Of a stretch of 64,000 nt of DNA, positions 1 through 64,000 are shown one piece after another; the stretch's first letter is position 1; each line of letters opens with the position of its first letter. The stretch comes from Seonamhaeicola aphaedonensis (GTDB lineage Bacteria > Bacteroidota > Bacteroidia > Flavobacteriales > Flavobacteriaceae). The DNA is taken from NCBI RefSeq assembly GCF_003386195.1, contig NZ_QRDX01000006.1:1-64000 (forward strand), read 5' to 3'. Made by a program: the position numbers and the translations under genes. Under the pieces are notes generated by a model. That model made no database searches. It worked only from the letters and a program-made list of their open reading frames with translations, and was not told where the DNA came from.

Positions 1-230
1 ACGGAATCGCAAGTTCCTACGGCTATATTAATCTTACTCCTCTCTTTTGTTCTTTCTGATTTATAATCTAAAATTAAGAGATTGTAAACTTAAGACGGCT
101 ATAATTCATTGCTTCCGACTTTCCTCACGGAAATTCCTCGCAAATTTGCTATCTTCGGTTTTCGGCGGAAAATTCGCGAGAACTTCCCGTAACAAGCCAT
201 TCACAAAACCAGTGAACAAAATCCAAAAAT
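1..230. other. Left-edge stretch without a recognisable gene
   Basis: No convincing gene is seen. An open frame of 77 codons exists at 47-280, but its translation is basic and low-complexity, matches no family I know, and runs into the terminator of the neighbouring gene. The segment is richer in G+C than other intergenic DNA here. It reuses short words: ACGGCTAT near 19 and 94, and ACGGAA near 1 and 127. It could be a dispersed intergenic repeat or the eroded end of something cut by the window edge. Confidence 0.3.
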
Positions 231-235
231 TGAAT

Positions 236-266
236 AAAAAAAGGAAGTCGTTTGACTTCCTTTTTT
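236..266 (-). terminator. Rho-independent terminator of the B12-dependent ribonucleotide reductase gene
   Basis: A perfect 7-bp GGAAGTC/GACTTCC stem with a GTTT loop lies at 243-260, just past the stop codon at 284-286. On the minus strand it is followed by a T-run (the A-run at 236-242). T-runs on both sides would also let it stop plus-strand transcription. Confidence 0.8.
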
Positions 267-283
267 CTTTAGGTCATTGATTG

Positions 284-2839
284 CTAACCACACTTGGAAG
301 AACCACAGTCCTTACAAGTTAAACAACCTTCTTGGTAGATTAAATTATCTGAATTACAATTGGCACAGGTTTGTCCTTTGGCTTTTGTACCATCGGCAAC
401 ATAACGTTTTAGTGCTCTACCTACACCATTTTTCCAGGTATTTATAGATTCTGTATCTAACTGTAAACTGTTTATTAAATCAACAATTTTATCAATAGGC
501 ATACCATGGCGCAGGGTACTGGAAATTAGTTTGGCATAGTTCCAATATTCTGGATTGAATTTATAGGATAATCCTTCAATGGTAATTTTATAGCCTCGTT
601 TGTCTTTAAACTGAAAATCGTATCTAGAGGTACCATCTTCATTTCTATTTTTAATTATTAACCCATTATTCACCCATCTTGGGATTAAAATCCCATCTTC
701 ATCATCAATTAAACCAGTAAATATCTCATACGGTTTATCATCAATCAAACCTATAAAAGCAATCCACTTATCCTTGTTATTTTGAAATCGAACTACATCT
801 GCTTCTAATATTTGAGGTCGCTTAATGGGGAATGGCGTTAAGGTGTTACTAGCTTCTTCTTCTTTTTTATCGTCGTTTGAAATGAGTACTCCAGAGCGAG
901 ATCCATCTCTGTAAACGGTGACACCTTTACAACCCACTTCCCAAGCTTTCAAGTATAATTCACCAACTAATGCTTCGGAGACATCATTTGGCAAATTAAT
1001 AGTAACGCTAATAGAATGATCTACCCATTTTTGAATGGCTCCTTGCATACTTACTTTGCTTAACCAATCTACATCATTTGAAGTTGCCTTGTAGTAAGGT
1101 GATTTTTTGACCAATTCATCTAATTCTTCATGAGAGAAGTTTTGGGTGGTATCAATACCATTCACTTCCATCCATTGCTTGAATTTATGGTGAAAAACAA
1201 CATATTCTTCCCAAGAATCACCTACTTCGTCAACAAAATCTACGCGCACATCCTTATCACCCGGATTTACTTTTCTTCTACGTTTGTATACTGGTAAAAA
1301 CACAGGCTCAATACCAGATGTTGTTTGTGTCATTAAGCTCGTAGTACCGGTTGGTGCAATGGTAAGTAACGCAATATTACGACGCCCATACTCCAACATT
1401 TCATAATACAACTTACTGTCGGCTTCTTTTAAACGTTTTATAAACGGATTTTCCTTTTCTCTATCGGCATCAAAAATAGTAAACGCTCCACGTTCTTTTG
1501 CTAAATGTACAGATGCTCTGTAGGCCTCAATAGCAATAGTTTTGTGTACTTCCAATGAAAAGGCATTCCCCGCTTCACTTCCATATTGAATACCTAAGGC
1601 TGCCAGCATATCGCCTTCGGCAGTAATGCCTATTCCTGTTCTTCTTCCCTCCTCTGCTTTTCTTTTAATATTATTCCATAAGTTGCGCTCTACAGCCTTT
1701 ACTTCATCTAATTCTGGATCGGCATCTATTTTCTGAAGAATGGCATCAATCTTTTCAAGTTCTAAATCAATGATGTTATCCATTATTCTCTGTGCATAAG
1801 CAACATGCTTTTTGAATAAATCAAAATTAAACGTTGCCTTTTCGGTAAATGGATTTTCAACATAAGAAAATAAATTAATGGCTAATAATCTACATGAATC
1901 ATACGGACATAATGGAATCTCACCACAAGGGTTTGTAGAAACTGTTTTATAACCTAAATCGGCATAACAATCTGGCACAGATTCGTTAATAATGGTATCC
2001 CAAAATAAAATTCCGGGTTCTGCAGATTTCCAAGCATTATGAACAATTTTATTCCATAAATCTTTTGCTTGAATGGTTTTTGAAGTTTTTGGATTACTAC
2101 TAAAAATAGGATATTTTTGAGTGTAATCGGTTTCATTTTTAACTGCTCTCATAAACGCATCATCAATACGTACAGATACATTGGCTCCAGTTACCTTTCC
2201 TTGCTCTAACTTGGCATTTATGAAATCTTCAGAATCTGGATGATTAATGGAAACGGACAGCATTAAAGCACCTCTTCTTCCATCTTGCGCCACCTCTCTG
2301 GTAGAGTTTGAATAACGCTCCATAAAAGGCACGATACCAGTTGATGTTAACGCTGAATTTTTAACTCCAGAACCTTTAGGCCTAATATGAGACAAATCAT
2401 GACCAACACCACCACGTCTTTTCATAAGCTGTACCTGCTCCTGATCAATTTTCATAATACCCCCGTAAGAATCTGAATCTCCAGAGTTTCCTATTACAAA
2501 ACAATTTGAAAGTGAGGCAATTTGATACGGATTTCCTATGCCTGCCATTGGACTCCCTTGAGGTACGATGTATTTAAAATTTTTGATTAAATCAAAGACC
2601 TCCTCTTCACTCATAGGATTCGCATATTTTTGCTCAACTCTGGCAATTTCTTTTGCTATTCTACGATGCATATCGTTAGGTGTAAGCTCATAAATATTAC
2701 CTTCTGAATCTTTTAAGGCATATTTATTTAACCACACACGTGCCGCTAAATCATCATTTTTAAAGTACTCTAAAGAAGCATTAAAAGCTTGATCTTGGGT
2801 ATAAGTTTTTGGTAAGGCTTTGGTTAAATTGTTTTTCAT
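284..2839 (-). CDS. nrdJ: Adenosylcobalamin-dependent (class II) ribonucleotide reductase
   Basis: Reduces ribonucleotides to deoxyribonucleotides using a thiyl radical made from adenosylcobalamin, so it works with or without oxygen. The 851-residue product shows the class II layout: an N-terminal ATP-cone-like segment, the active-site cysteine in SNCFV near residue 112, the NPCGEIPL cysteine near residue 305, and the phosphate-binding APTGTTSLMTQTTSG stretch near 500. The C-terminal tail has CANC...CLTC..C....C cysteines, as expected for the zinc ribbon and shuttle thiols. It is a single gene ending at a clear hairpin. An ATGAC-N4-RTCAT palindrome about 80 bp upstream suggests Crp/Fnr-type control. 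The family call is firm; the regulation is inferred. Confidence 0.95.
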   Translation of the reverse strand: MKNNLTKALPKTYTQDQAFNASLEYFKNDDLAARVWLNKYALKDSEGNIYELTPNDMHRRIAKEIARVEQKYANPMSEEEVFDLIKNFKYIVPQGSPMAGIGNPYQIASLSNCFVIGNSGDSDSYGGIMKIDQEQVQLMKRRGGVGHDLSHIRPKGSGVKNSALTSTGIVPFMERYSNSTREVAQDGRRGALMLSVSINHPDSEDFINAKLEQGKVTGANVSVRIDDAFMRAVKNETDYTQKYPIFSSNPKTSKTIQAKDLWNKIVHNAWKSAEPGILFWDTIINESVPDCYADLGYKTVSTNPCGEIPLCPYDSCRLLAINLFSYVENPFTEKATFNFDLFKKHVAYAQRIMDNIIDLELEKIDAILQKIDADPELDEVKAVERNLWNNIKRKAEEGRRTGIGITAEGDMLAALGIQYGSEAGNAFSLEVHKTIAIEAYRASVHLAKERGAFTIFDADREKENPFIKRLKEADSKLYYEMLEYGRRNIALLTIAPTGTTSLMTQTTSGIEPVFLPVYKRRRKVNPGDKDVRVDFVDEVGDSWEEYVVFHHKFKQWMEVNGIDTTQNFSHEELDELVKKSPYYKATSNDVDWLSKVSMQGAIQKWVDHSISVTINLPNDVSEALVGELYLKAWEVGCKGVTVYRDGSRSGVLISNDDKKEEEASNTLTPFPIKRPQILEADVVRFQNNKDKWIAFIGLIDDKPYEIFTGLIDDEDGILIPRWVNNGLIIKNRNEDGTSRYDFQFKDKRGYKITIEGLSYKFNPEYWNYAKLISSTLRHGMPIDKIVDLINSLQLDTESINTWKNGVGRALKRYVADGTKAKGQTCANCNSDNLIYQEGCLTCKDCGSSKCG

Positions 2840-2887
2840 GAGGTTAGTTAAAGTTTAAATCAAAATGGATTATTAAAAATTTAACCG

Positions 2888-2931
2888 TGAAGATACTTAA
2901 ACTTATCAACTTACAACATGACAAATATCAT
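2888..2931 (-). promoter_or_regulatory. Possible Crp/Fnr-type site and promoter of the ribonucleotide reductase gene
   Basis: The palindrome ATGACAAATATCAT spans 2918-2931, centre 2924.5. On the minus strand a weak -7-like box TATCTTCA begins at 2895, 29.5 nt from the centre, the same distance as at the sulfur-island promoters. The box matches TAnnTTTG poorly in its last two positions, so this is a candidate only. Confidence 0.4.
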
Positions 2932-3034
2932 AAAGTTTACACAAAAAACAACATATTTATTTGATTATCAGATATATAAAAATTTATCAACATTAAAAAG
3001 TTAACAAATTTTAAAAAAATAAATTGAAGATATT

Positions 3035-3994
3035 TTAGAAATCTACTGCAAAACCAACACCTAAAAATTGTTTCCACTGTACTTTGGCTCCAGCTTCGTC
3101 AAACTCACCTTCAATGTTAGTTTCTTTCTGGGTTTTTACATCATCATCGTATCTAATATGAGAGCCAAATCTAGCGCGAACATAGTTGTTTACTTTAAAA
3201 TCGAAATCGAGTCTCCAGTCAATATCTATGTTTCCAAAATTGTTTATATAATCTGTATACAGACTTATATTATTGACCATATTGATATTTTCTGCAACCT
3301 CCATTTCATAACTGTTTGTCACCAGAATACCTAATTCTCTTCTCACACGCTTGCCAGGAATTAAAATATTTCCCTCATCATCTAGTACAGCACCTTCAAC
3401 CCCAAAAGCACCAGAATTAGCTAAATCTTCATCCAATACAAATGTGGCTTTTAATGTTACTGGTGAAAAATAAACAGACACTTTATCAATATGTCTTCCA
3501 TATTCCATACCACCTCCAAAAAACAAATAACCAGGAGCCATTAACCTTGAAATTGGGTCATCTGTGTTTGGATATTGATATCCATTAGCAAATTGTGTTC
3601 TAAAATTTAACCGAGCAGAATAAAACCAATTAGACAAACTATCTGGTTTGTAGCCCATGATAGAATTTATCTCTATTAAATCGTCTGTTTTCCTTAACTC
3701 CTTAGATTGTTGCTTATTCAAACCATACCTCATAACCAAGTTATTCCGCCAAGTAAAATATTTATCTGAATAGTTTCTAGAGGATTCTAATCCAACAAGC
3801 CCAGAAATAGAGTTAACACCACCTGCATTCCAGTTAACAAATGCTACCTCACTAAGATCTATAGAAGCTTTGTTTTTTACTTTCCATTGAGGACCATCAT
3901 ATTTTTTTGGTTTTTCTTTTAAATAAAGAGAATCGGGTTGTGCGTTAGAAAAAAGAAACGAGAAGCAAACTAATACTAATAGTAGGTATCGCAT
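3035..3994 (-). CDS. DUF3078 family outer-membrane protein
   Basis: Secreted or outer-membrane protein of unknown function, 319 residues. It starts with a signal peptide ending near SNAQ. The rest alternates aromatic and polar residues in short stretches typical of a beta-barrel, for example the W-N-A-G-G-V-N-S segment around residue 55 and NWFYSARLNFRTQF around 125. It closes with a final strand ending in aromatic F (GVGFAVDF), the usual outer-membrane insertion signal. DUF3078 proteins are common singletons in flavobacteria. It stands alone between the ribonucleotide reductase gene and purM, all on the minus strand, with an AT-rich gap on each side. Confidence 0.8.
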   Translation of the reverse strand: MRYLLLVLVCFSFLFSNAQPDSLYLKEKPKKYDGPQWKVKNKASIDLSEVAFVNWNAGGVNSISGLVGLESSRNYSDKYFTWRNNLVMRYGLNKQQSKELRKTDDLIEINSIMGYKPDSLSNWFYSARLNFRTQFANGYQYPNTDDPISRLMAPGYLFFGGGMEYGRHIDKVSVYFSPVTLKATFVLDEDLANSGAFGVEGAVLDDEGNILIPGKRVRRELGILVTNSYEMEVAENINMVNNISLYTDYINNFGNIDIDWRLDFDFKVNNYVRARFGSHIRYDDDVKTQKETNIEGEFDEAGAKVQWKQFLGVGFAVDF

Positions 3995-4069
3995 GATAAT
4001 ATGTTAGGTTATTCTTAAATTCACCACTTATCAATAATCATTCCATTTTCAACAATCAATAATAAAATT

Positions 4070-5248
4070 CTAATAGCTAAACTCACCAAACTCACTTTTT
4101 ATTGTAAGTTTCTTCTCTTTTGACGCTTCAACCCTACCAATAATTTGAGCATCAACATTAAAGGATTTTGAAATTTTAATAATATCGTTTGCAATGTCTG
4201 GACTTACATACAACTCCATTCTGTGTCCGCAATTAAATACCTGATACATTTCTTTCCAATCGGTTTTTGATTGTTCTTGAATTAATCTAAAAAGCGGTGG
4301 AATTGGAAATAAATTATCCTTTATAATGTGATGTTGGTCAATAAAATGCAGTATTTTGGTTTGCGCTCCTCCAGAGCAATGCACCATACCATGAACAGAA
4401 TCACTATTGTAATTCGAAAGTATCTTTTTGATAATTGGCGCGTAGGTTCGGGTTGGCGACAATACCAATTTACCTGCATCAATTGGCGAATTTTCAACAG
4501 CATCAGTTAATTTTACATTTCCAGAATATACTAATTCTGAAGGAACAGCAGCATCAAAACTTTCTGGAAATTTTTCAGCTAAATAATTATTAAACACATC
4601 ATGACGTGCTGAAGTTAATCCGTTACTTCCCATACCGCCATTATATTCCTTTTCATAAGTTGCTTGTCCAAACGATGCCAAACCCACAATAGCGTCACCT
4701 GGTTTAATATTAGCATTATCAATAACATTACTACGCTTCATTCTAGCAGTAACCGTTGAATCTACAATAATGGTTCTTACCAAATCACCAACATCGGCTG
4801 TTTCACCACCCGTGGAGTGAATGGTAACACCATGTGCTTTTAAATCTTTTAGAAGTTCTTCGGTTCCATTTATAATCGCTGAAATGACCTCACCTGGAAT
4901 TAAATTTTTATTTCTACCAATAGTTGAAGATAACATGATATTATCGGTTGCCCCAACACATAACAAATCATCAATATTCATAATGAGTGCATCTTGAGCA
5001 ATACCTTTCCATACCGATACATCACCAGTTTCCTTCCAATACATATAAGCCAGAGAAGACTTTGTGCCTGCCCCATCAGCATGCATAATCAAGCAATAAT
5101 CCTCGTCATTTGTTAAATAATCAGGTACTATTTTACAAAAGGCTTTGGGAAATAACCCTTTGTCTATATTTTTTATAGCATTGTGAACATCTTCTTTTGA
5201 GGCCGATACCCCACGTTGTGCATATCGTTTAGAAACTTCTTGACTCAT
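4070..5248 (-). CDS. purM: Phosphoribosylformylglycinamidine cyclo-ligase (AIR synthase) of the Bacteroidota type
   Basis: Catalyses the ATP-dependent ring closure of FGAM to AIR in purine synthesis, in the cytosol. The 392-residue product is about 45 residues longer than the E. coli enzyme, which is normal in this phylum. It has the AIRS N-terminal domain with the D-G-A-G-T-K-S segment near residue 57 and STGGETADVGD near 145. The C-terminal AIRS domain contains HGMVHCSGGAQTK near 285 and FNCGHRMELYV near 340. The gene is monocistronic and minus-strand, between the DUF3078 gene and the type III glutamine synthetase. The AIR synthase fold is certain; purM itself rather than a paralogue is very likely from the motifs. 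Confidence 0.88.
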   Translation of the reverse strand: MSQEVSKRYAQRGVSASKEDVHNAIKNIDKGLFPKAFCKIVPDYLTNDEDYCLIMHADGAGTKSSLAYMYWKETGDVSVWKGIAQDALIMNIDDLLCVGATDNIMLSSTIGRNKNLIPGEVISAIINGTEELLKDLKAHGVTIHSTGGETADVGDLVRTIIVDSTVTARMKRSNVIDNANIKPGDAIVGLASFGQATYEKEYNGGMGSNGLTSARHDVFNNYLAEKFPESFDAAVPSELVYSGNVKLTDAVENSPIDAGKLVLSPTRTYAPIIKKILSNYNSDSVHGMVHCSGGAQTKILHFIDQHHIIKDNLFPIPPLFRLIQEQSKTDWKEMYQVFNCGHRMELYVSPDIANDIIKISKSFNVDAQIIGRVEASKEKKLTIKSEFGEFSY

Positions 5249-5288
5249 AATATTATAATGTGCTGCAAAGGTAGTTTTTTGAATTAAA

Positions 5289-5315
5289 AAATCCTGCCTT
5301 TTAAAGGCAGGATTT
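5289..5315 (-). terminator. Terminator of the type III glutamine synthetase gene
   Basis: A hairpin with stem AAATCCTGCCT and a 4-nt loop lies 16 nt past the stop of the minus-strand glutamine synthetase gene. It is followed on that strand by a T-run (A-run at 5282-5290). Confidence 0.8.
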
Positions 5316-5330
5316 AATAGGTTATAAACA

Positions 5331-7517
5331 TCAACGTGTAAACAACAATTCCCTGTATTTTGTTAGTGGCCAAATCTCATCATCAACCAATAATTCAAGT
5401 TTATCACAATGATAACGGATATCATTGAATAAAGGCCTAACATTATCACTGTAAGCTGTCGCACGTTTTTCTAAGTCATCTAGCTTATTGGCTTTTCTGC
5501 GCTCGTCGATTATTTTAGTAACATTAGCATTTATACTCTCAATATGTTTTGATATTTCTTCTATTAAACTAATTTGTTCTTTTGAAACCGATTTGAAACT
5601 TGCTCCAAAAATCTCTTTTAGTCCTTTCACATTTTCAACCAAAACATTTTGATATTTAACCGCTGTAGGCACAATATGATTTCGAGCTATATCTCCTAAA
5701 ACCCTCCCTTCAATTTGAATATGTTTAATATAGGCCTCTACAGCAATTTCATAACGTGCACGTACTTCAACCTCACTCATTACTTCCATTTCTTCAAAAA
5801 GCTTTATACTCTGCTTTGAAACTCTTGCTTTTAATGCCTCTGGAGTGGTTTTATTATTACTCAAACCTCGTTTTGTCGCTTCTTTTTCCCAAGCTTCGTC
5901 ATAGCCATTACCTTCAAATAAAATGGGTTTACAAGACTTAATATATTCTCGAAGTACGTTAAATACCGACTCATCTTTCTTCAATCCTTTCCCATCAATT
6001 AGCTTATCAACTTCTTGTTTAAATTCTATGAGTTGTTTCGCTACAATAGTATTTAAAACCGTCATTGGGTCTGCACAATTGGCAGTAGACCCCACAGCTC
6101 TAAACTCAAACTTATTACCCGTAAACGCAAATGGCGACGTTCTATTTCTATCGGTATTATCTAGAAGAACATCAGGTATTTTACCTACTACATTTAGTTT
6201 AAGTTCAGTTTTTTCTTGAGGAGATAACTTACCTTTAGTTACTCCTTCTAATTCTTCTAAAACCTTAGTTAGTTGCTCTCCTATAAAAATAGACATTATT
6301 GCTGGAGGTGCCTCATTAGCACCCAACCTATGCTCATTACTTGCCGAAGCTACCGAAGCTCTTAAAAGCGCTTCATGCTTGTAAACCGCTTTAATAGTAT
6401 TTATAAAAAAGGTTAAAAACTGCAGGTTACTCATTGGGGTTTTTCCTGGAGATAATAAGTTAACACCCGTGTCTGTAGACAATGACCAATTATTATGCTT
6501 ACCAGACCCATTCATACCTGCAAAAGGTTTTTCATGAAGAAGAACCTTAAAGTTATGGCGTGAGGCAACCCTCCCCATAATATCCATTAGTAAAGAATTG
6601 TGATCTACTGACAAATTAGCCTCCTCAAAAATAGGCGCTAATTCAAACTGATTTGGAGCTACTTCATTGTGTCTTGTTTTAGCAGGGATACCCAAAAGCA
6701 TACACTCATTTTCCAAATCTCTCATAAAGTTATATGCTCTGGTAGGAATGGCTCCAAAATAATGGTCATCAAGTTGTTGCCCTTTTGCAGAAGAATGCCC
6801 CAATAAGGTTCTTCCTGTTAAGGTAATATCTGGTCTGCTGGCAGCAAGTGTTTTATCTATTAAAAAATACTCCTGTTCCCAACCTAAAGATGATGACACC
6901 TTTTTTACATTTTTATCAAAATATTTACACACATCGGTAGCAGCTGTATCAATAGCGTGAAGTGATCTTAAAAGTGGTGTTTTATAATCTAAAGCCTCAC
7001 CCGTATAGGCCACAAAAATAGTTGGAATACATAAGGTAGAACCATAAATAAAGGCAGGTGATGACGGATCCCATGCCGTATAACCACGCGCTTCAAATGT
7101 GTTTCTAATGCCTCCACTAGGAAAACTAGAAGCATCTGGCTCCTGTTGTACTAATTGACCACCATCAAATTTTTCAATGGCAAATCCTTCACTAACAGTT
7201 TCAAAAAAAGCATCATGCTTTTCTGCTGTTGCCCCAGTTAGTGGTTGAAACCAATGTGTGTAATGCGTTACCCCTTTAGACAATGCCCAATCTTTCATAG
7301 ACACAGCAACTTGGTCTGCTATTGCTCTTCCTATTTTATCCCCATGCTCTATTGCGCTCTTGACACTGATAAAGGCATCTTTAGTTAAATATTGACGCAT
7401 GGTAACTTCATTAAAGACATTTTCTCCAAAAATCTCAGATCGCTTTTTGGTTTCCTCAAAAATTATTGGTTTATGTGCTAACGATTCTTTTACAGCGTGA
7501 AAACGTAATGTAGGCAT
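5331..7517 (-). CDS. glnN: Type III glutamine synthetase (GSIII)
   Basis: ATP-dependent ligation of ammonia to glutamate in the cytosol. The product is 728 residues from the ATG at 7517, matching the roughly 729 residues usual for Bacteroides-type GSIII. A TTG 33 nt further upstream could extend it to 739, but the conserved N-terminus starts at MPTLRFHAVKE, so I chose the ATG. Catalytic-fold motifs are visible: LGWEQEYFLID near residue 215 and KHNNWSLSTDTGVNLL near 345, followed by ANEAPPAIMS near 410 and NRTSPFAFTGNKFEFR near 460. It is divergent from the second, unrelated glutamine synthetase. The dyads between them could coordinate the two. Confidence 0.95.
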   Translation of the reverse strand: MPTLRFHAVKESLAHKPIIFEETKKRSEIFGENVFNEVTMRQYLTKDAFISVKSAIEHGDKIGRAIADQVAVSMKDWALSKGVTHYTHWFQPLTGATAEKHDAFFETVSEGFAIEKFDGGQLVQQEPDASSFPSGGIRNTFEARGYTAWDPSSPAFIYGSTLCIPTIFVAYTGEALDYKTPLLRSLHAIDTAATDVCKYFDKNVKKVSSSLGWEQEYFLIDKTLAASRPDITLTGRTLLGHSSAKGQQLDDHYFGAIPTRAYNFMRDLENECMLLGIPAKTRHNEVAPNQFELAPIFEEANLSVDHNSLLMDIMGRVASRHNFKVLLHEKPFAGMNGSGKHNNWSLSTDTGVNLLSPGKTPMSNLQFLTFFINTIKAVYKHEALLRASVASASNEHRLGANEAPPAIMSIFIGEQLTKVLEELEGVTKGKLSPQEKTELKLNVVGKIPDVLLDNTDRNRTSPFAFTGNKFEFRAVGSTANCADPMTVLNTIVAKQLIEFKQEVDKLIDGKGLKKDESVFNVLREYIKSCKPILFEGNGYDEAWEKEATKRGLSNNKTTPEALKARVSKQSIKLFEEMEVMSEVEVRARYEIAVEAYIKHIQIEGRVLGDIARNHIVPTAVKYQNVLVENVKGLKEIFGASFKSVSKEQISLIEEISKHIESINANVTKIIDERRKANKLDDLEKRATAYSDNVRPLFNDIRYHCDKLELLVDDEIWPLTKYRELLFTR

Positions 7518-7561
7518 TGACTTATTAATTTGATTTATTAGTGGTTGCAAAATTAATTATA

Positions 7562-7655
7562 GTGATTTAATCACAAAATAACCCGTTAACAATTTTTCAA
7601 TATTTATATAAAAAACTATACTTTTTATAATAGATACCCTAAAAAAATAGGGTAT
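7562..7655. promoter_or_regulatory. Two operator-like dyads between the divergent glutamine synthetase genes
   Basis: GTGATTTAATCAC at 7562-7574 is a perfect palindrome around one central base. ATACCCTA and TAGGGTAT at 7634-7641 and 7648-7655 form a perfect 8-bp inverted repeat with a 6-A spacer. Neither is followed by a T-run on a coding strand, so they look like protein-binding sites rather than terminators. No regulator can be named. Confidence 0.4.
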
Positions 7656-7721
7656 AAACAAAAATAACATGACCAAATATTAAAAGACCCCTCAAAAATT
7701 TAAAGTATTTACATAAAAATA

Positions 7722-7729
7722 TATATTTG
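7722..7729 (+). promoter_or_regulatory. -7 box of the type II glutamine synthetase promoter
   Basis: TATATTTG fits the Bacteroidota TAnnTTTG element and sits 41 bp before the ATG at 7770. No convincing -33 TTTG is seen at the usual distance, so the promoter may need an activator. Confidence 0.5.
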
Positions 7730-7769
7730 TGCTGATTAGAAAATAAGATTTAAAATTAAAATATCCATT

Positions 7770-8792
7770 ATGGCAAAAATTAAATTAGAGTACATTTGGT
7801 TAGATGGTTACAAACCTACTCAGAACATGAGAAGTAAAACCAAAGTAGAAGAGCACGAAAACTTTCAAGGAACTTTAGAAGAAATTGGTAACTGGTCTTT
7901 TGACGGGTCATCCACAAGACAAGCCGAAGGTGGATCCTCAGACTGTATTCTAAAACCTGTAGCTATTTATCCAGACCCAGATCGTCATAACGGATATTTA
8001 GTTATGAGTGAGGTTTTAAATGCAGATGGAACACCACACGAATCTAATGGTAGAGCTACAATTGATGATGATGATAATGATTTCTGGTTTGGTTTTGAGC
8101 AAGAGTACTTTATAATGGATACTGAAACTGGATTACCTTTAGGATTCCCTGTTGGAGGCTACCCTGCACCACAAGGAATGTATTACTGTTCTGTAGGTGG
8201 TAAAAATACGCATGGTAGAGATTTAGTTGAAGAGCATGCTGATTTATGTATTGCTGCTGGATTGAACTTTGAAGGTATTAACCAAGAGGTTGCTTGTGGA
8301 CAGTGGGAATTTCAGTTATTTGCTAAAGGTGCAAAAAAAGCAGGAGATGAGATTTGGGTTGCTAGATACTTACTAGACAGATTAACTGAAAAGTACGGAT
8401 ATTACATTGAATACCACCCTAAACCATTAGGAAAGGATATGGACTGGAATGGTTCTGGTATGCACGCTAACTTCTCTAACACAACGTTAAGAACTTGTGG
8501 AGACAAAGCAGTATATGAAGCTATTTGTGAAGCCTTCCGCCCAGTAGTAGCTGAACATATTGCAGTTTACGGTGAGTTTAATGACCAACGTTTAACTGGT
8601 TTACACGAAACCGCTGCCATCACTGATTTCTCTTATGGAGTTTCTGACCGTGGAGCATCAATTCGTATTCCAGTAGCTACTGTTGAAAAAGGCTGGAAAG
8701 GTTGGTTAGAAGATAGAAGACCAGCTGCAAATGGTGACCCATATAAGATTGCAGGTAGAATTATTAAAACTGTTAAATCTGCTAAGATTTAA
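7770..8792 (+). CDS. glnA: Type II (eukaryote-like) glutamine synthetase, beta-grasp family
   Basis: A second glutamine synthetase, of the short GSII type otherwise typical of eukaryotes, 340 residues. The N-terminal beta-grasp domain starts LEYIWLDGYKP and has WSFDGSSTRQAEG near residue 47, the GSII signature. The catalytic domain has WFGFEQEYFI near 108, GINQEVACGQWEFQLF near 170, and NGSGMHANFS near 230. ASIRIPVATVEKGWKGWLEDRRPAANGDPY near the C-terminus holds the glutamate- and ATP-contacting arginines. It lies divergent from GSIII and ends at a strong bidirectional hairpin. Adjacent GSII and GSIII genes occur in several flavobacteria as far as I know. The split of roles is not visible from sequence. 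Confidence 0.93.
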   Translation: MAKIKLEYIWLDGYKPTQNMRSKTKVEEHENFQGTLEEIGNWSFDGSSTRQAEGGSSDCILKPVAIYPDPDRHNGYLVMSEVLNADGTPHESNGRATIDDDDNDFWFGFEQEYFIMDTETGLPLGFPVGGYPAPQGMYYCSVGGKNTHGRDLVEEHADLCIAAGLNFEGINQEVACGQWEFQLFAKGAKKAGDEIWVARYLLDRLTEKYGYYIEYHPKPLGKDMDWNGSGMHANFSNTTLRTCGDKAVYEAICEAFRPVVAEHIAVYGEFNDQRLTGLHETAAITDFSYGVSDRGASIRIPVATVEKGWKGWLEDRRPAANGDPYKIAGRIIKTVKSAKI

Positions 8793-8818
8793 TTTCACAA
8801 TAGATTTTGTTCATAAAA

Positions 8819-8848
8819 GAAAACGCTTACCAATTGGTAAGCGTTTTC
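8819..8848. terminator. Bidirectional terminator between glnA and the cation antiporter gene
   Basis: A perfect 15-bp inverted repeat around AAACGCTTACCAATTGGTAA, with A-rich and T-rich flanks, lies between two convergent genes that end at 8792 and 8870. Confidence 0.85.
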
Positions 8849-8869
8849 TTTTGTATAAATAGTTTTACT

Positions 8870-9814
8870 TTAGCCTCGTGTAAAAATAAAAAACATCAAA
8901 ATGCCATAGGCTGCGACCAAAACCATACCTTTCATTCTACTAATTTGCATACGTGTTGGCAAAAGTATGAGCGGTATTAAAATAGCTGCAAAACCTAACA
9001 TCCAAAAAATATCGTTATTTAAAATTGAGGCTTCGGTTACCGGAATAGGTTTTATGATTGCGGTAAGCCCTAAAACTGAAGCAATATTAAAGATGTTTGA
9101 CCCAATTAAGTTCCCTAACGAAATAGCTTTTTCTTGTTTTGCTGCTGCAATTACAGAAGCTGCTAATTCTGGTACACTAGTACCTATAGCTATTAATGAC
9201 AACCCAATCACACCTTTGCTTACTCCTAAGGCTAAAGCCACTTCTTCGGCTCCCTTAACCAACCATTCACTTCCAAAATAAAGAGCTGCTGCACCTATGA
9301 GTAACCAAAGTGTCATTTTAAAATTAGACACACTGGCTAGGGCATCATCAACTTCTTCAACTATTTTACTTTTTTTAGAACTCTTTACCAAAATATAAAG
9401 AAACAGTATTAATCCAATAAATAAAATAGCGCCTTCTAAAGTTGACAGTGTATTATCATTTTTTAAGAAGAAATAAAGTGCCATAGAGAAAATCATCATC
9501 ACAGGCCAATTAAGCTTGTAAAACATCTTATCTACTGCTATGACACCAACCATAGCTGTTACCCCTAGCACCAACCCAATATTAGCAATATTAGAACCTA
9601 CTACATTATTAATAGCGATAGCAGGTGACCCCGATAATGCAGCATTTAAGCTTACTAGTAGTTCTGGTGCAGATGTGGCAAAAGATACTACTGTCATACC
9701 TATAACCATCTTAGATATGCTAAACTTAAATGATAATGCTACTGAAGAACGTACTAAAAACTCACCACCTATAACTAGTAAAATAAAACCAAGGATGACC
9801 CAAAGTATACTCAT
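8870..9814 (-). CDS. Calcium/sodium antiporter (CaCA family, YrbG type)
   Basis: Inner-membrane exchanger that expels Ca2+ in return for Na+ or H+. The 314-residue protein has two homologous halves of about five transmembrane helices each. Both carry the alpha-repeat signatures: SFATSAPELLVS with NNVVGSNIANIG near residues 45-80, and AIGTSVPELAAS with GNLIGSNIFNIAS near 205-245. The charged KSSKKSKIVEEVDD loop near 145-160 separates the halves. The length is typical for the family. It is transcribed alone and converges on glnA. Confidence 0.92.
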   Translation of the reverse strand: MSILWVILGFILLVIGGEFLVRSSVALSFKFSISKMVIGMTVVSFATSAPELLVSLNAALSGSPAIAINNVVGSNIANIGLVLGVTAMVGVIAVDKMFYKLNWPVMMIFSMALYFFLKNDNTLSTLEGAILFIGLILFLYILVKSSKKSKIVEEVDDALASVSNFKMTLWLLIGAAALYFGSEWLVKGAEEVALALGVSKGVIGLSLIAIGTSVPELAASVIAAAKQEKAISLGNLIGSNIFNIASVLGLTAIIKPIPVTEASILNNDIFWMLGFAAILIPLILLPTRMQISRMKGMVLVAAYGILMFFIFTRG

Positions 9815-9900
9815 ATAACTTTTTTTTACGAAGATATGTTAAAGAGAAAAGTTATAGTACGAAAAGTAAAAAGATTTTTTAACTACATAATTCGTTATTT

Positions 9901-9945
9901 AACTATTAAAATAGTTGTATAACTATAAATATAGTTATATGTTTG
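9901..9945 (+). promoter_or_regulatory. Double BlaI-type operator overlapping the blaI/blaR promoter
   Basis: Two dyads, AACTATTAAAATAGTT (9901-9916) and ATAACTATAAATATAGTTAT (9919-9938), have centres 20 bp apart, about two helical turns. They cover the space between a possible -33 GTTG (9914-9917) and a -7 box TATGTTTG (9938-9945). Bound repressor would block this promoter directly. The position just upstream of a BlaI-family gene points to self-repression. Confidence 0.7.
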
Positions 9946-9964
9946 TAGAGGTTAAAATATTATT

Positions 9965-10324
9965 ATGGAAAAACTCACAAACAAAGAAGAAGAAATCATG
10001 CACATTCTGTGGAATCTTGAAAAAGCATTTGTAAAGGATGTTCTTAACGAAATTAAAGATGACAAACCACATTATAACACCCTTTCCACAATCATTAGAA
10101 ACTTAGAAGATAAGGGTTATGTTGCACACAATGCCTATGGTAAAACCCACCAATACTTCCCTACTGTAAAAAAAGAAGATTACAGAAAAAGGTTTATGAA
10201 TACTGCCATTAACAACTATTTTAATAATTCTTATAAAAATGTAGTATCATTTTTTGCTAAAGAAGAAAAGATAAGCGTTGAGGAACTTAAAGAAATTATT
10301 GAACTCATTGAAAAGAACAACTAA
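9965..10324 (+). CDS. BlaI/MecI/CopY family transcriptional repressor
   Basis: A 119-residue winged-helix repressor. The N-terminal DNA-binding half contains LTNKEEEIMHILWNLEKAFVKDVL and the recognition region PHYNTLSTIIRNLEDKGYVAH around residues 39-60. The C-terminal part is the dimerisation helix region. In this family the repressor is removed by proteolysis triggered by a membrane metalloprotease, and the next gene, 2 nt downstream, encodes such a protein. Two dyads upstream overlap the promoter. The true target genes are unknown; in Bacteroidota these pairs are usually not linked to a beta-lactamase, and none is present here. Confidence 0.9.
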   Translation: MEKLTNKEEEIMHILWNLEKAFVKDVLNEIKDDKPHYNTLSTIIRNLEDKGYVAHNAYGKTHQYFPTVKKEDYRKRFMNTAINNYFNNSYKNVVSFFAKEEKISVEELKEIIELIEKNN

Positions 10325-10326
10325 TC

Positions 10327-12393
10327 ATGGAGTATTTATTAAAAGCCAGTGCCATAATTGCCATTTTTTATGCTTGTTACAAATCGTTCTTACAACGTGA
10401 TACTTTTTTTCAATCTAATAGAGGCTTTTTGATAATTGGCTTATCCTCTGCTTTTTTGGTTCCTTTAATTATAATTCCTGTTTATATTGAACATACTCCT
10501 GTTTTATTAGATAATTTTGTTTTTGATACCTCCATTCCAGTTACTCAACAAATTGTAGAGGAGTCCATAAACCTTATAGATATAATTACTTACTTATATT
10601 TTGCAGGCATTGCTTTCTTTCTGGGCAGGTTTTTGTTTCAATTATCATCTTTAATAGTTCTTTTACTGAAGTATAAAAGGACTAGGGAGGAAGAATTTAT
10701 TCTTGTAAAAACAAATTCCACTACTACACCCTTTTCTTTTTTTAAATGGATTGTTTACAACCCAGAATTATTCACTCAAACTGAATTGCATCAAATTTTA
10801 ATTCATGAAAAGGTTCATGTACGTCAATACCATTCAATAGATATTCTTTTGTCTCAGTTAGCTAGTATTGTGCTTTGGTTTAATCCTTTTATCTGGTTAT
10901 ATAGTAAAGACTTAAAACAAAATCTGGAGTTTATTGCTGATAATGAAGCTCAAAAAAAAGTAGACTGTAAAAAAAGCTATCAAAATATATTACTTAAAAC
11001 ATGTATGCCAACTCATCAATTGGCATTAACCAATAATTTTTATAATTCATTAATCAAAAAACGAATCGTTATGTTACACAAATCGAAATCAAAATCAATC
11101 AATTTACTAAAGTACCTTTTTATATTTCCTGCTTTAAGCTGGTTTTTGATGAGTTTTAACACTAAAGAAGTTTTTGTTAGTAAAGATGAAAACATTTTGT
11201 TTAAAGAAAATAAACAAGAATTAACAAACAACACAATAGAAATTAAAATACATAAAGACCTTTCAAAAAAAGCACTCAAGGAAATAGAAAGCATATTAAT
11301 AATGGATGGTATCATATTTACCTATACTAGTTTAGAAAGGAATGATAAAAATGAAATAACCTACATTAAGACAAAATTTGAAGTGCAAAATGGTGGTCAT
11401 TGTACATTTAACGCTATAAATAATAATGGACCAATACAACCTTTCTACTTTTACAAAACCAAGGAAAAGTTTGGTGTTCGAGCCCATTCAAGAGAAAATC
11501 AAGAAAGCAATAAATTTGTTATTTATAATAACTTCTCAGATTATCAACTAGAAAATTTTAAAAACAAGCTAAGTCTTAAAGGATTTAAATTTAATTTAAA
11601 AGAGATTAGTAGAGATGATGGGAATTTTATTACTTCCATATATTTTACGGTTACTAAGAATGGCATAGAAGATTCTTATAGAATGATTTCTCCTCACCCC
11701 TTAAAGACTATTCTAATACAGTATAACAAAGAGAAGAATCATTTTAATATTAACACAGCTGATTTCGTTGAATATCTCAAGACAATTGAAAACGAAGCTA
11801 ATCTAATTAAAATATTCATTAACCCAAGGACAACCTTAGAAAGCTTAACAGAACAACAAAAACTGTTAAAAGAGAAATATGATATTGATTTTACTTTTAA
11901 AATATTTGAATCTGAACGCAGTGAAAGCAATTTAATGACTTTTAGTATTGGAAAAGGTAAAAACTCCAGAAAAATTACCACTTCATCTAATAATACCCAA
12001 GTAATTATATATGACCCAAAAACAAATGCTGCGGCTTCTTATTCCTTGGATGAAAATAGTACTCCAAAGTATGGTAGAATTTATCATCTATATGACTCTG
12101 GTGCTTATAGTTATATAGTTAATAAAGATATTTCTGACTCTGGATTAAACAGGTGGGTGAAAGAAATGCAAGAAAAAGGAATTACAGTTAAATTTGAAGA
12201 TGTTGAAAGAAATGAAAAAGGAGAGATTACTAAGATTAAGATAACTATTGAAAATAAAATTAACAAAGTTAGTGAGACTTGGGAAACTGGAGGTCAGCCA
12301 ATACCTCAAATAAGTGTTGGAAATGATAACAGCGGACAGGTTTTTGCTAGAACTTCAAATCTCTTATACCAAAAAAAAGCTTCAAAAGATTAA
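10327..12393 (+). CDS. BlaR1-like M56 family sensor metallopeptidase with long periplasmic tail
   Basis: Membrane zinc protease thought to relay an outside signal to the BlaI-type repressor. The 688-residue protein has hydrophobic segments near residues 4-20, 33-53, 87-115, 180-200 and 263-283. Between them is a cytosolic M56 domain with the zinc-binding H160-E-x-x-H164 motif (ILIHEKVHVRQ) and FIADNEAQKK near 200. The remaining 400 residues are extracytoplasmic and have no penicillin-binding domain. They contain at least three copies of an alpha/beta module ending in sequences like ERNDKNEITYIKTKF, SRDDGNFITSIYFTV and ERNEKGEITKIKITI. These modules are probably the sensor, with unknown ligand. 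It is translationally close to the repressor gene. Confidence 0.88.
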   Translation: MEYLLKASAIIAIFYACYKSFLQRDTFFQSNRGFLIIGLSSAFLVPLIIIPVYIEHTPVLLDNFVFDTSIPVTQQIVEESINLIDIITYLYFAGIAFFLGRFLFQLSSLIVLLLKYKRTREEEFILVKTNSTTTPFSFFKWIVYNPELFTQTELHQILIHEKVHVRQYHSIDILLSQLASIVLWFNPFIWLYSKDLKQNLEFIADNEAQKKVDCKKSYQNILLKTCMPTHQLALTNNFYNSLIKKRIVMLHKSKSKSINLLKYLFIFPALSWFLMSFNTKEVFVSKDENILFKENKQELTNNTIEIKIHKDLSKKALKEIESILIMDGIIFTYTSLERNDKNEITYIKTKFEVQNGGHCTFNAINNNGPIQPFYFYKTKEKFGVRAHSRENQESNKFVIYNNFSDYQLENFKNKLSLKGFKFNLKEISRDDGNFITSIYFTVTKNGIEDSYRMISPHPLKTILIQYNKEKNHFNINTADFVEYLKTIENEANLIKIFINPRTTLESLTEQQKLLKEKYDIDFTFKIFESERSESNLMTFSIGKGKNSRKITTSSNNTQVIIYDPKTNAAASYSLDENSTPKYGRIYHLYDSGAYSYIVNKDISDSGLNRWVKEMQEKGITVKFEDVERNEKGEITKIKITIENKINKVSETWETGGQPIPQISVGNDNSGQVFARTSNLLYQKKASKD

Positions 12394-12801
12394 GTCAAAA
12401 TCTAATTAATTTCGAAAAGTCCCAAAAAGTTAGTAGAAATAATGTTTGAAAAGACAAGCAAATACTGTGTTTCTTTTTTTTGTAAAAATATTTATCAAAA
12501 AGATAAAACCCATAAAATTCATCACTTTTTAAATGAAATCCCCCTTGGTTTTTAAAATTAGCTCTCAAAAGCCTCTAAAATTATTTTAAATTAAAACAAA
12601 AAACAATCTTAAAAGTTTAAAATAAAAATTTCTTAGAAGCAAAAAACTTTCATTCCGAAACACTAATCATTTTTTTTATTACAATTTAATATTCAATTTC
12701 ATCGATTTTTATAAAAACGTTTGGAGGACATATTCTAAATTATATATCTTAAAAAAACATTGATATAAAAAACTGTTTACTAACCCTTTAAACCTAAAAA
12801 C
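12394..12801. other. AT-rich intergenic region without a gene
   Basis: About 400 bp of very AT-rich DNA with many A- and T-runs. No open frame with coding character was found on either strand. Near its right end a TTTG at 12720 and a TATATCT stretch near 12743 could be a weak promoter for the small peptide gene that follows. Confidence 0.4.
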
Positions 12802-12861
12802 ATGATGACACTTGCCAAAATTATAGTGGACGTAATTCTTATAATTTTATCACTGTTCTAA
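12802..12861 (+). CDS. Possible 19-residue hydrophobic membrane peptide
   Basis: ATG to TAA encodes MMTLAKIIVDVILIILSLF, one short transmembrane helix with a single Lys and Asp near the N-terminus. It is followed at once by a hairpin with a T-run, so it would be made from a short dedicated transcript. Peptides of this size and character include type I toxins and small membrane-regulator proteins. No antitoxin RNA is evident, and a chance open frame in AT-rich DNA cannot be excluded. Confidence 0.4.
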   Translation: MMTLAKIIVDVILIILSLF

Positions 12862-12869
12862 ATGCTTAA

Positions 12870-12910
12870 AAAAAGTAAAACTTAGTTCTAGAATAAGTTT
12901 TACTATTTTT
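12870..12910 (+). terminator. Terminator after the 19-residue peptide gene
   Basis: An 11-bp perfect stem AGTAAAACTTA/TAAGTTTTACT (12874-12904) with a 9-nt loop is followed by ATTTTT. It begins 12 nt after the peptide's stop codon and is flanked by an A-run on the left, so it may work in both directions. Confidence 0.6.
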
Positions 12911-12936
12911 ACACTTTAAAGTAAGTACTACAAGAG

Positions 12937-13089
12937 ATGCGAAAGCAACTATTTAAAATTTTAGCAAAAATTAATAAAGTGGTTCTACCCAGTTATACTA
13001 AAAGAGGTTTAGACATTGCTAAAGCCTCAAAACTGCAACTAGCTATTATTGGGTGGCGGTGGTACGTTACTAAAAATGCTTTGGGTTAA
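12937..13089 (+). CDS. Small conserved basic flavobacterial protein, 50 residues
   Basis: ATG to TAA encodes 50 residues starting MRKQLFKILAKINKVVLPSY and including TKRGLDIAKASKLQLAIIGW, ending in YVTKNALG. The pattern (basic N-terminal helix, LPSYTKRGLD, then KASKLQLAIIGWRWYVTK) agrees with a tiny protein I recall as widespread in Flavobacteriia, sometimes labelled SsrA-binding protein. I do not see SmpB features in it. The stop codon directly abuts the end of the convergent mobA-like gene at 13090. The coding call rests on composition and recalled similarity; the function is unknown. Confidence 0.68.
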   Translation: MRKQLFKILAKINKVVLPSYTKRGLDIAKASKLQLAIIGWRWYVTKNALG

Positions 13090-13683
13090 CTAACCTTGTA
13101 AAAGCTTATCATAATCTTCTGGTAAATCAATATCTACAAGTGTTTTTTCACTTTTAGAAAACACAGTCACAACATTTAGTTTCTTATTATTTAATAGAGA
13201 TCTGGCTCCCTTATCTCCCTTTAATTCTAAAAGAGTCTGATAGAATTCCTTTGGAAAAATAGCAGGAATTCCTTTATTATACTTGTATTGAGACGCTACA
13301 ATAGTATTGGTTTTTTCAAAAAAAGTTGCAATAATTAAATCTATGTATTTGGAGTCTACAAAAGGTTGATCTGCTAACATGACCAAAACAGCATCTGGAA
13401 TACTTTCTAGTGATTGAACATAATTTATTCCTGAAATAATACTAGTGCTAAGACCTTGTTTCCAGTCTGGATTATAAATAAAATCTACTTTGCTTTTACC
13501 TACATGATTTATTATAACATTGGCATGAGCGCCTAAAACACAAAATACATTATCAGCCTTAGACGCCAAAGCATTGTGAATGGCATGCTCTAAAAGTGAG
13601 GTGTTCTTAAATGGTAACAACTGCTTAGCCTTTCCCATTCGGGATGCATTACCTGCCGCCAAAATAAGTACAGAAACTTTCAC
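13090..13683 (-). CDS. MobA-like nucleotidyltransferase (molybdenum cofactor cytidylyl/guanylyltransferase type)
   Basis: Transfers a nucleotide to molybdopterin, giving the dinucleotide cofactor used by xanthine-dehydrogenase-type enzymes. The 197 residues begin with VSVLILAAGNASRMGKAKQL, the nucleotide-binding GxxxRMGxxK loop. VMLADQPFV near residue 98 holds the metal-binding aspartate, and GIPAIFPKEFY near 150 is typical of the MocA group. Translation starts at GTG (13683), immediately after the stop of the XdhC gene, so the two are coupled. No molybdoenzyme lies in the window. Confidence 0.85.
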   Translation of the reverse strand: MKVSVLILAAGNASRMGKAKQLLPFKNTSLLEHAIHNALASKADNVFCVLGAHANVIINHVGKSKVDFIYNPDWKQGLSTSIISGINYVQSLESIPDAVLVMLADQPFVDSKYIDLIIATFFEKTNTIVASQYKYNKGIPAIFPKEFYQTLLELKGDKGARSLLNNKKLNVVTVFSKSEKTLVDIDLPEDYDKLLQG

Positions 13684-14706
13684 TTAACAGTGTAATTTAC
13701 CGTTAACCACCTTTAAAGAAAAAGGCTCTTTATTTCTGGTCACCGCTAAAATTTCTGAAAGTATAGACAAAGCAATTTCTTCTGGAGTAATAGCTCCAAT
13801 ATTTAAACCAGCCGGACTATGAATGCTTTCTATAAAATTTTCATCTAGATCCTCTACATATTCAAATAATTCGTTTTGAAGTTGATGCCTTCTTTTTACT
13901 GAGCCCAATATACCAATATATGAGAGGCTATATTCTTTTAACTTTAATAAATATCTTAAATCCTGAGCATAATTGTGGGTCATTAGTACTACCGCACATT
14001 CATCATCAATATTTTTACCTGTAAAAGTTTCTGGTGTACAGGCAATGACTGATTTTGCACCAGGAAAATCCTTTAATCCCTTGGGGTCACTCATTGAGGT
14101 AATAACTTCTACTTCCCACCCTAACAAAGCAGCCATGTTGCAGAGTTTTACTGCATCATGCTCCCCTCCTATAATTAACAACTTAAAACAAGGAGGTAAA
14201 ATTTGGGTAAAGATTTTAATGCCTACCTCCAATTTGTCTGGACAAAAGCTATCTGAAAATGTATATGATTCATTGTTCTTAAATGAAATTACTGAACCAA
14301 AATTACCAACGCAATCATCGTCTTTTTTAAAAAATGACTTAATTGTAAAAGTGTTTCGGTTTTTAATATTTTCAAATAAAGTTTCTTTTAAAATATCTGA
14401 GACAAAAATTGGTTCTATTAAAATATACAAGGACCCTTCGCAACCTAATCGGTAACGTCCATCATAAACCATCACCTTAGACGTTCCTGTTGTAAAAACA
14501 GATTGTGCTCTTTTAATAATTTCTTTTTCAACACAACCACCACTCACGGCTCCTACCATGGAACCATGATTAGTCAACAACATTCTAACCCCTGGTTTTC
14601 GATATGAAGATCCCTCTAAATCTACTACAGTTACCAGAACACACTTCATGCCTTTTTCTTGATATTGAATAACAGATTCAATTATATTAAGCAACTCATG
14701 AGTCAT
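13684..14706 (-). CDS. XdhC/CoxI family molybdenum-cofactor maturation protein
   Basis: XdhC proteins bind molybdenum cofactor, help its sulfuration, and insert it into xanthine-dehydrogenase/CO-dehydrogenase-like enzymes. The 340-residue product has the N-terminal XdhC_CoxI domain (VTVVDLEGSSYRKPGVRMLL near residue 25, VGAVSGGCVEKEI near 52). It also has the C-terminal Rossmann domain (LLIIGGEHDAVKLCNMAALLGWEVEVI near 190 and YIGILGSVKRRHQL near 265). SPAGLNIGAITPEEIALSIL near the end is the family's closing motif. It is the first gene of a two-gene operon with the MobA-like enzyme, and the target enzyme must lie elsewhere. Confidence 0.9.
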   Translation of the reverse strand: MTHELLNIIESVIQYQEKGMKCVLVTVVDLEGSSYRKPGVRMLLTNHGSMVGAVSGGCVEKEIIKRAQSVFTTGTSKVMVYDGRYRLGCEGSLYILIEPIFVSDILKETLFENIKNRNTFTIKSFFKKDDDCVGNFGSVISFKNNESYTFSDSFCPDKLEVGIKIFTQILPPCFKLLIIGGEHDAVKLCNMAALLGWEVEVITSMSDPKGLKDFPGAKSVIACTPETFTGKNIDDECAVVLMTHNYAQDLRYLLKLKEYSLSYIGILGSVKRRHQLQNELFEYVEDLDENFIESIHSPAGLNIGAITPEEIALSILSEILAVTRNKEPFSLKVVNGKLHC

Positions 14707-14724
14707 AAACCAAAGATTAGAAAT

Positions 14725-14794
14725 TAAATATAAGGAATATTGAGCTCAATAAGCGTAAAACGTTTTTTTTAAAATAAGTTTAACTTATTTTAAA
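14725..14794 (-). promoter_or_regulatory. Perfect inverted repeats and possible promoter upstream of xdhC
   Basis: A perfect palindrome with 13-nt arms and one central base spans 14768-14794 (arm TTTAAAATAAGTT). A second perfect palindrome, ATTGAGCTCAAT, spans 14739-14750. A minus-strand -7-like box TATATTTA begins at 14732. The long repeat has almost no G+C, so it is more likely an operator than a terminator. Confidence 0.45.
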
Positions 14795-14843
14795 CTATCA
14801 ATTAAAGAGTAGAAAAAACTAAGGATATTGAGTGTGATAAATT

Positions 14844-14870
14844 AAAAAAGCAAGCTTGTTAAGCTTGCCT
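14844..14870 (-). terminator. Terminator of the sqr-tusE-dsrE operon
   Basis: Perfect 8-bp stem GCAAGCTT/AAGCTTGC (14850-14868) with a 3-nt loop, followed on the minus strand by a T-run (A-run 14844-14849). It lies 27 nt past the stop of the last gene of the operon. Confidence 0.8.
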
Positions 14871-14896
14871 TTATCTTGATTTGTGTGGATACGCGA

Positions 14897-15370
14897 TTAA
14901 ATAAAAACTATCTGACAACCATCTTGATCTGCTCTATTATAAAAATCACCAACGGTTAAAATACCATCTAGCTCATCAACTAAATCTTCTTCTTTTAAAT
15001 GGAACATTTCATAAGCCAGTTTACATGCCCAAAGCTTGCACCCTGAATCTGATAAAATCTCAATAAACTCACTTACAGGTGGCATATCAAGTTTTTCCAT
15101 TTCTTTTTTCATCATTTTAGTAGCCAGTGCTTCCATGCCTGGTAACCCCCCAATCATGGTAGGCATATGCATTGCTGGATTACCAACTGTTGCCACATGT
15201 AAATGATCCATCTTCTTTTTTTGGATAGCTTCTAATCCAAAAAAAGTAAAAAATATTTCGGCTTCAATACCCTCCATTCTTGCGCCATTTGCCATTATAA
15301 AAGCAGCATATGCATTATCAATGTTAGCTTTAGACAAAATGAACATCATTTTTTTTACTTTAGTTCCCAT
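14897..15370 (-). CDS. DsrE/DsrF/DrsH-like sulfur-handling protein
   Basis: Member of the DsrE/DsrE2 family, which accepts or shuttles sulfane sulfur as cysteine persulfide. The 157 residues open with the family's MMFILSKANIDNAYAAFIMANGA, then EIFFTFFGLEAIQKKK and a Met-rich segment (residues 65-95). The likely reactive cysteines are C111 and C116 in SDSGCKLWACKLA, as in DsrE2-type proteins, with C152 near the end. It is the last gene of the operon sqr-tusE-dsrE, 21 nt after the TusE-like gene. This supports a persulfide-relay role in which sulfur from sulfide oxidation is handed between carriers. The exact acceptor is unknown. Confidence 0.85.
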   Translation of the reverse strand: MGTKVKKMMFILSKANIDNAYAAFIMANGARMEGIEAEIFFTFFGLEAIQKKKMDHLHVATVGNPAMHMPTMIGGLPGMEALATKMMKKEMEKLDMPPVSEFIEILSDSGCKLWACKLAYEMFHLKEEDLVDELDGILTVGDFYNRADQDGCQIVFI

Positions 15371-15391
15371 GACTTATCTTTTTAATTTTAA

Positions 15392-15700
15392 TTAAATACA
15401 ACTTTTAGGCTTTGGTACACCAGCTATTTTAGTTGAAACTTTTAACGGACCACCAGGGAATAAAGCATAAAATTGCTTTATGTCTATAACGCCACTTTTC
15501 TTAATTCCTCTTATTGACAAAGCGACTCCTTCATTCACTTTTTCTTGAATCCAATCTATAACTTGCCAATGACTATCGGTCATTTCAATATTATGCTCCT
15601 TGGCTATTTCTGTACCAATTTCTTTAGTCCACTGAGAGAAGTCTGTTAAATACCCTTCCTCATTAACATCAATTTCCGTTTGTGCTATTACTTTTTTCAT
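15392..15700 (-). CDS. TusE/DsrC-family sulfur carrier with a single C-terminal cysteine
   Basis: Small cytosolic sulfur carrier. The 102 residues carry the family core WTKEIGTEIAKEHNIEMTD and the C-terminal arm FPGGPLKVSTKIAGVPKPKSCI (written here in two overlapping parts in my reading). The penultimate C101 is the conserved active cysteine. The second DsrC cysteine, eleven residues earlier, is replaced by T90. Full DsrC acts with DsrAB through a two-cysteine trisulfide, while TusE needs only the last cysteine. So this is TusE-like chemistry in a sulfide-oxidation operon: it starts 12 nt after sqr and precedes dsrE. No dsrAB genes are present. Confidence 0.88.
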   Translation of the reverse strand: MKKVIAQTEIDVNEEGYLTDFSQWTKEIGTEIAKEHNIEMTDSHWQVIDWIQEKVNEGVALSIRGIKKSGVIDIKQFYALFPGGPLKVSTKIAGVPKPKSCI

Positions 15701-15712
15701 TTTTATATAATT

Positions 15713-16945
15713 TTAATCTATATTTTTTCCTTTAAGACTCATATTTCTTGAAACAAATGGTATGGGAATACCTTTAAGCAACATATTCCAATAAATCCAT
15801 CTAAAAGCCAATTTTCCCCAATGATTAAAAACACTTTCCTTAAGCAGTCTTAGTGGCCCTATTCCAGCAAATGGAAATGTGCCTTCAACAGGTTCTTGTT
15901 CGTAGTTAAAATCTATTAAAAGAGCCTTATTATCTCCTGTTTCAATAAAACAATTGGCATGACCATCAAACTCTTCTTTTAATGGTTTCCCTTCTACATA
16001 AAGCAGTATATTATCTGTAAGTGTTTCTGCTTGGAAATGTGCTACAGATCCTGCTTTTGAAGCTGGTACATTAGTAGCATCACCTATTACAAATATATTT
16101 TCGTGTGCAAGAGACTGTAAAGTATTATGGTGGGTAGGCACAAAGTTTAAATCGTCTCCCAAACCAGAACGCTCAATAACCTCATCACCCATATTTGTTG
16201 GTACGGTAACCAATAAATCAAAATCGATTGCTTTATCTGCATAGTCAATAATTTTATTGTTATCATTATTAACATGTTCAATAGCAAAATCAATTTCTAA
16301 ATTGATGTTTTTTTCTTTTAGTAAATATCCCAAAGACTTAGAACATTTCTCCTTTGTGAAAGCACCTGATAAAGGCGTTACATATGTTATTTCAACCTTA
16401 TCTCTGATTCCCTTTTTCTTAAAATAAGAATCTGCTAAAAAAGCAAATTCTAGAGGTGCTACAGGACATTTAATGGGCATTTCTGTAATATGTATCACTA
16501 ATTTACCTCCTTCCCATTCTCTCAATTTATTTCTTAATGCTAAAGCACCTTCGTAAGTATAAAAGTCGAAAATAGACTTATACCAATTATCTCCCAACAT
16601 GCCTTCTACCTCATCTGGAGCAGTTTTAGACCCTGTTGCGATAATTAAAACATCATAGTCTAGAATATCATCCTCCAAATTGATTTTGTTCTCTTCTGGA
16701 AGAATTCTGTCAATCTTCTTTTGAATATAATTTACACCCCTAGGAATAAATTTCTTACCGTCTTTTTTTACTTGCTTTTCGGTATAAATATCAAATGGTA
16801 AAAACAAGAAACCAGGTTGATAATAATGAGTTTTATATTGATCAACTATCGTTATTGTCCATTCTTTTTTAGGAAGCTTTGAAACCAAATGATTGGCCAT
16901 CATAGTTCCAGCTGTTCCCGCTCCTAAAATCACTAAATTTTTCAT
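15713..16945 (-). CDS. sqr: Sulfide:quinone oxidoreductase-like FAD flavoprotein
   Basis: Membrane-associated flavoprotein expected to oxidise sulfide and pass electrons to quinone. The 410 residues start with the FAD-binding LVILGAGTAGTMMANHL. They include the second dinucleotide loop ending IIATGSKT near residue 106, and the FAD-contacting VIGDATNVPASKAGSVAHFQ near 286-305. C160 in EMPIKCPVAPLEF and C332 in HANCFIETGD are placed like the redox cysteines of SQR; C201 is a third. The hydrophobic, aromatic C-terminus fits membrane association. It leads the operon with tusE and dsrE. An upstream palindrome sits at the class II activator distance. NADH dehydrogenase-like relatives exist, but the cysteines and neighbours favour SQR. 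Confidence 0.9.
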   Translation of the reverse strand: MKNLVILGAGTAGTMMANHLVSKLPKKEWTITIVDQYKTHYYQPGFLFLPFDIYTEKQVKKDGKKFIPRGVNYIQKKIDRILPEENKINLEDDILDYDVLIIATGSKTAPDEVEGMLGDNWYKSIFDFYTYEGALALRNKLREWEGGKLVIHITEMPIKCPVAPLEFAFLADSYFKKKGIRDKVEITYVTPLSGAFTKEKCSKSLGYLLKEKNINLEIDFAIEHVNNDNNKIIDYADKAIDFDLLVTVPTNMGDEVIERSGLGDDLNFVPTHHNTLQSLAHENIFVIGDATNVPASKAGSVAHFQAETLTDNILLYVEGKPLKEEFDGHANCFIETGDNKALLIDFNYEQEPVEGTFPFAGIGPLRLLKESVFNHWGKLAFRWIYWNMLLKGIPIPFVSRNMSLKGKNID

Positions 16946-17003
16946 TTCTTTTTTTGATTTTGTTATGATTAAATTTGAAAAAAAATAACTTTTTAATCTT
17001 GGG

Positions 17004-17047
17004 TAAAATTACACCTAAACATTATTATAAAAAATGACAAAAGTCAT
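17004..17047 (-). promoter_or_regulatory. Promoter and Crp/Fnr-type operator of the sqr operon
   Basis: The perfect palindrome ATGACAAAAGTCAT (17034-17047) has its centre at 17040.5. On the minus strand the -7-like box TAATTTTA begins at 17011, 29.5 nt away. This places the operator at about -41.5, as at the other island promoters. Confidence 0.65.
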
Positions 17048-17058
17048 GTAAACCCTTA

Positions 17059-17074
17059 TGTAACAAAGGTTACA
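17059..17074. promoter_or_regulatory. Crp/Fnr-type operator between sqr and the FadL-type gene
   Basis: TGTAACAAAGGTTACA is a perfect 6-4-6 palindrome of the same class found upstream of the RND, DUF2202, cytochrome c and YeeE promoters. It lies between two divergent promoters that each have their own nearer palindrome, so it may serve both as a distal site. Confidence 0.65.
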
Positions 17075-17106
17075 CAAGGATTCTAGTTTTTATTTCAAGT
17101 CAAGAA

Positions 17107-17152
17107 TATGACAAAAATCATAGAAAAAAACATGCTGTTTAGATTAACTTTG
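17107..17152 (+). promoter_or_regulatory. Promoter and Crp/Fnr-type operator of the FadL-type porin gene
   Basis: TATGACAAAAATCATA (17107-17122) is followed by a perfect -7 box TAACTTTG at 17145-17152. The centre lies 30.5 nt before the first T, one more than at most island promoters. Confidence 0.6.
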
Positions 17153-17235
17153 AAACTATATTTTTTACTTAAACAAACATGAACCTTAAGTGCTATTTTA
17201 ATTTCATTTAGTTCGTGTCCTAAATACTTTCAATT

Positions 17236-18579
17236 ATGAAAACTAATTTTTTAAATTATCTGTTATTAATGTTTACAACAGCCGTTTTCTCTCAGGCAGG
17301 TCATATCATGCAAGGTGTAGGGGCCGTAAACATGTCTATGGGAGGCGCTTCTACGGCACAACCGCTAGATATTTCTGGTGCCATACAATGGAACCCTGCG
17401 ACTTTATCAACATTTGATGGTAAGATTATCAAACTAGATATAGGTTTATTCTTTTCATCACCAGAATTATCTTCTTCTTTACCACCAGGAATGTTAGGCG
17501 CTGGAGCACCTGCAGTAAGTGGAACAACGCAAGATGACAGAGGCATGTCTCCTATGCCTGCATTAGCCATGGTTTGGGGTAATGAGTCTAGTAAACACAC
17601 GTTTGGTGTTTCTGCTTTTGGTATTAGTGGTTTTGGGGTTACTTTTCCAGAAGAAGTAAATAATCCGTTAAGTTCAAGCTTTAACCCAATGGTAAATTCA
17701 AATCCAATTAATTACCCTCAACAAGCAAGAGGATTTGGCCATATAGAATCTGATTATATTCTATTGCAGGTGGGCTTATCATATGCTTATGAGATTACAG
17801 ATAAACTTTCTATTGGGATACAACCAAATATAGATTATGCTTCCTTAGAATTAATGCCTAATCCTACTGCAAACCCAAATAATTCTGGATACCCTTCTAC
17901 AAATAAAGCATCAGCTATAGGTTTTGGAGCTCAATTTGGATTGTTTTACGATTCAGGGATAGGACTTAAACTAGGTGCTTCTTATAAAACAACACAAAAA
18001 TTTAGCGATTTTGAATTTGAAAACACCTATATAGACAATTCTACAATTACTAGTGAGTTTGCTATGGATTATCCTGCCATTATTTCTTTAGGTGTAGGTT
18101 ATTCTAAAGGAGATATTGATTTGGCTCTTGATTTTAGACGTGTAGATTATGAAAATACCGATGGTTTCTCTATAACAGGATGGACTCAAACGGGTTCAGT
18201 AGCTGGATTTGGATGGGAGAATATCTCCATTCTTTCAGCAGGTATTCAATATAAAGGTATCAGCAAGTTACCCATAAGATTAGGTTATACCTACAGTTCA
18301 AATCCAATACCAGAAGAAGTAACTTTTTTTAATGTACCAGCTACAGCTATCATAAAAGATGCTTTCCAGTTTGGTTTGGGATACAAACTGAGTGAAAACT
18401 GGAATCTTGACGCCGTATTTCATTATGGTGATAGTGGAGACGCAACATCAGGACAGATGCTAAACCCAATGTTAGCATCTCCTTCAAACCCATTTGGAGC
18501 CATTCCTGGGTCATCTGTTTCATATGATATGACAACCTCTATGATTCAGTTTGGTATTAGCTATACATTTAACAAATAA
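17236..18579 (+). CDS. OmpP1/FadL/TodX family outer-membrane transporter
   Basis: Beta-barrel channel for hydrophobic substrates. The 447-residue protein begins with a signal peptide ending near AVFSQA. The family's N-terminal hatch follows: GHIMQGVGAVNMSMGGASTA, then GAIQWNPATLSTF with the conserved NPA. Many alternating strands follow, and the chain ends IQFGISYTFNK with the usual near-terminal Phe. It is divergent from sqr, with Crp/Fnr-type palindromes in the shared upstream region, and converges on the RND operon. In this context it could admit hydrophobic sulfur species or organic substrates whose export the RND pump balances. The substrate is a guess. Confidence 0.88.
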   Translation: MKTNFLNYLLLMFTTAVFSQAGHIMQGVGAVNMSMGGASTAQPLDISGAIQWNPATLSTFDGKIIKLDIGLFFSSPELSSSLPPGMLGAGAPAVSGTTQDDRGMSPMPALAMVWGNESSKHTFGVSAFGISGFGVTFPEEVNNPLSSSFNPMVNSNPINYPQQARGFGHIESDYILLQVGLSYAYEITDKLSIGIQPNIDYASLELMPNPTANPNNSGYPSTNKASAIGFGAQFGLFYDSGIGLKLGASYKTTQKFSDFEFENTYIDNSTITSEFAMDYPAIISLGVGYSKGDIDLALDFRRVDYENTDGFSITGWTQTGSVAGFGWENISILSAGIQYKGISKLPIRLGYTYSSNPIPEEVTFFNVPATAIIKDAFQFGLGYKLSENWNLDAVFHYGDSGDATSGQMLNPMLASPSNPFGAIPGSSVSYDMTTSMIQFGISYTFNK

Positions 18580-18598
18580 ATCATTTTATATATCTAAT

Positions 18599-18629
18599 AA
18601 AAAAGCAAGCTGAATTAGCTTGCTTTTTT
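18599..18629. terminator. Bidirectional terminator between the FadL-type gene and the RND operon
   Basis: Stem AGCAAGCT/AGCTTGCT (18604-18624) with a 5-nt loop, preceded by A-run and followed by T-run. It serves the two convergent units that end at 18579 (plus) and 18669 (minus). Confidence 0.8.
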
Positions 18630-18668
18630 GTGGTCAACTAAGACCTCTAAACTAATTATAAGGAATAA

Positions 18669-18857
18669 CTAATCCTTTACTTTAAATACTTTTTTTAAAA
18701 TGGTTTCCATAAGGCACCATTTAGTAATTCCTGATTGTAACAGGTTTACTCCCACAAAAGCAGTAAACCACAACCAATTGATGTTTACTTTTACAGCGAG
18801 AATCACACTTATTAAAACAAATGTTCCTGCAATAATTCTTATTAATCTATTTATCAT
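18669..18857 (-). CDS. DUF2892 small inner-membrane protein
   Basis: A 62-residue protein with two hydrophobic segments (residues 4-22 and 26-46), the DUF2892/YgaP-membrane-domain pattern: MINRLIRIIAGTFVLISV at the start, then WLWFTAFVGVNLLQSGIT and a final WC.....L. I use the ATG at 18857; a TTG 30 nt earlier would overlap the RND gene, whose stop is 8 nt upstream of the ATG. DUF2892 often occurs fused to or beside rhodaneses, so its position in a sulfur regulon fits. It is the last gene of the tolC-MFP-RND operon. The molecular role is unknown. Confidence 0.85.
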   Translation of the reverse strand: MINRLIRIIAGTFVLISVILAVKVNINWLWFTAFVGVNLLQSGITKWCLMETILKKVFKVKD

Positions 18858-18864
18858 AATGTTA

Positions 18865-21800
18865 TTATTTATAATTTTTACGCTCAATTAAATAGTATAC
18901 CAAAGGTACTACTAACAAGGTTAAAATAGTAGCTGTTATGGTACCTCCCATTAAAGAAATAGCCAGTCCTTGAAAAATTGGATCAAATAATATTACAAAG
19001 GCGCCAATTACAACGGTACCTGCGGTAAGTAATATAGGTGTTGTTCTAACTGCCCCTGCCTCGATAACTGCTTGTTTTAAAGGCGCACCTTCTGCCAACC
19101 TTAGATTTATGAAATCAATAAGTAAGACCGAATTCCGTACCATAATTCCCGCCAATGCAATCATTCCAATAAAGGAAGTAGCTGTAAAAAAAGCTCCCAA
19201 CATCCAATGTCCTAATACAATACCTACCATTGATAAAGGAATAGCTACCATCATTACAACAGGTGCTTTAAAGTTTTGAAACCATCCTACAATGAGCATA
19301 TAAATAATGATGATAACCCCTAAGAAAGCCACACCTAAGTCCCTAAATACCTCAAGCGTAATCTGCCATTCGCCATCCCATTTAACCGTATAATCATCTT
19401 CAAAATCAGGTTGTTTCATGTAAAGCTCATCTATTTTATAGCCTTCAGGAAGATTAATTGCTTTTAACTTATCTGCCATTCCTAAAATGGCATACGCTGG
19501 ACTCTCAAGTTCACCAGCCATATCTGCCATAACATAGACTACCCGTTTTTGATTTTTACGGTAAATACTCTTAACTCTTACTTGTTCTTTAATACTTACT
19601 AAATCGCCAACACTCATCATATTACCGTATTTAGTTTTTATTTGAAGTTGTGATAAATCTGTTAAAGTTGATTTATCCTTTTCATCTAATGCCAATACAA
19701 TTCCTACTTGTTCTGATGCTGTTTCTTTATATAATGTTGAAACTACATTATCACCCATAGCCAAGTTCATGGTGTATACTATTTGTTCTGGAGACACTCC
19801 ATACAACACAGCCTTTTCTTTATCTACCACAAACTCATATTCTGTTTGATTATCCTCAACCATCCAGTCAATATCCACAACATCTTGGGTGTTTCTTAAA
19901 ATATCTTGAACTTCATTAGCAACTTCAATTTGTTTATCATAATCCGGTCCATAAATCTCAGCCACTATGGTTGATAAAACTGGTGGTCCTGGCGGCACTT
20001 CAACAATTTTCACATTAGCATTAAACTTTGAGGCTATCTTTTGAATATCAGGACGCACTGATTTGGCTATATCATGGCTTTGTTCAGATCTATCATGCTT
20101 ATCGATTAAATTCACTTGAATATCGGCCATGTTACTACCTCCTCGTAAATCATAATGACGAACCAAACCGTTAAATGTTATTGGAGCCGAAGTCCCAACA
20201 TAGGTCTGATAATTCACAACCTCTGGTCTTGTAGATATATACTGGGCTATTTCTTGAGTAACAACTGCAGTGCGCTCTAAAGTAGTGCCTTCTGGCATAT
20301 CAATTACCACCTGAAATTCATTCTTATTATCAAACGGTAGCATTTTTACAGCAACCGATTTAGTAAAAAACATAGATAACGACCCCAATAATAAGACAAT
20401 GGTTATGCCTAAAAATACCCATCGCTTTGTTTTGCTTTCAATTAGCGGACGCTCAAATTTTTCATATATTTTATAAATGAAAGAGTCCTCCATCTTCTTT
20501 TCAATGGACTCTTTTCCTTTTTTTTCTTTTTCTCTCAAAAATAAGACTCCTAGATACGGTGTAATGGTTAAAGCTACAAATAATGATAATAACATAGCTA
20601 TAGAAGCCCCTATTGGCATTGGGCTCATGTAAGGCCCCATTAACCCAGACACAAATGCCATTGGTAACACAGAGGCTATCACAGTAAATGTTGCCAAAAT
20701 AGTTGGATTACCTACCTCATTAATAGCATACAATGCAGCCTCTTTAAAGGGTAGCTTTTTCATTTTAAAATGACGATGCATATTCTCTGCTATAATAATG
20801 GAATCATCAACCACTATACCTGTAACAAATACTAAAGCAAATAAGGTTATTCTATTTAATGTGTAATCTAACATGTAATAGCTTAACAAGGTCAAAGCAA
20901 ATGTAATAGGTACAGATAAAAACACTACCAAACCACCTCGCCACCCCATGGCTAGCATTACCACAAAAGTCACCGCTATAATTGCCCCAATAAGGTGCAT
21001 TAAGAGTTCAGATACTTTTTGTGAAGCTGTTTCACCATAATTTCGAGTAACCTCTACGTGAACATCGTCAGGAATTAACGTCTGTTTTAAATACGCTACT
21101 TTATCTAAAATAATATCGGATATTTTCATAGCATCGGCACCTTTTCGCTTTGCTATTGAAATAGTAACTGCAGGATATTCTGATTGATAAGCACCTGATT
21201 TTTCACTTGCTTGCCCAAACCCAAGAGACACATAACTTTTGGGTAATTCTGGACCATTAATTATGTTAGCTACCTGTTTGAGGTAAATAGGTTGGTTTTG
21301 CTGTATTCCAACCACTAAATTTTCTACATCTTCAATAGTTTCTAAAAACCTACCCGTAGTTACAAGAAATTCGGTATCTGCCCTATTAAATTTACCAGAA
21401 CTTAGCTGTTGATTGTTAGTTTGAATCATTTTAGACACCGATAAAAAATCCAATCCGCTAGCCGCCAATTTATCTTTATCAATTACTACGCGTAATTGAC
21501 GGTCTCTACCTCCTATTTTTTGAGTAATGGAAACATCATTGATTTTTTTTATTTCATTGTTTAGTTCATTAGCTATTTGTTTTAGCTGAAAATCATCATA
21601 ATTCTCACTCCACAACGTTAAACCTAACATGGGTACATCATCAATGGCTCTAGATTTTATTAAAGGCATGGTAACACCTTTTGGCATGATATCCATGTGC
21701 CGATTAATTTCATTGTAAAGCTTTACAAATGAACGCTCAATATCTTCGCCAACATAAAATTGAACAATTACCATTCCTTGTTCTTTCATAGAGGTTGAGT

Positions 21801-22056
21801 AAACATACTCTACACCTTTTATGTTAGATAGTAACTTTTCTAGTGGCTTTATTACTCTACTCTCAACCTCGGTAGGACTCGCTCCTGGATATCCTACAAA
21901 AATGTCTGCCATGGGCACATTTATTTGAGGCTCCTCCTCTCTAGGGATTAAAAACGAACTATACACCCCAATGACCATAAAAACAATCATAAGAAGTACC
22001 GTAAGCTTTGAATTTATAAAGCCCTTGGCTATTTTTCCTGCTAATCCTTCTTTCAT
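18865..22056 (-). CDS. RND efflux transporter permease subunit (AcrB superfamily)
   Basis: Inner-membrane proton-driven pump of a tripartite efflux system, 1063 residues. It shows the RND plan: a first helix (residues 15-35), a large periplasmic porter domain, and helices 2-6 with the proton-relay aspartates in VTGIVVDDSIIIAENM (about 410-425). A second porter domain follows, and then helices 8-12 with FIGMIALAGIMVRNSVLLIDF. The N-terminal VPMADIFVGYPGASPTEVE is typical of the NolG-like group rather than of AcrB itself. It lies between the adaptor gene and the DUF2892 gene. The promoter upstream of tolC carries a TGTAAC-type operator, so substrates may be sulfur compounds or thiol adducts; that is inference. 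Confidence 0.93.
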   Translation of the reverse strand: MKEGLAGKIAKGFINSKLTVLLMIVFMVIGVYSSFLIPREEEPQINVPMADIFVGYPGASPTEVESRVIKPLEKLLSNIKGVEYVYSTSMKEQGMVIVQFYVGEDIERSFVKLYNEINRHMDIMPKGVTMPLIKSRAIDDVPMLGLTLWSENYDDFQLKQIANELNNEIKKINDVSITQKIGGRDRQLRVVIDKDKLAASGLDFLSVSKMIQTNNQQLSSGKFNRADTEFLVTTGRFLETIEDVENLVVGIQQNQPIYLKQVANIINGPELPKSYVSLGFGQASEKSGAYQSEYPAVTISIAKRKGADAMKISDIILDKVAYLKQTLIPDDVHVEVTRNYGETASQKVSELLMHLIGAIIAVTFVVMLAMGWRGGLVVFLSVPITFALTLLSYYMLDYTLNRITLFALVFVTGIVVDDSIIIAENMHRHFKMKKLPFKEAALYAINEVGNPTILATFTVIASVLPMAFVSGLMGPYMSPMPIGASIAMLLSLFVALTITPYLGVLFLREKEKKGKESIEKKMEDSFIYKIYEKFERPLIESKTKRWVFLGITIVLLLGSLSMFFTKSVAVKMLPFDNKNEFQVVIDMPEGTTLERTAVVTQEIAQYISTRPEVVNYQTYVGTSAPITFNGLVRHYDLRGGSNMADIQVNLIDKHDRSEQSHDIAKSVRPDIQKIASKFNANVKIVEVPPGPPVLSTIVAEIYGPDYDKQIEVANEVQDILRNTQDVVDIDWMVEDNQTEYEFVVDKEKAVLYGVSPEQIVYTMNLAMGDNVVSTLYKETASEQVGIVLALDEKDKSTLTDLSQLQIKTKYGNMMSVGDLVSIKEQVRVKSIYRKNQKRVVYVMADMAGELESPAYAILGMADKLKAINLPEGYKIDELYMKQPDFEDDYTVKWDGEWQITLEVFRDLGVAFLGVIIIIYMLIVGWFQNFKAPVVMMVAIPLSMVGIVLGHWMLGAFFTATSFIGMIALAGIMVRNSVLLIDFINLRLAEGAPLKQAVIEAGAVRTTPILLTAGTVVIGAFVILFDPIFQGLAISLMGGTITATILTLLVVPLVYYLIERKNYK

Positions 22057-22063
22057 AATACAG

Positions 22064-23140
22064 TTATTGGATGGTTACTTTAGCGCCATTAAATAGTTTG
22101 GTTTCAGATGAAATAATGTAACTTTCCTCAGCGTTCAAACCAGATAAAACCTCTACTTTATCTCCATAAATTCTACCTAGCCTTAGCCAACGTAATAATG
22201 CAGTATTGCTTTGACTTACAGAATAAATACCAGACAACTCACCTTTTGTTACAAGGGCTGATATTGGAATTAAAATTGAATTAGAACTATCTGAGGCGTT
22301 GACAGGAAACTGAACTGTTGCAAACATTCCTGAAAGTAAATTAAGGTTTGTTTTTTCTAACATGACCTTGACTAAGTATTGTCCTCCAGTATTTTTAGCA
22401 GATGTACTTACTTCAACTACCTTTCCATTTATTAACGCATTTAAAGATTTTATTTGAACAACCACTTTAGTTTCATTCTTAATTTGAGAAATTTCGGTTT
22501 CAGGAACCATGGCAGCAACCTGAAATTCTCCCGGAGTTTCAATCTCTAACAACGGTATCCCTGGATTTGCAATATCACCTTCATTAATAAATTTATTGCT
22601 TACCACCCCGTTAAAAGGCGCTCTAATGTTAACGTAGCTAAACTGAGCCTCTATCTCCTTTTTCATTTGGTTTGCGGCCTCCAATCGTGCTTTAGCCATA
22701 TTGTAGTGCGCTGTGATATCATCTAATTCTTTTTGAGAGGCGCTATTGTTTTTAAACAAGTTAACAAACCTATGATAGTCTTTCTCTGTATTAGTGTAAG
22801 CTGCCTTAGCTTCAATAATACTTGCCTTTGCCTGTGCTAATTTTGCAGATAGATCATTGTTATTAATACTTAATAGTAATTGATCTTTAGTAACTTTATC
22901 ACCTATATTAATATGAATTTTACTTACATGTCCCATCATTCTAGTACTTAGGTTTGAACTCTTCAGGGCTTGTACTTTACCACTTACTGCTAGAAATTGA
23001 TTATCAATATTATCAACAACCTGTGCTACTTTAACCTTTATAGCTCTATCGTTACTTTTATTTTCTTGTTTATCGCTCCCACAACTTGATAAAATTAAAC
23101 CTGTTGCAATTAATGAAAGCCGAAATATATACTTCTTCAT
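22064..23140 (-). CDS. RND periplasmic adaptor (membrane fusion protein) lipoprotein
   Basis: Periplasmic adaptor linking the RND permease to TolC. The 358 residues start with a lipoprotein signal ending LILSSCGSDK, so it is lipid-anchored. The barrel-sandwich hybrid contains MGHVSKIHINIGDKVTKDQLL near residue 70 and APFNGVVSNKFINEGDIANPG near 175. An alpha-helical hairpin of about 60 residues lies between these two. A beta-barrel domain follows (VAAMVPETEISQIKNETKV). It lies 6 nt downstream of tolC and 7 nt upstream of the permease gene, so the three are co-transcribed. Confidence 0.92.
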   Translation of the reverse strand: MKKYIFRLSLIATGLILSSCGSDKQENKSNDRAIKVKVAQVVDNIDNQFLAVSGKVQALKSSNLSTRMMGHVSKIHINIGDKVTKDQLLLSINNNDLSAKLAQAKASIIEAKAAYTNTEKDYHRFVNLFKNNSASQKELDDITAHYNMAKARLEAANQMKKEIEAQFSYVNIRAPFNGVVSNKFINEGDIANPGIPLLEIETPGEFQVAAMVPETEISQIKNETKVVVQIKSLNALINGKVVEVSTSAKNTGGQYLVKVMLEKTNLNLLSGMFATVQFPVNASDSSNSILIPISALVTKGELSGIYSVSQSNTALLRWLRLGRIYGDKVEVLSGLNAEESYIISSETKLFNGAKVTIQ

Positions 23141-23146
23141 AGTGTT

Positions 23147-24454
23147 TTATTCTTTTGTTAAAAATTTCAAATAGGCTTGAGCATAGTTATACTCAAAAAT
23201 AGTTTGGTAGTATTCTAATTGTTTCTGTGCATATTTAGTTTCTGCCATTAACAAATCGGATGTTTTCTCAAGCCCTTCTTTAAATCTGTTTGTGAAAATT
23301 CTTAAAGATTCTTTAGATTGTTTTAAGGCCAATGCTGTTAAATCTAATGTGTTTTGAGCATCAGTTAACATGCGGTTTGCTTTGTTTAACTCTAAATTAC
23401 TTTGTGATACATATTGAGAATATTCCAGTCTAGACTTTTCAAATTCTGCTCTACTTTTTTGTGATTTAGCAATGCGTTTAGAACCCTGAAAAATGTCCCA
23501 GCTTAATTGAGCTCCAAACAAATAGCCATTAGCATCAGCTTGAAAAATTTGATCGTCATATAACTCATAACTCCCAAAAGCATTGAGCCTTGGTAGAAAA
23601 GCCATTTTATCTGCTTTGTAATTTGCTTGATAAGCTTCAGAAGCTAATCCCATAGCTTTAATATCAGATCGGTTTTCAGAAACGCGTTTATTTATTGTTG
23701 TCACACCAGACACTAACAAGCTATCAGTGGGTTTATAAATGGTATATGTATTGTCATTCATTAAAAACGAAAGGTAATTGGATGCATTTTCAACATTACT
23801 TTTAGCAGTCTGTAATTGGTTTTTAACTTCTGCTACCCTTACCTCAACATTTAAAACATCGGCTCTTTGTAAATAGCCTTGCTTAAAATTATCATCGGCT
23901 GTTTTTTTATTAGTCATAGCAGCTTCTAAAGCTTTTTCAAGTACTTCAACACCTTTATAAGCCAACTGTAATTGCATGTATGCTTTTTCTACTTCAAATT
24001 CTAAATATTGGGTAGTTCTTTCCTTTTTTAGAATCATAGCCTCCATTTTAGATTTAGCCGCTTTACGCTGATAAAACCCATCAACATTAATTAAAGGTTG
24101 TTTTATCTCTAATCGTGTTGCGAAATTTTCAATCTGTGATGGATCATTTAACAATGCTGGACTGAAATCGTTTTGTGTTAAAATTTCCTGATTTAATTTT
24201 GAACCAAAGGCCATTAAAGGATTTGTAGTGGCTATTCCCGTATGACTTGCCGTAATACTTGGAAGAAATACTGCGTTGGTTTGTCTAAAATCTGCTCTTG
24301 CTTGATTAAATTCTTCATTAGAAATTTTAATAGATAAATTACTATCTGAGACTTTAGATAAGACGTTTGCTTTAGTTATTAAAACTACTTCCTGAGCTTG
24401 TAGCAAGGGACTGCCAATAAATGACATCGTTAAAAAGATTATTATCTTTTTCAT
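23147..24454 (-). CDS. TolC family outer-membrane efflux protein
   Basis: Outer-membrane exit duct of the RND system. The 435-residue protein has a signal peptide ending near LLQAQE. It then shows two repeats of long amphipathic helices rich in Ala, Gln and Lys (for example QLAYKGVEVLEKALEAAMTN) and short barrel strands (FLPRLNAFGSYELYDD and GYLFGAQLSWDIFQG). The last helix ends in YAQAYLKFLTKE. It is first in the four-gene operon tolC-adaptor-permease-DUF2892. Its leader is about 110 nt long and holds a terminator-like hairpin (24502-24531), and a Crp/Fnr-type operator lies at the promoter. Confidence 0.92.
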   Translation of the reverse strand: MKKIIIFLTMSFIGSPLLQAQEVVLITKANVLSKVSDSNLSIKISNEEFNQARADFRQTNAVFLPSITASHTGIATTNPLMAFGSKLNQEILTQNDFSPALLNDPSQIENFATRLEIKQPLINVDGFYQRKAAKSKMEAMILKKERTTQYLEFEVEKAYMQLQLAYKGVEVLEKALEAAMTNKKTADDNFKQGYLQRADVLNVEVRVAEVKNQLQTAKSNVENASNYLSFLMNDNTYTIYKPTDSLLVSGVTTINKRVSENRSDIKAMGLASEAYQANYKADKMAFLPRLNAFGSYELYDDQIFQADANGYLFGAQLSWDIFQGSKRIAKSQKSRAEFEKSRLEYSQYVSQSNLELNKANRMLTDAQNTLDLTALALKQSKESLRIFTNRFKEGLEKTSDLLMAETKYAQKQLEYYQTIFEYNYAQAYLKFLTKE

Positions 24455-24501
24455 GTGTTTATTTCTTATTTTAAAATATTTGGATGTAACCCCTTATAAA
24501 T

Positions 24502-24531
24502 AAAAGAAGCATAGTTTTATTGAGCTTCTTT
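24502..24531 (-). terminator. Terminator-like hairpin inside the leader of the RND operon
   Basis: A 9-bp perfect stem AAAAGAAGC/GCTTCTTTT with a 13-nt loop is followed on the minus strand by ATTTAT. It lies between the predicted start of transcription (about 24565) and the tolC ATG at 24454. It could end transcripts coming from the DUF2202 gene, or attenuate the RND operon. Confidence 0.45.
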
Positions 24532-24569
24532 TAATTATGTTGACTGTGTTAAACTCAAATTTATTGGTG

Positions 24570-24614
24570 CAAAAATAGAGTAGTCTTTTGGGTAAGTTTG
24601 TAACATAGGTTACA
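24570..24614 (-). promoter_or_regulatory. Promoter and Crp/Fnr-type operator of the tolC-RND operon
   Basis: TGTAACATAGGTTACA (24599-24614, a perfect 6-4-6 palindrome) precedes the minus-strand -7 box TATTTTTG, whose first T is at 24577. The centre-to-box distance is 29.5 nt, giving an operator position near -41.5. Confidence 0.75.
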
Positions 24615-24637
24615 GCAATAAACACGTATTGAATGTT

Positions 24638-25289
24638 CTATTGACCACACTTTTCTTGACTACCGTTAATGATGCTGGAATATTCAGTAATACTTAAATA
24701 TTGAGGAGTGTAAGTATCTCCGCTCGTTTCTATAGCTTTCACAAAACTTCTCAAATGGTTTCTGGATCCACATTGCAAATTTTTAAACACAGAGACTATG
24801 GATGAATTAGACATTTTATCTATAAAATTTTGAAGGTCAATAATGTCTAGATCTTCTATTGTCGCCCCAATCTGTAGCGCTTTTGATTTACTAGTGGTGC
24901 CATTAGTTTTAAATTCATCATATAAAGCTTGAAGTTCTTGATTATTAAATTCACCATAAGGTAAAATGGTGTACTCAATATCATTGTTTTCCAATAAACT
25001 TACAATGCATTCATATGCGTTTGCTCACTTTGTTTATATTATTAAATTGATTTATAGACCATAAATCACCTAAAAACGAGTAAGTATCTCTCGCTAATTT
25101 TTCTTCTTCAAGCATAAAGAGGAGAGCATCTTTATCTTCATTACTAAAAGTGTCATCTTGTTTAGTAATATCTTCTTGAATAATGTCATCTTGAAGAATA
25201 TTCTGATCATCAGAACCGCTACTACAGCTTAGAATAGAAAGTGTTAGTATTATTATTAATAAGCTACTAGGTATAAATGAGTTTTTCAT
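24638..25289 (-). pseudogene. DUF2202 lipoprotein gene broken by two single-base deletions
   Basis: The first part (25289 downstream) encodes a lipoprotein signal ending LSILSCSSGS and the DUF2202 start LLFMLEEEKLARDTYSFLGDLW. The second part continues with YGEFNNQELQALYDEF, GATIEDLDIIDLQNF and GSRNHLRSFVKAIE, all DUF2202 signatures. The reading breaks at about 25029, where AAAGTGAG needs one more A to give Lys-Ser-Glu. It breaks again at about 25005, where AATGCATTG needs one more A to give Asn-Ala-Ile-Val. With both bases restored the protein is continuous. DUF2202 domains resemble ferritin-like bundles with a metal-binding LEEEKLAR helix. It is either a recent pseudogene or an error in the assembled sequence. 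It keeps an intact promoter with an operator. Confidence 0.85.
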
Positions 25290-25314
25290 TCTATTAAGGT
25301 TTTAAATTATAAAG

Positions 25315-25359
25315 TAAAGGTATGCTATCACTCAACAATGGGTAGTAACCAATGTTACA
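25315..25359 (-). promoter_or_regulatory. Promoter and Crp/Fnr-type operator of the DUF2202 gene
   Basis: AGTAACCAATGTTACA (25344-25359) matches TGTAAC-N4-GTTACA with one end mismatch. The minus-strand box TACCTTTA starts at 25322, 29.5 nt from the centre, identical to the tolC promoter. Confidence 0.65.
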
Positions 25360-25379
25360 TAAACAAAGAGTTCGCAAAG

Positions 25380-25407
25380 AAAAAAGCACCTGTAAATAGG
25401 TGCTTTT
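25380..25407 (-). terminator. Terminator of the cytochrome c gene
   Basis: A 10-bp stem AAAAGCACCT/AGGTGCTTTT with a 6-nt loop, followed on the minus strand by further T residues. It lies about 160 bp past the cytochrome c stop codon, leaving a long 3' untranslated region. Confidence 0.7.
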
Positions 25408-25430
25408 AACTATCAACCAAAAACCAAACA

Positions 25431-25487
25431 TCTTTACCTTATTGGCTAGCCTATAAGGCCTCCTTTAAATAATAAAATATGTAAAGA
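25431..25487. repeat. Unexplained inverted repeat in the long 3' region of the cytochrome c transcript
   Basis: A 22-bp near-perfect palindrome spans 25437-25458 (arm CCTTAT, centre GGCTAGCC, one T/T mismatch on each side). It is flanked by a second pair of complementary arms, TCTTTAC at 25431-25437 and GTAAAGA at 25481-25487. It lies between the cytochrome c stop and its terminator, so the RNA could fold into a compact structure. The role is unknown. Confidence 0.4.
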
Positions 25488-25564
25488 TAACTTACAGGTT
25501 TGTAAACCCCTCAAGTAAAAATGCTATTAATTAGTTCAGGGGGGTTGCCTTAAGAATGAACTAT

Positions 25565-26032
25565 CTAAATTTGTTTTCCGTTTCGCATTGGAAATCCTTT
25601 TCTTTTTTCTTCATTGTAATGTTCATCAAACCATACTGGTTTTTCTATATCATAATCGAAAATATAATCTGAAATTTGTTTTAAATCTTCTTTTGAAACC
25701 AATAGTTTAGGCATAACACCAAACCTTCTTACTGCCCCATACATTCTTGCATTATCTTCAGTTTGATTATCAAACCAATTCTGTATATCTTCCACAAACT
25801 CCGCTTTGTTAGTATGAGCTGCTACATAATGTTTTTTTACGGCAATCATGGGAGGTGCTAACCTTTGTTCATGACTAGCAGTAGGACTATGACAAACATT
25901 GCATTGACGTTCCATTAAAACTTTACCCGGGTGCTCCTCTTGATAAGTACTTTCAATGGCATAGGATGATTTTTTTGAATCTTGACAGCCAATAAGAAAT
26001 GCTAATAAAATTAATGGAACTAAAGGCTTCAT
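25565..26032 (-). CDS. Cytochrome c lipoprotein, monohaem
   Basis: Periplasm-facing electron carrier, 155 residues. The lipoprotein signal ends AFLIGC at C16. A single haem motif C44-N-V-C47-H48 follows. A probable axial methionine lies in RFGVMPKLLVSKEDL near residue 108, and the helix ISDYIFDYD closes the fold. Such small cytochromes accept electrons from thiol- or sulfur-oxidising enzymes, among others. It is a single gene with its own TGTAAC-type operator and promoter, next to the tRNA and the regulator gene, so it belongs to the sulfur island by control as well as position. The electron donor is not evident. Confidence 0.88.
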   Translation of the reverse strand: MKPLVPLILLAFLIGCQDSKKSSYAIESTYQEEHPGKVLMERQCNVCHSPTASHEQRLAPPMIAVKKHYVAAHTNKAEFVEDIQNWFDNQTEDNARMYGAVRRFGVMPKLLVSKEDLKQISDYIFDYDIEKPVWFDEHYNEEKRKGFPMRNGKQI

Positions 26033-26049
26033 AAGTTAAATTTCAAAGG

Positions 26050-26094
26050 CAAATGTAACTTTATGAGATACTAAAACATGTAACAAATGTTACA
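26050..26094 (-). promoter_or_regulatory. Promoter and Crp/Fnr-type operator of the cytochrome c gene
   Basis: TGTAACAAATGTTACA (26079-26094) is a perfect 6-4-6 palindrome. The minus-strand -7 box TACATTTG (first T at 26057) matches TAnnTTTG exactly and lies 29.5 nt from the centre. Confidence 0.75.
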
Positions 26095-26110
26095 ATAACT
26101 AAACACAAAA

Positions 26111-26140
26111 AAACCCACAAACTTTTTAGTTTATGGGTTT
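26111..26140 (-). terminator. Terminator of the tRNA-Arg gene
   Basis: A 13-bp stem (arms 26111-26123 and 26128-26140, one G-U pair) with a 4-nt loop, followed on the minus strand by a T-run. It starts 2 nt after the tRNA 3' end. Confidence 0.75.
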
Positions 26141-26142
26141 TA

Positions 26143-26219
26143 TGGTGACCACGGCAGGATTCAAACCTGCAACCTCTTGAGCCGTAATCAAGTGCGCTAT
26201 TCAGTTGCGCCACGTGGCC
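26143..26219 (-). tRNA. tRNA-Arg (anticodon ACG)
   Basis: The minus strand folds as a 77-nt tRNA. The acceptor arm GGCCACG pairs with CGTGGTC. The D-arm stem is GCGC/GCGC, and the anticodon stem CTTGA/TCAAG encloses loop TTACGGC with anticodon ACG. The T arm GCAGG/CCTGC encloses TTTGAAT. The 3' CCA is encoded, and A34 should become inosine to read CGN codons. Confidence 0.93.
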
Positions 26220-26289
26220 TTTTTTGTGCGTGCAAATATACTATTTATTAAAACTATACCAAACTATTTATTTCAAATTTATAAATGCT

Positions 26290-26297
26290 TATTTTTG
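26290..26297 (+). promoter_or_regulatory. -7 box immediately upstream of the Crp/Fnr gene
   Basis: TATTTTTG matches TAnnTTTG exactly and ends 5 nt before the ATG at 26302. The transcript would be leaderless or nearly so. No palindrome lies 29.5 nt upstream, so the regulator seems not to activate itself. Confidence 0.5.
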
Positions 26298-26301
26298 AAA
26301 C

Positions 26302-26937
26302 ATGACAAAAGAAATACTTTACCAAAAATTTGGCTACGTACTCGATGATAGCTTAATAAATGAAATTATAAATGTTGGAGTTTTTAAATCTTTTTCTAAA
26401 GATGATATCATAATTGATATTAATCAACCTATGCTCTATATTCCCCTATTGTTAAAAGGACATATCAAGATTTTAAGAGAAGACAATGAAGGTAATGAAC
26501 TACTTATCTATTTTTTAGAAGCTGGTGAAACCTGTACCATGTCTCTTACCTGTTGCATGGGTAAATCAAAAAGTAAAATAAGAGCTGTAGCAGAACAAGA
26601 TTCTGATTTAATAATGATTCCTGTTCAAAAAATGAAAGAATGGTTTCACGGGAATGAGAGTTGGCGGAACTTTATTATTGAAAGCTATCAAATACGTTTT
26701 GATGAAATGTTAGATGCAATAGATAGTATTGCTTTTTTAAAAATGGATGAACGGTTATACAAATATCTAGTTAACAAGTCAATGCTAAATGAATCTGCAA
26801 CTCTGTTGATAAAACATCAAGAAATTGCCGAAGATCTACATACCTCTCGTGTAGTAATATCAAGGCTCTTAAAACAGCTTGAAAATGAGAAGAAAATAAC
26901 ACTTGGAAGAAACAAAATTGAAGTTATTTCTAATTAG
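26302..26937 (+). CDS. Crp/Fnr family transcriptional regulator with a C-x5-CC motif
   Basis: The 211-residue protein has an N-terminal cyclic-nucleotide-binding-type barrel, a dimerisation helix near 120-145, and a C-terminal winged helix with KHQEIAEDLHTSRVVISRLL. It carries neither an FNR iron-sulfur cluster pattern nor the CRP cAMP-site arginine-serine pair. Instead C78, C84 and C85 lie together in GETCTMSLTCCMGKS in the loop where effectors usually bind. In the recognition helix R183 and R188 match CRP R180 and R185, but V184 replaces E181. This fits operators reading TGTAA rather than TGTGA. It sits at the centre of the sulfur island and is the likely activator of its TGTAAC-type promoters. 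Persulfide sensing by the cysteines is my inference. Confidence 0.9.
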   Translation: MTKEILYQKFGYVLDDSLINEIINVGVFKSFSKDDIIIDINQPMLYIPLLLKGHIKILREDNEGNELLIYFLEAGETCTMSLTCCMGKSKSKIRAVAEQDSDLIMIPVQKMKEWFHGNESWRNFIIESYQIRFDEMLDAIDSIAFLKMDERLYKYLVNKSMLNESATLLIKHQEIAEDLHTSRVVISRLLKQLENEKKITLGRNKIEVISN

Positions 26938-26980
26938 GTAACATTTGTTACATAACAGATTTAACAGCGTTATACTTTTA
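26937..26980 (+). promoter_or_regulatory. Promoter and Crp/Fnr-type operator of the YeeE/YedE-TauE operon
   Basis: GTAACATTTGTTAC (core 26938-26951) is a perfect palindrome starting at the last base of the regulator's stop codon. The -7-like box TACTTTTA (26973-26980) has its first T 28.5 nt from the centre, one less than at most sites. The ATG follows at 26997. Confidence 0.65.
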
Positions 26981-26996
26981 CAAAAATTAAGAAAAA

Positions 26997-27560
26997 ATGG
27001 AATTTATTTTAAACCCATGGCCATGGTACATATCAGGGCCACTAATAGCATTTGTAATGGCTATTTTGCTTTACTTTGGCAAAACGTTTGGTATGTCATC
27101 TAGCTTAAAAACTATGTGTTCAGCTCTAGGCGCCAACAAAATCTCAGATTTTTTTAAGTTTAATTGGAAAGACCAAAGGTGGAATCTCACTATCGTTTTA
27201 GGTGCGATTATTGGTGGGTTCATTGCCTCTCAATACCTTTCAAATGATATCCCAACAGATTTAAATCCAACCACTATAACAGAATTACAACAAATGGGAT
27301 TTGAAAATCCAGGAGCTACTTTAGTACCTAATGAAATATTTAGTTTAGAGAGTTTAACCTCAATAAAACCCATTATACTACTTATTATTGGCGGTTTATT
27401 AGTAGGCTTTGGAACGCGCTACGCAAGCGGCTGTACCTCTGGTCATGCCATTACTGGACTTAGTAGTTTACAAAAGCAGTCATTAATTGCTGTCATAGGA
27501 TTTTTTATTGGCGGGTTGATTATGACTAACTTTATTTTACCATTAATCTTCAAAACATGA
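26997..27560 (+). CDS. YeeE/YedE family sulfur transporter subunit (PmpA/TsuA-like N half)
   Basis: Inner-membrane protein of the YeeE/YedE family, known in other bacteria for thiosulfate or sulfur-ion uptake. The 187 residues have about five hydrophobic segments and the signature GFGTRYASGCTSGHAITGL, with C146 as the conserved channel cysteine. The family usually has two such halves. Here they are split into this protein and the next, whose start codon overlaps this stop by 4 nt. It is the first gene of the operon with the second half and a TauE-type exporter, under a TGTAAC-type operator. Confidence 0.88.
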   Translation: MEFILNPWPWYISGPLIAFVMAILLYFGKTFGMSSSLKTMCSALGANKISDFFKFNWKDQRWNLTIVLGAIIGGFIASQYLSNDIPTDLNPTTITELQQMGFENPGATLVPNEIFSLESLTSIKPIILLIIGGLLVGFGTRYASGCTSGHAITGLSSLQKQSLIAVIGFFIGGLIMTNFILPLIFKT

Positions 27561-27970
27561 AATATTTAAAATTTTTATTGGTTGGCATTTTCTTCGGAAT
27601 AGTTTTAGTAAAATCAGAAGCTGTTTCATGGTTTCGGATTTATGAAATGTTTAGATTTCAATCATTTCATATGTATGGTATCATAGGTACAGCCATAGCA
27701 ACAGGGTTATTATTTTTACAAATTTCAAAAAGAAAACATCTAAAAAATATTATAGGTGAACAAATAGATGCCCCAAAAAAAGAAGAGGGATTTATAAGGT
27801 TTATAGTTGGGGGTTCTATTTTTGGCTTGGGTTGGGCCCTTATTGGAGCGTGTCCAGGACCTATGTATATCTTGTTAGGAACAGGTATTTACAGCATGAT
27901 TATTGTTATTATTGCTGCTTTATTAGGTACATTCATCTATGGGATTTTAAAAAGTAAGTTACCCCATTAA
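27557..27970 (+). CDS. YeeE/YedE family sulfur transporter subunit (PmpB-like second half)
   Basis: The partner half of the split YeeE/YedE transporter, 137 residues with about four membrane segments. The signature GSIFGLGWALIGACPGPMYIL holds C99, the second conserved cysteine of this family. The start overlaps the previous gene (ATGA at 27557-27560), which implies translational coupling and a fixed ratio. It is followed directly by the TauE-type gene. By analogy with two-domain YeeE proteins the pair should pass a sulfur compound such as thiosulfate; direction and substrate are not proven by sequence. Confidence 0.87.
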   Translation: MKYLKFLLVGIFFGIVLVKSEAVSWFRIYEMFRFQSFHMYGIIGTAIATGLLFLQISKRKHLKNIIGEQIDAPKKEEGFIRFIVGGSIFGLGWALIGACPGPMYILLGTGIYSMIIVIIAALLGTFIYGILKSKLPH

Positions 27971-28765
27971 ATGGATAACACCCAAATATTAGGATATTTA
28001 GGAGCTTTAGTTGTTGGGCTGGTATTAGGTCTTATAGGTGGTGGTGGGTCTATACTAACGGTACCCTTATTAGTGTATCTTCTAGGATACAATCCCATAG
28101 TAGCGACGGCGTATTCTTTATTTGTAGTTGGCACGACATCATTAGTAGGAACCTTTCAAAAATATAGGGAAGGCCTTGTAGATATTAAGACTGGTTTAGC
28201 TTTTTCATTTCCTTCATTTGTCGCAGTTTATTTATCGCGAAGGTATTTAGTTCCCAGTATTCCCAACACCTTATTAAGCACCAGTGGCTTTACACTTACC
28301 AAAGAAATGGGCATCATGGTATTCTTTTCTATTATCATGCTTTTGGCAGCCGTTTCAATGATAAAAAACAAAAACGACAATAGTGTACCAACAAGTAAAC
28401 AAGCTTATTATAAAACATTCATTCAAGGACTGACTATTGGAACTATAACTGGAATTATTGGTGCAGGTGGTGGGTTTCTTTATGTTCCTGCTTTAGTACT
28501 GTGGGCAAATATACCAATGAAAAAAGCTGTGGGTACCTCATTAATTATAGTAACTATTAATTCCCTCATTGGATTTACAGGAGATGTGCAAACTTTGGAT
28601 ATTGAGTGGACTTTTCTGATACTATTCTCATTGATATCAGTATTGGGTATTTTGATTGGAGTCTATCTTTCAAAATTTATAAGTGGTGAAAAATTAAAAA
28701 AAAGCTTTGGGGTTTTCACGCTCATAATGGCTATATACATTGTTTACCGAGAAATAAGTACGTAA
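27971..28765 (+). CDS. TauE/SafE family anion exporter
   Basis: Inner-membrane protein of the sulfite/organosulfonate exporter family, 264 residues, about eight membrane segments. Both repeats carry the glycine-rich signature: LVLGLIGGGGSILTVPLLVYLLGYNP near residue 18, and IGTITGIIGAGGGFLYVPALVLW near 158. The start follows the previous stop directly. With sulfide oxidation and a persulfide dioxygenase in the same regulon, which yield sulfite, export of sulfite is the simplest role. This would remove the toxic end product. Confidence 0.88.
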   Translation: MDNTQILGYLGALVVGLVLGLIGGGGSILTVPLLVYLLGYNPIVATAYSLFVVGTTSLVGTFQKYREGLVDIKTGLAFSFPSFVAVYLSRRYLVPSIPNTLLSTSGFTLTKEMGIMVFFSIIMLLAAVSMIKNKNDNSVPTSKQAYYKTFIQGLTIGTITGIIGAGGGFLYVPALVLWANIPMKKAVGTSLIIVTINSLIGFTGDVQTLDIEWTFLILFSLISVLGILIGVYLSKFISGEKLKKSFGVFTLIMAIYIVYREIST

Positions 28766-28767
28766 CT

Positions 28768-28813
28768 ATGTGACAAATATCACATTACATATCTATAAGG
28801 TTTAGTAATTTTG
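28768..28813 (+). promoter_or_regulatory. Promoter and Crp-type operator of the MBL-rhodanese gene
   Basis: ATGTGACAAATATCACAT (28768-28785) contains TGTGA-N6-TCACA, the classical CRP consensus. The -7 box TAATTTTG (28806-28813) is a perfect match and its first T lies 29.5 nt from the centre. Confidence 0.75.
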
Positions 28814-28836
28814 CAAAAAATCAAAAAAAATTAGAC

Positions 28837-30246
28837 ATGAAAATAGAACAAATATATACAGGGTGTTTAGCACAAGGGGCTTATTATATTGAATCTAATG
28901 GTGAAGTAGCAATTATCGATCCGTTGCGCGAAACACAGCAGTATATTGATAAAGCAACTAATGAGAATGCTAAAATTAAGTACATCTTTGAAACACATTT
29001 TCACGCCGATTTTGTTTCTGGCCACCTAGATCTGGCAAAAAAAACAGGAGCTACTATTATATTTGGTCCGGGGGCTAAAACAGATTATGAGGCTTATATT
29101 GCCAAAGATAATGAAGTATTTAATTTAGGAAATATCACTATAAAAGTACTACACACGCCGGGACATACTTTAGAATCTTCTACATTTCTTTTGATTGATA
29201 AAAATGGAAAAGACCACGCTATTTTTTCGGGAGACACTTTATTTTTAGGAGATGTTGGCAGACCAGATTTAGCAATTAAGTCAGACTTAACAAAAGAAGA
29301 TTTAGCAGGTATGCTTTATGATTCTTTACGAAACAAAATTATGCCACTAGCTGATGATGTTATTGTTTATCCTGCTCACGGAGCAGGTTCTGCTTGCGGA
29401 AAAAATTTAAGCAAAGAAACTGTGGGTGTTTTGGGCGAACAAAAAGCAACCAATTATGCTCTAAGAGCTGATATGACCAAAGAAGAATTCATAAAAGAAG
29501 TCCTTGATGGCATTTTACCGCCACCACAGTACTTTGCTAAAAATGCCATGATGAATAAATCTGGTTATACCAATTTTGATACCGTTCTTGAAAAGGGAGA
29601 TGTAGCTTTAACCCCTGGAGAATTTGAAAGTATTGCTAATCATGAAGGCGCTCTAGTACTAGATGTAAGAACAGAACAGGAGTTTGTAAAAGCACATATT
29701 CCCAACTCTATTTTTATTGGTATTCATGGTGGGTTTGCTCCCTGGGTTGGTGCTTTAATAACAGATTTACAGCAACCCATTTTACTGGTGGTTCCCGAAG
29801 GAAGAGAACAAGAAACTGTCACTCGATTATCAAGAGTAGGCTATGATAATACTTTAGGCTATTTAAAAGGAGGTATTGAAGCCTGGAAAAACGCTGGTAA
29901 AGACATTGAATCTATTGAATCTATTTCTGCGGAAGAATTGGCTGATAGATTTAAAAAATTTAGCATCGAAATTCTGGACGTTAGAAAGGATGGCGAGTAC
30001 AAATCAGAACATTTAGAAGGTGATAACGTACATCATTTTGCATTAGATTATATAAATGACAACATGAAAAATATAAACCCCAAAAAAACCTATCATCTAT
30101 ACTGTGCTGGTGGTTATAGGTCCGTTATTGCCGCCTCTATTCTGAAAGCTAGAGGTTTTGATGTGATTGATATTGCAGGTGGTTTTGCTGCTCTAAAAAA
30201 AACCAACTTACCCAAAACCAATTATGTTTGTCCTACAACGCTATAA
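28837..30246 (+). CDS. Persulfide dioxygenase-like metallo-beta-lactamase fused to two rhodanese domains
   Basis: The N-terminal 245 residues form an ETHE1-like metallo-beta-lactamase domain, with T-H-F-H-A-D-F-V-S-G-H near residue 55 as the metal ligands. Further ligands follow in HTPGHTLES near 110, SGDTLFLGDVGRPD near 133, and YPAHGAGS near 185. ETHE1 enzymes oxidise glutathione persulfide to sulfite. Rhodanese domain 1 (about 262-355) has lost the active cysteine; its loop reads VVPEGRE. Domain 2 (about 368-465) keeps it in YCAGGYRS near residue 422. The protein can thus couple persulfide oxidation with sulfur transfer. It has its own CRP-type operator and precedes an HMA protein gene. 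Confidence 0.92.
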   Translation: MKIEQIYTGCLAQGAYYIESNGEVAIIDPLRETQQYIDKATNENAKIKYIFETHFHADFVSGHLDLAKKTGATIIFGPGAKTDYEAYIAKDNEVFNLGNITIKVLHTPGHTLESSTFLLIDKNGKDHAIFSGDTLFLGDVGRPDLAIKSDLTKEDLAGMLYDSLRNKIMPLADDVIVYPAHGAGSACGKNLSKETVGVLGEQKATNYALRADMTKEEFIKEVLDGILPPPQYFAKNAMMNKSGYTNFDTVLEKGDVALTPGEFESIANHEGALVLDVRTEQEFVKAHIPNSIFIGIHGGFAPWVGALITDLQQPILLVVPEGREQETVTRLSRVGYDNTLGYLKGGIEAWKNAGKDIESIESISAEELADRFKKFSIEILDVRKDGEYKSEHLEGDNVHHFALDYINDNMKNINPKKTYHLYCAGGYRSVIAASILKARGFDVIDIAGGFAALKKTNLPKTNYVCPTTL

Positions 30247-30247
30247 A

Positions 30248-30517
30248 ATGAAAACAACAATAGAAATACAAAACTTAAAGTGTGGTGGATGTGCTAATAC
30301 CATTATCACTAAATTATCCGAATTAGAATTTGTTGATAACGTAGAAGTTGATAACAACGACAATACAGTTACATTCTCCTATGAAAAGGAAGTCACACTT
30401 AACACTGTAAAAAAATTACTTGCAAAATTGGGTTACCCCGAAGTTGGAGATAAAAACGCTTTATCCACAAAAGCAAAATCTTTTGTGAGTTGTGCTATTG
30501 GAAGGATGAACAAATAG
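30248..30517 (+). CDS. HMA-domain metal-binding protein (CGGC motif)
   Basis: An 89-residue heavy-metal-associated domain. MKTTIEIQNLKCGGCANTI carries C12 and C15, the metal-binding pair, followed by the ferredoxin-like babbab pattern (EVDNNDNTVTFSYEKEVT). It ends with a basic tail. I use the ATG at 30248; a frame extension into the previous gene is unlikely. It starts just after the MBL-rhodanese stop, so it probably shares its transcript. It may buffer copper, which sulfide and persulfide otherwise trap, or it may be a sulfur-liganded trafficking partner. It converges with clpS, 1 bp apart. Confidence 0.85.
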   Translation: MKTTIEIQNLKCGGCANTIITKLSELEFVDNVEVDNNDNTVTFSYEKEVTLNTVKKLLAKLGYPEVGDKNALSTKAKSFVSCAIGRMNK

Positions 30518-30518
30518 C

Positions 30519-30797
30519 TTAAACTATCTCTGCACTTAAACCTGCGTTTAGCAACATGGTGCAACGCGGTTCTAAGTCATTATACTCACCTGTTTTAACA
30601 GTACATTTACCTTTATAATGCACAATGATTGAGCATTGTTCGGCTTGTTCAGGCGTATGATCACAGGCATTAATAAGTGTTTCTATAACATGGTCAAATG
30701 TATTCACATCATCGTTATACAAAACAATTTCGTTAAGATTAGCTTCTTGCTCTAAAACACTAAAGGCTTCTTGTATTTTTTCTTTTGTATTCATCAT
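30519..30797 (-). CDS. clpS: ClpS, ATP-dependent Clp protease adaptor
   Basis: Delivers N-degron substrates to the Clp protease. The 92 residues show the ClpS core: IVLYNDDVNTFDHVIETL, followed by ACDHTPEQAEQCSIIVHYKGKC and L.AGLSAEIV at the end. The N-D-D-x-x-T-F-D-H segment forms the N-end residue pocket. The length is normal. It precedes prmA on the same strand with a 63-bp gap, an order often seen in Bacteroidota. Confidence 0.92.
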   Translation of the reverse strand: MMNTKEKIQEAFSVLEQEANLNEIVLYNDDVNTFDHVIETLINACDHTPEQAEQCSIIVHYKGKCTVKTGEYNDLEPRCTMLLNAGLSAEIV

Positions 30798-30860
30798 AGC
30801 ATTACTTCAAAATTATAAAAAATTGTATTACAAAGTCTTAAGTAAATGCAAATATTTAAT

Positions 30861-31694
30861 TTAAGCATACTTTAAAGCAACCCAATTGTTGCGTTCTAAA
30901 TTGTCTTGAATTTTAAACCCATATTTAGAAACCTCTTCATCAATAGTAGGTATATCGTTATTATAAAATCCACTTAAAAACAACACACCACCTTTATTTA
31001 GACTTGTCGCATATGTTGCCATGTCCTGAAGTAAAATATTTCGGTTGATGTTAGCGATGATAACATCATACGATTTACCAATTAATAATGAGGCATCTCC
31101 TTCAAAAACATTAATATTTTGACAACTATTGCGCTCTATATTTTCTAAACTGTTTAGATAACACCAGTTGTCAATATCAATGGCATCAATGGTTTTAGCG
31201 CCTTTTAATTCAGCTAAAACAGCCAAAACTCCTGTACCACAACCCATGTCTAAAACCGACTTGCCTTTGAAATCATTTTTTAAAATATGCTGTATCATCA
31301 TGTGTGTGGTTTCATGATGTCCAGTTCCAAAACTCATTTTAGGCTCTATAACAATATCATATTCTGTGTTAAAATTTTTGTGAAATGGCGCGCGTACTGC
31401 ACAAATATTATCCACTACAATTGGGTTAAAATTCTTCTCCCATTCTGCATTCCAGTTAGTTTGTTCTATCTCTGAAAAAGTATAGCTTATTTCAAATTCA
31501 TCCGAATTTAGCACATGAATGTCATCTAAAATTGCCCCATACCATTCTTCTTTTTGAATATATGCTGTAACACCAGTTTCGTTTTCAATAAAACTCTCGA
31601 AACCGGCATAACCTAATTCAGCTATTAGAATTTCAACCGCTGGCTGTATAGGTGTTACGTTAAACTCATAACCTATGTAAATAATATTGGACAT
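30861..31694 (-). CDS. prmA: Ribosomal protein L11 methyltransferase
   Basis: SAM-dependent trimethylation of ribosomal protein L11. The 277 residues from the ATG at 31694 have the N-terminal substrate-binding domain (IYIGYEFNVTPIQPAVEIL). The Rossmann methyltransferase domain includes EPKMSFGTGHHETTHMM, SAM motif I DMGCGTGVLAVLAELKGA, and DVIIANINRNILLQDM near residue 200. A TTG 57 nt upstream would add a tail outside the conserved domain, so I reject it. It lies between tpiA, from which a terminator separates it, and clpS. Confidence 0.93.
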   Translation of the reverse strand: MSNIIYIGYEFNVTPIQPAVEILIAELGYAGFESFIENETGVTAYIQKEEWYGAILDDIHVLNSDEFEISYTFSEIEQTNWNAEWEKNFNPIVVDNICAVRAPFHKNFNTEYDIVIEPKMSFGTGHHETTHMMIQHILKNDFKGKSVLDMGCGTGVLAVLAELKGAKTIDAIDIDNWCYLNSLENIERNSCQNINVFEGDASLLIGKSYDVIIANINRNILLQDMATYATSLNKGGVLFLSGFYNNDIPTIDEEVSKYGFKIQDNLERNNWVALKYA

Positions 31695-31778
31695 TCTGTA
31701 TTTGTTTAGATTCCCATCTTCATAGGATTGATCACTTAGATGATGACTCAACCATGATGAGGAGTTTTATTTAAAATT

Positions 31779-31815
31779 AAAAACCTCGCAAAGTTAACAA
31801 TTTGCGAGGTTTTTT
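31779..31815 (-). terminator. Terminator of tpiA
   Basis: A 14-bp stem AAAAACCTCGCAAA/TTTGCGAGGTTTTT with an 8-nt loop, 55 bp past the tpiA stop, followed by T residues on the minus strand. Confidence 0.85.
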
Positions 31816-31869
31816 ATGAGTTGTTTATGAGATACTGAGACAAGTTCAGTATGACTTTGGATTTATACT

Positions 31870-32619
31870 TTAAAATGCATTTACAATAGCAAAGAAATCT
31901 TCTGCTTTTAGAGAAGCGCCTCCAATTAAACCACCATCTACATCTGGCTTAGAGAAAATCTCTTGAGCATTAGCTGGTTTTACACTTCCTCCATAAAGAA
32001 TAGACACAGAATCTGCAATGTCTGTACCATATTTATCTGCTAATGTTTTCCTTATAAAAGCGTGCATATCTTGAGCTTGCTCTGGGCTTGCTGTTTCGCC
32101 AGTACCAATGGCCCAAACAGGTTCGTATGCTAAAATGATGTTTTCAAATGCCGATGGTTCTAAATGAAATAAAGCATTTTTTATTTGACTTTCAACAACA
32201 GCTTCCTCGTTACCGGATTTTCTGTCTGCTAATTCTTCACCAAAACAAAAGATTACACGCATATCATTTGCTAAAGCAGCATCTACTTTTTTAGCTAGAA
32301 GTTCGTCTGTTTCATTAAAGTATTCTCTACGTTCACTATGCCCTAAGATTACAGTTTGTACACCTACACTTTTTAATATGCTTGCACTCACTTCACCTGT
32401 ATAAGCTCCATTTTCAGCAAAGTGCATATTTTGAGCTATTACTTCTATTCCTGTATTTTTTAATACATTAAAAGCTTGATACAAATTAGGGAATGTTGGC
32501 GCCACCATGACCTCTGCATTAGAGGTTTTTGTTTGGTTTGTTAAAGCTGATAACAACGCTTCGGTTTGTGATAAGTCGTTATTCATCTTCCAGTTTCCTG
32601 CAACGATATTCTTTCTCAT
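31870..32619 (-). CDS. tpiA: Triosephosphate isomerase
   Basis: Interconverts dihydroxyacetone phosphate and glyceraldehyde 3-phosphate in glycolysis. The 249 residues contain all hallmarks: AGNWKMN at the start (Asn and Lys of the active site), VILGHSERREYF with the catalytic His near residue 95, the catalytic Glu in AYEPVWAIGTG near 167, and the phosphate-binding SILYGGSVKP near 210 and GLIGGASL near 232. It lies downstream of a thioredoxin-like gene in a minus-strand run conserved in flavobacteria. Confidence 0.97.
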   Translation of the reverse strand: MRKNIVAGNWKMNNDLSQTEALLSALTNQTKTSNAEVMVAPTFPNLYQAFNVLKNTGIEVIAQNMHFAENGAYTGEVSASILKSVGVQTVILGHSERREYFNETDELLAKKVDAALANDMRVIFCFGEELADRKSGNEEAVVESQIKNALFHLEPSAFENIILAYEPVWAIGTGETASPEQAQDMHAFIRKTLADKYGTDIADSVSILYGGSVKPANAQEIFSKPDVDGGLIGGASLKAEDFFAIVNAF

Positions 32620-32669
32620 AAAATGATATATTTATGGTTTTTTGATTTTTGTAAACGCTGCTAAAGTAC

Positions 32670-33161
32670 TTATTTTTTTAGAGCCTTAATAAGTTTTTTG
32701 TCATTAGCTTCAATAACTTTATATACAACGATTTCGCTAGCTTCATTTACCACCAAATATCTAGGAATCCAATCTAAATTCAGGAAATTACCAAAAGGGC
32801 CTTTCCAACCAGATTGCATAAAGTAGTGATCTCCCTGTACATTGTACTTTTCAATACCTCTTTTCCAAGATTCTCGCCCTCTATCTAGTGACAAAAACAC
32901 ATAAACCACATCCTTATATTTGGCCTGTAATTCTTTAACTTTAGGCATGCCTCGTAAGCAATCACCACACCATGATGCCCAAACATCAATAACGATTGTT
33001 TTGCCTTTATGTTTTTCCAAAATTAAATCAAAGGACACTTCATCTCCCCCTAAAGTGATGAATGTATCATTTAAAGCTTCTTCACTAAACCGTGTAGGCT
33101 TCTCTACATTACAGCTAAAAAAATTTATCAATAAAACTAGTAGATAATTCATTTTGTTCAT
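32670..33161 (-). CDS. TlpA-like thioredoxin-fold lipoprotein
   Basis: Periplasm-facing thiol oxidoreductase or reductase, 163 residues. The lipoprotein signal ends LINFFSC. The thioredoxin fold has the active site VWASWCGDCLRGMPKV near residue 75 and the cis-proline region WIPRYLVVNE near 133. The C-G-D-C pair differs from the common C-P-P-C of TlpA. It precedes tpiA and follows the ABC permease gene on the same strand. The MauE/DoxX-like protein two genes upstream may form a thiol-redox pair with it; the partner is inferred. Confidence 0.85.
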   Translation of the reverse strand: MNKMNYLLVLLINFFSCNVEKPTRFSEEALNDTFITLGGDEVSFDLILEKHKGKTIVIDVWASWCGDCLRGMPKVKELQAKYKDVVYVFLSLDRGRESWKRGIEKYNVQGDHYFMQSGWKGPFGNFLNLDWIPRYLVVNEASEIVVYKVIEANDKKLIKALKK

Positions 33162-33207
33162 TTATTATTTTAATTTATTGGGGTTTTCACCTATGTGAAA
33201 ATAAAAC

Positions 33208-34284
33208 TTAACTAAGTTTTACTTTTGGATCCAACCATACATATATTAGGTCGACAAAAATATTAATCATTACAAACATGGTGGCTATGACCAATACAGA
33301 CCCCATAATTACAGGTAAATCTAAAGTATTCAGCGAATTAACTATTTCTTTTCCCAGACCGTTCCAACCAAAAATATATTCTACAAAAACGGCACCAGCC
33401 AACATAGAGGCAAACCAACCAGAAATTGCTGTAACCACTGGATTCATAGCATTTTTAATAGCATGATTTTTTATAATTTGAAACTCACTCAAACCTTTGG
33501 CTCTAGCTGTTCTAATGTAGTCTTGATTGAAAACTTCCAATAATGAATTTCGCATCAGTTGAATAACCACCGCCAAAGGGCGAATACCTAATACCACTGC
33601 TGGCAATATTAAATTCTTCCATTTAATATGCATAGCTTCTCCAAAATCGTCCAATTCATAAAGGCTTCCTGTCATTTCTAGATTGGTGTATTTATGAAGT
33701 ACAAAACCAAATAACCAAGCAAATAAAATAGCACTAAAAAATGAAGGCACACTCATACCCAAAGTACTTACTACTTGAATGACCTTATCTAACCACATAT
33801 CTTTATAAAGCGCCGATATAATTCCTAAAACAATCCCAAGCAAAATGGCTATTAATATGGCAGATACTGCTAACACAAAGGTATTTGGTAACGTTTCACC
33901 CAAAACTTCTGTAACGCGTTTTCCCTGTTTCGTAAAAGATTCTCGTAAATACGGAAACTTTAAAACGGTGGTTGTATTGCCAATGGAAAATAGTTTTGAA
34001 AAAGAATATTTTTGACTATCCAAAGATGTATAATCATTTTTTGTATTAGAATGAAACGAAATGGGTAACAAATCATTTAAATAATATAAATACTGAGTGG
34101 AAATAGGTTTATCAAAACCATATTTCTGTTTAACCAAAGCCAGTTGTTCGCTGTCCTCATTCTGACCAAGCATCATTTGAGCAGGGTCTCCTGGAAGTAC
34201 ATTAAATAAAAAGAATATTACTGTAACTACTCCGAATAACGTGAGAAAAGCATAAGTGATTTTATTTAACAGGTATCTAAGCAA
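33208..34284 (-). CDS. DppB-type ABC transporter permease (peptide/nickel family), unpaired
   Basis: Inner-membrane permease of a binding-protein-dependent transporter for peptides or nickel. The 358 residues start with the family's LLNKITYAFLTLFGVVTVIF helix and LPGDPAQMMLG. A long extracytoplasmic insertion (residues 65-125) is typical of Bacteroidota. Five further helices follow, with the ATPase-contacting EAA loop DYIRTARAKGLSEFQIIKNH near 265. Translation starts at TTG (34284), and no ATG is near. No DppC, ATPase or binding protein is adjacent, so the remaining subunits must lie elsewhere. Confidence 0.9.
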   Translation of the reverse strand: MLRYLLNKITYAFLTLFGVVTVIFFLFNVLPGDPAQMMLGQNEDSEQLALVKQKYGFDKPISTQYLYYLNDLLPISFHSNTKNDYTSLDSQKYSFSKLFSIGNTTTVLKFPYLRESFTKQGKRVTEVLGETLPNTFVLAVSAILIAILLGIVLGIISALYKDMWLDKVIQVVSTLGMSVPSFFSAILFAWLFGFVLHKYTNLEMTGSLYELDDFGEAMHIKWKNLILPAVVLGIRPLAVVIQLMRNSLLEVFNQDYIRTARAKGLSEFQIIKNHAIKNAMNPVVTAISGWFASMLAGAVFVEYIFGWNGLGKEIVNSLNTLDLPVIMGSVLVIATMFVMINIFVDLIYVWLDPKVKLS

Positions 34285-34343
34285 TAAGTTTTATTTGTTG
34301 ATGGTTTGTTTATTTAAGTGAAATCTATTTCTCTACCAAGGGC

Positions 34344-35441
34344 TTACAAGAACTCCAAATCCTCAATATCATTCCAATGTACTTTTTGCATCACCGTACC
34401 TTTGTCTAACTCTAAAATACCTGGATTGGAACGCACCACTGTTTTTAGTGCTTTTTCATCACATAAGTACCAATCAAAATTTAATCCATAGGTTCTATTA
34501 ACGTATTGTTTGGCTTCTTTGCCTGAGGCGGTTAAACCAACCACAGTATACCCCTTTTTAATAGCTATTTCTGACAGTACTTTTAGTTTTTTAGCACCTT
34601 CGTTTTCAATCTTTTCAAGACTGTAAGACACAATAACTATGACATTGTCTTTACTTAAAAAATATTCGGTTAAATCTTCTTCTTCACTTTCAATTGAAAA
34701 ATCAACTACAGGTGGGGTATAACCTTCATCAAGAACTTTAGTTTCAACACTTATAAACTCACCATCTATAGTAGGGTAAGAACCATCTGTTACAATAATA
34801 TTTTCTTCACCATTAACATTGAATTTCCAGCTATATTCTAAAACTGGTTTTGGTGCATTTTCAGGAATGGTCATTCCTTCTGCAATATTATTTCCAATTT
34901 TATAAGCTCTAAAATCAATAACAGGTAAATGCATAAGTACGTGGTAACCAAACCATAAACTAACTACAAAGCTCATTAAAGCCAAAATTGTAGTTGGTAA
35001 CTTTCTAAAAATTGGTTTGATATGTTCAAGTCCATATAAAAGAATTAATATAAAGAACAGTAATACCACATCTTTGGTGAAACTTTCCCAAGGCGTAAGC
35101 TTTAAGGCATCTCCAAAACACCCACAGTCCTTAACTTTATCGAAATATGCCGAATAAAACGTTAAAAACGTAAAGAAAACAATCATTAACAACAAACTCC
35201 AAATAGTAAATTTAGGTTTGTACCCAATTAGCAAAAACACACCTAAAACAACTTCAAAAACCACCACAAAAATGGAGATTCCAAGTGCGTAAGGTTCTAA
35301 GAAAGGAACGTTTAAAACATCTACGCTAAAATACTCCTGTAATTTATAAGAAAACCCAAGCGGATCATTAAGTTTTATAAAACCCGAAATGATAAAAAGG
35401 ACTCCAACAAATATTCTTGATAGACTTACAATTACTTTCAT
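34344..35441 (-). CDS. BT_3928-like membrane protein with DoxX/MauE-type and thioredoxin-like domains
   Basis: A 365-residue protein. Residues 1-145 contain four membrane helices of the DoxX/MauE type (RIFVGVLFIISGFIKLNDP at the start) and the loop DCGCFGDALKLTPW with a C-G-C pair. A fifth hydrophobic segment near 150-170 leads to an extracytoplasmic half ending with a thioredoxin-like fold without an active-site CxxC (VIVIVSYSLEKIENEGAKKL, then GLNFDWYLCDE). Related MauE proteins keep disulfides in order during periplasmic maturation. It lies 2 bp after the DUF1599 gene and before the DppB-type permease, and could work with the TlpA-like lipoprotein. Confidence 0.8.
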   Translation of the reverse strand: MKVIVSLSRIFVGVLFIISGFIKLNDPLGFSYKLQEYFSVDVLNVPFLEPYALGISIFVVVFEVVLGVFLLIGYKPKFTIWSLLLMIVFFTFLTFYSAYFDKVKDCGCFGDALKLTPWESFTKDVVLLFFILILLYGLEHIKPIFRKLPTTILALMSFVVSLWFGYHVLMHLPVIDFRAYKIGNNIAEGMTIPENAPKPVLEYSWKFNVNGEENIIVTDGSYPTIDGEFISVETKVLDEGYTPPVVDFSIESEEEDLTEYFLSKDNVIVIVSYSLEKIENEGAKKLKVLSEIAIKKGYTVVGLTASGKEAKQYVNRTYGLNFDWYLCDEKALKTVVRSNPGILELDKGTVMQKVHWNDIEDLEFL

Positions 35442-35443
35442 TA

Positions 35444-35983
35444 TTATTCTTCTTTAAGATGAATCATAGCAAAAACGGCATAGTTTATCATATCCTGATA
35501 ATTAGCATCAATACCTTCGCTTACCAAGGTTTTACCAGCATTATCTTCAATTTGTTTAACACGTAATAGTTTCTGTAAAATTAAATCGGTTAAACTACTT
35601 ACTCTCATATCACGCCATGCTTCGCCATAATCATGATTTTTGTCTTCCATAAGTTTTTTAGTAATGGCTATATGTTTTTCGTATAAATCAACAGCCTCAT
35701 CGGTAGATAAATCGGGTTGATCAACAACCCCTTTTTCAATTTGAATTAATGCCATTATACAATAGTTTATAATACCAATAAACTCACTCTCTTGTCCTTC
35801 ATCAACCTTTTGGACATCATTTTCCTGAAGGCCTCTAATACGCTGCGCTTTAATAAAAATTTGATCAGTTAAAGACGGTAAACGTAATATTCTCCAAGCA
35901 CTACCATAATCAGTCATTTTCTTTTTAAACAAACTTTTACAGGTATCAATAACAGCATTGTATTGTTTTGAAGTATCTTGCAT
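35444..35983 (-). CDS. DUF1599 domain-containing protein with internal duplication
   Basis: A 179-residue soluble protein of unknown function. It consists of two copies of the same module. MTDYGSAWRILRLPSLTDQ near residue 19 and NHDYGEAWRDMRVSSLTDL near 118 share D-Y-G-x-A-W-R-x-x-R-x-x-S-L-T-D, each followed by a basic I.....R..Q helix. Each copy ends with a G...Y.D..NY stretch (EFIGIINYCIMALIQ and NYQDMINYAVFAMIH). The arrangement is all-helical, like MazG-type nucleotide hydrolases, but I cannot name a reaction. It is the first gene of the minus-strand run and is divergent from folP. Confidence 0.85.
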   Translation of the reverse strand: MQDTSKQYNAVIDTCKSLFKKKMTDYGSAWRILRLPSLTDQIFIKAQRIRGLQENDVQKVDEGQESEFIGIINYCIMALIQIEKGVVDQPDLSTDEAVDLYEKHIAITKKLMEDKNHDYGEAWRDMRVSSLTDLILQKLLRVKQIEDNAGKTLVSEGIDANYQDMINYAVFAMIHLKEE

Positions 35984-36112
35984 GAATTAAATAGTATTTT
36001 GCGTAAATTTCGCTTAAATAGTTCAGAGTTCAAAGTTCTGAGTTCCGAATTATAAATATTTATAAATTTAATGAAACTTTAAACCTCAAGTTTTAAATTT
36101 TGAACCTTTAAT

Positions 36113-36937
36113 ATGACCATAAATTGCAAAGGAACACTCATTAATATAGCATCACCAAAAGTGATGGGGGTTTTAAATGTTACCCCAGATTCTTTTTATG
36201 ATGGCGGGAAATACAATGACGAAAAAGACATATTACGGCAAGTAGATAAAATGCTGAGTGAAGGTGCTACTTTCATTGATTTAGGTGCTTACAGTTCACG
36301 CCCTGGCGCTGATTTTGTTAGCGAGGATGAAGAACTGAAACGTATCGTTCCTATTGTTCAATCTATTCTAAAACACTTTCCCGAAACTTTAATTTCTATT
36401 GATACTTTTAGAAGTAAAGTAGCTGAAGCATGTATTACATCGGGTGCTGCTTTAATAAACGATATTTCTGCTGGTAAACTAGACCATAGTATGTTACAAA
36501 CGGTTGCTAATTTACGAGTACCATACATCATGATGCACATGCGGGGAAATCCTCAAAATATGCAACAGCAAACAGCATATGATGATTTGGTAAAAGACAT
36601 TATTTTTTATTTTTCTGAACGTATAGCTGCTGCCCATGCCTTGGGAATTATTGATGTTATTATCGATCCGGGCTTTGGATTTTCTAAAACCTTAGAACAG
36701 AATTACGAACTCCTAAACAAATTAGAATTGTTTAAAATGATTGAAAAACCACTACTTGTGGGTGTTTCTAGAAAATCTATGATATACAAATTGTTAGAAA
36801 CCACCCCTGAAAATGCTTTAAATGGCACAACAACTTTAAATACAGTAGCATTACAGAAAGGCACCAACATTTTACGGGTACATGATGTAAAAGAAGCCAT
36901 GGAATGTGTTAAACTGGTTGAGATATTGAGTCGTTAA
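36113..36937 (+). CDS. folP: Dihydropteroate synthase
   Basis: Condenses p-aminobenzoate with hydroxymethyl-dihydropterin diphosphate in folate synthesis. The 274 residues contain VMGVLNVTPDSFYDGGKY, the p-aminobenzoate/diphosphate loop ATFIDLGAYSSRPGA, ISIDTFRSKVAEACI, ALINDISAG, YIMMHMRGNPQNMQ, the pterin-binding DPGFGFSKTLEQNYELL, and GVSRKSMIYKLL. GAYSSRPGA varies from the common GGESTRPGA, as in other Bacteroidota. It starts a plus-strand run folP-lipoprotein-cdaA. Confidence 0.95.
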   Translation: MTINCKGTLINIASPKVMGVLNVTPDSFYDGGKYNDEKDILRQVDKMLSEGATFIDLGAYSSRPGADFVSEDEELKRIVPIVQSILKHFPETLISIDTFRSKVAEACITSGAALINDISAGKLDHSMLQTVANLRVPYIMMHMRGNPQNMQQQTAYDDLVKDIIFYFSERIAAAHALGIIDVIIDPGFGFSKTLEQNYELLNKLELFKMIEKPLLVGVSRKSMIYKLLETTPENALNGTTTLNTVALQKGTNILRVHDVKEAMECVKLVEILSR

Positions 36938-36949
36938 GCCGTTTAGTTG

Positions 36950-37639
36950 ATGAAAATTATGAAAAAAACAACTCTATTAGTTTTACTTGTAGTTATTTGT
37001 GCTTGCAATAAGAAAGTTGTGGAGTTACCTGAAATAAGTCATTCTGATATCACTGAAATTCAAGATGTCTCTGCGGCCTACTTGTTTTATGACGAAACCC
37101 AACCCGATAGCGTTTTGTTAAATAGAAAAAACTTGATAAGTACAACCAATTGGCTGGTTAATATTGATAAACGACTCACTCTAAAACAAGTCATTCCTTA
37201 TATTAAATTTCTACAAGAGAAAAAAGCTAATGCAGGCCATAAAAATGAACATGCTAAAAATTATTTTACGTGTCATGATACCGGTAGAAATAACTTGGGG
37301 TTTGTGGAGTTTACCGAGATTACCTATCATAGCAAAGAACCCATTAATTTTATTTCTAAAATCTCAGATATCCCAACTAAATATCAAATTATTTTAAACT
37401 TTAACTCGAAAGAAAATATTGAAATATTACACTTCGTCCATTTGGAAGAAATAAAAACTAATCTAGTAGGATTAAAAAACTATTTAAAAAACATATCAAA
37501 TAGCTTAAATAAAGATATTGAGCTACTAGTTGGCTTTAAAGAAACCTCTTCATTTCAAGATTATATTTCCAATAAATCCAAACTTTTAAAATTAGATTTA
37601 GAAAATGTAACCATATCTAAAAACGAATTTATTTATTAA
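36950..37639 (+). CDS. Putative lipoprotein between folP and cdaA, unrecognised
   Basis: About 229 residues with no family I recognise. The N-terminus MKKTTLLVLLVVICACNKK is a lipoprotein signal with the acylated Cys just before the Asn. The mature part is mostly alpha/beta and charged. It begins with a short conserved-looking VVELPEISHSDITEIQDVSA and ends YISNKSKLLKLDLENVTISK. The segment AYLFYDETQPDSVLLNR resembles a TonB-like or carboxypeptidase-regulatory style opening only vaguely. It starts 12 nt after folP and ends 29 nt before cdaA, so it is likely part of the same transcript. An envelope signal that feeds the diadenylate cyclase is possible but unproven. Confidence 0.7.
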   Translation: MKIMKKTTLLVLLVVICACNKKVVELPEISHSDITEIQDVSAAYLFYDETQPDSVLLNRKNLISTTNWLVNIDKRLTLKQVIPYIKFLQEKKANAGHKNEHAKNYFTCHDTGRNNLGFVEFTEITYHSKEPINFISKISDIPTKYQIILNFNSKENIEILHFVHLEEIKTNLVGLKNYLKNISNSLNKDIELLVGFKETSSFQDYISNKSKLLKLDLENVTISKNEFIY

Positions 37640-37668
37640 CTCTATTTTCTTAAATTTACCAAAACCAT

Positions 37669-38460
37669 TTGCCATTGAATATCTTTAACGACATCTTAAA
37701 CCTACGCTTTATAGATTATCTTGATGTTGTTCTGGTGGCCTTCCTGCTTTATTATATATACAAACTGGTAAAAGGTACTGTTGCTATCAATATCTTTCTT
37801 GGAATTCTTATTATTTACGGCGCCTGGAGACTGACCGAATTTTTGGATATGAATCTTTTGAATGGACTTTTAAGAGGTTTTATTGAAGTTGGTATCATTG
37901 CACTGATAGTAGTATTTCAACCAGAAATTAGAAAGTTTTTACTCATGGTAGGATCTACCAATTTAGGAAGACGCGTAAAGTTTTTACAACGTTTTAAGTT
38001 TTTAAAAACCGATGCTACCAATACCACCAATGTGGATGCTATTGTAGCAGCTTGTAATAAAATGTCTATGTCTAAAACAGGTGCTTTAATAGTTTTTGAG
38101 CGTAACAACAATCTTGATTTCTTAACCTCCTCTGGTGATGAAATGAATATTAAAGTTACGCAACCCATTATTGAAAGTATATTTTTTAAGAACAGTCCGT
38201 TACACGATGGTGCCATCATAGTTAGTAATAATATAGTAAAAGCTACACGTGTAATTCTTCCTGTTAATAATGAGAAAACCATACCCAAACGTTTTGGGTT
38301 ACGCCACAGAGCTGCCATTGGAGTTACAGAAAAGACTGATGCTTTAGCGTTGGCAGTAAGTGAAGAAACCGGACACATTTCTTATTTTAAAGACGGTGAG
38401 TTTGTTGTTTTTGAAGATGCTTCTCAGTTAATATCTATGATTAAAAAAGATTTAATGTGA
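37669..38460 (+). CDS. cdaA: Diadenylate cyclase, CdaA type
   Basis: Makes cyclic di-AMP from two ATP; membrane-bound. The 263 residues have three N-terminal helices (about residues 13-33, 36-55 and 60-80) and a DisA_N (DAC) domain with the catalytic SPLHDGAIIVSNN near residue 182 and GLRHRAAIGVTEKTDALALAVSEE near 208. PKRFG precedes the RHR triad as usual. Translation appears to start at TTG (37669, or 37675); no ATG lies ahead of the first helix. It is overlapped at its stop (TGATG) by the DUF3667 gene. Confidence 0.93.
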   Translation: MPLNIFNDILNLRFIDYLDVVLVAFLLYYIYKLVKGTVAINIFLGILIIYGAWRLTEFLDMNLLNGLLRGFIEVGIIALIVVFQPEIRKFLLMVGSTNLGRRVKFLQRFKFLKTDATNTTNVDAIVAACNKMSMSKTGALIVFERNNNLDFLTSSGDEMNIKVTQPIIESIFFKNSPLHDGAIIVSNNIVKATRVILPVNNEKTIPKRFGLRHRAAIGVTEKTDALALAVSEETGHISYFKDGEFVVFEDASQLISMIKKDLM

Positions 38461-39251
38461 TGAATTGTAGAAATTGTGATACTACATTAAGAACAGACTA
38501 TTGCTTTTGTCCAGATTGCGGAGCAAAAGTGGTAAGAAACAGAATTACTATTAAAAACTTATTATATGTTTTTTTTGAACGCTATTTTAATCTAGATAAT
38601 ACCTTTTTTAAAACTCTTAGGCATATGATAATAAAACCACAAGAAGTTTGTGGTGGCTATATTGCCGGTGTGAGAAAAAAAATATTTAAACCCTGTTAGC
38701 ATGCTTGCCATTGCTTTAACATCTTCTGGTTTTATTCTGTTTTTAATGAAAAAGGTGGCTTGGGGTAGTATTGACTTTTTGAAAATAGGCTATGCCCAAA
38801 CAAGTTCTGGTGCTAGTGGCTCTGAAAAAATCATGTCGGCTACCATGGAATACAGTTCTTTATTGTATTTCCTTTACATTCCAATGATAGCATTAGCAAG
38901 TTATTTAGTGTTTAACAAAAAAAACTACAACTATGCAGAACACTTTGTAATTTCTATATACTCACTCACAAACTTTAGTATTATTTCAACAATCTACGCT
39001 GCTATTTTTTAATAGTTGACCCTCAACTATACCTAAACACTGCTTTGTTATATCTTATATTCATGATTTTTTACTGTATTTATGTAGCGCACAAAAATTC
39101 CAAATATCAGAAGATTTCCTTGCTATGGAGAATACCCGTATTTTGGTTTATTTTCTTTATTGGATATATGGGCGTTTCAATAATGACTATTGTTGTGCTA
39201 TTTGTTACAGGCGATATTACATTAGAGGATTTTATTCCAAAAATTAAATAA
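38460..39251 (+). pseudogene. DUF3667 membrane protein gene with two compensating frameshifts
   Basis: The first part encodes the zinc-ribbon start MNCRNCDTTLRTDYCFCPDCG and IIKPQEVCGGYIAGVRKK. The middle part continues NPVSMLAIALTSSGF and several membrane helices. The last part continues IVDPQLYLNTALLYLIFMIF to VTGDITLEDFIPKIK. A run of eight A (38675-38682) shifts the frame by +1; seven A would give V-R-K-K-Y-L-N-P-V-S. A run of six T (39005-39010) shifts it back; seven T would give A-I-F-L-I-V. Both breaks are in homopolymers and cancel out. So this is either a slippage-prone or dead gene, or a sequence error. It follows cdaA with overlapping stop and start, and overlaps the convergent ABC transporter gene by 8 bp. 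Confidence 0.85.
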
Positions 39252-41010
39252 CTGCTTCCTCTTGTAAAAACTGCACTTCGTAAAGGTTTTTGTAGTAACC
39301 GTCTTTCTTCTTGAGAAGTTCAACATGTGTGCCTTGTTCTACGATGTTTCCAGAGTCCATGACAATGATTTTATCAGCTTTCTTGACAGTAGCTAATCGG
39401 TGTGCTATCACAATGGATGTTCTTCCTTTCGTAATTTTATCGGTAGCATTTTGAATAAGTTGCTCAGAATAAGAATCTACTGAAGACGTTGCCTCATCTA
39501 AAACTAAAATACTAGGGTTGGTTACGTAGGCTCTTAAAAATGAAATTAATTGTCTTTGGCCCGATGATAACATAACACCGCGCTCCTTGACATTATAATG
39601 ATAACCATTTGGTAAACTCATAATAAAATCATGAATACCAATTTCTTTAGCCGCCTGTTGCACCTGTTCTTCGGTAATTTCAGGGTGGTTTAATGTTATA
39701 TTATTGAGAATTGTATCAGCAAACAAAAACACATCCTGAAGTACTACCGCTATTTGGGTTCTTAAAGAAGCAAGGGTTACCTCTCTAATATCAATACCAT
39801 CGATCAAAATAGCACCTTCATTGATTTCATAAAATCTATTAAGTAGGTTGATAATAGTAGATTTCCCTGCTCCTGTTGCACCCACAATGGCTACGGTATC
39901 ACCTGCATTTACGGTTAAGGAAATACCCTTTAAAACATTTTCATCCTCTACATAACTAAAATGTACGTTGTTAAATTTGATTTCGCCTTTAAAATGCTCA
40001 GCAACTAAGGTGCCTTTATCATCAATTTGTGAGGTAGTATCTAACACTCTAAAAACTCTTTTGGCTGCTACCATTCCCATCTGAAGAGTATTAAACTTAT
40101 CTGCCATCTGTCTTAAAGGCCTGAATAACATAGGTATATACATTATAAACGCAATTAGAGTACCTTGTATATCGGTACCCTCAATTGTTTTTATGCCTCC
40201 GTACCAGGCTACCAAACCAATAACTATTGAAGATGCTAAATCTGGTATTGGAAAGAAAAATGAGTTGTACCAAATAGTTTTTAGCCAGCCTTTTTTGTGT
40301 CGCTCATTAATCTCTTTAAAATTTTCGTGTTCAATTTTTTCACGAGTAAAAAGCTGAAGGATCTTCATACCTGTAATACGCTCCTGAACAAATGAATTTA
40401 GGTTAGAGACCTCGGTTCTTACCTCTTCAAAAGCTATTTTCATATATTTTTGAAATAGTCTTGTTGCGTATACCAAAACGGGTAACATGACAAACACAAT
40501 CATACTGAGTCTCCAATCTATATATATCATCACCATGAAAACAACCACCATAGCCAACATATCTCTAAAAATCATGAACAACCCTTGTCCAAAAATATCG
40601 GCAATACGTTCCATATCAGTTACCGATCTAGTGATTAATACACCAACTGATGAGTTATCATAATACTTCATTTTAAAACGAAGTAAATGATTAAATAATT
40701 TAATCCTAACATCTTTTACAAGACTTTGTCCCAACCATGATGCATAATAGATAAAAACAAGTTGAAATATTGTCTGCAAAATCAATGCAGCTAGCATGAT
40801 AATTATGTAAAACAAGAAGGTCTCTGGCTTATTTAATTCAATTCCCTTATCCACTGCATCTTTGGTAAGATAAGGTGTTGCAGCACCAATACCTGCCAAC
40901 AACAATACCAAAAAACACAAACTTGTAAATGTAAGTTTATAGGGTTTTATATATTGAAACAGACGTTTAAAGAGTACAAAATCGAATATATTTTCTTTCT
41001 TTTTAGTCAT
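39244..41010 (-). CDS. ABC exporter, fused permease and ATPase (MsbA/MDR type)
   Basis: Half-transporter that works as a homodimer or heterodimer in the inner membrane, 588 residues. Six helices fill residues 1-320. The nucleotide-binding domain has Walker A GATGAGKST near 368, the Q-loop VLQDVFLFADT near 415, signature LSSGQRQL near 475, Walker B ILVLDEATSS near 493, and the switch histidine in VIAHRLATV near 527. It overlaps truA by 8 bp at its start. Substrate is unknown; lipid or drug export is usual for the type. Confidence 0.92.
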   Translation of the reverse strand: MTKKKENIFDFVLFKRLFQYIKPYKLTFTSLCFLVLLLAGIGAATPYLTKDAVDKGIELNKPETFLFYIIIMLAALILQTIFQLVFIYYASWLGQSLVKDVRIKLFNHLLRFKMKYYDNSSVGVLITRSVTDMERIADIFGQGLFMIFRDMLAMVVVFMVMIYIDWRLSMIVFVMLPVLVYATRLFQKYMKIAFEEVRTEVSNLNSFVQERITGMKILQLFTREKIEHENFKEINERHKKGWLKTIWYNSFFFPIPDLASSIVIGLVAWYGGIKTIEGTDIQGTLIAFIMYIPMLFRPLRQMADKFNTLQMGMVAAKRVFRVLDTTSQIDDKGTLVAEHFKGEIKFNNVHFSYVEDENVLKGISLTVNAGDTVAIVGATGAGKSTIINLLNRFYEINEGAILIDGIDIREVTLASLRTQIAVVLQDVFLFADTILNNITLNHPEITEEQVQQAAKEIGIHDFIMSLPNGYHYNVKERGVMLSSGQRQLISFLRAYVTNPSILVLDEATSSVDSYSEQLIQNATDKITKGRTSIVIAHRLATVKKADKIIVMDSGNIVEQGTHVELLKKKDGYYKNLYEVQFLQEEAVI

Positions 41011-41752
41011 CTATTTTTATACTATTTGGATATTCTACCTGTGTTAAATACAGAGCATGTGCTGGTACAGAATACCCAGCTTCACTCCTATCCTTAGATT
41101 TTATGATGGTATGCAAATCATTAACCTCAATTTTTCCTAAACCAATGCTTACCATGGTACCTACAATAGCCCTTACCATATTACGCAAAAACCTATCTGC
41201 CTTTATAACAAAATGCAGCTCATCGCCATTTGAAAACCAATCGGCTTTCATGATGGTACAATGATACGTTTTTACATCGGTATTACTTTTTGAAAAGCAT
41301 TGAAAATCTTTATACTCAAATAAAATTTTCGCTGCTTCTTTCATTTTATTTACATCTATGTCTTGCTTCATATATAGCGCATTATGATATGTAAATACAT
41401 TCTTGTCGAGCGTAATTCTGTACAAATAAGTTCGGCTTAAAGCATCAAAACGAGCATGGGTGCTGGCTTTCACTTTAAAAATTCTGTGAATGGCAATATC
41501 TTTGGGTAAAAAGGAATTCAATTTATGAGTAAGCTGAGCTTCATCAAAACCAACTATGGTATCAAAATGAGCAAACATTTGTTGAGCATGAACTCCAGTA
41601 TCGGTTCTTCCTGCGCCTACTATAGCAATTGTCTCTTTTAACAATGTAGACAGTGCTTTCTCGATGACTTCCTGTACTGAAATAGCATTGGGTTGATTTT
41701 GCCACCCATGATAACGACTACCATTATAAGAAAGTTCTATGAAATACCTCAA
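41003..41752 (-). CDS. truA: tRNA pseudouridine(38-40) synthase
   Basis: Modifies the anticodon arm of many tRNAs. The 249 residues start with YFIELSYNGSRYHGWQNQPN. The catalytic Asp is in GAGRTDTGVHAQQMFAHFD near residue 52. FNSFLPKDIAIHRI-type strands follow, and the C-terminal VIKADRFLRNMVRAIVGTMV is the TruA signature. The first codon is TTG at 41752; no ATG is close. It is upstream of and overlapping the ABC exporter gene, and divergent from the phosphoesterase gene. Confidence 0.94.
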   Translation of the reverse strand: MRYFIELSYNGSRYHGWQNQPNAISVQEVIEKALSTLLKETIAIVGAGRTDTGVHAQQMFAHFDTIVGFDEAQLTHKLNSFLPKDIAIHRIFKVKASTHARFDALSRTYLYRITLDKNVFTYHNALYMKQDIDVNKMKEAAKILFEYKDFQCFSKSNTDVKTYHCTIMKADWFSNGDELHFVIKADRFLRNMVRAIVGTMVSIGLGKIEVNDLHTIIKSKDRSEAGYSVPAHALYLTQVEYPNSIKIDD

Positions 41753-41845
41753 ACTGTTTTAATACTTTTGCTACACCTGCAAAGATAAACACATTTATGT
41801 CCTGACACCTATTGGGATTAGATTTAAGGATTAATATTTTTAAGA

Positions 41846-42340
41846 ATGACCAAAATACTCCTACTTTCAGACACCCACGGATATATTGATAACAACATTT
41901 TAAAGTATGTAAAACAAACCGATGAAGTTTGGCATGCAGGCGATATTGGAGATTTAGAAGTTATAGATGCTATAAAAGCACTAAAACCAGTAAAAGGTGT
42001 TTATGGCAATATTGATGATGCTAAAGTTAGAACAGAATTTCCAGAACATAATAGGTTTATGTGTGAAGAGGTTGATGTTTGGATGACCCATATTGGTGGA
42101 TATCCGGGTGCTTATAATACCAGAGTTAGAGAAGCTATAAGAGAAAACCCACCGAGACTTTTTATTTGTGGTCATTCTCATATTTTAAAGGTTATGCCCG
42201 ACAAAAAGTTGAATCTAATTCACATGAATCCTGGAGCAGTAGGAAAACATGGATTTCATAAAACCAGAACCATGCTGCGTTTTACTATTGATGGCAAAAA
42301 AATAGACAACTTGGAAGTAATTGAATTTAATAAGCGTTAA
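41846..42340 (+). CDS. YfcE/MJ0936-family metallophosphoesterase
   Basis: A small calcineurin-like phosphodiesterase, 164 residues. All five metal-binding blocks are visible: SDTHGYI, HAGDIGD, YGNIDDA, THIGGYPG and ICGHSHI, ending MNPGAVGKHGF. The length and spacing match the YfcE/MJ0936 group, which hydrolyses phosphodiesters in vitro. The physiological substrate is unknown. It is a single gene between truA and DUF4293. Confidence 0.92.
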   Translation: MTKILLLSDTHGYIDNNILKYVKQTDEVWHAGDIGDLEVIDAIKALKPVKGVYGNIDDAKVRTEFPEHNRFMCEEVDVWMTHIGGYPGAYNTRVREAIRENPPRLFICGHSHILKVMPDKKLNLIHMNPGAVGKHGFHKTRTMLRFTIDGKKIDNLEVIEFNKR

Positions 42341-42407
42341 TTAGCGTTAAGGATTTCAGCAAGTTACCTTGTAACGCGGAAAGCTAGACCCAAAGAATAA
42401 CTCCCAA

Positions 42408-42440
42408 ATAAAAAAGCCCAAGATCTTCACCTTGGGCTTA
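42408..42440 (-). terminator. Terminator of the DUF4293 gene
   Basis: A 9-bp stem AAGCCCAAG/CTTGGGCTT with an 8-nt loop and a T-run on the minus strand, about 30 bp past the stop. Confidence 0.8.
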
Positions 42441-42468
42441 CGCACTAATACTACTAAGATATTAGGTT

Positions 42469-42879
42469 TTATCGTAATCTATCTACAGATTTTACAAGGT
42501 CTTCATCCTTTTTAATGGCTTTATTGGCTAATGCCAAAAACACGATAGAAATAATAGGAATGAACAACCCAACACCTTTCTCAGAACCATAAAATTCTCC
42601 AGATGAAATTAGAGATTGATATACAAAAAATCCTAGTAAAATAAAGTTTAATATGATGTTAAGACGTCCCAACATAAATTGAGACTTCCTATTTTTGTAT
42701 CTAAATATTGCTACCACAGAGAAAAATGCCGAGGTTAAAAATGCAGCAAATACATAGTTGACATCTTTAGCCCATACCTGTGTTCCGTCATCTAAGCCCC
42801 ATAAATAGAAGGCATAAATTAACCCTCCAGAAGCTCCGGCAGCAAGCATAAGATATATGGTTTGTATTCTCTGTAACAT
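42469..42879 (-). CDS. DUF4293 inner-membrane protein
   Basis: A 136-residue protein with four membrane segments (residues 6-24, 40-60, 72-92 and 108-125). It begins with the family's MLQRIQTIYLMLAA and ends with a charged KDEDLVKSVDRLR tail. I use the ATG at 42879; a TTG 24 nt earlier is less likely. DUF4293 is found next to rho in many Bacteroidota and is divergent from it here. No function is known. Confidence 0.85.
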   Translation of the reverse strand: MLQRIQTIYLMLAAGASGGLIYAFYLWGLDDGTQVWAKDVNYVFAAFLTSAFFSVVAIFRYKNRKSQFMLGRLNIILNFILLGFFVYQSLISSGEFYGSEKGVGLFIPIISIVFLALANKAIKKDEDLVKSVDRLR

Positions 42880-43077
42880 ATAATTTTTAAAACTGGTGAG
42901 CAAAAATAATAGTTTATTGTAGAAATAAGTACTAAAAATTAAAATAAAGTTGTATAATTGCAGTGATAATTCACAACAATCGCTATTACAGGCGGTTAAT
43001 TCTCCAGATTAAAACCAATTTTTTCTCAGAATTACTCAAAATTTTTATTCAAAAAATTATATTCAATATAAACATCA

Positions 43078-44622
43078 ATGTTTGAAATTTCGCAATTAAA
43101 AGAAAAGAAACTCTCTGATTTACAAGAGATTGCAAAAGAATTAAGTATTCCTAAGTACCGTTCTTTAAAAAAATTAGACCTAGTTTATCAAATACTAGAT
43201 CATCAGGCAGCTAACCCTAAATCTGTTGCTGAAACAAAGTCTAACCAGACAGAAACAAAACCAAAAAGACAAAGACAACGCATTCAGAAACCTGCCCAAA
43301 ATAACGAAGAGAAACCTTCTGTTACCTCAGAGGTTCCAAAAGCTAAAGCTATTGAGCCCAAAAAAGAAGAGCAACAGCAAGAAAAACCTAAACAAAAGCA
43401 ACATCAGCATAAAAATCAACAAAAGCATCAACATAAAAATCAAAAAAATACTGTTGATAATGGTAACAAAGATAGTAGAAACCGTTACCGAGAACCAGAT
43501 TATGAGTTTGATGCCATTATAGAGAGTGAAGGTGTTCTAGACATTATGCAGGATGGGTACGGATTTTTACGATCTTCCGATTATAACTACCTATCTTCTC
43601 CCGATGACATTTATGTATCACAATCTCAAATTCGATTATTTGGATTAAAAAAAGGTGACACTGTTTTAGGTAATGTAAGACCTCCCAAGGAAGGTGAAAA
43701 ATATTTTCCTTTAATTAAGGTTAATAAAATTAATGGTCAAAAACCGGAGGTAGTAAGAGACCGTGTGTCTTTTGAACATTTAACACCTTTATTTCCAAAG
43801 GAAAAATTCAATATTGCAGAGAAACAGAGTACCATATCAACAAGAATTATGGACTTGTTTGCTCCCATTGGTAAGGGGCAACGTGGTATGATTGTTTCTC
43901 AACCAAAAACGGGTAAAACCATGTTACTTAAGGATGTTGCCAATGCTATTGCTGCTAACCATCCTGAAGTTTATTTAATGATTTTACTTATTGATGAGCG
44001 TCCTGAAGAGGTAACCGATATGCAACGTAGCGTTAGAGGTGAGGTAATTTCATCAACCTTCGACAAAGAAGCCCATGAGCACGTTAAAATTGCCGACATT
44101 GTTCTTGAAAAAGCAAAACGCCTAGTAGAATGTGGTCATGACGTCGTGATTCTTTTAGATTCTATCACGCGTTTGGCAAGAGCTTACAATACAGTACAAC
44201 CAGCTTCTGGTAAAATATTAAGTGGTGGAGTTGATGCTAATGCATTACATAAGCCAAAGCGCTTCTTTGGTGCTGCCAGAAATATAGAAAATGGTGGTTC
44301 TTTAACTATTATAGCAACTGCACTTACAGAAACTGGGTCTAAAATGGATGAGGTAATATTTGAAGAATTTAAAGGAACTGGTAATATGGAACTTCAGTTA
44401 GATAGAAAAATATCTAACCGAAGAATTTTCCCTGCTATCGATCTTACATCATCAAGTACGCGTAGAGATGACTTATTACTTGATGAAAATACTATTCAAC
44501 GTATGTGGGTACTACGTAAATACCTTGCGGATATGAATCCTGTTGAAGCTATGGAATTCACCAATGAACGCTTCAAACAAACTAGAAATAATGAAGAATT
44601 TTTAATATCCATGAATGGATAA
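43078..44622 (+). CDS. rho: Transcription termination factor Rho with an expanded basic insertion
   Basis: Hexameric RNA helicase that ends transcription. The 514 residues have a Rho_N helix-turn domain (1-45) and a Lys/Gln/His-rich low-complexity insertion (about 60-135, with repeats of K-N-Q-Q-K-H-Q-H). The cold-shock-type RNA-binding domain includes [21 protein letters not shown] near 152. In the RecA-like ATPase, Walker A is [12 protein letters not shown] near 275, Walker B is [16 protein letters not shown] near 358, and the Q/R loops include [20 protein letters not shown]. Insertions of this kind occur in Bacteroidota and may help RNA binding or condensate formation. The gene ends at a hairpin. 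Confidence 0.96.
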
Positions 44623-44650
44623 CCTCTACTAACTTAACTAAACAACTGGA

Positions 44651-44681
44651 GAGCCCTAACAGAAATGTCAGGGCTTTCTTA
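44651..44681 (+). terminator. Terminator of rho
   Basis: An AGCCCT/AGGGCT stem with further ACA/TGT pairing inside, then TTTCTT. It lies 29 bp after the rho stop. Confidence 0.7.
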
Positions 44682-44786
44682 TATGTCTAAAACCTAACTG
44701 TTATTGTATTTTTAAAATATTATTTGAATATATTAAATAAATTGTAACCCTTGTGAGCCACTAGCTTAAAGATTCTAAAATTATTC

Positions 44787-45542
44787 CTAATCTAACCAAA
44801 TTCTAAAATCTTTGACACGCTCACGAGCAACAATTAAATCTTGTTCGCTGTAAGAACTTAATTTTATTTGTAACCGCGAGTTAGTATAGCTTACCATGTC
44901 TTTAATGGCATTAATATTTATATAAAACTTACGGTTTATACGAAAAAAGGTTTGAGGTTCTAATTCATCTTCAAGTTGTTCTAAAGTTGTATCAAGCAAA
45001 TAATTCCTACCGTCTGAAGTGTGTAAATAGGTTCCTTTATTTTCAGAGTAAAAGCACTCTATTTCATCAACATTTATAAGCTTTAAATGCTGCCCAACTT
45101 TTACAGAAAAGCGTTTTTTATAATCTCTATCAATAGGATTTATCAACAACTTTTTTATATCTGAAAAATCTAATGTAACCGTCTGGTTTTGCGGTAAATG
45201 TTCTTTGTATTTTTCAACGGCCGTTTTTAATTCTTCAGAATCAATTGGTTTTAATAAATAATCTATACTATTAAGTTTAAAAGCTTGTAGCGCATAGACA
45301 TCATAGGCTGTAGTGAAAATTATTGCCGACTTAATTTTAATGGCTTCAAAAATTTCTAACGATAAACCATCGCTTAATTGTATATCTAAAAAAATTAAAT
45401 CGGGGTGTTGATTTTCCTGAAACCATTGTACAGATTCTTCAACCGAATGCAACATAGTTTCGGCTTCAATATTAAAACTAGCCAACATACGTTGTAAACG
45501 TCTCGCCGATGGTTTTTCGTCTTCTATGATAATTACTCGCAT
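44787..45542 (-). CDS. LytTR-type response regulator
   Basis: A 251-residue regulator with an N-terminal receiver domain (VIIIEDEKPSARRLQRML, phospho-Asp in HPDLIFLDIQLSDG near residue 54, Lys in YLLKPIDSEEL near 105). The C-terminal LytTR DNA-binding domain (about 145-250) contains VGQHLKLINVDEIECFYSENKGTYLHT and FFRINRKFYININAI. The partner kinase is encoded two genes upstream on the same strand, with a 2TM protein between them. Its targets cannot be seen from the window. Confidence 0.93.
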   Translation of the reverse strand: MRVIIIEDEKPSARRLQRMLASFNIEAETMLHSVEESVQWFQENQHPDLIFLDIQLSDGLSLEIFEAIKIKSAIIFTTAYDVYALQAFKLNSIDYLLKPIDSEELKTAVEKYKEHLPQNQTVTLDFSDIKKLLINPIDRDYKKRFSVKVGQHLKLINVDEIECFYSENKGTYLHTSDGRNYLLDTTLEQLEDELEPQTFFRINRKFYININAIKDMVSYTNSRLQIKLSSYSEQDLIVARERVKDFRIWLD

Positions 45543-45573
45543 AGTTTTCTAGTAGTTTTTGACAATCTTTTTT

Positions 45574-45912
45574 TTATTGAAATTCACTTGAGTTTTCCTG
45601 TTCTTTTTCCATGAATTCGTTTATTTTCCGTTCTTCCCAGGATTTGCTGAAAAACAAATTTTTACCAAAAACCCCTAAGGCATGAAACCCAAGGCCTATA
45701 CCCCAAAAAAGTGGTGTTGCCAACGTACCGAAATGCCAGATATTCCAATTACTTCCCCTACCAATCATTATTACAATAAAGATGTTTACTGCTAAATACC
45801 AGAAGGCATGCCAGTAGAATCCTTTAAGTTCTTTAAGCCGTTTTTGAGCTCTTAAATAGGCATCTTCTCTTCTAAAATGTTCTTGATTGTAATTTTGTTC
45901 TAGACGTCTCAT
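45574..45912 (-). CDS. 2TM domain-containing membrane protein
   Basis: A 112-residue protein of two membrane segments (residues 35-53 and 67-88) between charged ends. LKELKGFYWHAFWYLAVN and SWEERKINEFMEKEQ are nearly the same as the C-terminal domain of the histidine kinase encoded just upstream. I use the ATG at 45912, 11 nt past the kinase stop. The shared domain suggests that it associates with the kinase in the membrane, perhaps as an adaptor. Confidence 0.85.
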   Translation of the reverse strand: MRRLEQNYNQEHFRREDAYLRAQKRLKELKGFYWHAFWYLAVNIFIVIMIGRGSNWNIWHFGTLATPLFWGIGLGFHALGVFGKNLFFSKSWEERKINEFMEKEQENSSEFQ

Positions 45913-45923
45913 AATCTTAATAT

Positions 45924-47267
45924 TTAGTTCCAATGACTTTGCTTTTCTTCTTGCATAAACTGTTCTATTTTGCGTTTTTCCCAGCCTGCTCCAAATGCTT
46001 TATTACTGTAGAATACCCTAAATGCCTGTGTTACCAATCCTAATCCCCATCCAAACATTGGAAACCAAAACCATTGAAAATTCCATGAGGTTTTATAGTT
46101 TACAAAGGCTAAAAAGGGAATTACAAAAACGTATGAAATTAGGCTATAATAAAAACCTTTTAATTCTTCAACGTGATTTCTAGCTCGTAAATATCTGTCG
46201 TTTATATTATTTGATGTTTGTTGTCTCATTACTGATATTTGTTTTGTAAGCATTGGAAGGGCTACCAAAAACTTATTTGTTTCTTTAGTGATGTCTACTG
46301 TTCTTGTTGTTAATAAATTATATCGTTGCATAATATTATTTAATCCAACGCCACTACTTCTCCTTACTATTTGCTTTGGTTGCAAATTATTTTCAACTAC
46401 TAGAAAACCATCATCTTCATAAATTCTAATATGCAATGGTTTGTTAGTGGTTACCATATTATGTTTTACGGCATTCTCTAAAAGCAGTTGTAACGATAAG
46501 GGCACTACTTTACTTTCTGGGTTTTGTGCTTTTTCTGGTATAGTAAATACAATACTGTCTTCAAACCTCATTTTAAGTAAAGACATATATGTTTTTGCAA
46601 AACTCAACTCTTCATCTACAGATACCAATTCCTTATTTTTTTGCTCTAAAACATACCTGTATACTTTAGAAAGCGAGGTTGTAAAGTCCTGTGCTTTATC
46701 TGGGTGTTCTTCTATTAAGCTAGTTAGCACATTTAGGCTATTAAAGAGAAAATGCGGATCTAACTGGTTTTTAAGCGCATCAAATTTAGCACTGGCAGTT
46801 CCTGCGATTACTTTTTGCTCTTTAATTCTGTTTTGTTGGTGTCTGTTATAAAAATAAATAACATGAAAAACAGTGACTATAACCAGAGTTATCCATAAGC
46901 CAAATTGATAGTTTTTAAATGATTGGTTTGAGATAAACTCCAAGAAAGACATCCCTTTTAAGGTTAGGGAAACTAACATATTTAATACAAACAAACATAT
47001 TATTGTAATGATTGTAGTTCCTAAAATCCCTAAAACAATACGCTTGATAGTATCTTTTCTTTTCCATGAGCGTTTTTCCATATAATCGAAAAAGAACTCA
47101 TTAGAAAAGCCTATAACAAAAGAGTACAATTGATACAAAATAAAACTTACTACAAGTTGCTCTGTATTCTTATACTGAAAACCATTAGATAACGAGCTTC
47201 CAATAACAAACACAATAACACCTATTACAAATGCTAAAAAAATATTCTTTTTAAGACTCCTCTTCAT
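45924..47267 (-). CDS. LytS-type sensor histidine kinase with a C-terminal 2TM domain
   Basis: A 447-residue membrane kinase with four N-terminal helices (about residues 8-26, 35-58, 75-98 and 115-138). The His_kinase domain carries the phospho-acceptor in KNQLDPHFLFNSLNVLTSL near 192. A HATPase follows (LLENAVKHNM N-box near 262 and SSGVGLNNIMQRYNLL near 305). Unusually, a 2TM domain (about residues 355-445) follows the ATPase. It is a paralogue of the next gene product. With the LytTR regulator it forms a two-component unit. The signal is unknown; the TPR-like secreted protein encoded upstream may be linked. Confidence 0.9.
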   Translation of the reverse strand: MKRSLKKNIFLAFVIGVIVFVIGSSLSNGFQYKNTEQLVVSFILYQLYSFVIGFSNEFFFDYMEKRSWKRKDTIKRIVLGILGTTIITIICLFVLNMLVSLTLKGMSFLEFISNQSFKNYQFGLWITLVIVTVFHVIYFYNRHQQNRIKEQKVIAGTASAKFDALKNQLDPHFLFNSLNVLTSLIEEHPDKAQDFTTSLSKVYRYVLEQKNKELVSVDEELSFAKTYMSLLKMRFEDSIVFTIPEKAQNPESKVVPLSLQLLLENAVKHNMVTTNKPLHIRIYEDDGFLVVENNLQPKQIVRRSSGVGLNNIMQRYNLLTTRTVDITKETNKFLVALPMLTKQISVMRQQTSNNINDRYLRARNHVEELKGFYYSLISYVFVIPFLAFVNYKTSWNFQWFWFPMFGWGLGLVTQAFRVFYSNKAFGAGWEKRKIEQFMQEEKQSHWN

Positions 47268-47286
47268 TATATGTCTTTATTAAGTT

Positions 47287-47910
47287 TTATTTGCCGCATG
47301 ATTGTAATAGAATTTCAACCCGCTCTTTTCCCCAATGAGGGTGAAACGGTGATTCTGGTTTAAAATTAGCAAAAAGTTCTAAGGCTTTTTCTAAATCTTT
47401 ACAAAATGGTGTTGTATCCTGTCCAAAAAATTTGGCACTGCCCATATTCCATTCTGCTTCACAATATATTACTCTCGGATTATTGGGTGCTATAGCCTTG
47501 GCTTTAGCATAAAGTTCAACTACTTGAGGAGACATCGTCATTCCATAAGTGGCACCATCGTGGGCTACCCAAGCGGTATATAACAGCGCTTGTAGTACCA
47601 TAATTTCGGGATTGTTTTTAGAAATTGCTTTAGCGTCATTAATAAAATCTTGACCTTTTTTTAATTTGGCTGTTAATTTTTCTATATCTCGCTCTCCAAA
47701 GCTATTTACAATATTTACTTGAGCTGCATAATAAGCTGGCAACCAATTATCTGATTCTGCGTTGGCAATGCGTTCAAATAAATTAGAGGTTTCAATAATA
47801 TTACCTGTTTCCCAAATTTCAAAGGCCTTTTGCATACCTTTTTCATAATTTGTTTGAGATTGTACAAATCCAGAAACTACTAGTGTTGCAATGATGATTA
47901 AATGTTTCAT
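47287..47910 (-). CDS. Secreted TPR-like protein, unassigned
   Basis: A 207-residue protein with a signal peptide ending SGFVQSQ. The mature part is all-helical with tetratricopeptide-like pairs (for example YEKGMQKAFEIWETGNIIET, then LYAKAKAIAPNNPRVIYCEA). Two cysteines (CEAEW and FCKDLE) and a final C near the end may form disulfides. It is 19 bp from the histidine kinase gene and probably co-transcribed, so it could belong to its signalling. I know no specific function. Confidence 0.7.
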   Translation of the reverse strand: MKHLIIIATLVVSGFVQSQTNYEKGMQKAFEIWETGNIIETSNLFERIANAESDNWLPAYYAAQVNIVNSFGERDIEKLTAKLKKGQDFINDAKAISKNNPEIMVLQALLYTAWVAHDGATYGMTMSPQVVELYAKAKAIAPNNPRVIYCEAEWNMGSAKFFGQDTTPFCKDLEKALELFANFKPESPFHPHWGKERVEILLQSCGK

Positions 47911-48072
47911 GAGTTAAATTTTTAGATTAATTACTGTTCGTTTTTTTAATTTTCTAACAACTAATTAGAATGGTTTTAATTTGATTATGAAACAAATATT
48001 AACCTAAAGCCTAGTCTTTTTAAAAAGTGAATGACCGAACCGTTATTTTTTGATGATGAATTGTATTGAATA

Positions 48073-48108
48073 AAAAAACCAAGAGATTACAAATAACCTC
48101 TTGGTTTC
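48073..48108 (-). terminator. Terminator of the tonB-family gene
   Basis: A 10-bp stem AAACCAAGAG/CTCTTGGTTT with a 12-nt loop and a T-run on the minus strand, about 32 bp past the stop. Confidence 0.75.
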
Positions 48109-48139
48109 CCCACATTGATATAAAGAACTTTTTACAAAC

Positions 48140-48871
48140 CTAACCTTCTAAATACTTGAAGAAAATAGGCACTGCATAAGATACTTTAACAGGTCTACCA
48201 CGTTGTTTGCCAGGTTTCATTTTTGGCAACAAACTAATAATACGTTCTGCTTCTTTTTCCAAAATCTTATCTGGTCCTCTTGAACGAATTCCATTAACAA
48301 CACCATTAGTGTCTACTACAAATAATACAGATACTCTACCTTGAATACCCAAATCTAGAGCAGCTTCTGGATACGTAAAATGCTTAATTACATGTTCTTG
48401 AATTTTTGTTTGGAAACAAGCTTTGGTTTTCTCTTTAGATAAACCTTCACATCCTGGAAAAACAGGTACATCTTCTATAACAGCAAAAGCTACTTCAACA
48501 TCTTCTTCAACCTCAACAACTTCTACATCTTCTACATGAACAACTTCGGCAATGGCATCACTTTGGTCTGTTTCAGTACTTTCTATTATAGTTTCTTCCA
48601 CATCCTCTACATCATCAACAATCTGTAAATTTTCCTGAATAACGGCTGGTGGCGGTGGCGGTGGTGGAGGTGTATTAATTTGATCCACTAAGGGAATTTC
48701 CTCTTCAAGTTCGCTTTGAATGTCTAACACATCAATTGACACTAACTCTTTTTCGTAGCTTTTAAACTCTAACATTTGCCACGAAAGAAGTAACATCAAG
48801 TTAAGACCAATAGCAAAATACAAGCTGCTATTGCGCCCTATTTCTAGGTTTGGATTCTTTTTTGGTTTCAT
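48140..48871 (-). CDS. Energy transducer TonB family protein
   Basis: Couples the inner-membrane proton motive force to outer-membrane receptors. The 243 residues have one N-terminal helix (LYFAIGLNLMLLLSWQML, residues 17-34) and a spacer with seven prolines (PPPPPPP near 68-75) followed by an acidic Val/Glu-rich stretch (EDVEVVEVEEDVEV). The C-terminal TonB domain includes YPEAALDLGIQGRVSVLFVVDTNG and GRPVKVSYAVPIFFKY. No ExbBD is adjacent. The promoter carries a Crp/Fnr-type palindrome with the same geometry as in the sulfur island. Confidence 0.92.
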   Translation of the reverse strand: MKPKKNPNLEIGRNSSLYFAIGLNLMLLLSWQMLEFKSYEKELVSIDVLDIQSELEEEIPLVDQINTPPPPPPPPAVIQENLQIVDDVEDVEETIIESTETDQSDAIAEVVHVEDVEVVEVEEDVEVAFAVIEDVPVFPGCEGLSKEKTKACFQTKIQEHVIKHFTYPEAALDLGIQGRVSVLFVVDTNGVVNGIRSRGPDKILEKEAERIISLLPKMKPGKQRGRPVKVSYAVPIFFKYLEG

Positions 48872-48891
48872 GACTCTAGTATTTAATATTC

Positions 48892-48936
48892 TAAAGTTAG
48901 AATTTAAACACTAGAAAAACTATGACAAAAATCATG
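48892..48936 (-). promoter_or_regulatory. Promoter and Crp/Fnr-type operator of the tonB-family gene
   Basis: ATGACAAAAATCAT (48922-48935) has its centre at 48928.5. On the minus strand the -7-like box TAACTTTA starts at 48899, 29.5 nt away, again giving an operator near -41.5. Confidence 0.6.
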
Positions 48937-48999
48937 TAATTTACTGGTTTACAAACCACTGCACAAACAAAAAACAATAAATAATTGAGGTAATTTATA

Positions 49000-50004
49000 C
49001 TACCTATTAAACCTACCTGATATATTACCTTCTAAAATATCCGTAACCTCTTTAACGGTTGCCAAATTAATATCCCCCTCATAGGTATGCTTTAAAGCAC
49101 AGGCAGCACTTCCAAATTCCATAGCTTTATAATCATCATAATTTTTTAAACCGTAAATCAAACCGGCAGCAAAAGCATCTCCAGTACCTATTCTATCTAC
49201 TACATGCGTTATATCTAAATCTGCAGTTTCTCTAAATTCTTTCCCGTTCCACATTCTAGCCCTTATTTTATGCCAAGAAGAATTTACTGAGGTTCTAATC
49301 TTATCAAATACTTTTTCAATAGAAGGAAAGGTTTCCATGAGCTCTTTTGAGGCAATCAAAAAATCCTCATTGCTATAGGAGTAATTGGTTCCTAAAACCT
49401 CATTAATTTCGTTGATACCTCCAATAAAAACAGTTGAAAGATTCAATAACTCAATGAGTGCTTCCTTGGGGTCTTTTCCATAATTCCATAGGTTTTGTCT
49501 GTAAGTAGGATCGGCAGAAACGGTCATACCTTTTGCTCTTGCCAGTGTTAATCCATTCTTTAAAATATCAAAAGCATTTTGCGATAACGCTGGTGTTATC
49601 CCTGTCCAATGTAACCAATCAGCATCAATAAGAGCTTCATTCCAATCCACCTTGTGCGGTTGTATTTCAGAAAATGCTGAATGCGACCTATTATATGAAA
49701 TATTACTGGGACGCATCACAGCGCCCACTTCAAAAAAGTAAACTCCTAATGGACGTGTTGACCTGCCTATCGAAGAAGTATCAACATTAAACTTGTTTAT
49801 GTAAGATATAGCAGCATCTCCAATAAAATCACTAGAAACAGCACTTATATGTTTTACGTTACCTCCAAAATTAGCTATAGAAATCCCTACGTTTAACTCA
49901 GTACCTCCAAAAAAGAACTCCACTACATTCGATTGAATAAACTTTTTCTTGCCTCTTGGTGAAATACGCATTAACACCTCTCCAAATGTTACAACTTGTC
50001 CCAT
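49000..50004 (-). CDS. PfkB-family sugar kinase, probably 2-keto-3-deoxygluconate kinase
   Basis: ATP-dependent ribokinase-family kinase, 334 residues. The N-terminal MGQVVTFGEVLMRISPRGKKK and GGTELNVGISIANFG hold the sugar-binding signature. The C-terminal DRIGTGDAFAAGLIYGLKNY has the catalytic GTGD aspartate near residue 273. The opening FGEVLMRISP and overall length resemble KdgK proteins of flavobacteria, which act in uronate degradation. No aldolase or uronate genes are next to it, so the substrate stays open. Confidence 0.82.
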   Translation of the reverse strand: MGQVVTFGEVLMRISPRGKKKFIQSNVVEFFFGGTELNVGISIANFGGNVKHISAVSSDFIGDAAISYINKFNVDTSSIGRSTRPLGVYFFEVGAVMRPSNISYNRSHSAFSEIQPHKVDWNEALIDADWLHWTGITPALSQNAFDILKNGLTLARAKGMTVSADPTYRQNLWNYGKDPKEALIELLNLSTVFIGGINEINEVLGTNYSYSNEDFLIASKELMETFPSIEKVFDKIRTSVNSSWHKIRARMWNGKEFRETADLDITHVVDRIGTGDAFAAGLIYGLKNYDDYKAMEFGSAACALKHTYEGDINLATVKEVTDILEGNISGRFNR

Positions 50005-50569
50005 GGTAAATTATAAACTTTAAATTTTATGGAAGATAATTAATTTATTGAATTTAAAGCTATAAATTATATAACTGGTTACTTTCTTATCCTCGCTAAT
50101 ATTCCAAAAAGAAACCAATGAAAAAAACTGGTCTGTAGCTACTTTTAAAACACTTTTTTTAAATTACACATTAGGACCAATGGTATTTATATGATGATAA
50201 CTATTTGTAAATTTATGGCCTAAAACATTATTTACTAAATTAAAATTATTAAAAAAAGTGACTAATAATTTGTAGAAAAATTGAGATCAATATTTTTTTA
50301 TATATTAGCTAATAACACTTAAAAATATAGCTAAATCTATATTATAGATTTTATTTATAGTTTTTATTTAAAATATTGATTTTCAGATATAATAATTTAA
50401 CATATTAAACTTTTAATTTAATATAATAAATATTTTCAAAAAGCATATATTTCATTATAGAAAACTCCACTTCTTCCCATACTTTATTCAGAAAAAATGA
50501 TATTATTTCTAACTATCATGTAACGTTTTAAATCAATATGCTACTTACCTATTAACTAAACCATCATTA
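50005..50569. other. Long AT-rich intergenic region
   Basis: About 565 bp, extremely AT-rich, between the divergent kinase and sigma-factor genes. I see no coding frame of convincing length and no tRNA. A TAACGTTT near 50521 might be part of the sigma operon promoter, but no full TAnnTTTG box stands out. Confidence 0.4.
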
Positions 50570-51064
50570 TTGAAAAACGAATTAGAACAAAGTTTTGTAG
50601 AACTGCTTGAAAAGCATCAGAATATTATACATAAGGTTTGTCGCCTATACACTAATAATTATCATGCGCACAATGATTTGTTTCAAGAAATCACCATTCA
50701 GCTTTGGAAAGCTTATCCTAAGTTTCGTGGCGATTCTAAATTTAGTACCTGGATGTATAGAGTTGGGTTAAATACAGCTATTACTTTATACCGAAAGTCT
50801 AAAAGAACCATCTCTACTCAAGATTTTGAAGGCGTAGCTTTTAAAATGACATCTGAAGTCTATGATGATACCGAAGAACAACAGTTAAAAATACTTTATA
50901 AGGCAGTGCACCAATTAAATGATATTGAAAAAGCACTTGTTTTCCTGTATTTAGAAGATAAGGATTATAGAGAAATAAGTGAAACAATGGGAATTAGCGA
51001 AGTGAATGCCCGCGTGAAAATGAACCGAATTAAGAACAAGCTAAGAACCATTTTAAATCCGTAA
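50570..51064 (+). CDS. ECF-type RNA polymerase sigma factor
   Basis: A 164-residue sigma-70 family factor. Region 2 has YTNNYHAHNDLFQEITIQLWKAYPKFRG and the -10-recognition helix KFSTWMYRVGLNTAITLYRK. Region 4 has LNDIEKALVFLYLEDKDYREISETMGISEVNARVKMNRIKNKL. The first codon is TTG at 50570, as no ATG lies near. It is followed 3 nt later by a membrane protein gene that probably acts as its anti-sigma factor, but lacks the usual zinc motif. Confidence 0.92.
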   Translation: MKNELEQSFVELLEKHQNIIHKVCRLYTNNYHAHNDLFQEITIQLWKAYPKFRGDSKFSTWMYRVGLNTAITLYRKSKRTISTQDFEGVAFKMTSEVYDDTEEQQLKILYKAVHQLNDIEKALVFLYLEDKDYREISETMGISEVNARVKMNRIKNKLRTILNP

Positions 51065-51067
51065 GCT

Positions 51068-51697
51068 ATGGATGGATTAGATTTATTAAAGAAAAATTGG
51101 AATAAAGAGCAAGAAAGCGATAAGTTATCGGCAAAAGATATCTTACCCATGCTACATAAAAAATCGTCATCAATTGTAAAATTGTTATTTTATATAAGTG
51201 TGGGAGAATTGTTTTTCTGGATTATAGTAAATTCTATACCCTACTTTACATCCGATAGTTACAAAGAAAGACTAGACCAGATTTACTCTGATAACGCTAT
51301 GATTATATTAAGTGTATTTAGCTATGCCGTTATAATACTTTTTATCTATTTGCTTTACAAATCATACAAGTCTATATCGGTTACCGATAATGCGCGTCGC
51401 TTAATGAAGAGCATTATAAACACGAGAAAAATTATTAAATATTATGTGCTTTACAACCTGATTATGGCAGGTATTTCAATGATTATAGCACTTTATTATT
51501 CTTTTCACAACGACCCTGATGCTGTTAAACTACTTGAAGAAATAGACGGAAAAGGTATGATGATTTTAATTGTTGCTAGTACATTTTTTACAGCTATTTT
51601 AATTGTTATAATATGGTTGTTCTACAAGCTTATCTATGGATTATTGTTGAAACGACTTAACCGAAATTACAAGGAACTAAAAAAATTGGAGATTTAG
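51068..51697 (+). CDS. Four-helix membrane protein, likely partner of the ECF sigma factor
   Basis: A 209-residue protein with a cytosolic N-terminus of about 37 residues (MDGLDLLKKNWNKEQESDKL then SAKDILPMLHKKSSS). Four membrane segments follow near 38-58, 80-100, 125-145 and 167-190, and the tail is basic (KRLNRNYKELKKLEI). Position directly behind an ECF sigma gene suggests an anti-sigma role, with the N-terminal segment as the sigma-binding part. No ZAS zinc motif (HxxxCxxC) is present. The family is not one I can name, so the function rests on context. Confidence 0.75.
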   Translation: MDGLDLLKKNWNKEQESDKLSAKDILPMLHKKSSSIVKLLFYISVGELFFWIIVNSIPYFTSDSYKERLDQIYSDNAMIILSVFSYAVIILFIYLLYKSYKSISVTDNARRLMKSIINTRKIIKYYVLYNLIMAGISMIIALYYSFHNDPDAVKLLEEIDGKGMMILIVASTFFTAILIVIIWLFYKLIYGLLLKRLNRNYKELKKLEI

Positions 51698-51702
51698 TAT
51701 TT

Positions 51703-51800
51703 GGGCATTCCCCCGCTGGGTCGCAGAGGCTCTCAAAGCGAGGTCGGGCATTCGCTACTCGCTCCCTCCTCCGTCAGGGAGCTCAAACAGACCGCTCAAT
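51703..51800. repeat. GC-rich intergenic element, probable dispersed repeat
   Basis: About 100 bp of much higher G+C than the surroundings, between two convergent genes. It contains GGGCATTC twice (51703-51710 and 51746-51753) and a hairpin with a 7-bp stem GCTCCCT/AGGGAGC at 51761-51782. No coding frame is evident. Similar GC-rich blocks with GTCGGGCATTCGCTAC-like words are familiar to me from other flavobacterial intergenic regions, so a mobile or repeated element is likely. Confidence 0.45.
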
Positions 51801-51802
51801 CC

Positions 51803-52390
51803 CTAACGCAAAAACCCGTCAACTTCGATAACATCACCAACCTGTATGTTATCGATTAAGATATTACCCACTCTTACACGTACCAATCTCAAGGTTGGAA
51901 ACCCAACCGCTGACGTCATTTTTCGTACCTGACGAAACTTACCTTCTTTCAATGTTATCGAAATCCAACTTGTTGGTCCGTGGCGGTCATCACGTATCTT
52001 TTTTGAACGGATTGGTAACTCTGGAATGTCATTTAACTTAACAACCTCACAAGGCTTAGTTAAATACTTCTTTCCGCTAAAACCTATTTCAACACCCAAT
52101 TTTAAGATATCAATAGCATCATTGGTAATATCTCCATCAACTTGAGCATAATATTCCTTTTCTACTTTTTTACTATTTATAAAATCGCTCATCTTACCAT
52201 CGGTAGTTAACAATAACAAACCTTCTGATTTTTCATCTAACCTACCAATAGCCATAGTGCCATCTGGAAAATTGAACAACTCACCCAGAAATTTCTTTTT
52301 CTGTTGTTTAGAATCTTCACTTTTAAACTGACTTAAATATCCGTAAGGTTTGTAGATTACAAAATGTCTGTGTTCACTAGAAACTTTCAT
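51803..52390 (-). CDS. RsuA/RluE-type rRNA pseudouridine synthase
   Basis: A 195-residue pseudouridine synthase without an S4 domain, which fits the RluE type acting on 23S rRNA. The catalytic block is MAIGRLDEKSEGLLLLTTDG with the Asp near residue 50. FVIYKPYGYLSQFK lies at the start, and LKEGKFRQVRKMTSAVGFPTLRLVRVRVGN is the family's C-terminal signature. Its ATG lies within the last codons of topB (14-bp overlap), which points to coupled translation. Confidence 0.9.
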   Translation of the reverse strand: MKVSSEHRHFVIYKPYGYLSQFKSEDSKQQKKKFLGELFNFPDGTMAIGRLDEKSEGLLLLTTDGKMSDFINSKKVEKEYYAQVDGDITNDAIDILKLGVEIGFSGKKYLTKPCEVVKLNDIPELPIRSKKIRDDRHGPTSWISITLKEGKFRQVRKMTSAVGFPTLRLVRVRVGNILIDNIQVGDVIEVDGFLR

Positions 52391-54668
52391 TTAAAATACT
52401 ATAAACAAGTTCTTTGGTAACTAGTTGCACATTAATTTTTTCTCTAACAACTTCAAATAGTACTTTAAAATCGCAACCTGTTTTATAGGCACTACATCCA
52501 TAAGCTGTACTTCCTTTAATTATATTACCTTTTTTACATTTTGGACATAATAAGGTCTCAGACTTAGACTTTTTCACTGTCCTTTTGGGTTCTAATTTTA
52601 ATTGAAAGTTTTCATCAAGTCTTAACAATCCTTCAATAGTTCCAGAATTAGCTTTAAAACCTTTGAGATTTACTGTGGAGCCTTTTTTAAGTAAACGCAC
52701 AAACTGTTTTTCGGACACTTTCTTGCCATAAATGTTAAAAGGCAACTTAAAATCACATCCCGCTTTATAGGCACTACAACCGTAAGCAGATTTTCCTTTT
52801 ATTAAATTACCTTGTTCGCACTTTGGGCACGTTTCAGCTAAAATTCCAGCTTCTTTAATTGTCTTATCTTTGACTTTACTTGCCTTAACCTGAGTTACAT
52901 GTGAGATATTAGCACGTTTAGTCTCACTTCTCACTTCATACACCAAAGCATCAACCATGCGTTTCATGTTTTTTATAAAAGCCCCAGCACTAAACTCACC
53001 CTTCTCAATATCCTTCAATTGCTTTTCCCATCGCCCCGTTAGTTCAGCCGATTTTAATAAATCATTCTGAATCGTATCTATTAATTGAATACCTGTTTCT
53101 GTTGGTAAAACTTGTTTTTTATTTCGTTTTATATATTTTCTTTTAAAAAGCGTTTCTATGATATTAGCACGTGTTGAAGGACGCCCAATACCATTTTCTT
53201 TCATTAAATCTCGCATTTCATCATCATCAACCTGTTTACCAGCAGTTTCCATAGCTCGTAAAAGAGAAGCTTCTGTAAACTGATTTGGCGGCTTTGTTTC
53301 CTTTTCTAAAAAGGATGGCTCATGAGGTCCTTTCTCACCTTTGATGAAATTAGGCAATACATTAGACTCTTTTTCTTTAGAATTTAGAATCTCAAACACT
53401 ACACGCCAACCTTTATCCAAAATTTCCTTACCTGTGGTTTTAAAGAATACATTGGAAGCTTTACCCACAACGTTTGTATTAGACACCAAACAATCTTGAT
53501 AAAATACTGCAATAAAACGCCTTACAATAATATCATACACCTGTTGTTGTGCTGGTTGCAAACGATTTTGTATCCCTGTTGGGATGATAGCATGATGATC
53601 GGTTACTTTTTTATCATTAAAAACCTTAGTTGATTTTTTAATCTTTTTACGCAATAGCGGTTGTACTAAATTAGAATAATTGGTTAGCTTTTTTAAAATA
53701 CCTTCCACCTTCGGGTAAATATCACTTGGTAAAAAGGTTGTATCTACTCTAGGATACGTAACCACCTTCTGTTCATATAGATTTTGTACAATTTTAAGGG
53801 TTTCTTCAGCCGAAAATCCAAACTTCGTATTACAATATACCTGCAACCCTGTTAAATCAAATAATTTTGGAGCGTATTCTTTCCCTTTCTTTTTGGTAAT
53901 TGAAACAATTTCAAATTCACTTTCTTTAACCTTATCAGCTAAAATTTGTCCGTCTTCCTTTTTGAAAAAACGCCCCTCTTCATAGCTAAAAAGCGCATCT
54001 CTGTATTTAGTTTGTAATTCCCAATATGGCGTTGGTGTGAAATTTTGAATTTCCCTGTATCTATTGACCACCATGGCTAATGTTGGAGTTTGCACCCTTC
54101 CAACAGATAATACTTGTTTATAACCCCCATGTTTTAAGGTGTACAACCTAGTAGCGTTAATGCCTAACAACCAATCACCAATAGCCCTTGAAAAGCCAGC
54201 ATAAAACAAGTTATCGTAGTCCGATGCTGGCTTTAGGTTTTCAAAACCTTCTTTAATCGCCTCGGTTGTTAAAGACGAAATCCATAAACGTTTCACATTG
54301 CCTTTATAATTTGCCTTATTCATCACCCAACGCTGTATAAGTTCTCCTTCTTGTCCAGCATCTCCACAGTTTATAACCTCATCGGCTTTTTCAAACAAAC
54401 TTTTTACAATTTTAAACTGTTTTTTAATACCAGAATTAGAGACCACTTTAACCTCAAATTTTTCAGGAAGCATGGGTAGGTTATTCAAATCCCAACTTTT
54501 CCAATAAGGTTTATAGTCTACTGGTTCTTTTAAAGTACATAAATGTCCAAAGGTGTATGTTACCGCATAACCATTACCTTCAAAATAGCCATCATGTTTA
54601 GTATTAGCACCTAAAATGGCAGCAATTTCCCTGGCAACACTTGGTTTTTCTGCGATACAGACTTTCAC
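52377..54668 (-). CDS. topB: DNA topoisomerase III
   Basis: Type IA topoisomerase that decatenates and relaxes DNA, 763 residues. The toprim domain opens KVCIAEKPSVAREIAAILGA. The active-site tyrosine is in VVTYPRVDTTFLP near residue 305, with SVGRVQTPTLAMVVNRYRE before it and GIGRPSTRANIIETLFKR after it. The C-terminus carries two tandem four-cysteine zinc ribbons (each C-P-K-C...GCSAYK.GCDFK). The first codon is GTG at 54668. TopB is also common on mobile elements in this phylum, but no transfer genes are near. Confidence 0.94.
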   Translation of the reverse strand: MKVCIAEKPSVAREIAAILGANTKHDGYFEGNGYAVTYTFGHLCTLKEPVDYKPYWKSWDLNNLPMLPEKFEVKVVSNSGIKKQFKIVKSLFEKADEVINCGDAGQEGELIQRWVMNKANYKGNVKRLWISSLTTEAIKEGFENLKPASDYDNLFYAGFSRAIGDWLLGINATRLYTLKHGGYKQVLSVGRVQTPTLAMVVNRYREIQNFTPTPYWELQTKYRDALFSYEEGRFFKKEDGQILADKVKESEFEIVSITKKKGKEYAPKLFDLTGLQVYCNTKFGFSAEETLKIVQNLYEQKVVTYPRVDTTFLPSDIYPKVEGILKKLTNYSNLVQPLLRKKIKKSTKVFNDKKVTDHHAIIPTGIQNRLQPAQQQVYDIIVRRFIAVFYQDCLVSNTNVVGKASNVFFKTTGKEILDKGWRVVFEILNSKEKESNVLPNFIKGEKGPHEPSFLEKETKPPNQFTEASLLRAMETAGKQVDDDEMRDLMKENGIGRPSTRANIIETLFKRKYIKRNKKQVLPTETGIQLIDTIQNDLLKSAELTGRWEKQLKDIEKGEFSAGAFIKNMKRMVDALVYEVRSETKRANISHVTQVKASKVKDKTIKEAGILAETCPKCEQGNLIKGKSAYGCSAYKAGCDFKLPFNIYGKKVSEKQFVRLLKKGSTVNLKGFKANSGTIEGLLRLDENFQLKLEPKRTVKKSKSETLLCPKCKKGNIIKGSTAYGCSAYKTGCDFKVLFEVVREKINVQLVTKELVYSILNESF

Positions 54669-54755
54669 TTAATCTTAAATTTACAACGACGCAAAATATA
54701 AAAATTGAACCCTTTTTTAAAGTGGAGTTATCAGGAGTTATTAACTTTAGATTTC

Positions 54756-54992
54756 TTAAGGATTATAGACCTGTCCTCTATGAGGCTTTAAAACATCTCG
54801 AACCGAAGGCATTTCACTTTCTTTAACCACCATGAATGCCATAGTATGACTATCATTTACAACATCAACCCCTGTTACATTTAGGGATAATTTTTCTTTA
54901 ACTATGTAATCCTTCAAGTGTTTTACATGATGCTCTGCTATCTTTTCAGAATCCGGTCCTCTAAAATCCCAAATTAGTTTTAGTTGCCTCAT
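54756..54992 (-). CDS. Small conserved protein of unknown function, 78 residues
   Basis: Starts MRQLKLIWDFRGPDSEKIAE and continues HHVKHLKDYIVKEKLSL, a short alpha/beta fold that ends PSVRDVLKPHRGQVYNP. It agrees with a small protein I recall in many flavobacteria without an assigned function. The coding character is strong (balanced composition, ATG start). It sits alone between topB and the acyltransferase gene on the same strand. Confidence 0.75.
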   Translation of the reverse strand: MRQLKLIWDFRGPDSEKIAEHHVKHLKDYIVKEKLSLNVTGVDVVNDSHTMAFMVVKESEMPSVRDVLKPHRGQVYNP

Positions 54993-55021
54993 AAAAAACT
55001 ACAATTAATTTTTTGTAGTGT

Positions 55022-55819
55022 TTACCACTCCCTTAGTTTGTTCAGTTCTTCTTGTTCTTTTATTTGCTGTGGTGTGAGTACTTTTAGGAACGATGGGTGT
55101 TGCTCTATGGCAAACTCAATTTTCTTTACAATCTCATCGGTAGTTTCACCATCATAATCAATTTCTAATGGCTGCTTAATTTCCATAGATTGCAGTATAT
55201 TTTTCTTTTTAATTCTAATACCCTTTTTATCAAAAGACCTCCTAAAACCATCAATTACAATAGGCACTACAATAGGTTTGTAACGCTTAATGATATGCGC
55301 TGTTCCTTTTCTAATGGGCTTAAACGGTGTGGTAGTCCCTTGCGGAAAGGTAATGACCCAACCATCATCAAGAGCCTTTCCTATATTAGAAATATCACTC
55401 ATACGTACCTGACGATTAACATCTTTACCTTCTGCTCTCCAAGTACGCTCAATACTCACCGAACCCGCATAAGCTAGCAACTTAGGCAAAAATCCGGCTT
55501 TCATAGTTTCTTTAGCTGCTACGTAGTAGATATTTAGTTTAGGATTCCAAAGGTATCCTACATTTTTGATAGAGTCTACGCGCCCACTTAAACTAGCATT
55601 GAACACATGGAACATAGCCACTACATCAGCAAAATACGTTTGATGGTTTGAAATAAAAAGGACATTTCTTTCGGGTAATTCTTTAATGATTTCGGAACCT
55701 TCAATTTGAAGTTCATTAAACCCTCTAAAACGCCTATGCGTCATAGCTCCCATAATTCTGATGAGCCATTTTTTTAAAAAGAGTATATGTCCGAAAGGAT
55801 TTCTTTTAAACAATCCCAT
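55022..55819 (-). CDS. 1-acyl-sn-glycerol-3-phosphate acyltransferase-like enzyme
   Basis: Membrane-associated PlsC-family acyltransferase for phospholipid synthesis, 265 residues. The catalytic box reads ISNHQTYFADVVAMF near residue 56, which departs from NHxxxxD by one extra residue. The glycerol-phosphate binding box is ITFPQGTTTPFKP near 155 (FPQGT instead of FPEGT). VPIVIDGFRRSF near 190 is the usual final block. The altered boxes suggest a lipid acceptor other than lysophosphatidate. It lies upstream of the 78-residue gene. Confidence 0.82.
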   Translation of the reverse strand: MGLFKRNPFGHILFLKKWLIRIMGAMTHRRFRGFNELQIEGSEIIKELPERNVLFISNHQTYFADVVAMFHVFNASLSGRVDSIKNVGYLWNPKLNIYYVAAKETMKAGFLPKLLAYAGSVSIERTWRAEGKDVNRQVRMSDISNIGKALDDGWVITFPQGTTTPFKPIRKGTAHIIKRYKPIVVPIVIDGFRRSFDKKGIRIKKKNILQSMEIKQPLEIDYDGETTDEIVKKIEFAIEQHPSFLKVLTPQQIKEQEELNKLREW

Positions 55820-55872
55820 GCCTTCACATTAAGGTTTGGTTAGTATTGCAAAAGTAATAGAAACCTACATAA

Positions 55873-56514
55873 CTACAAGAGTTGTTTTAAAATGTCTTTA
55901 ATTTCACTAAGCATCATGGCTGTTGCTCCCCATACTACATAATTGTTTAATTTAAATGCAGGCACCTCTACCTCAACATTATACGATGTTTTCACCTTTT
56001 TTGAAGTGATGACATTCTCATCTAAAAAATGAGTAAGTTCTACCTGAATAATAGTTTCCACTTCGCTTTCTTCTTTTATAAATTTTGGTGTTTCTTTAGT
56101 AACAGCCATAAAAGGTTGCACATTAAAATTACTAGGTGGTATATAAACTTGGGTTAATTTTTTTACAATTTCAATATGATTTTTGGACACACCAATTTCT
56201 TCGTTTGTTTCTCTTATGGCAGCATCCAGTAATGAATTATCGTGATCTTCTAGCTTACCTCCAGGAAATCCCACTTGGGCAGAATGAACACCGTTATAGG
56301 TTTTTCTCAAAATAAGGGCTAATTTAGTTAGGTTTTCTTCGCTCGGATAAAACAAGGCCAACACACCTGCGCTTTTGGCATTTTTCATAGCTTCTTTTTG
56401 ACGCTTGACCAGTTCTAAACGGTATGGAGGAACCATTTTAAACTGAGATGCTTCGGCGGGAAGAGGTATATTTTCTATTTTTGAAATTGATTTTAAAAAT
56501 TCATCGAAAATCAT
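55873..56514 (-). CDS. NUDIX hydrolase, CoA pyrophosphatase type
   Basis: A 213-residue NUDIX protein. The box GGKLEDHDNSLLDAAIRETNEEIGV (given here as its key part: G-x5-E-x7-R-E-x2-E-E-x-G) lies near residues 86-110. VQPFMAV and VWGATAMMLSEI are typical of the CoA-diphosphatase subfamily (NudL/YeaB-like). It removes damaged or excess CoA by cleaving the diphosphate. Its ATG lies 5 bp from the divergent cyclophilin gene, so each promoter lies inside the neighbour's coding sequence. Confidence 0.87.
   Translation of the reverse strand: MIFDEFLKSISKIENIPLPAEASQFKMVPPYRLELVKRQKEAMKNAKSAGVLALFYPSEENLTKLALILRKTYNGVHSAQVGFPGGKLEDHDNSLLDAAIRETNEEIGVSKNHIEIVKKLTQVYIPPSNFNVQPFMAVTKETPKFIKEESEVETIIQVELTHFLDENVITSKKVKTSYNVEVEVPAFKLNNYVVWGATAMMLSEIKDILKQLL
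56476..56483 (+). promoter_or_regulatory. -7 box of the cyclophilin gene, inside the NUDIX gene
   Basis: TATTTTTG matches TAnnTTTG and ends 36 bp before the ATG at 56520, within the first codons of the divergent NUDIX gene. Confidence 0.45.
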
Positions 56515-56519
56515 AAAGT

Positions 56520-57224
56520 ATGCGCTATACGTTGTTATTATTTCTTTTCGCTCTTTTTTTGAATTGTGAAGATAAACAAACTAAAAGGAAAAACACACTA
56601 GAGACCCCTCAAACAAAAACAGAGAAAAAACAAACTCAAAAAGATACTGATACCATAGGCAAAAGACCTTTTCCAAAGTTAAATTCGCGCAGTGCCATGG
56701 ACTTCTTTTTAAAGTATAATGAGGAACACAAAGAAAATAAAGTACGCATATTTACAGATTTTGGAAATATTGACATTCTACTTTTTAATGAAACAAGATT
56801 CCATCGTTCTAACTTTATTTTCTTAACAAAACAGAAATATTACGATGGCACTCAATTTTACCGCGTTGTTCCTAATTTTATCATACAAGGTGGTAATGGT
56901 GATGATAAGATAACACCAAAAAAACGAGCCTATATTGGAAAATATTTGCTGCCTGCAGATACAAAAAGAGGTTTTAAACATGATCGAGGTGTTGTTTCCA
57001 TGCCAAGTAGCGAAATTGACAACCCACATAAATTGGCATCTCCTTATGAGTTTTTTATTGTGCAACAAAAAGGTGGTGCCTATCATTTAGATGGCGATTA
57101 CACTATTTTTGGTAAAGTAATTAACGGAATGGATGTTGTTGACAAAATTGCCGATGTAGATACTGATGATGGTGAATGGCCCATGCAAAATGTGTATATA
57201 AGAAAAGTAGAGATTATTGAATAG
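56520..57224 (+). CDS. Cyclophilin-type peptidyl-prolyl isomerase lipoprotein
   Basis: Periplasmic foldase, 234 residues. The lipoprotein signal ends FALFLNC at C16, and a charged linker of about 50 residues follows. The cyclophilin domain includes YYDGTQFYRVVPNFIIQGGNGD near 120 (catalytic F-x-R-V-V and F-I-I-Q-G-G), then SPYEFFIVQQKGGAYHLDGDYTIFGKVINGMDVVDKI. It starts 5 bp from the divergent NUDIX gene. Confidence 0.92.
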   Translation: MRYTLLLFLFALFLNCEDKQTKRKNTLETPQTKTEKKQTQKDTDTIGKRPFPKLNSRSAMDFFLKYNEEHKENKVRIFTDFGNIDILLFNETRFHRSNFIFLTKQKYYDGTQFYRVVPNFIIQGGNGDDKITPKKRAYIGKYLLPADTKRGFKHDRGVVSMPSSEIDNPHKLASPYEFFIVQQKGGAYHLDGDYTIFGKVINGMDVVDKIADVDTDDGEWPMQNVYIRKVEIIE

Positions 57225-57277
57225 ATATTAATTGATAAAACTACAATTTGTATTGCAAACCCTAACTTTTACCCAAA

Positions 57278-57997
57278 CTACATATTCTGGGTGTAATAAT
57301 TGTAATCTTTTAAAATTACATCAATAAATTCTATATCGGTTTTTTGTTTAATTTCCTTGATACCAACTACTTCAACTATTTTTTTTCTAAGTTTTATAAG
57401 GGTTTGATAATCTTTTGCCAGTTTTGCGGTGGTAAAGGTATCTTTAATAATACGTGCATCGTTATCCGATAGCTTAATAACATTAGGATACGTTGGCACA
57501 TAATCGGCCTTTAAATTTTCCAAAATTGTATGTTTAATAGACACACTATCTCTTAAATTAATAACACCTGTCCCTGCTGCCATATCTCCAATTCTTTGTG
57601 ACTTTTTACTAAATATAATCACAAAGAAGCCTAGAAAAAATAAATAAATATCAACTATCCTAAAAAACCACCGTACTACATAGTCTGAAAGTGATGCTTG
57701 AAATCCATCAATTTTAACGACCTTAATTTTTAAAGCTTTTTTACCAATGGTTTGTCCGTTTAATAATGATTCCAAAGTCACTGTATAAAACATCACTGGA
57801 AAGCTCAAAACCGTATTTATGGCTATTTGTGACCATTCGTCCATATTGTCGTAAGCCCCTACCGTCCAACTCAAAATCAGCATATAACCAATCTTAATTG
57901 CCCAATCAATAATGAAAGCCAAAATTCGTTCCCCTATTCCAGCCGTAATGAAATTTATTTTGACATTTTGAGTCGTGTTAATTTGTAACTCTGACAT
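57278..57997 (-). CDS. RDD family membrane protein
   Basis: A 239-residue protein with three membrane segments (about residues 25-45, 58-78 and 110-132) and the RDD signature (AFIIDWAIKIGYML near 27, with GERILAFIIDW). The conserved NGQTIGKKALKIKVVK block lies near 85. The C-terminal soluble half (LKADYVPTYPNVIKLSDNDA) is common in Bacteroidota RDD proteins. I use the ATG at 57997; a TTG 51 nt upstream is unlikely. Divergent from the SpoIIM gene by 24 bp, it belongs to the same conserved cluster. The function is unknown; ion transport has been suggested for relatives. Confidence 0.88.
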   Translation of the reverse strand: MSELQINTTQNVKINFITAGIGERILAFIIDWAIKIGYMLILSWTVGAYDNMDEWSQIAINTVLSFPVMFYTVTLESLLNGQTIGKKALKIKVVKIDGFQASLSDYVVRWFFRIVDIYLFFLGFFVIIFSKKSQRIGDMAAGTGVINLRDSVSIKHTILENLKADYVPTYPNVIKLSDNDARIIKDTFTTAKLAKDYQTLIKLRKKIVEVVGIKEIKQKTDIEFIDVILKDYNYYTQNM

Positions 57998-58021
57998 TTT
58001 ATATTTTAATTTATCTCGTAT

Positions 58022-59011
58022 ATGAGAGAAGTTGCATTTATAAAGCAAAATAAAGAAAAATGGTTGAGTTTTGAGAAAGCTGTTTTCAATAATGACTTTA
58101 AAGATGCAGACGAACTTGCTTCAGAATACATTCAACTTATAAACGATTTGGCTTACGCTCAAACCTATTACCCTAAAAGCAAGGTTATTACCTATCTTAA
58201 CCAGCTTGCTGCCAAGGCATTTCAAAAAATTTATAAAACTAAGAGGCATGACACCAAAAGAATTATAGGGTTTTGGAAAACAGAAGTCCCGTTAATTTGC
58301 TATCAGTATAGAAAATTTATTTATACAGCATTTATAATTTTTTTCGCATTCACTGCCATAGGTGTTGTTTCAGCTGCAAATAATGCTGAGTTTTTACGTT
58401 CGGTTGTGGGTGACCAGTACGTAGATAACGCCATTAGAAATATTGAAGCCGGAGATCCTGTTGCTGTCTATAAAAGTGGTAGTAACTGGGGTAGTTTTAT
58501 TGGTATTACCATCAATAATTTAAAAGTAGGCATTATTGCCTTTGTTTTGGGTGTTTTTCTTGGAATTGGCACACTTTGGGTGCTACTAAAAAATTGTATT
58601 ATGCTAGGTTCTTTTCAATATTTCTTTTATGAAAAAGAAGTGTTTTGGGAAAGTGTAAGAGGTATTTGGATTCATGGTTCTATGGAGATTTTCGCTATTG
58701 TCATTGAGGCAGCGGCTGGTTTAGTACTTGGTGCCAGTATTTTATTTCCAGGCACACACTCTAGATACACTTCTTTTAAAATTGGTGCCAAAACTGGTGT
58801 AAAAATTTTAATTAGCACATTTCCGTTTACCTTTTCGGCGGGATTCCTTGAGGGCTTCATTACCCGCTACTCTAATATCATGCCCAACTGGTTATCGGTT
58901 GGCATCATAGTATCCACCTTGGGTTTAATTAGTTTTTATTACTTGATTTATCCCTACAAAATTCAGAAAAAAATCACCCAAGTTCCTTCATTAAGACCTA
59001 TCTATTCTTGA
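58022..59011 (+). CDS. SpoIIM-like (stage II sporulation protein M family) membrane protein
   Basis: A 329-residue protein with about six membrane segments (near residues 96-116, 155-185, 190-210, 220-245, 260-285 and 292-312) and a soluble N-terminus. INNLKVGIIAFVLGVFLGIGT and the NCIMLGSFQYFFYE segment match the SpoIIM family. In spore formers SpoIIM acts in septal peptidoglycan degradation during engulfment; here there is no sporulation. The gene leads the operon with DUF4129, DUF4350, MoxR and DUF58. Confidence 0.87.
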   Translation: MREVAFIKQNKEKWLSFEKAVFNNDFKDADELASEYIQLINDLAYAQTYYPKSKVITYLNQLAAKAFQKIYKTKRHDTKRIIGFWKTEVPLICYQYRKFIYTAFIIFFAFTAIGVVSAANNAEFLRSVVGDQYVDNAIRNIEAGDPVAVYKSGSNWGSFIGITINNLKVGIIAFVLGVFLGIGTLWVLLKNCIMLGSFQYFFYEKEVFWESVRGIWIHGSMEIFAIVIEAAAGLVLGASILFPGTHSRYTSFKIGAKTGVKILISTFPFTFSAGFLEGFITRYSNIMPNWLSVGIIVSTLGLISFYYLIYPYKIQKKITQVPSLRPIYS

Positions 59012-59733
59012 ATTTTAAAAAAGCACATATTGTTTTCTACTTAATATTATTTTTTTGCTTTTTTAGCAACTCTTTTGGTTTAGAGCCGTTTCAAACACCA
59101 CAGACTTTTAGACATTTTGATGTCAATTTTAAAGACAAATACAGGTCAGAACGTTACAATTATGAAGGCGTAAAGGTAATTAGGCAAACTCCTGGTGGCT
59201 CCGGCAATTATGAAGAATACGAAAATAAAGACACCAAAATAAAAGAAGAAAGTGATGAAGATTATTGGAGTGTTAATTTAGATGGTTTTGAATGGATATT
59301 CTACATCATACTTTGTCTTGCGGTTATATATTTAGTTTACACCCTATTAAATGAAGGTGGTACTGGATTGTTTTCTTCTGGCAGAAACCGAAGCATAAAC
59401 ACCTTTGAAGACATTACTGCTGAAAATATTGAAGATGCAGACATTCATACTTTAATAAAGCGTGCTGAAAAAGATAATAATTACAGACTAGCAATTAGAT
59501 ACTATTACCTTTTAGTATTAAAAACACTGAGTATAAAAAACCATATTAAGTATGAAGACGATAAAACCAATACTGAATATTTAAGCGAAATTAAAAACAA
59601 GCCATTTGAAAATATATTTGCTTACACCTCTTATTTATACAACTATATTTGGTATGGAGAATTTGCTTTAAATCCAAATCAGTATAACAAAGCAAAAACC
59701 AATTTTCTAATGCTATTAGAACAAGTAAAATAA
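59008..59733 (+). CDS. DUF4129 domain-containing membrane protein
   Basis: A 241-residue protein with a signal peptide (KAHIVFYLILFFCFFSNSFG), one membrane segment near residues 95-115, and a C-terminal DUF4129 domain (DIHTLIKRAEKDNNYRLAIR, then RYYYLLVLKTLS and LYNYIWYGEFAL). The start codon is TTG, overlapping the SpoIIM stop by 4 nt. DUF4129 usually joins transglutaminase proteins in MoxR-DUF58 clusters; here it stands alone. It is followed by DUF4350 with a 1-nt overlap. Confidence 0.86.
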   Translation: MNFKKAHIVFYLILFFCFFSNSFGLEPFQTPQTFRHFDVNFKDKYRSERYNYEGVKVIRQTPGGSGNYEEYENKDTKIKEESDEDYWSVNLDGFEWIFYIILCLAVIYLVYTLLNEGGTGLFSSGRNRSINTFEDITAENIEDADIHTLIKRAEKDNNYRLAIRYYYLLVLKTLSIKNHIKYEDDKTNTEYLSEIKNKPFENIFAYTSYLYNYIWYGEFALNPNQYNKAKTNFLMLLEQVK

Positions 59734-60938
59734 TGAGAAGAGAATTTCCAATCATATTAGTTGTTGTTATACTAATTATTTTTGGTGCTTTTGCATTAGG
59801 TATAAAGAGAACTAAAACTATAGATTGGGAAGAATCTTTTAATGAAAATAGCACAAAACCATATGGCTTAAGTGTTTTTTACAAAGAGCTTCCGTATTTA
59901 TTTAAAGAACATGAAATAAGAACGGTATACCATCAGCCTCAAAGCTATTTAGCAGCTAATTCAGAGGATGGTTGGGGTGATCATGTAGCTAAAGGTAATT
60001 ATATTAAAATTGGAAACTCTGATTATTTAACGCCCTTATCGGTTGATGAACTTTTGAATTTTGTAAGTAACGGGAATACGCTTTTTATCTCAGATTATTA
60101 TTTTGCTGAAGAAATTCACGATACCCTTGGCATACACATTGGTTTTGAACACAACCCCAATAAGGATAGTATTTCTAAACTTTCATTCACTAATAAATCA
60201 CTTAATTTTACGGAAATAGATAAAAATGACGGAGACTATTATTTTACCGATTATGACTCTATTTACACTACTGTTTTAGGTCATGTTAAAACTGACAAAA
60301 AACGTACAAACTTTATACATACTTCATTTGGTAAAGGTTCTATTTATCTTCACTTAGAACCTAAAGTATTTACAAACTACAACCTTTTAAAAGACAACAG
60401 ACATCAATATGTTGAAAGCCTTTTATCTTACCTTCCAGATAATGACGTTTACTTAGATTCTTACAGTAAATATCAATCGGGCTATGACAGTGATGTAGAA
60501 CAAGAATCTAATCTTAGCTGGTTTTTAGACCAATTAGCATTTAGGTGGGCTTGGTATACAGCCTTAATTTTTGGCATATTATTTATGATTTTTAATGCCA
60601 AAAGGAGACAACGTATTATTAAAATAGTAAGACCGCTTCAAAATACAACAGTAGCTTTTGTAAAAACTATTTCTAATTTATACTTTGAAACTAAAGATTA
60701 CAAAAACTTAATTGATAAAAAAATAACTTACTTCTTTGAGAAAATAAGAACCGATTATAATTTAAATACCAATGAGCTTAACGACGTGTTTATTTCAAAA
60801 CTTGCTGCAAAATCTGGTAAGAAAAAGAAAGATGTAAAAACATTGATAAATTACATTAAACTCATACAATCTAAGAGAGCGTATTTTGAAGGAAACCTAG
60901 TTACACTTAATAAACATATTGAAAATTTTTATTCCTAA
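59733..60938 (+). CDS. DUF4350 domain-containing membrane protein
   Basis: A 401-residue protein with an N-terminal helix (FPIILVVVILIIFGAFALGI, residues 4-23), an extracytoplasmic DUF4350 domain (residues 25-265), and a second helix near 272-290. Within it, STKPYGLSVFYKELPYLF is the family opening, and GNTLFISDYYFAEEIH is the GIFT-like core. The cytosolic tail is basic (KKKKDVKTLINYIKL). It overlaps the DUF4129 stop (TAATG) and precedes moxR by 6 nt. Within the cluster it may be the extracytoplasmic part of a complex driven by the MoxR ATPase. Confidence 0.86.
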   Translation: MRREFPIILVVVILIIFGAFALGIKRTKTIDWEESFNENSTKPYGLSVFYKELPYLFKEHEIRTVYHQPQSYLAANSEDGWGDHVAKGNYIKIGNSDYLTPLSVDELLNFVSNGNTLFISDYYFAEEIHDTLGIHIGFEHNPNKDSISKLSFTNKSLNFTEIDKNDGDYYFTDYDSIYTTVLGHVKTDKKRTNFIHTSFGKGSIYLHLEPKVFTNYNLLKDNRHQYVESLLSYLPDNDVYLDSYSKYQSGYDSDVEQESNLSWFLDQLAFRWAWYTALIFGILFMIFNAKRRQRIIKIVRPLQNTTVAFVKTISNLYFETKDYKNLIDKKITYFFEKIRTDYNLNTNELNDVFISKLAAKSGKKKKDVKTLINYIKLIQSKRAYFEGNLVTLNKHIENFYS

Positions 60939-60944
60939 ATAATT

Positions 60945-62012
60945 ATGAAGGACAACGAAGAAACACACGAACAAGACGATTTAACACCAAAACCTGATAT
61001 TGTTGATTCTATAGATGATGGTGCTTTAAAAGAAGATGAAGTATTAGAATTTAAAAACCGTTTAAATTTATCTGAACTGCAAAACAGTGTTCAAAAGATA
61101 AAGCAAGAAATTGGTAAGGTTATTGTTGGTCAGAAAGACATGGTAGATATGCTAATTGTCTCACTTTTAGCACAAGGACATTCTTTAATTGAAGGAGTTC
61201 CAGGTGTTGCAAAAACGGTTACTGCCAAGCTACTTTCAAAATCGTTAAATGTTGGGTTTAGTAGAATTCAATTTACACCAGATTTAATGCCAAGTGATAT
61301 TTTAGGTACGTCGGTTTTTAATTTAAAGGACTCAGAGTTTGAATTTAAAAAAGGCCCCATTTTCTCAAATATGATTCTTATCGATGAGATTAACAGGGCT
61401 CCAGCAAAAACTCAAGCCGCACTTTTTGAAGTAATGGAAGAACGGCAAATTACCATTGATGGTAATAAATTTAAATTAGAGGCGCCTTTTATGGTTTTGG
61501 CAACCCAAAATCCTATTGAACAAGAAGGAACTTACAGATTACCAGAAGCACAATTAGATAGGTTTTTATTTAAAATTGATGTAGACTACCCAAATCTTGA
61601 TGAAGAGGTTGAAATATTAGAACGAGAGCATGCGTTAAAAGACGAACAAAAAACCGATAAAATCACCTCATTTTTAACAGCAAAACAAATTGCTGATTAT
61701 CAAGTATTAGTTAACCAAGTTATCGTTGAAAAGCACCTATTAAAATATATCGCTGAATTAATTGTGGCTACAAGAAGTAACCGATTTTTGTATTTGGGAG
61801 CTTCTCCTAGAGCATCTATCTCCATTCTAAAAGCTAGTAAAGCCTTTGCTGCCATGACGGGCAGAGATTTTGTCACCCCTGAAGATATTAAACGTGCTGC
61901 AGTACCAGTACTTCACCACAGGGTAATTGTAACTCCTGAACGTGAAATGGAAGGTGTGACTAGTAAACAAATTATTAAACAAATTATTGAAACAGTTGAA
62001 ATTCCTCGCTAG
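60945..62012 (+). CDS. MoxR-family AAA ATPase
   Basis: Chaperone-type AAA+ ATPase, 355 residues, cytosolic. Walker A is GVPGVAKTVTAKLLSK near residue 83 (the alanine form common in MoxR). Walker B is SNMILIDEINRAPAKTQAALFEVME near 145. Sensor 1 is MVLATQNPIEQEGTYRLPEAQLDRF near 185, and sensor 2 is RFLYLGASPRASISILKAS near 285. The first 30 residues are acidic. MoxR ATPases work with VWA or DUF58 proteins, and the DUF58 gene follows. It is probably the motor of this membrane cluster. Confidence 0.94.
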   Translation: MKDNEETHEQDDLTPKPDIVDSIDDGALKEDEVLEFKNRLNLSELQNSVQKIKQEIGKVIVGQKDMVDMLIVSLLAQGHSLIEGVPGVAKTVTAKLLSKSLNVGFSRIQFTPDLMPSDILGTSVFNLKDSEFEFKKGPIFSNMILIDEINRAPAKTQAALFEVMEERQITIDGNKFKLEAPFMVLATQNPIEQEGTYRLPEAQLDRFLFKIDVDYPNLDEEVEILEREHALKDEQKTDKITSFLTAKQIADYQVLVNQVIVEKHLLKYIAELIVATRSNRFLYLGASPRASISILKASKAFAAMTGRDFVTPEDIKRAAVPVLHHRVIVTPEREMEGVTSKQIIKQIIETVEIPR

Positions 62013-62030
62013 TTTTAAAACAAACAATGT

Positions 62031-62054
62031 CACTAATCACTAATCACTAATCAC
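62031..62054. repeat. Short tandem repeat CACTAAT, 3.4 copies
   Basis: A 7-bp unit CACTAAT repeated three times plus CAC, in the 46-bp gap between the moxR stop and the DUF58 start. It could arise by slippage and vary in copy number. It does not form part of a coding frame. Confidence 0.6.
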
Positions 62055-62058
62055 GTTA

Positions 62059-63390
62059 TTGAACTTCTTTAAACCTTTTTACATACAACCAAGATTCTTT
62101 TATGCAGGCATAGGTATTGTAACTTTATTTAGTTTTAGCTACTTTATACCGGTACTATTTAACATGGCGCAATTGTCTATTCTGGTTTTAGTTTTCTTGT
62201 TTTTAATAGACTTCCTAATTATTTTTATTGGCAATAAAAGGATAAACGCAAAACGCATAGTACCAGAAAGGTTTTCTAATGGTGATAATAACAGTATTAC
62301 TGTAGAAGTTACCAACTATCATCCTTTTACCGTATTTATTGACATTATTGATGAATTACCTGAACAGTTTCAAAACAGAAATTTTAAACTCAAAAACTTT
62401 CTAAATCCTAGAAAAACTAAAACAATTACATATAACGTAAGACCAACAGAACGTGGCGAATATCACTTTGGTTATTTAAATATTTATGTATGTTCTGTCT
62501 TAAAATTGGTGGCAAAACGTTACAAATTTGATAATGGCACCATGGTTCCAACCTATCCGAGTTTCAAACAACTAAAAAAATTTGAACTACTTAACATCAA
62601 CAAAAACTCTACCGATTATGGTATAAAAAAAGTACGAAGATTGGGACACACCATGGAGTTTGAACAAATAAAGGAGTATGTTCAAGGCGATGATATTAGG
62701 ACTATAAACTGGAAAGCCACTGCCAAGAAAAACCAATTAATGGTTAACCAATTCCAGGACGAAAAATCGCAACCGGTATATTCTGTAATAGATAGAGGCC
62801 GCAACATGAAAATGCCATTTAATGGCTTAAGCTTATTAGACTACGCCATTAATTCCACCTTGGTAATTAGTAATATGGTATTAAAAAAGCATGATAAAGC
62901 AGGTATGCTCTCATTCTCAAAAAAAATAAATAATGTAGTAGCTGCTGAAAGACGTAGCGCTCAAATGCAACTAATATTAGAAAGCTTGTATAATGTGAAG
63001 ACCGATTTTTTTGAAAGTGATTTTGGTAGGCTTTACAACAATTTAAAAAAGCATGTTACTCATAGAAGCTTAATTTTACTTTATACTAATTTTGAAACAT
63101 TAGATGCCTTAAACCGGCAACTGCCCTACCTAAAGGCCATTGCTAAAAATCATCTATTAGTAGTAATCTTTTTTCAGAATACTGAACTAGATAACTTAAT
63201 AAATAATAAAGCGGAGACCATTCAAGAAGTATATGATAAAGTCATTGCTGAGAAATTCGATTTTGAAAAACGTCTCATTGTAAACCAATTAAAAAAGTAC
63301 GGTATTTATTCCATTTTAACCACACCAGAGAATTTAACCATTGATACCATCAATAAGTACCTTGAAATAAAAGCTAGAGGTTTACTTTAA
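62059..63390 (+). CDS. DUF58 domain-containing protein
   Basis: A 443-residue protein with two N-terminal helices (about residues 14-30 and 36-56) and a cytosolic domain whose DUF58 block reads LGHTMEFEQIKEYVQGDDIR, followed by TINWKATAKKNQLMVNQFQD near 210-235. A von Willebrand A-like fold follows (VYSVIDRGRNMKM, with the Asp-x-Gly-Arg in place of a full MIDAS). The first codon is TTG at 62059. As the natural partner of MoxR it completes the cluster. Function: membrane-linked, unknown. Confidence 0.9.
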   Translation: MNFFKPFYIQPRFFYAGIGIVTLFSFSYFIPVLFNMAQLSILVLVFLFLIDFLIIFIGNKRINAKRIVPERFSNGDNNSITVEVTNYHPFTVFIDIIDELPEQFQNRNFKLKNFLNPRKTKTITYNVRPTERGEYHFGYLNIYVCSVLKLVAKRYKFDNGTMVPTYPSFKQLKKFELLNINKNSTDYGIKKVRRLGHTMEFEQIKEYVQGDDIRTINWKATAKKNQLMVNQFQDEKSQPVYSVIDRGRNMKMPFNGLSLLDYAINSTLVISNMVLKKHDKAGMLSFSKKINNVVAAERRSAQMQLILESLYNVKTDFFESDFGRLYNNLKKHVTHRSLILLYTNFETLDALNRQLPYLKAIAKNHLLVVIFFQNTELDNLINNKAETIQEVYDKVIAEKFDFEKRLIVNQLKKYGIYSILTTPENLTIDTINKYLEIKARGLL

Positions 63391-63560
63391 AACAAATTCT
63401 GTTCTTTTTAAAGAATATCAAATATTCTATTGATTTTATCCTTTTCAGTTAAAAATCAAACCATAATATTTAACTATTTAAAAAATATATTTTAATTAGC
63501 ATTTCTTATGATGGTTTTCATTAATAGTTTACATACTTTTATGATATATAATTTACTAAA

Positions 63561-64000
63561 ATGACTATAACACAATTATATTACGTACTGGCAGTAGCCG
63601 AACATCAAAATTTCACAAAAGCAGCAGAAAAATGCTTTGTTACCCAACCTACTTTAAGTATGCAGATTCAAAAGTTGGAAGATCAGTTAGATGTTCAAAT
63701 TTTTGATAGAAGTAAAAAACCTATTGAGTTAACTGAAGTTGGTAAAAAAATAGTAACACAAGCAAGAAATATTGTTAATGAATCTTACAGAATACAGGAT
63801 ATTGTAGACCAGCAAAAAGGCTTTATTGGTGGTGAGTTTAAACTTGGAATCATTCCAACCATAATGCCTACACTATTACCTATGTTCCTTAAAACCTTCA
63901 TAAAAAGGCATCCCAAAGTAAAACTTAAAATAGAAGAATTAACTACTGAAGAAATAATTTCTAGAATAAAAGATGGCCATTTAGATGCTGCCATAGCTGC
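63561..64000 (+). CDS. LysR-family regulator, OxyR-like, cut by the right edge
   Basis: The first 146 residues are present. The winged helix-turn-helix reads MTITQLYYVLAVAEHQNFTK, then CFVTQPTLSMQIQKLEDQL and ELTEVGKKIVTQAR. The effector domain begins LGIIPTIMPTLLPMFLKTF. The order QLYYVLAVAEHQNFTKAAE plus VTQPTLSMQIQKLED agrees with OxyR of Bacteroidota, which responds to hydrogen peroxide. The peroxide-sensing cysteines lie beyond the window, so the assignment to OxyR stays provisional. Confidence 0.8.
   Translation, partial: MTITQLYYVLAVAEHQNFTKAAEKCFVTQPTLSMQIQKLEDQLDVQIFDRSKKPIELTEVGKKIVTQARNIVNESYRIQDIVDQQKGFIGGEFKLGIIPTIMPTLLPMFLKTFIKRHPKVKLKIEELTTEEIISRIKDGHLDAAIA

Follow-up and report, generated by a model that had tools for sequence, protein, structure and literature searches.

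The sulfur island of Seonamhaeicola aphaedonensis appears to be served by two Crp/Fnr-type activators at class II sites, one of which, encoded at 26302–26937, would read the palindrome GTAAC-N4-GTTAC (type A; TGTAAC-N4-GTTACA in its long form), and we give this overall reading a probability of about 0.77. Motifs, spacing, conservation, co-occurrence and target functions were computed, starting from the window, a stretch of 64,000 nucleotides (positions 1 to 64,000 of contig NZ_QRDX01000006.1). It had been proposed that one factor, or two, activates the whole island; activation of the Crp/Fnr type stood up, while a single island-wide regulon with one motif did not. Since type A sites track the 26302 regulator and a second palindrome, TGAY-N4-RTCA (type B, mostly ATGAC-N4-RTCAT), belongs to a genome-wide FNR-like set, at least two factors seem to be called for, and the patterns suggest that a dedicated sulfur activator and an oxygen-type activator read these switches.

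All seven palindromes of the original prediction were found together with their TAnnTTTR boxes (Table 1). Measured from the first T of the box to the palindrome centre, the spacing is 29.5 nt at five of them (sqr, tolC, DUF2202 and cytochrome c, all on the minus strand, and MBL-rhodanese on the plus strand), 28.5 nt at YeeE and 30.5 nt at fadL, both on the plus strand. Such a repetition had been called improbable by chance, and indeed at least five of seven at 29.5 has P = 2.7e-11 in dinucleotide-preserving shuffles of the 100 nt downstream of each site, a value conditional on the earlier reader's choice of sites. At class II promoters of E. coli CRP and FNR the palindrome has its centre at -41.5, ahead of a -10/-7 type box; the island promoters would share this layout, with the differences that the Bacteroidota TAnnTTTR box replaces the hexamers and that two palindrome types occur in one island. 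The flavobacterial -7 box occupies -12 to -5, with its first T at -12 in F. psychrophilum (PMC9723704), so that centres 29.5 nt away, as reckoned from the box, would fall at -41.5, the class II activator position. Class II activation by Crp/Fnr-type factors is thereby a well-supported prediction, drawing on spacing, conservation in relatives and box position. A further core with a spacing of 29.5 (46880–46891) lies within the open frame 45924–47267 and was taken as chance.

Table 1. Genes, palindromes and -7 boxes of the sulfur island (window coordinates; spacings in nt from first T of box to palindrome centre)
Feature	Position	Strand	Remarks
Sulfide:quinone reductase (sqr)	15713..16945	-	NCBIfam NF049943, 651 bits (cut-off 525)
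-7 box of sqr	17004..17011	-	TAATTTTA
Type B palindrome (FNR-like) of sqr	17035..17046	-	box at 29.5
Extra exact type A palindrome between sqr and fadL sites	17059..17074		
Type B palindrome of fadL	17109..17120	+	box at 30.5
-7 box of fadL	17145..17152	+	TAACTTTG
FadL-type outer membrane protein	17236..18579	+	PF03349
RND pump, HlyD adaptor, TolC-type channel	18865..24454	-	PF00873, PF16576, PF02321
-7 box of tolC	24570..24577	-	TATTTTTG
Type A palindrome, tolC-hlyD-RND	24599..24614	-	exact TGTAAC-N4-GTTACA, box at 29.5
-7 box of DUF2202 gene	25315..25322	-	TACCTTTA
Type A palindrome, DUF2202 gene	25344..25359	-	1 mismatch, box at 29.5
Cytochrome c-like protein	25565..26032	-	CNVCH haem motif read in sequence
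-7 box of cytochrome c-like gene	26050..26057	-	TACATTTG
Type A palindrome, cytochrome c-like gene	26079..26094	-	exact, box at 29.5
Crp/Fnr-type regulator, 211 aa	26302..26937	+	proposed reader of type A sites
Type A palindrome, YeeE-YeeE-TauE genes	26937..26952	+	1 mismatch, box at 28.5
-7 box of yeeE	26973..26980	+	TACTTTTA
YeeE-type pair and TauE/SafE permease	26997..28765	+	PF04143 (first), PF01925 (third)
Hybrid palindrome, MBL-rhodanese gene	28769..28784	+	TGTGAC-AAAT-ATCACA, box at 29.5
-7 box of MBL-rhodanese gene	28806..28813	+	TAATTTTG
MBL-rhodanese protein	28837..30246	+	PF00753, PF00581

A genome-wide scan for GTAAC-N4-GTTAC with a box gave seven matches against none for the pattern read backward; three stand at 29.5 and one at 28.5, and these four are those of the island, to which exact type A at this spacing is confined in this genome. 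The weaker core TAAC-N4-GTTA has no overall excess in the genome (27 matches against 25 for the backward control), so that the signal requires the longer half-sites, and type A targets outside the island are not claimed. Among relatives, 80 loci chosen because they carry the regulator encoded at 26302 hold 155 type A sites (0–1 mismatch), with a box at 29.5 in 117, at 28.5 in 15 and at 30.5 in four; every other offset from 20.5 to 44.5 holds at most three of the 155, and the maximum elsewhere up to 120 nt is seven. For a reversed control motif (120 sites with 0–2 mismatches, box in the TAnnTTTG form) the peak is eight. The spacers of the 136 box pairings at 28.5–30.5 form 93 clusters at 60% identity (85 at 29.5). 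Exact type A sites number 29 in 1.596 Mb around regulator genes, where ten control motifs gave 0 or 1 each, and 79 of the 155 sites are at most 1 kb away from the regulator gene. Chance was rejected on the strength of the shuffles, the spacing histograms, the control motifs and the clustering of the spacers.

The genes preceded by type A sites in these relatives are tolC/RND, cytochrome c, YeeE, TauE and MBL-rhodanese. Rhodanese, MBL and TauE account for 32, 25 and 24 of 128 genes behind type A promoters, against 4, 4 and 2 of 120 control genes in the same loci, an enrichment that is partly a neighbourhood effect of loci chosen by their regulator, which the in-locus control reduces and does not remove. 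Counted over orthologs of at least 38% identity, window copy included, a site with its box precedes tolC in 9/9, tauE in 27/52, cytochrome c in 19/28 and yeeE in 17/31, and 46 of 53 MBL-rhodanese promoters carry a site (31 type A, 15 relaxed); ortholog promoters of yeeE2 (31), hlyD (8), rnd (7) and two flanking genes (16 and 15) carry none. The DUF2202 site is present in one relative (L024) too. The YeeE palindrome starts on the final base of the regulator gene, and in 52 of the 80 loci a type A site with a box lies in the stretch from 60 nt upstream to 150 nt downstream of the stop codon of the regulator. As to gene names, Pfam and NCBIfam gave no match for the cytochrome c-like copy of the window, and the second YeeE, for which NCBIfam gave none, is named after its neighbour.

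The 26302 protein is a member of the Crp/Fnr superfamily: Pfam domains PF00027 (33.8 bits) and PF13545 (32.6 bits) both exceed their cut-offs, and Foldseek matches it to CRP, NtcA and GlxR structures. It had been put forward as the factor to assay, and for type A sites co-occurrence and clustering bear out this candidate. Of the 158 genomes in which the regulator has a match at E <= 1e-40, a cut chosen after the lists were inspected, 142 contain motif and box together, as do 7 of the other 41 (Fisher 2e-19); if every match at E <= 0.001 is accepted the counts are 147/173 against 2/26, and phylum-wide, in a partly overlapping genome set, 19/28 (E <= 1e-50) against 15/219. The exact motif with its box is missing in 16 of the 158 strong-match genomes, 11 of which hold closer orthologs (E below 1e-80), so that the exact box appears often to be relaxed near the window's own clade. 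General autoregulation was rejected, an upstream type A site with a box being found in just 5 of 81 copies.

The recognition helix of the protein reads TSRVVISR, and all 81 close orthologs have Val at the position of CRP Glu181; this genome encodes five other Crp/Fnr proteins, four of them with Glu there, the exception (C7:127911) having Pro in a helix SRPTLN. Beyond close orthologs this helix rule is loose, the motif occurring in the genomes of three of the eight distant relatives that have Val and of one of the 12 that have Glu. Cys78 and Cys84 of the ligand domain are present in 81/81 close orthologs and Cys85 in 80/81, all three presumably, from the sequence, at the place where CRP binds cAMP. 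All 20 distant relatives keep Cys78, whereas Cys84 and Cys85 occur together in 11, Cys84 without Cys85 in three and neither in six, one of which still has the motif in its genome, so that a sulfur sensor with three cysteines is not established. The best match among solved-structure sequences, 3dv8 from Eubacterium rectale (1e-22 with a profile), is a Crp/Fnr protein that likewise has Cys at the Cys78 and Cys84 positions, and differs in lacking Cys85 and in having Glu in the recognition helix.

The MBL-rhodanese site had been placed in the TGAC group. Its ortholog promoters grade from TGTGAC-N4-GTCACA through mixed forms to TGTAAC-N4-GTTACN, from which it is better understood as a type A site that has diverged, with the 26302 factor as its probable reader. 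It is unlikely that a CRP-like paralog (C1:736756-737340) reads it instead, even with a helix that keeps Arg-Glu-Arg like CRP and a gene that ends at a GTGAC-N4-GTCAC class II site, one of only two exact matches in this genome (the other being that of MBL-rhodanese), since the gradation into type A speaks against it, as do the GTGAC-type sites that 12 genomes have no more than 3 kb from a 26302 ortholog. These belong to the 13 of 50 directed GTGAC-N4-RTCAC class II matches with a regulator ortholog at most 3 kb away (12 palindromes, 12 genomes), and they look like mostly one orthologous promoter, hence not independent cases.

Type B sites have another distribution. TGAC-N4-RTCA with a box gives 27 matches in this genome over 31 allowed gaps, against 11 for the backward pattern, of which 14 stand at 29.5 and two at 30.5, and only three of these 16 TGAC-first sites fall in the island, the hybrid among them. 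Others precede pyruvate formate-lyase, pta, the cbb3 oxidase and other genes, and type B may be taken as a genome-wide FNR-like set that includes sqr and fadL. Not all 16 are real, because C10:31787 lies inside an opposite-strand frame and no clear gene follows C1:708598. FNR regulons have in common with this set the TGAY-N4-RTCA core before anaerobic or microaerobic genes, here of fermentation and oxidase function, and an N-terminal CxxC Crp/Fnr protein, here adjoining the cbb3 genes; C7:186830 and C9:10190 are the candidate FNR proteins. The differences are the outer bases, here mostly ATGAC...RTCAT and not TTGAT...ATCAA, and the spacing to the Bacteroidota -7 box. That the 26302 factor alone, with relaxed specificity, reads both types and controls the whole island would explain why A and B share one spacing there and why the hybrid is intermediate in sequence, but it is improbable, given that type B is spread over fermentation and oxidase genes of the whole genome, whereas exact, correctly spaced type A is confined to the island.

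The region shared by sqr and fadL, where the two types are neighbours and relatives keep each of them distinct, also argues against a single factor. Its order is B-A-B. The type B palindrome of sqr is conserved in two relatives (L026 and L028), in which that of fadL has a spacing of 29.5; the type A palindrome in the middle is identical in L024, L026 and L028, and has no box within 60 nt on either strand. Lying 26 nt beyond the type B site of sqr, its centre falls at -67.5 from sqr and -90.5 from fadL, which is a class II distance to neither, and the distance to fadL varies by 9 nt among relatives. A class I role is unsupported by this variation and by a position of -67.5, out of phase with the usual class I positions. 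Because a conserved type A site stands between their type B sites, sqr and fadL are probably co-controlled.

The half-sites of type A are those of the HcpR2 consensus GTAACnnnnGTTAC, whose regulons share the GTAAC-N4-GTTAC box (PMC1274295); the regulator might then belong to the HcpR2 group and the regulon respond to nitric oxide or nitrosative stress, not to sulfur. We consider this quite unlikely. It is sulfur genes that are targeted, this genome contains no gene for a hybrid cluster protein (no Prismane match), the protein has Val in place of the helix Pro reported for HcpR2 in PMC1274295, and none of the 32 solved-structure sequences matched at E <= 1e-5 is named HcpR; membership in HcpR was rejected on the missing hcp and the helix residue. 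The three ligand-domain cysteines are a further difference from HcpR2. The palindromes could instead be repressor sites overlapping the -33 region, as a factor bound around -41.5 would span roughly -49 to -34 and might obstruct polymerase, but this is very improbable: the conserved spacing fits activator-dependent promoters, the right half-site fills -39 to -34, where a -33 element would begin, and the consensus of the 137 listed promoter rows holds no other conserved element. Least probable is that C7:127911 reads type A, its HcpR2-type Pro fitting a GTAAC box by the rule in PMC1274295, since type A sites cluster around and co-occur with 26302 orthologs, and the 5 kb around the C7 gene hold no site of the scanned kind.

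Returning to two activators, we infer binding, activation rather than repression, and signal as follows. The palindromes would be Crp/Fnr-type activator sites at about -41.5 on sigma-A promoters in which a -7 box is present and a -33 element has no space. The 26302 factor would bind type A and activate the tolC-RND, DUF2202, cytochrome c and YeeE-TauE units (the last from -40.5), and MBL-rhodanese through the hybrid site; with Cys78, Cys84 and Cys85 it may sense redox state or reactive sulfur, the latter being perhaps the signal. An FNR-like regulator encoded elsewhere would bind TGAY-N4-RTCA across the genome, including sites at -41.5 of sqr and -42.5 of fadL (-41.5 in two relatives).

Persulfide-responsive SqrR, BigR, CstR and FisR control sqr, sulfur dioxygenase/rhodanese and YeeE/TauE-type genes, and are of ArsR, CsoR or sigma-54 type; the 26302 protein differs in its Crp/Fnr fold and apparent role as an activator. 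To our knowledge, such control of sulfur genes has been described mainly for regulators of those three types, and titles and abstract openings in the literature searched name no Crp/Fnr regulator of Bacteroidota sulfur genes, which is weak evidence of absence. A more tentative proposal, which we hold to be possible and rather doubtful, makes the 26302 protein the founder of a flavobacterial Crp/Fnr group that senses persulfide or polysulfide by a three-cysteine ligand site and runs a class II regulon for sulfide detoxification and sulfur export, RND pump included, with sqr and fadL under the joint control of sulfur and an FNR-like oxygen sensor. If true, the finding would name the missing regulator of sulfide oxidation across Flavobacteriaceae, a large group made up mainly of marine heterotrophs, tie a conserved RND pump to sulfur metabolism, and provide an exact, testable promoter grammar for a phylum in which, as far as we know, few activator sites have been mapped.

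The seven palindromes that the original prediction had placed at a fixed distance from a TAnnTTTR -7 box were all found, each with its box and at the spacing claimed (first T of the box to palindrome centre); the observation holds and is a strong one. When the bases downstream of each site were shuffled with dinucleotides preserved (4000 rounds each), a box fell at 29.5 nt with a probability of 0.0025 to 0.008 per site. This gives P = 2.7e-11 for at least five of the seven sites at 29.5 nt and P = 3.1e-14 for all seven within 28.5–30.5 nt, values conditional on sites chosen by the prediction itself, and such spacing is indeed improbable by chance. Within the window, the core TAAC-N4-GTTA of the type A site (GTAAC-N4-GTTAC, in full TGTAAC-N4-GTTACA) is present 14 times; its boxes lie at 29.5 nt in four cases (one within an open frame), at 28.5 in one, and at 43.5 and 55.5 in one each. 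The FNR-like type B core TGAY-N4-RTCA is present 16 times over both strands, and its downstream boxes lie at 29.5 nt in three cases, at 30.5 in one and at 19.5 in one. One minus-strand FNR-like site with its box at 29.5 nt stands ahead of a TonB_C-domain gene.

The genome spans 3.51 Mb in 41 contigs, and the window opens contig C6. The island's SQR matches NCBIfam NF049943 (a selenoprotein subtype by name) with 651 bits, and the frame of the window copy is unbroken; the DsrC/TusE and DsrE2-like genes immediately after sqr suggest a sulfur relay that SQR may supply. The DUF2202 gene, behind a palindrome site, is a single open frame of 217 aa in the relative's locus L024, and its split in the window reflects either breakage of the gene or faulty assembly. 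The RND-HlyD-TolC set is found again near the regulator in distant genera, with a site before tolC every time and an RND subunit identity of 81–84% in loci L061, L069, L074, L077 and L095; its substrate could be a sulfur species.

Genes and sites of the island and of other stretches of the genome (L121, L123 and L128, from contigs C1, C2 and C7 of G000)
Feature	Coordinates	Remarks
DsrC/TusE-family protein and DsrE2-like protein	14897–15700	former above cut-off, latter below curated cut-off
sqr (sulfide:quinone reductase)	15713–16945	type III SQR model match
sqr-side block	17034–17074	41 nt: B site, next 11 nt, A site
fadL		
RND-HlyD-TolC set	18865–24454	
DUF2202 gene	24638–25289	split: two frames (92 aa and 118 aa), each matching DUF2202
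cytochrome c-like gene		
Crp/Fnr regulator	26302–26937 (+)	211 aa
YeeE-type and TauE-type transporters		
MBL-rhodanese gene		
TonB_C-domain gene	48140–48871	
FNR-like site	48923–48934 (-)	
CRP-like paralog	L121:8245–8871	31% identity to regulator
receiver-Crp fusion	L123:3242–4282	cNMP-binding and helix-turn-helix domains
C7:127911 protein	L128:2397–3068	Crp/Fnr family

A contig search with the 26302 regulator gave 245 relatives, of which the best 80 (53–95% identity) were kept as loci L024–L103. Exact type A sites number 29 in the 1.596 Mb of these loci, where ten control motifs have 0 or 1 apiece; at up to one mismatch the counts are 155 and 1 to 12. A box lies at exactly 29.5 nt in 117 of the 155, at 28.5 in 15 and at 30.5 in 4. 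The spacers of the 136 pairings at 28.5–30.5 nt fall into 93 clusters at 60% identity, and the column consensus holds the palindrome, the -7 box, some A positions after the box and nothing else. In F. psychrophilum, mapped start sites set the sigma-A box at -12 to -5 (PMC9723704), which would put the palindrome centres at -41.5 and the right half-site at -39 to -34, the start of where a -33 element would be. The fixed spacing matches the class II geometry of Crp/Fnr activators, and is in itself expected once a regulator of this kind is assumed.

An open frame could be placed behind 129 of the 136 pairings, and the 128 distinct frames were all scanned beside 120 drawn at random from the 1284 other frames of the same loci. 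Among the 25 commonest families, rhodanese (32 target versus 4 control frames), MBL (25 versus 4), TauE (24 versus 2) and YeeE (8 versus 5) were accompanied in the targets by cbb3-type cytochrome c (15), Tll0287-like (14), cytochrome bd (7), and NrfD, SulP and Pyr_redox_2 (5 each). With the window counted and 38% identity as the lower limit for a copy, site and box stand upstream of tolC in 9/9, MBL-rhodanese in 46/53 (31 type A, 15 relaxed), tauE in 27/52, cytochrome c in 19/28 and yeeE in 17/31, and upstream of none of 31 yeeE2, 8 hlyD and 7 rnd copies or of two flanking genes (16 and 15 copies). In L024–L039 tauE comes after yeeE2, which is also the order in the window. Like the window, 52 of the 80 loci have a type A site and its box in the interval from 60 nt upstream to 150 nt downstream of the regulator stop codon.

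Exact TGTAAC-N4-GTTACA has three copies in the 3.5 Mb genome, all inside the island; allowing one mismatch raises the number to 24, five of them in the island, compared with 13 for the reversed pattern. With 31 gaps permitted, GTAAC-N4-GTTAC plus box has seven genome matches, the four at 28.5–29.5 nt being island promoters. Of 199 family genomes, 149 carry motif and box and 173 the regulator (any match at E <= 0.001); the motif is present in 147/173 genomes with the regulator versus 2/26 without, six genomes being scored as without by their absence from the match list. At E <= 1e-40, a cut chosen after the lists were seen, the counts are 142/158 versus 7/41. Sixteen strong-match genomes lack the exact motif, and 11 of them belong to the closer orthologs (E below 1e-80); some of the window's own neighbourhood therefore has a relaxed form of the box. 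In a phylum set of 247 genomes, partly the same ones, the motif accompanies the regulator (E <= 1e-50) in 19/28 versus 15/219.

The recognition helix TSRVVISR carries Val at the position of CRP Glu181 in 81/81 close orthologs; among 20 more distant relatives, the genome holds the motif in 3/8 with Val and 1/12 with Glu, so the residue is suggestive, not decisive. Four of the other five Crp/Fnr proteins of the genome have Glu there and the C7:127911 protein has Pro. The latter is a rival reader of type A sites because a change to Pro is tied, in PMC1274295, to the HcpR2 box GTAAC-N4-GTTAC, but it is disfavoured by the clustering of type A sites near 26302 orthologs. The genome that encodes it has no hcp.

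The 26302 factor probably also reads the window's MBL-rhodanese site, TGTGAC-AAAT-ATCACA, which several closer relatives carry as TGTGAC-N4-RTCACA. Mixed forms (TGTGAT-N4-GTTACA in L033, TGTAAT-N4-GTCACA in L035, TGTAAC-N4-GTCACA in L079) link it to the strict form of other genera. Class II sites of the form GTGAC-N4-RTCAC occur in 36/149 genomes, and at least 13 of 50 directed matches, from 12 palindromes of 12 genomes, have one of the listed regulator orthologs no more than 3 kb away. These favour a shared factor, although they are not independent, since most look like one orthologous promoter. The CRP-like paralog on L121 has its own GTGAC-N4-GTCAC class II site at the gene end, before a YgaP-like membrane protein gene.

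The genome-wide scan for motif plus spacing gave 27 matches for TGAC-N4-RTCA with box versus 11 for the backward pattern, at gaps of 29.5 (14), 30.5 (2) and elsewhere (11), a lower bound because the pattern matches only TGAC-first sites and passes over TGAT-first ones such as 48923. Three of the 16 sites at 29.5–30.5 nt are in the island, and the gene surroundings of all 13 others were inspected. Scanned genes behind type B sites include those for phosphate acetyltransferase, pyruvate formate-lyase, the fused cbb3 oxidase CcoNO, MoeA, a multihaem-cytochrome-like protein, a receiver-Crp fusion protein, a Thioredoxin_9 protein, an EF-G-like protein, a CitMHS-type permease and a YgaP-like membrane protein; acetate kinase, formate-lyase activase and a sensor kinase were named from sequence reading alone. 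Two of the 13 lack a convincing gene downstream, and another has only a small unscanned one. Together the sites make up an anaerobic or microaerobic set of FNR type. Six PF13545 proteins are encoded in the genome, among them the 26302 regulator; a Crp/Fnr gene with an N-terminal CxxC shares its stretch with CcoNO, and the fusion on L123, behind a type B site, joins a receiver domain to a full Crp protein. The proposal of one factor, or two, over the island probably comes down to at least two, with two regulons of which the type B set extends genome-wide with FNR-type genes.

The two meet between sqr and fadL, where the order B-A-B recurs in the window, L024, L026 and L028, and 39 columns of the sqr-side block, with A and B centres 26 nt apart, are invariant across the four sequences. 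The middle A site is at class II distance from neither gene, and we read the arrangement as probable dual control of sqr and fadL.

AlphaFold2 gives the 26302 regulator a confident Crp/Fnr fold (mean pLDDT 91.6, pTM 0.73), the nearest structures including T. thermophilus CRP, 3dv8, GlxR and NtcA. Its Cys78, Cys84 and Cys85 presumably map, by sequence, to the cAMP phosphate-binding region of CRP. Cys78 and Cys84 are present in 81/81 close orthologs and Cys85 in 80/81, and of 20 distant relatives all keep Cys78, whereas 11 have both Cys84 and Cys85, 3 have only Cys84 of the two and 6 have neither; 3dv8 carries Cys at the positions of Cys78 and Cys84. Because of the target genes, reactive sulfur is the likeliest signal, and sensing via an iron-sulfur cluster, haem or a plain thiol switch is possible. 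The content seems new: a sulfur regulon conserved in flavobacteria that uses a box like that of HcpR2, its likely regulator with a three-cysteine pocket, the RND pump as a repeat member, and sqr and fadL as genes where it overlaps an FNR-like regulon.
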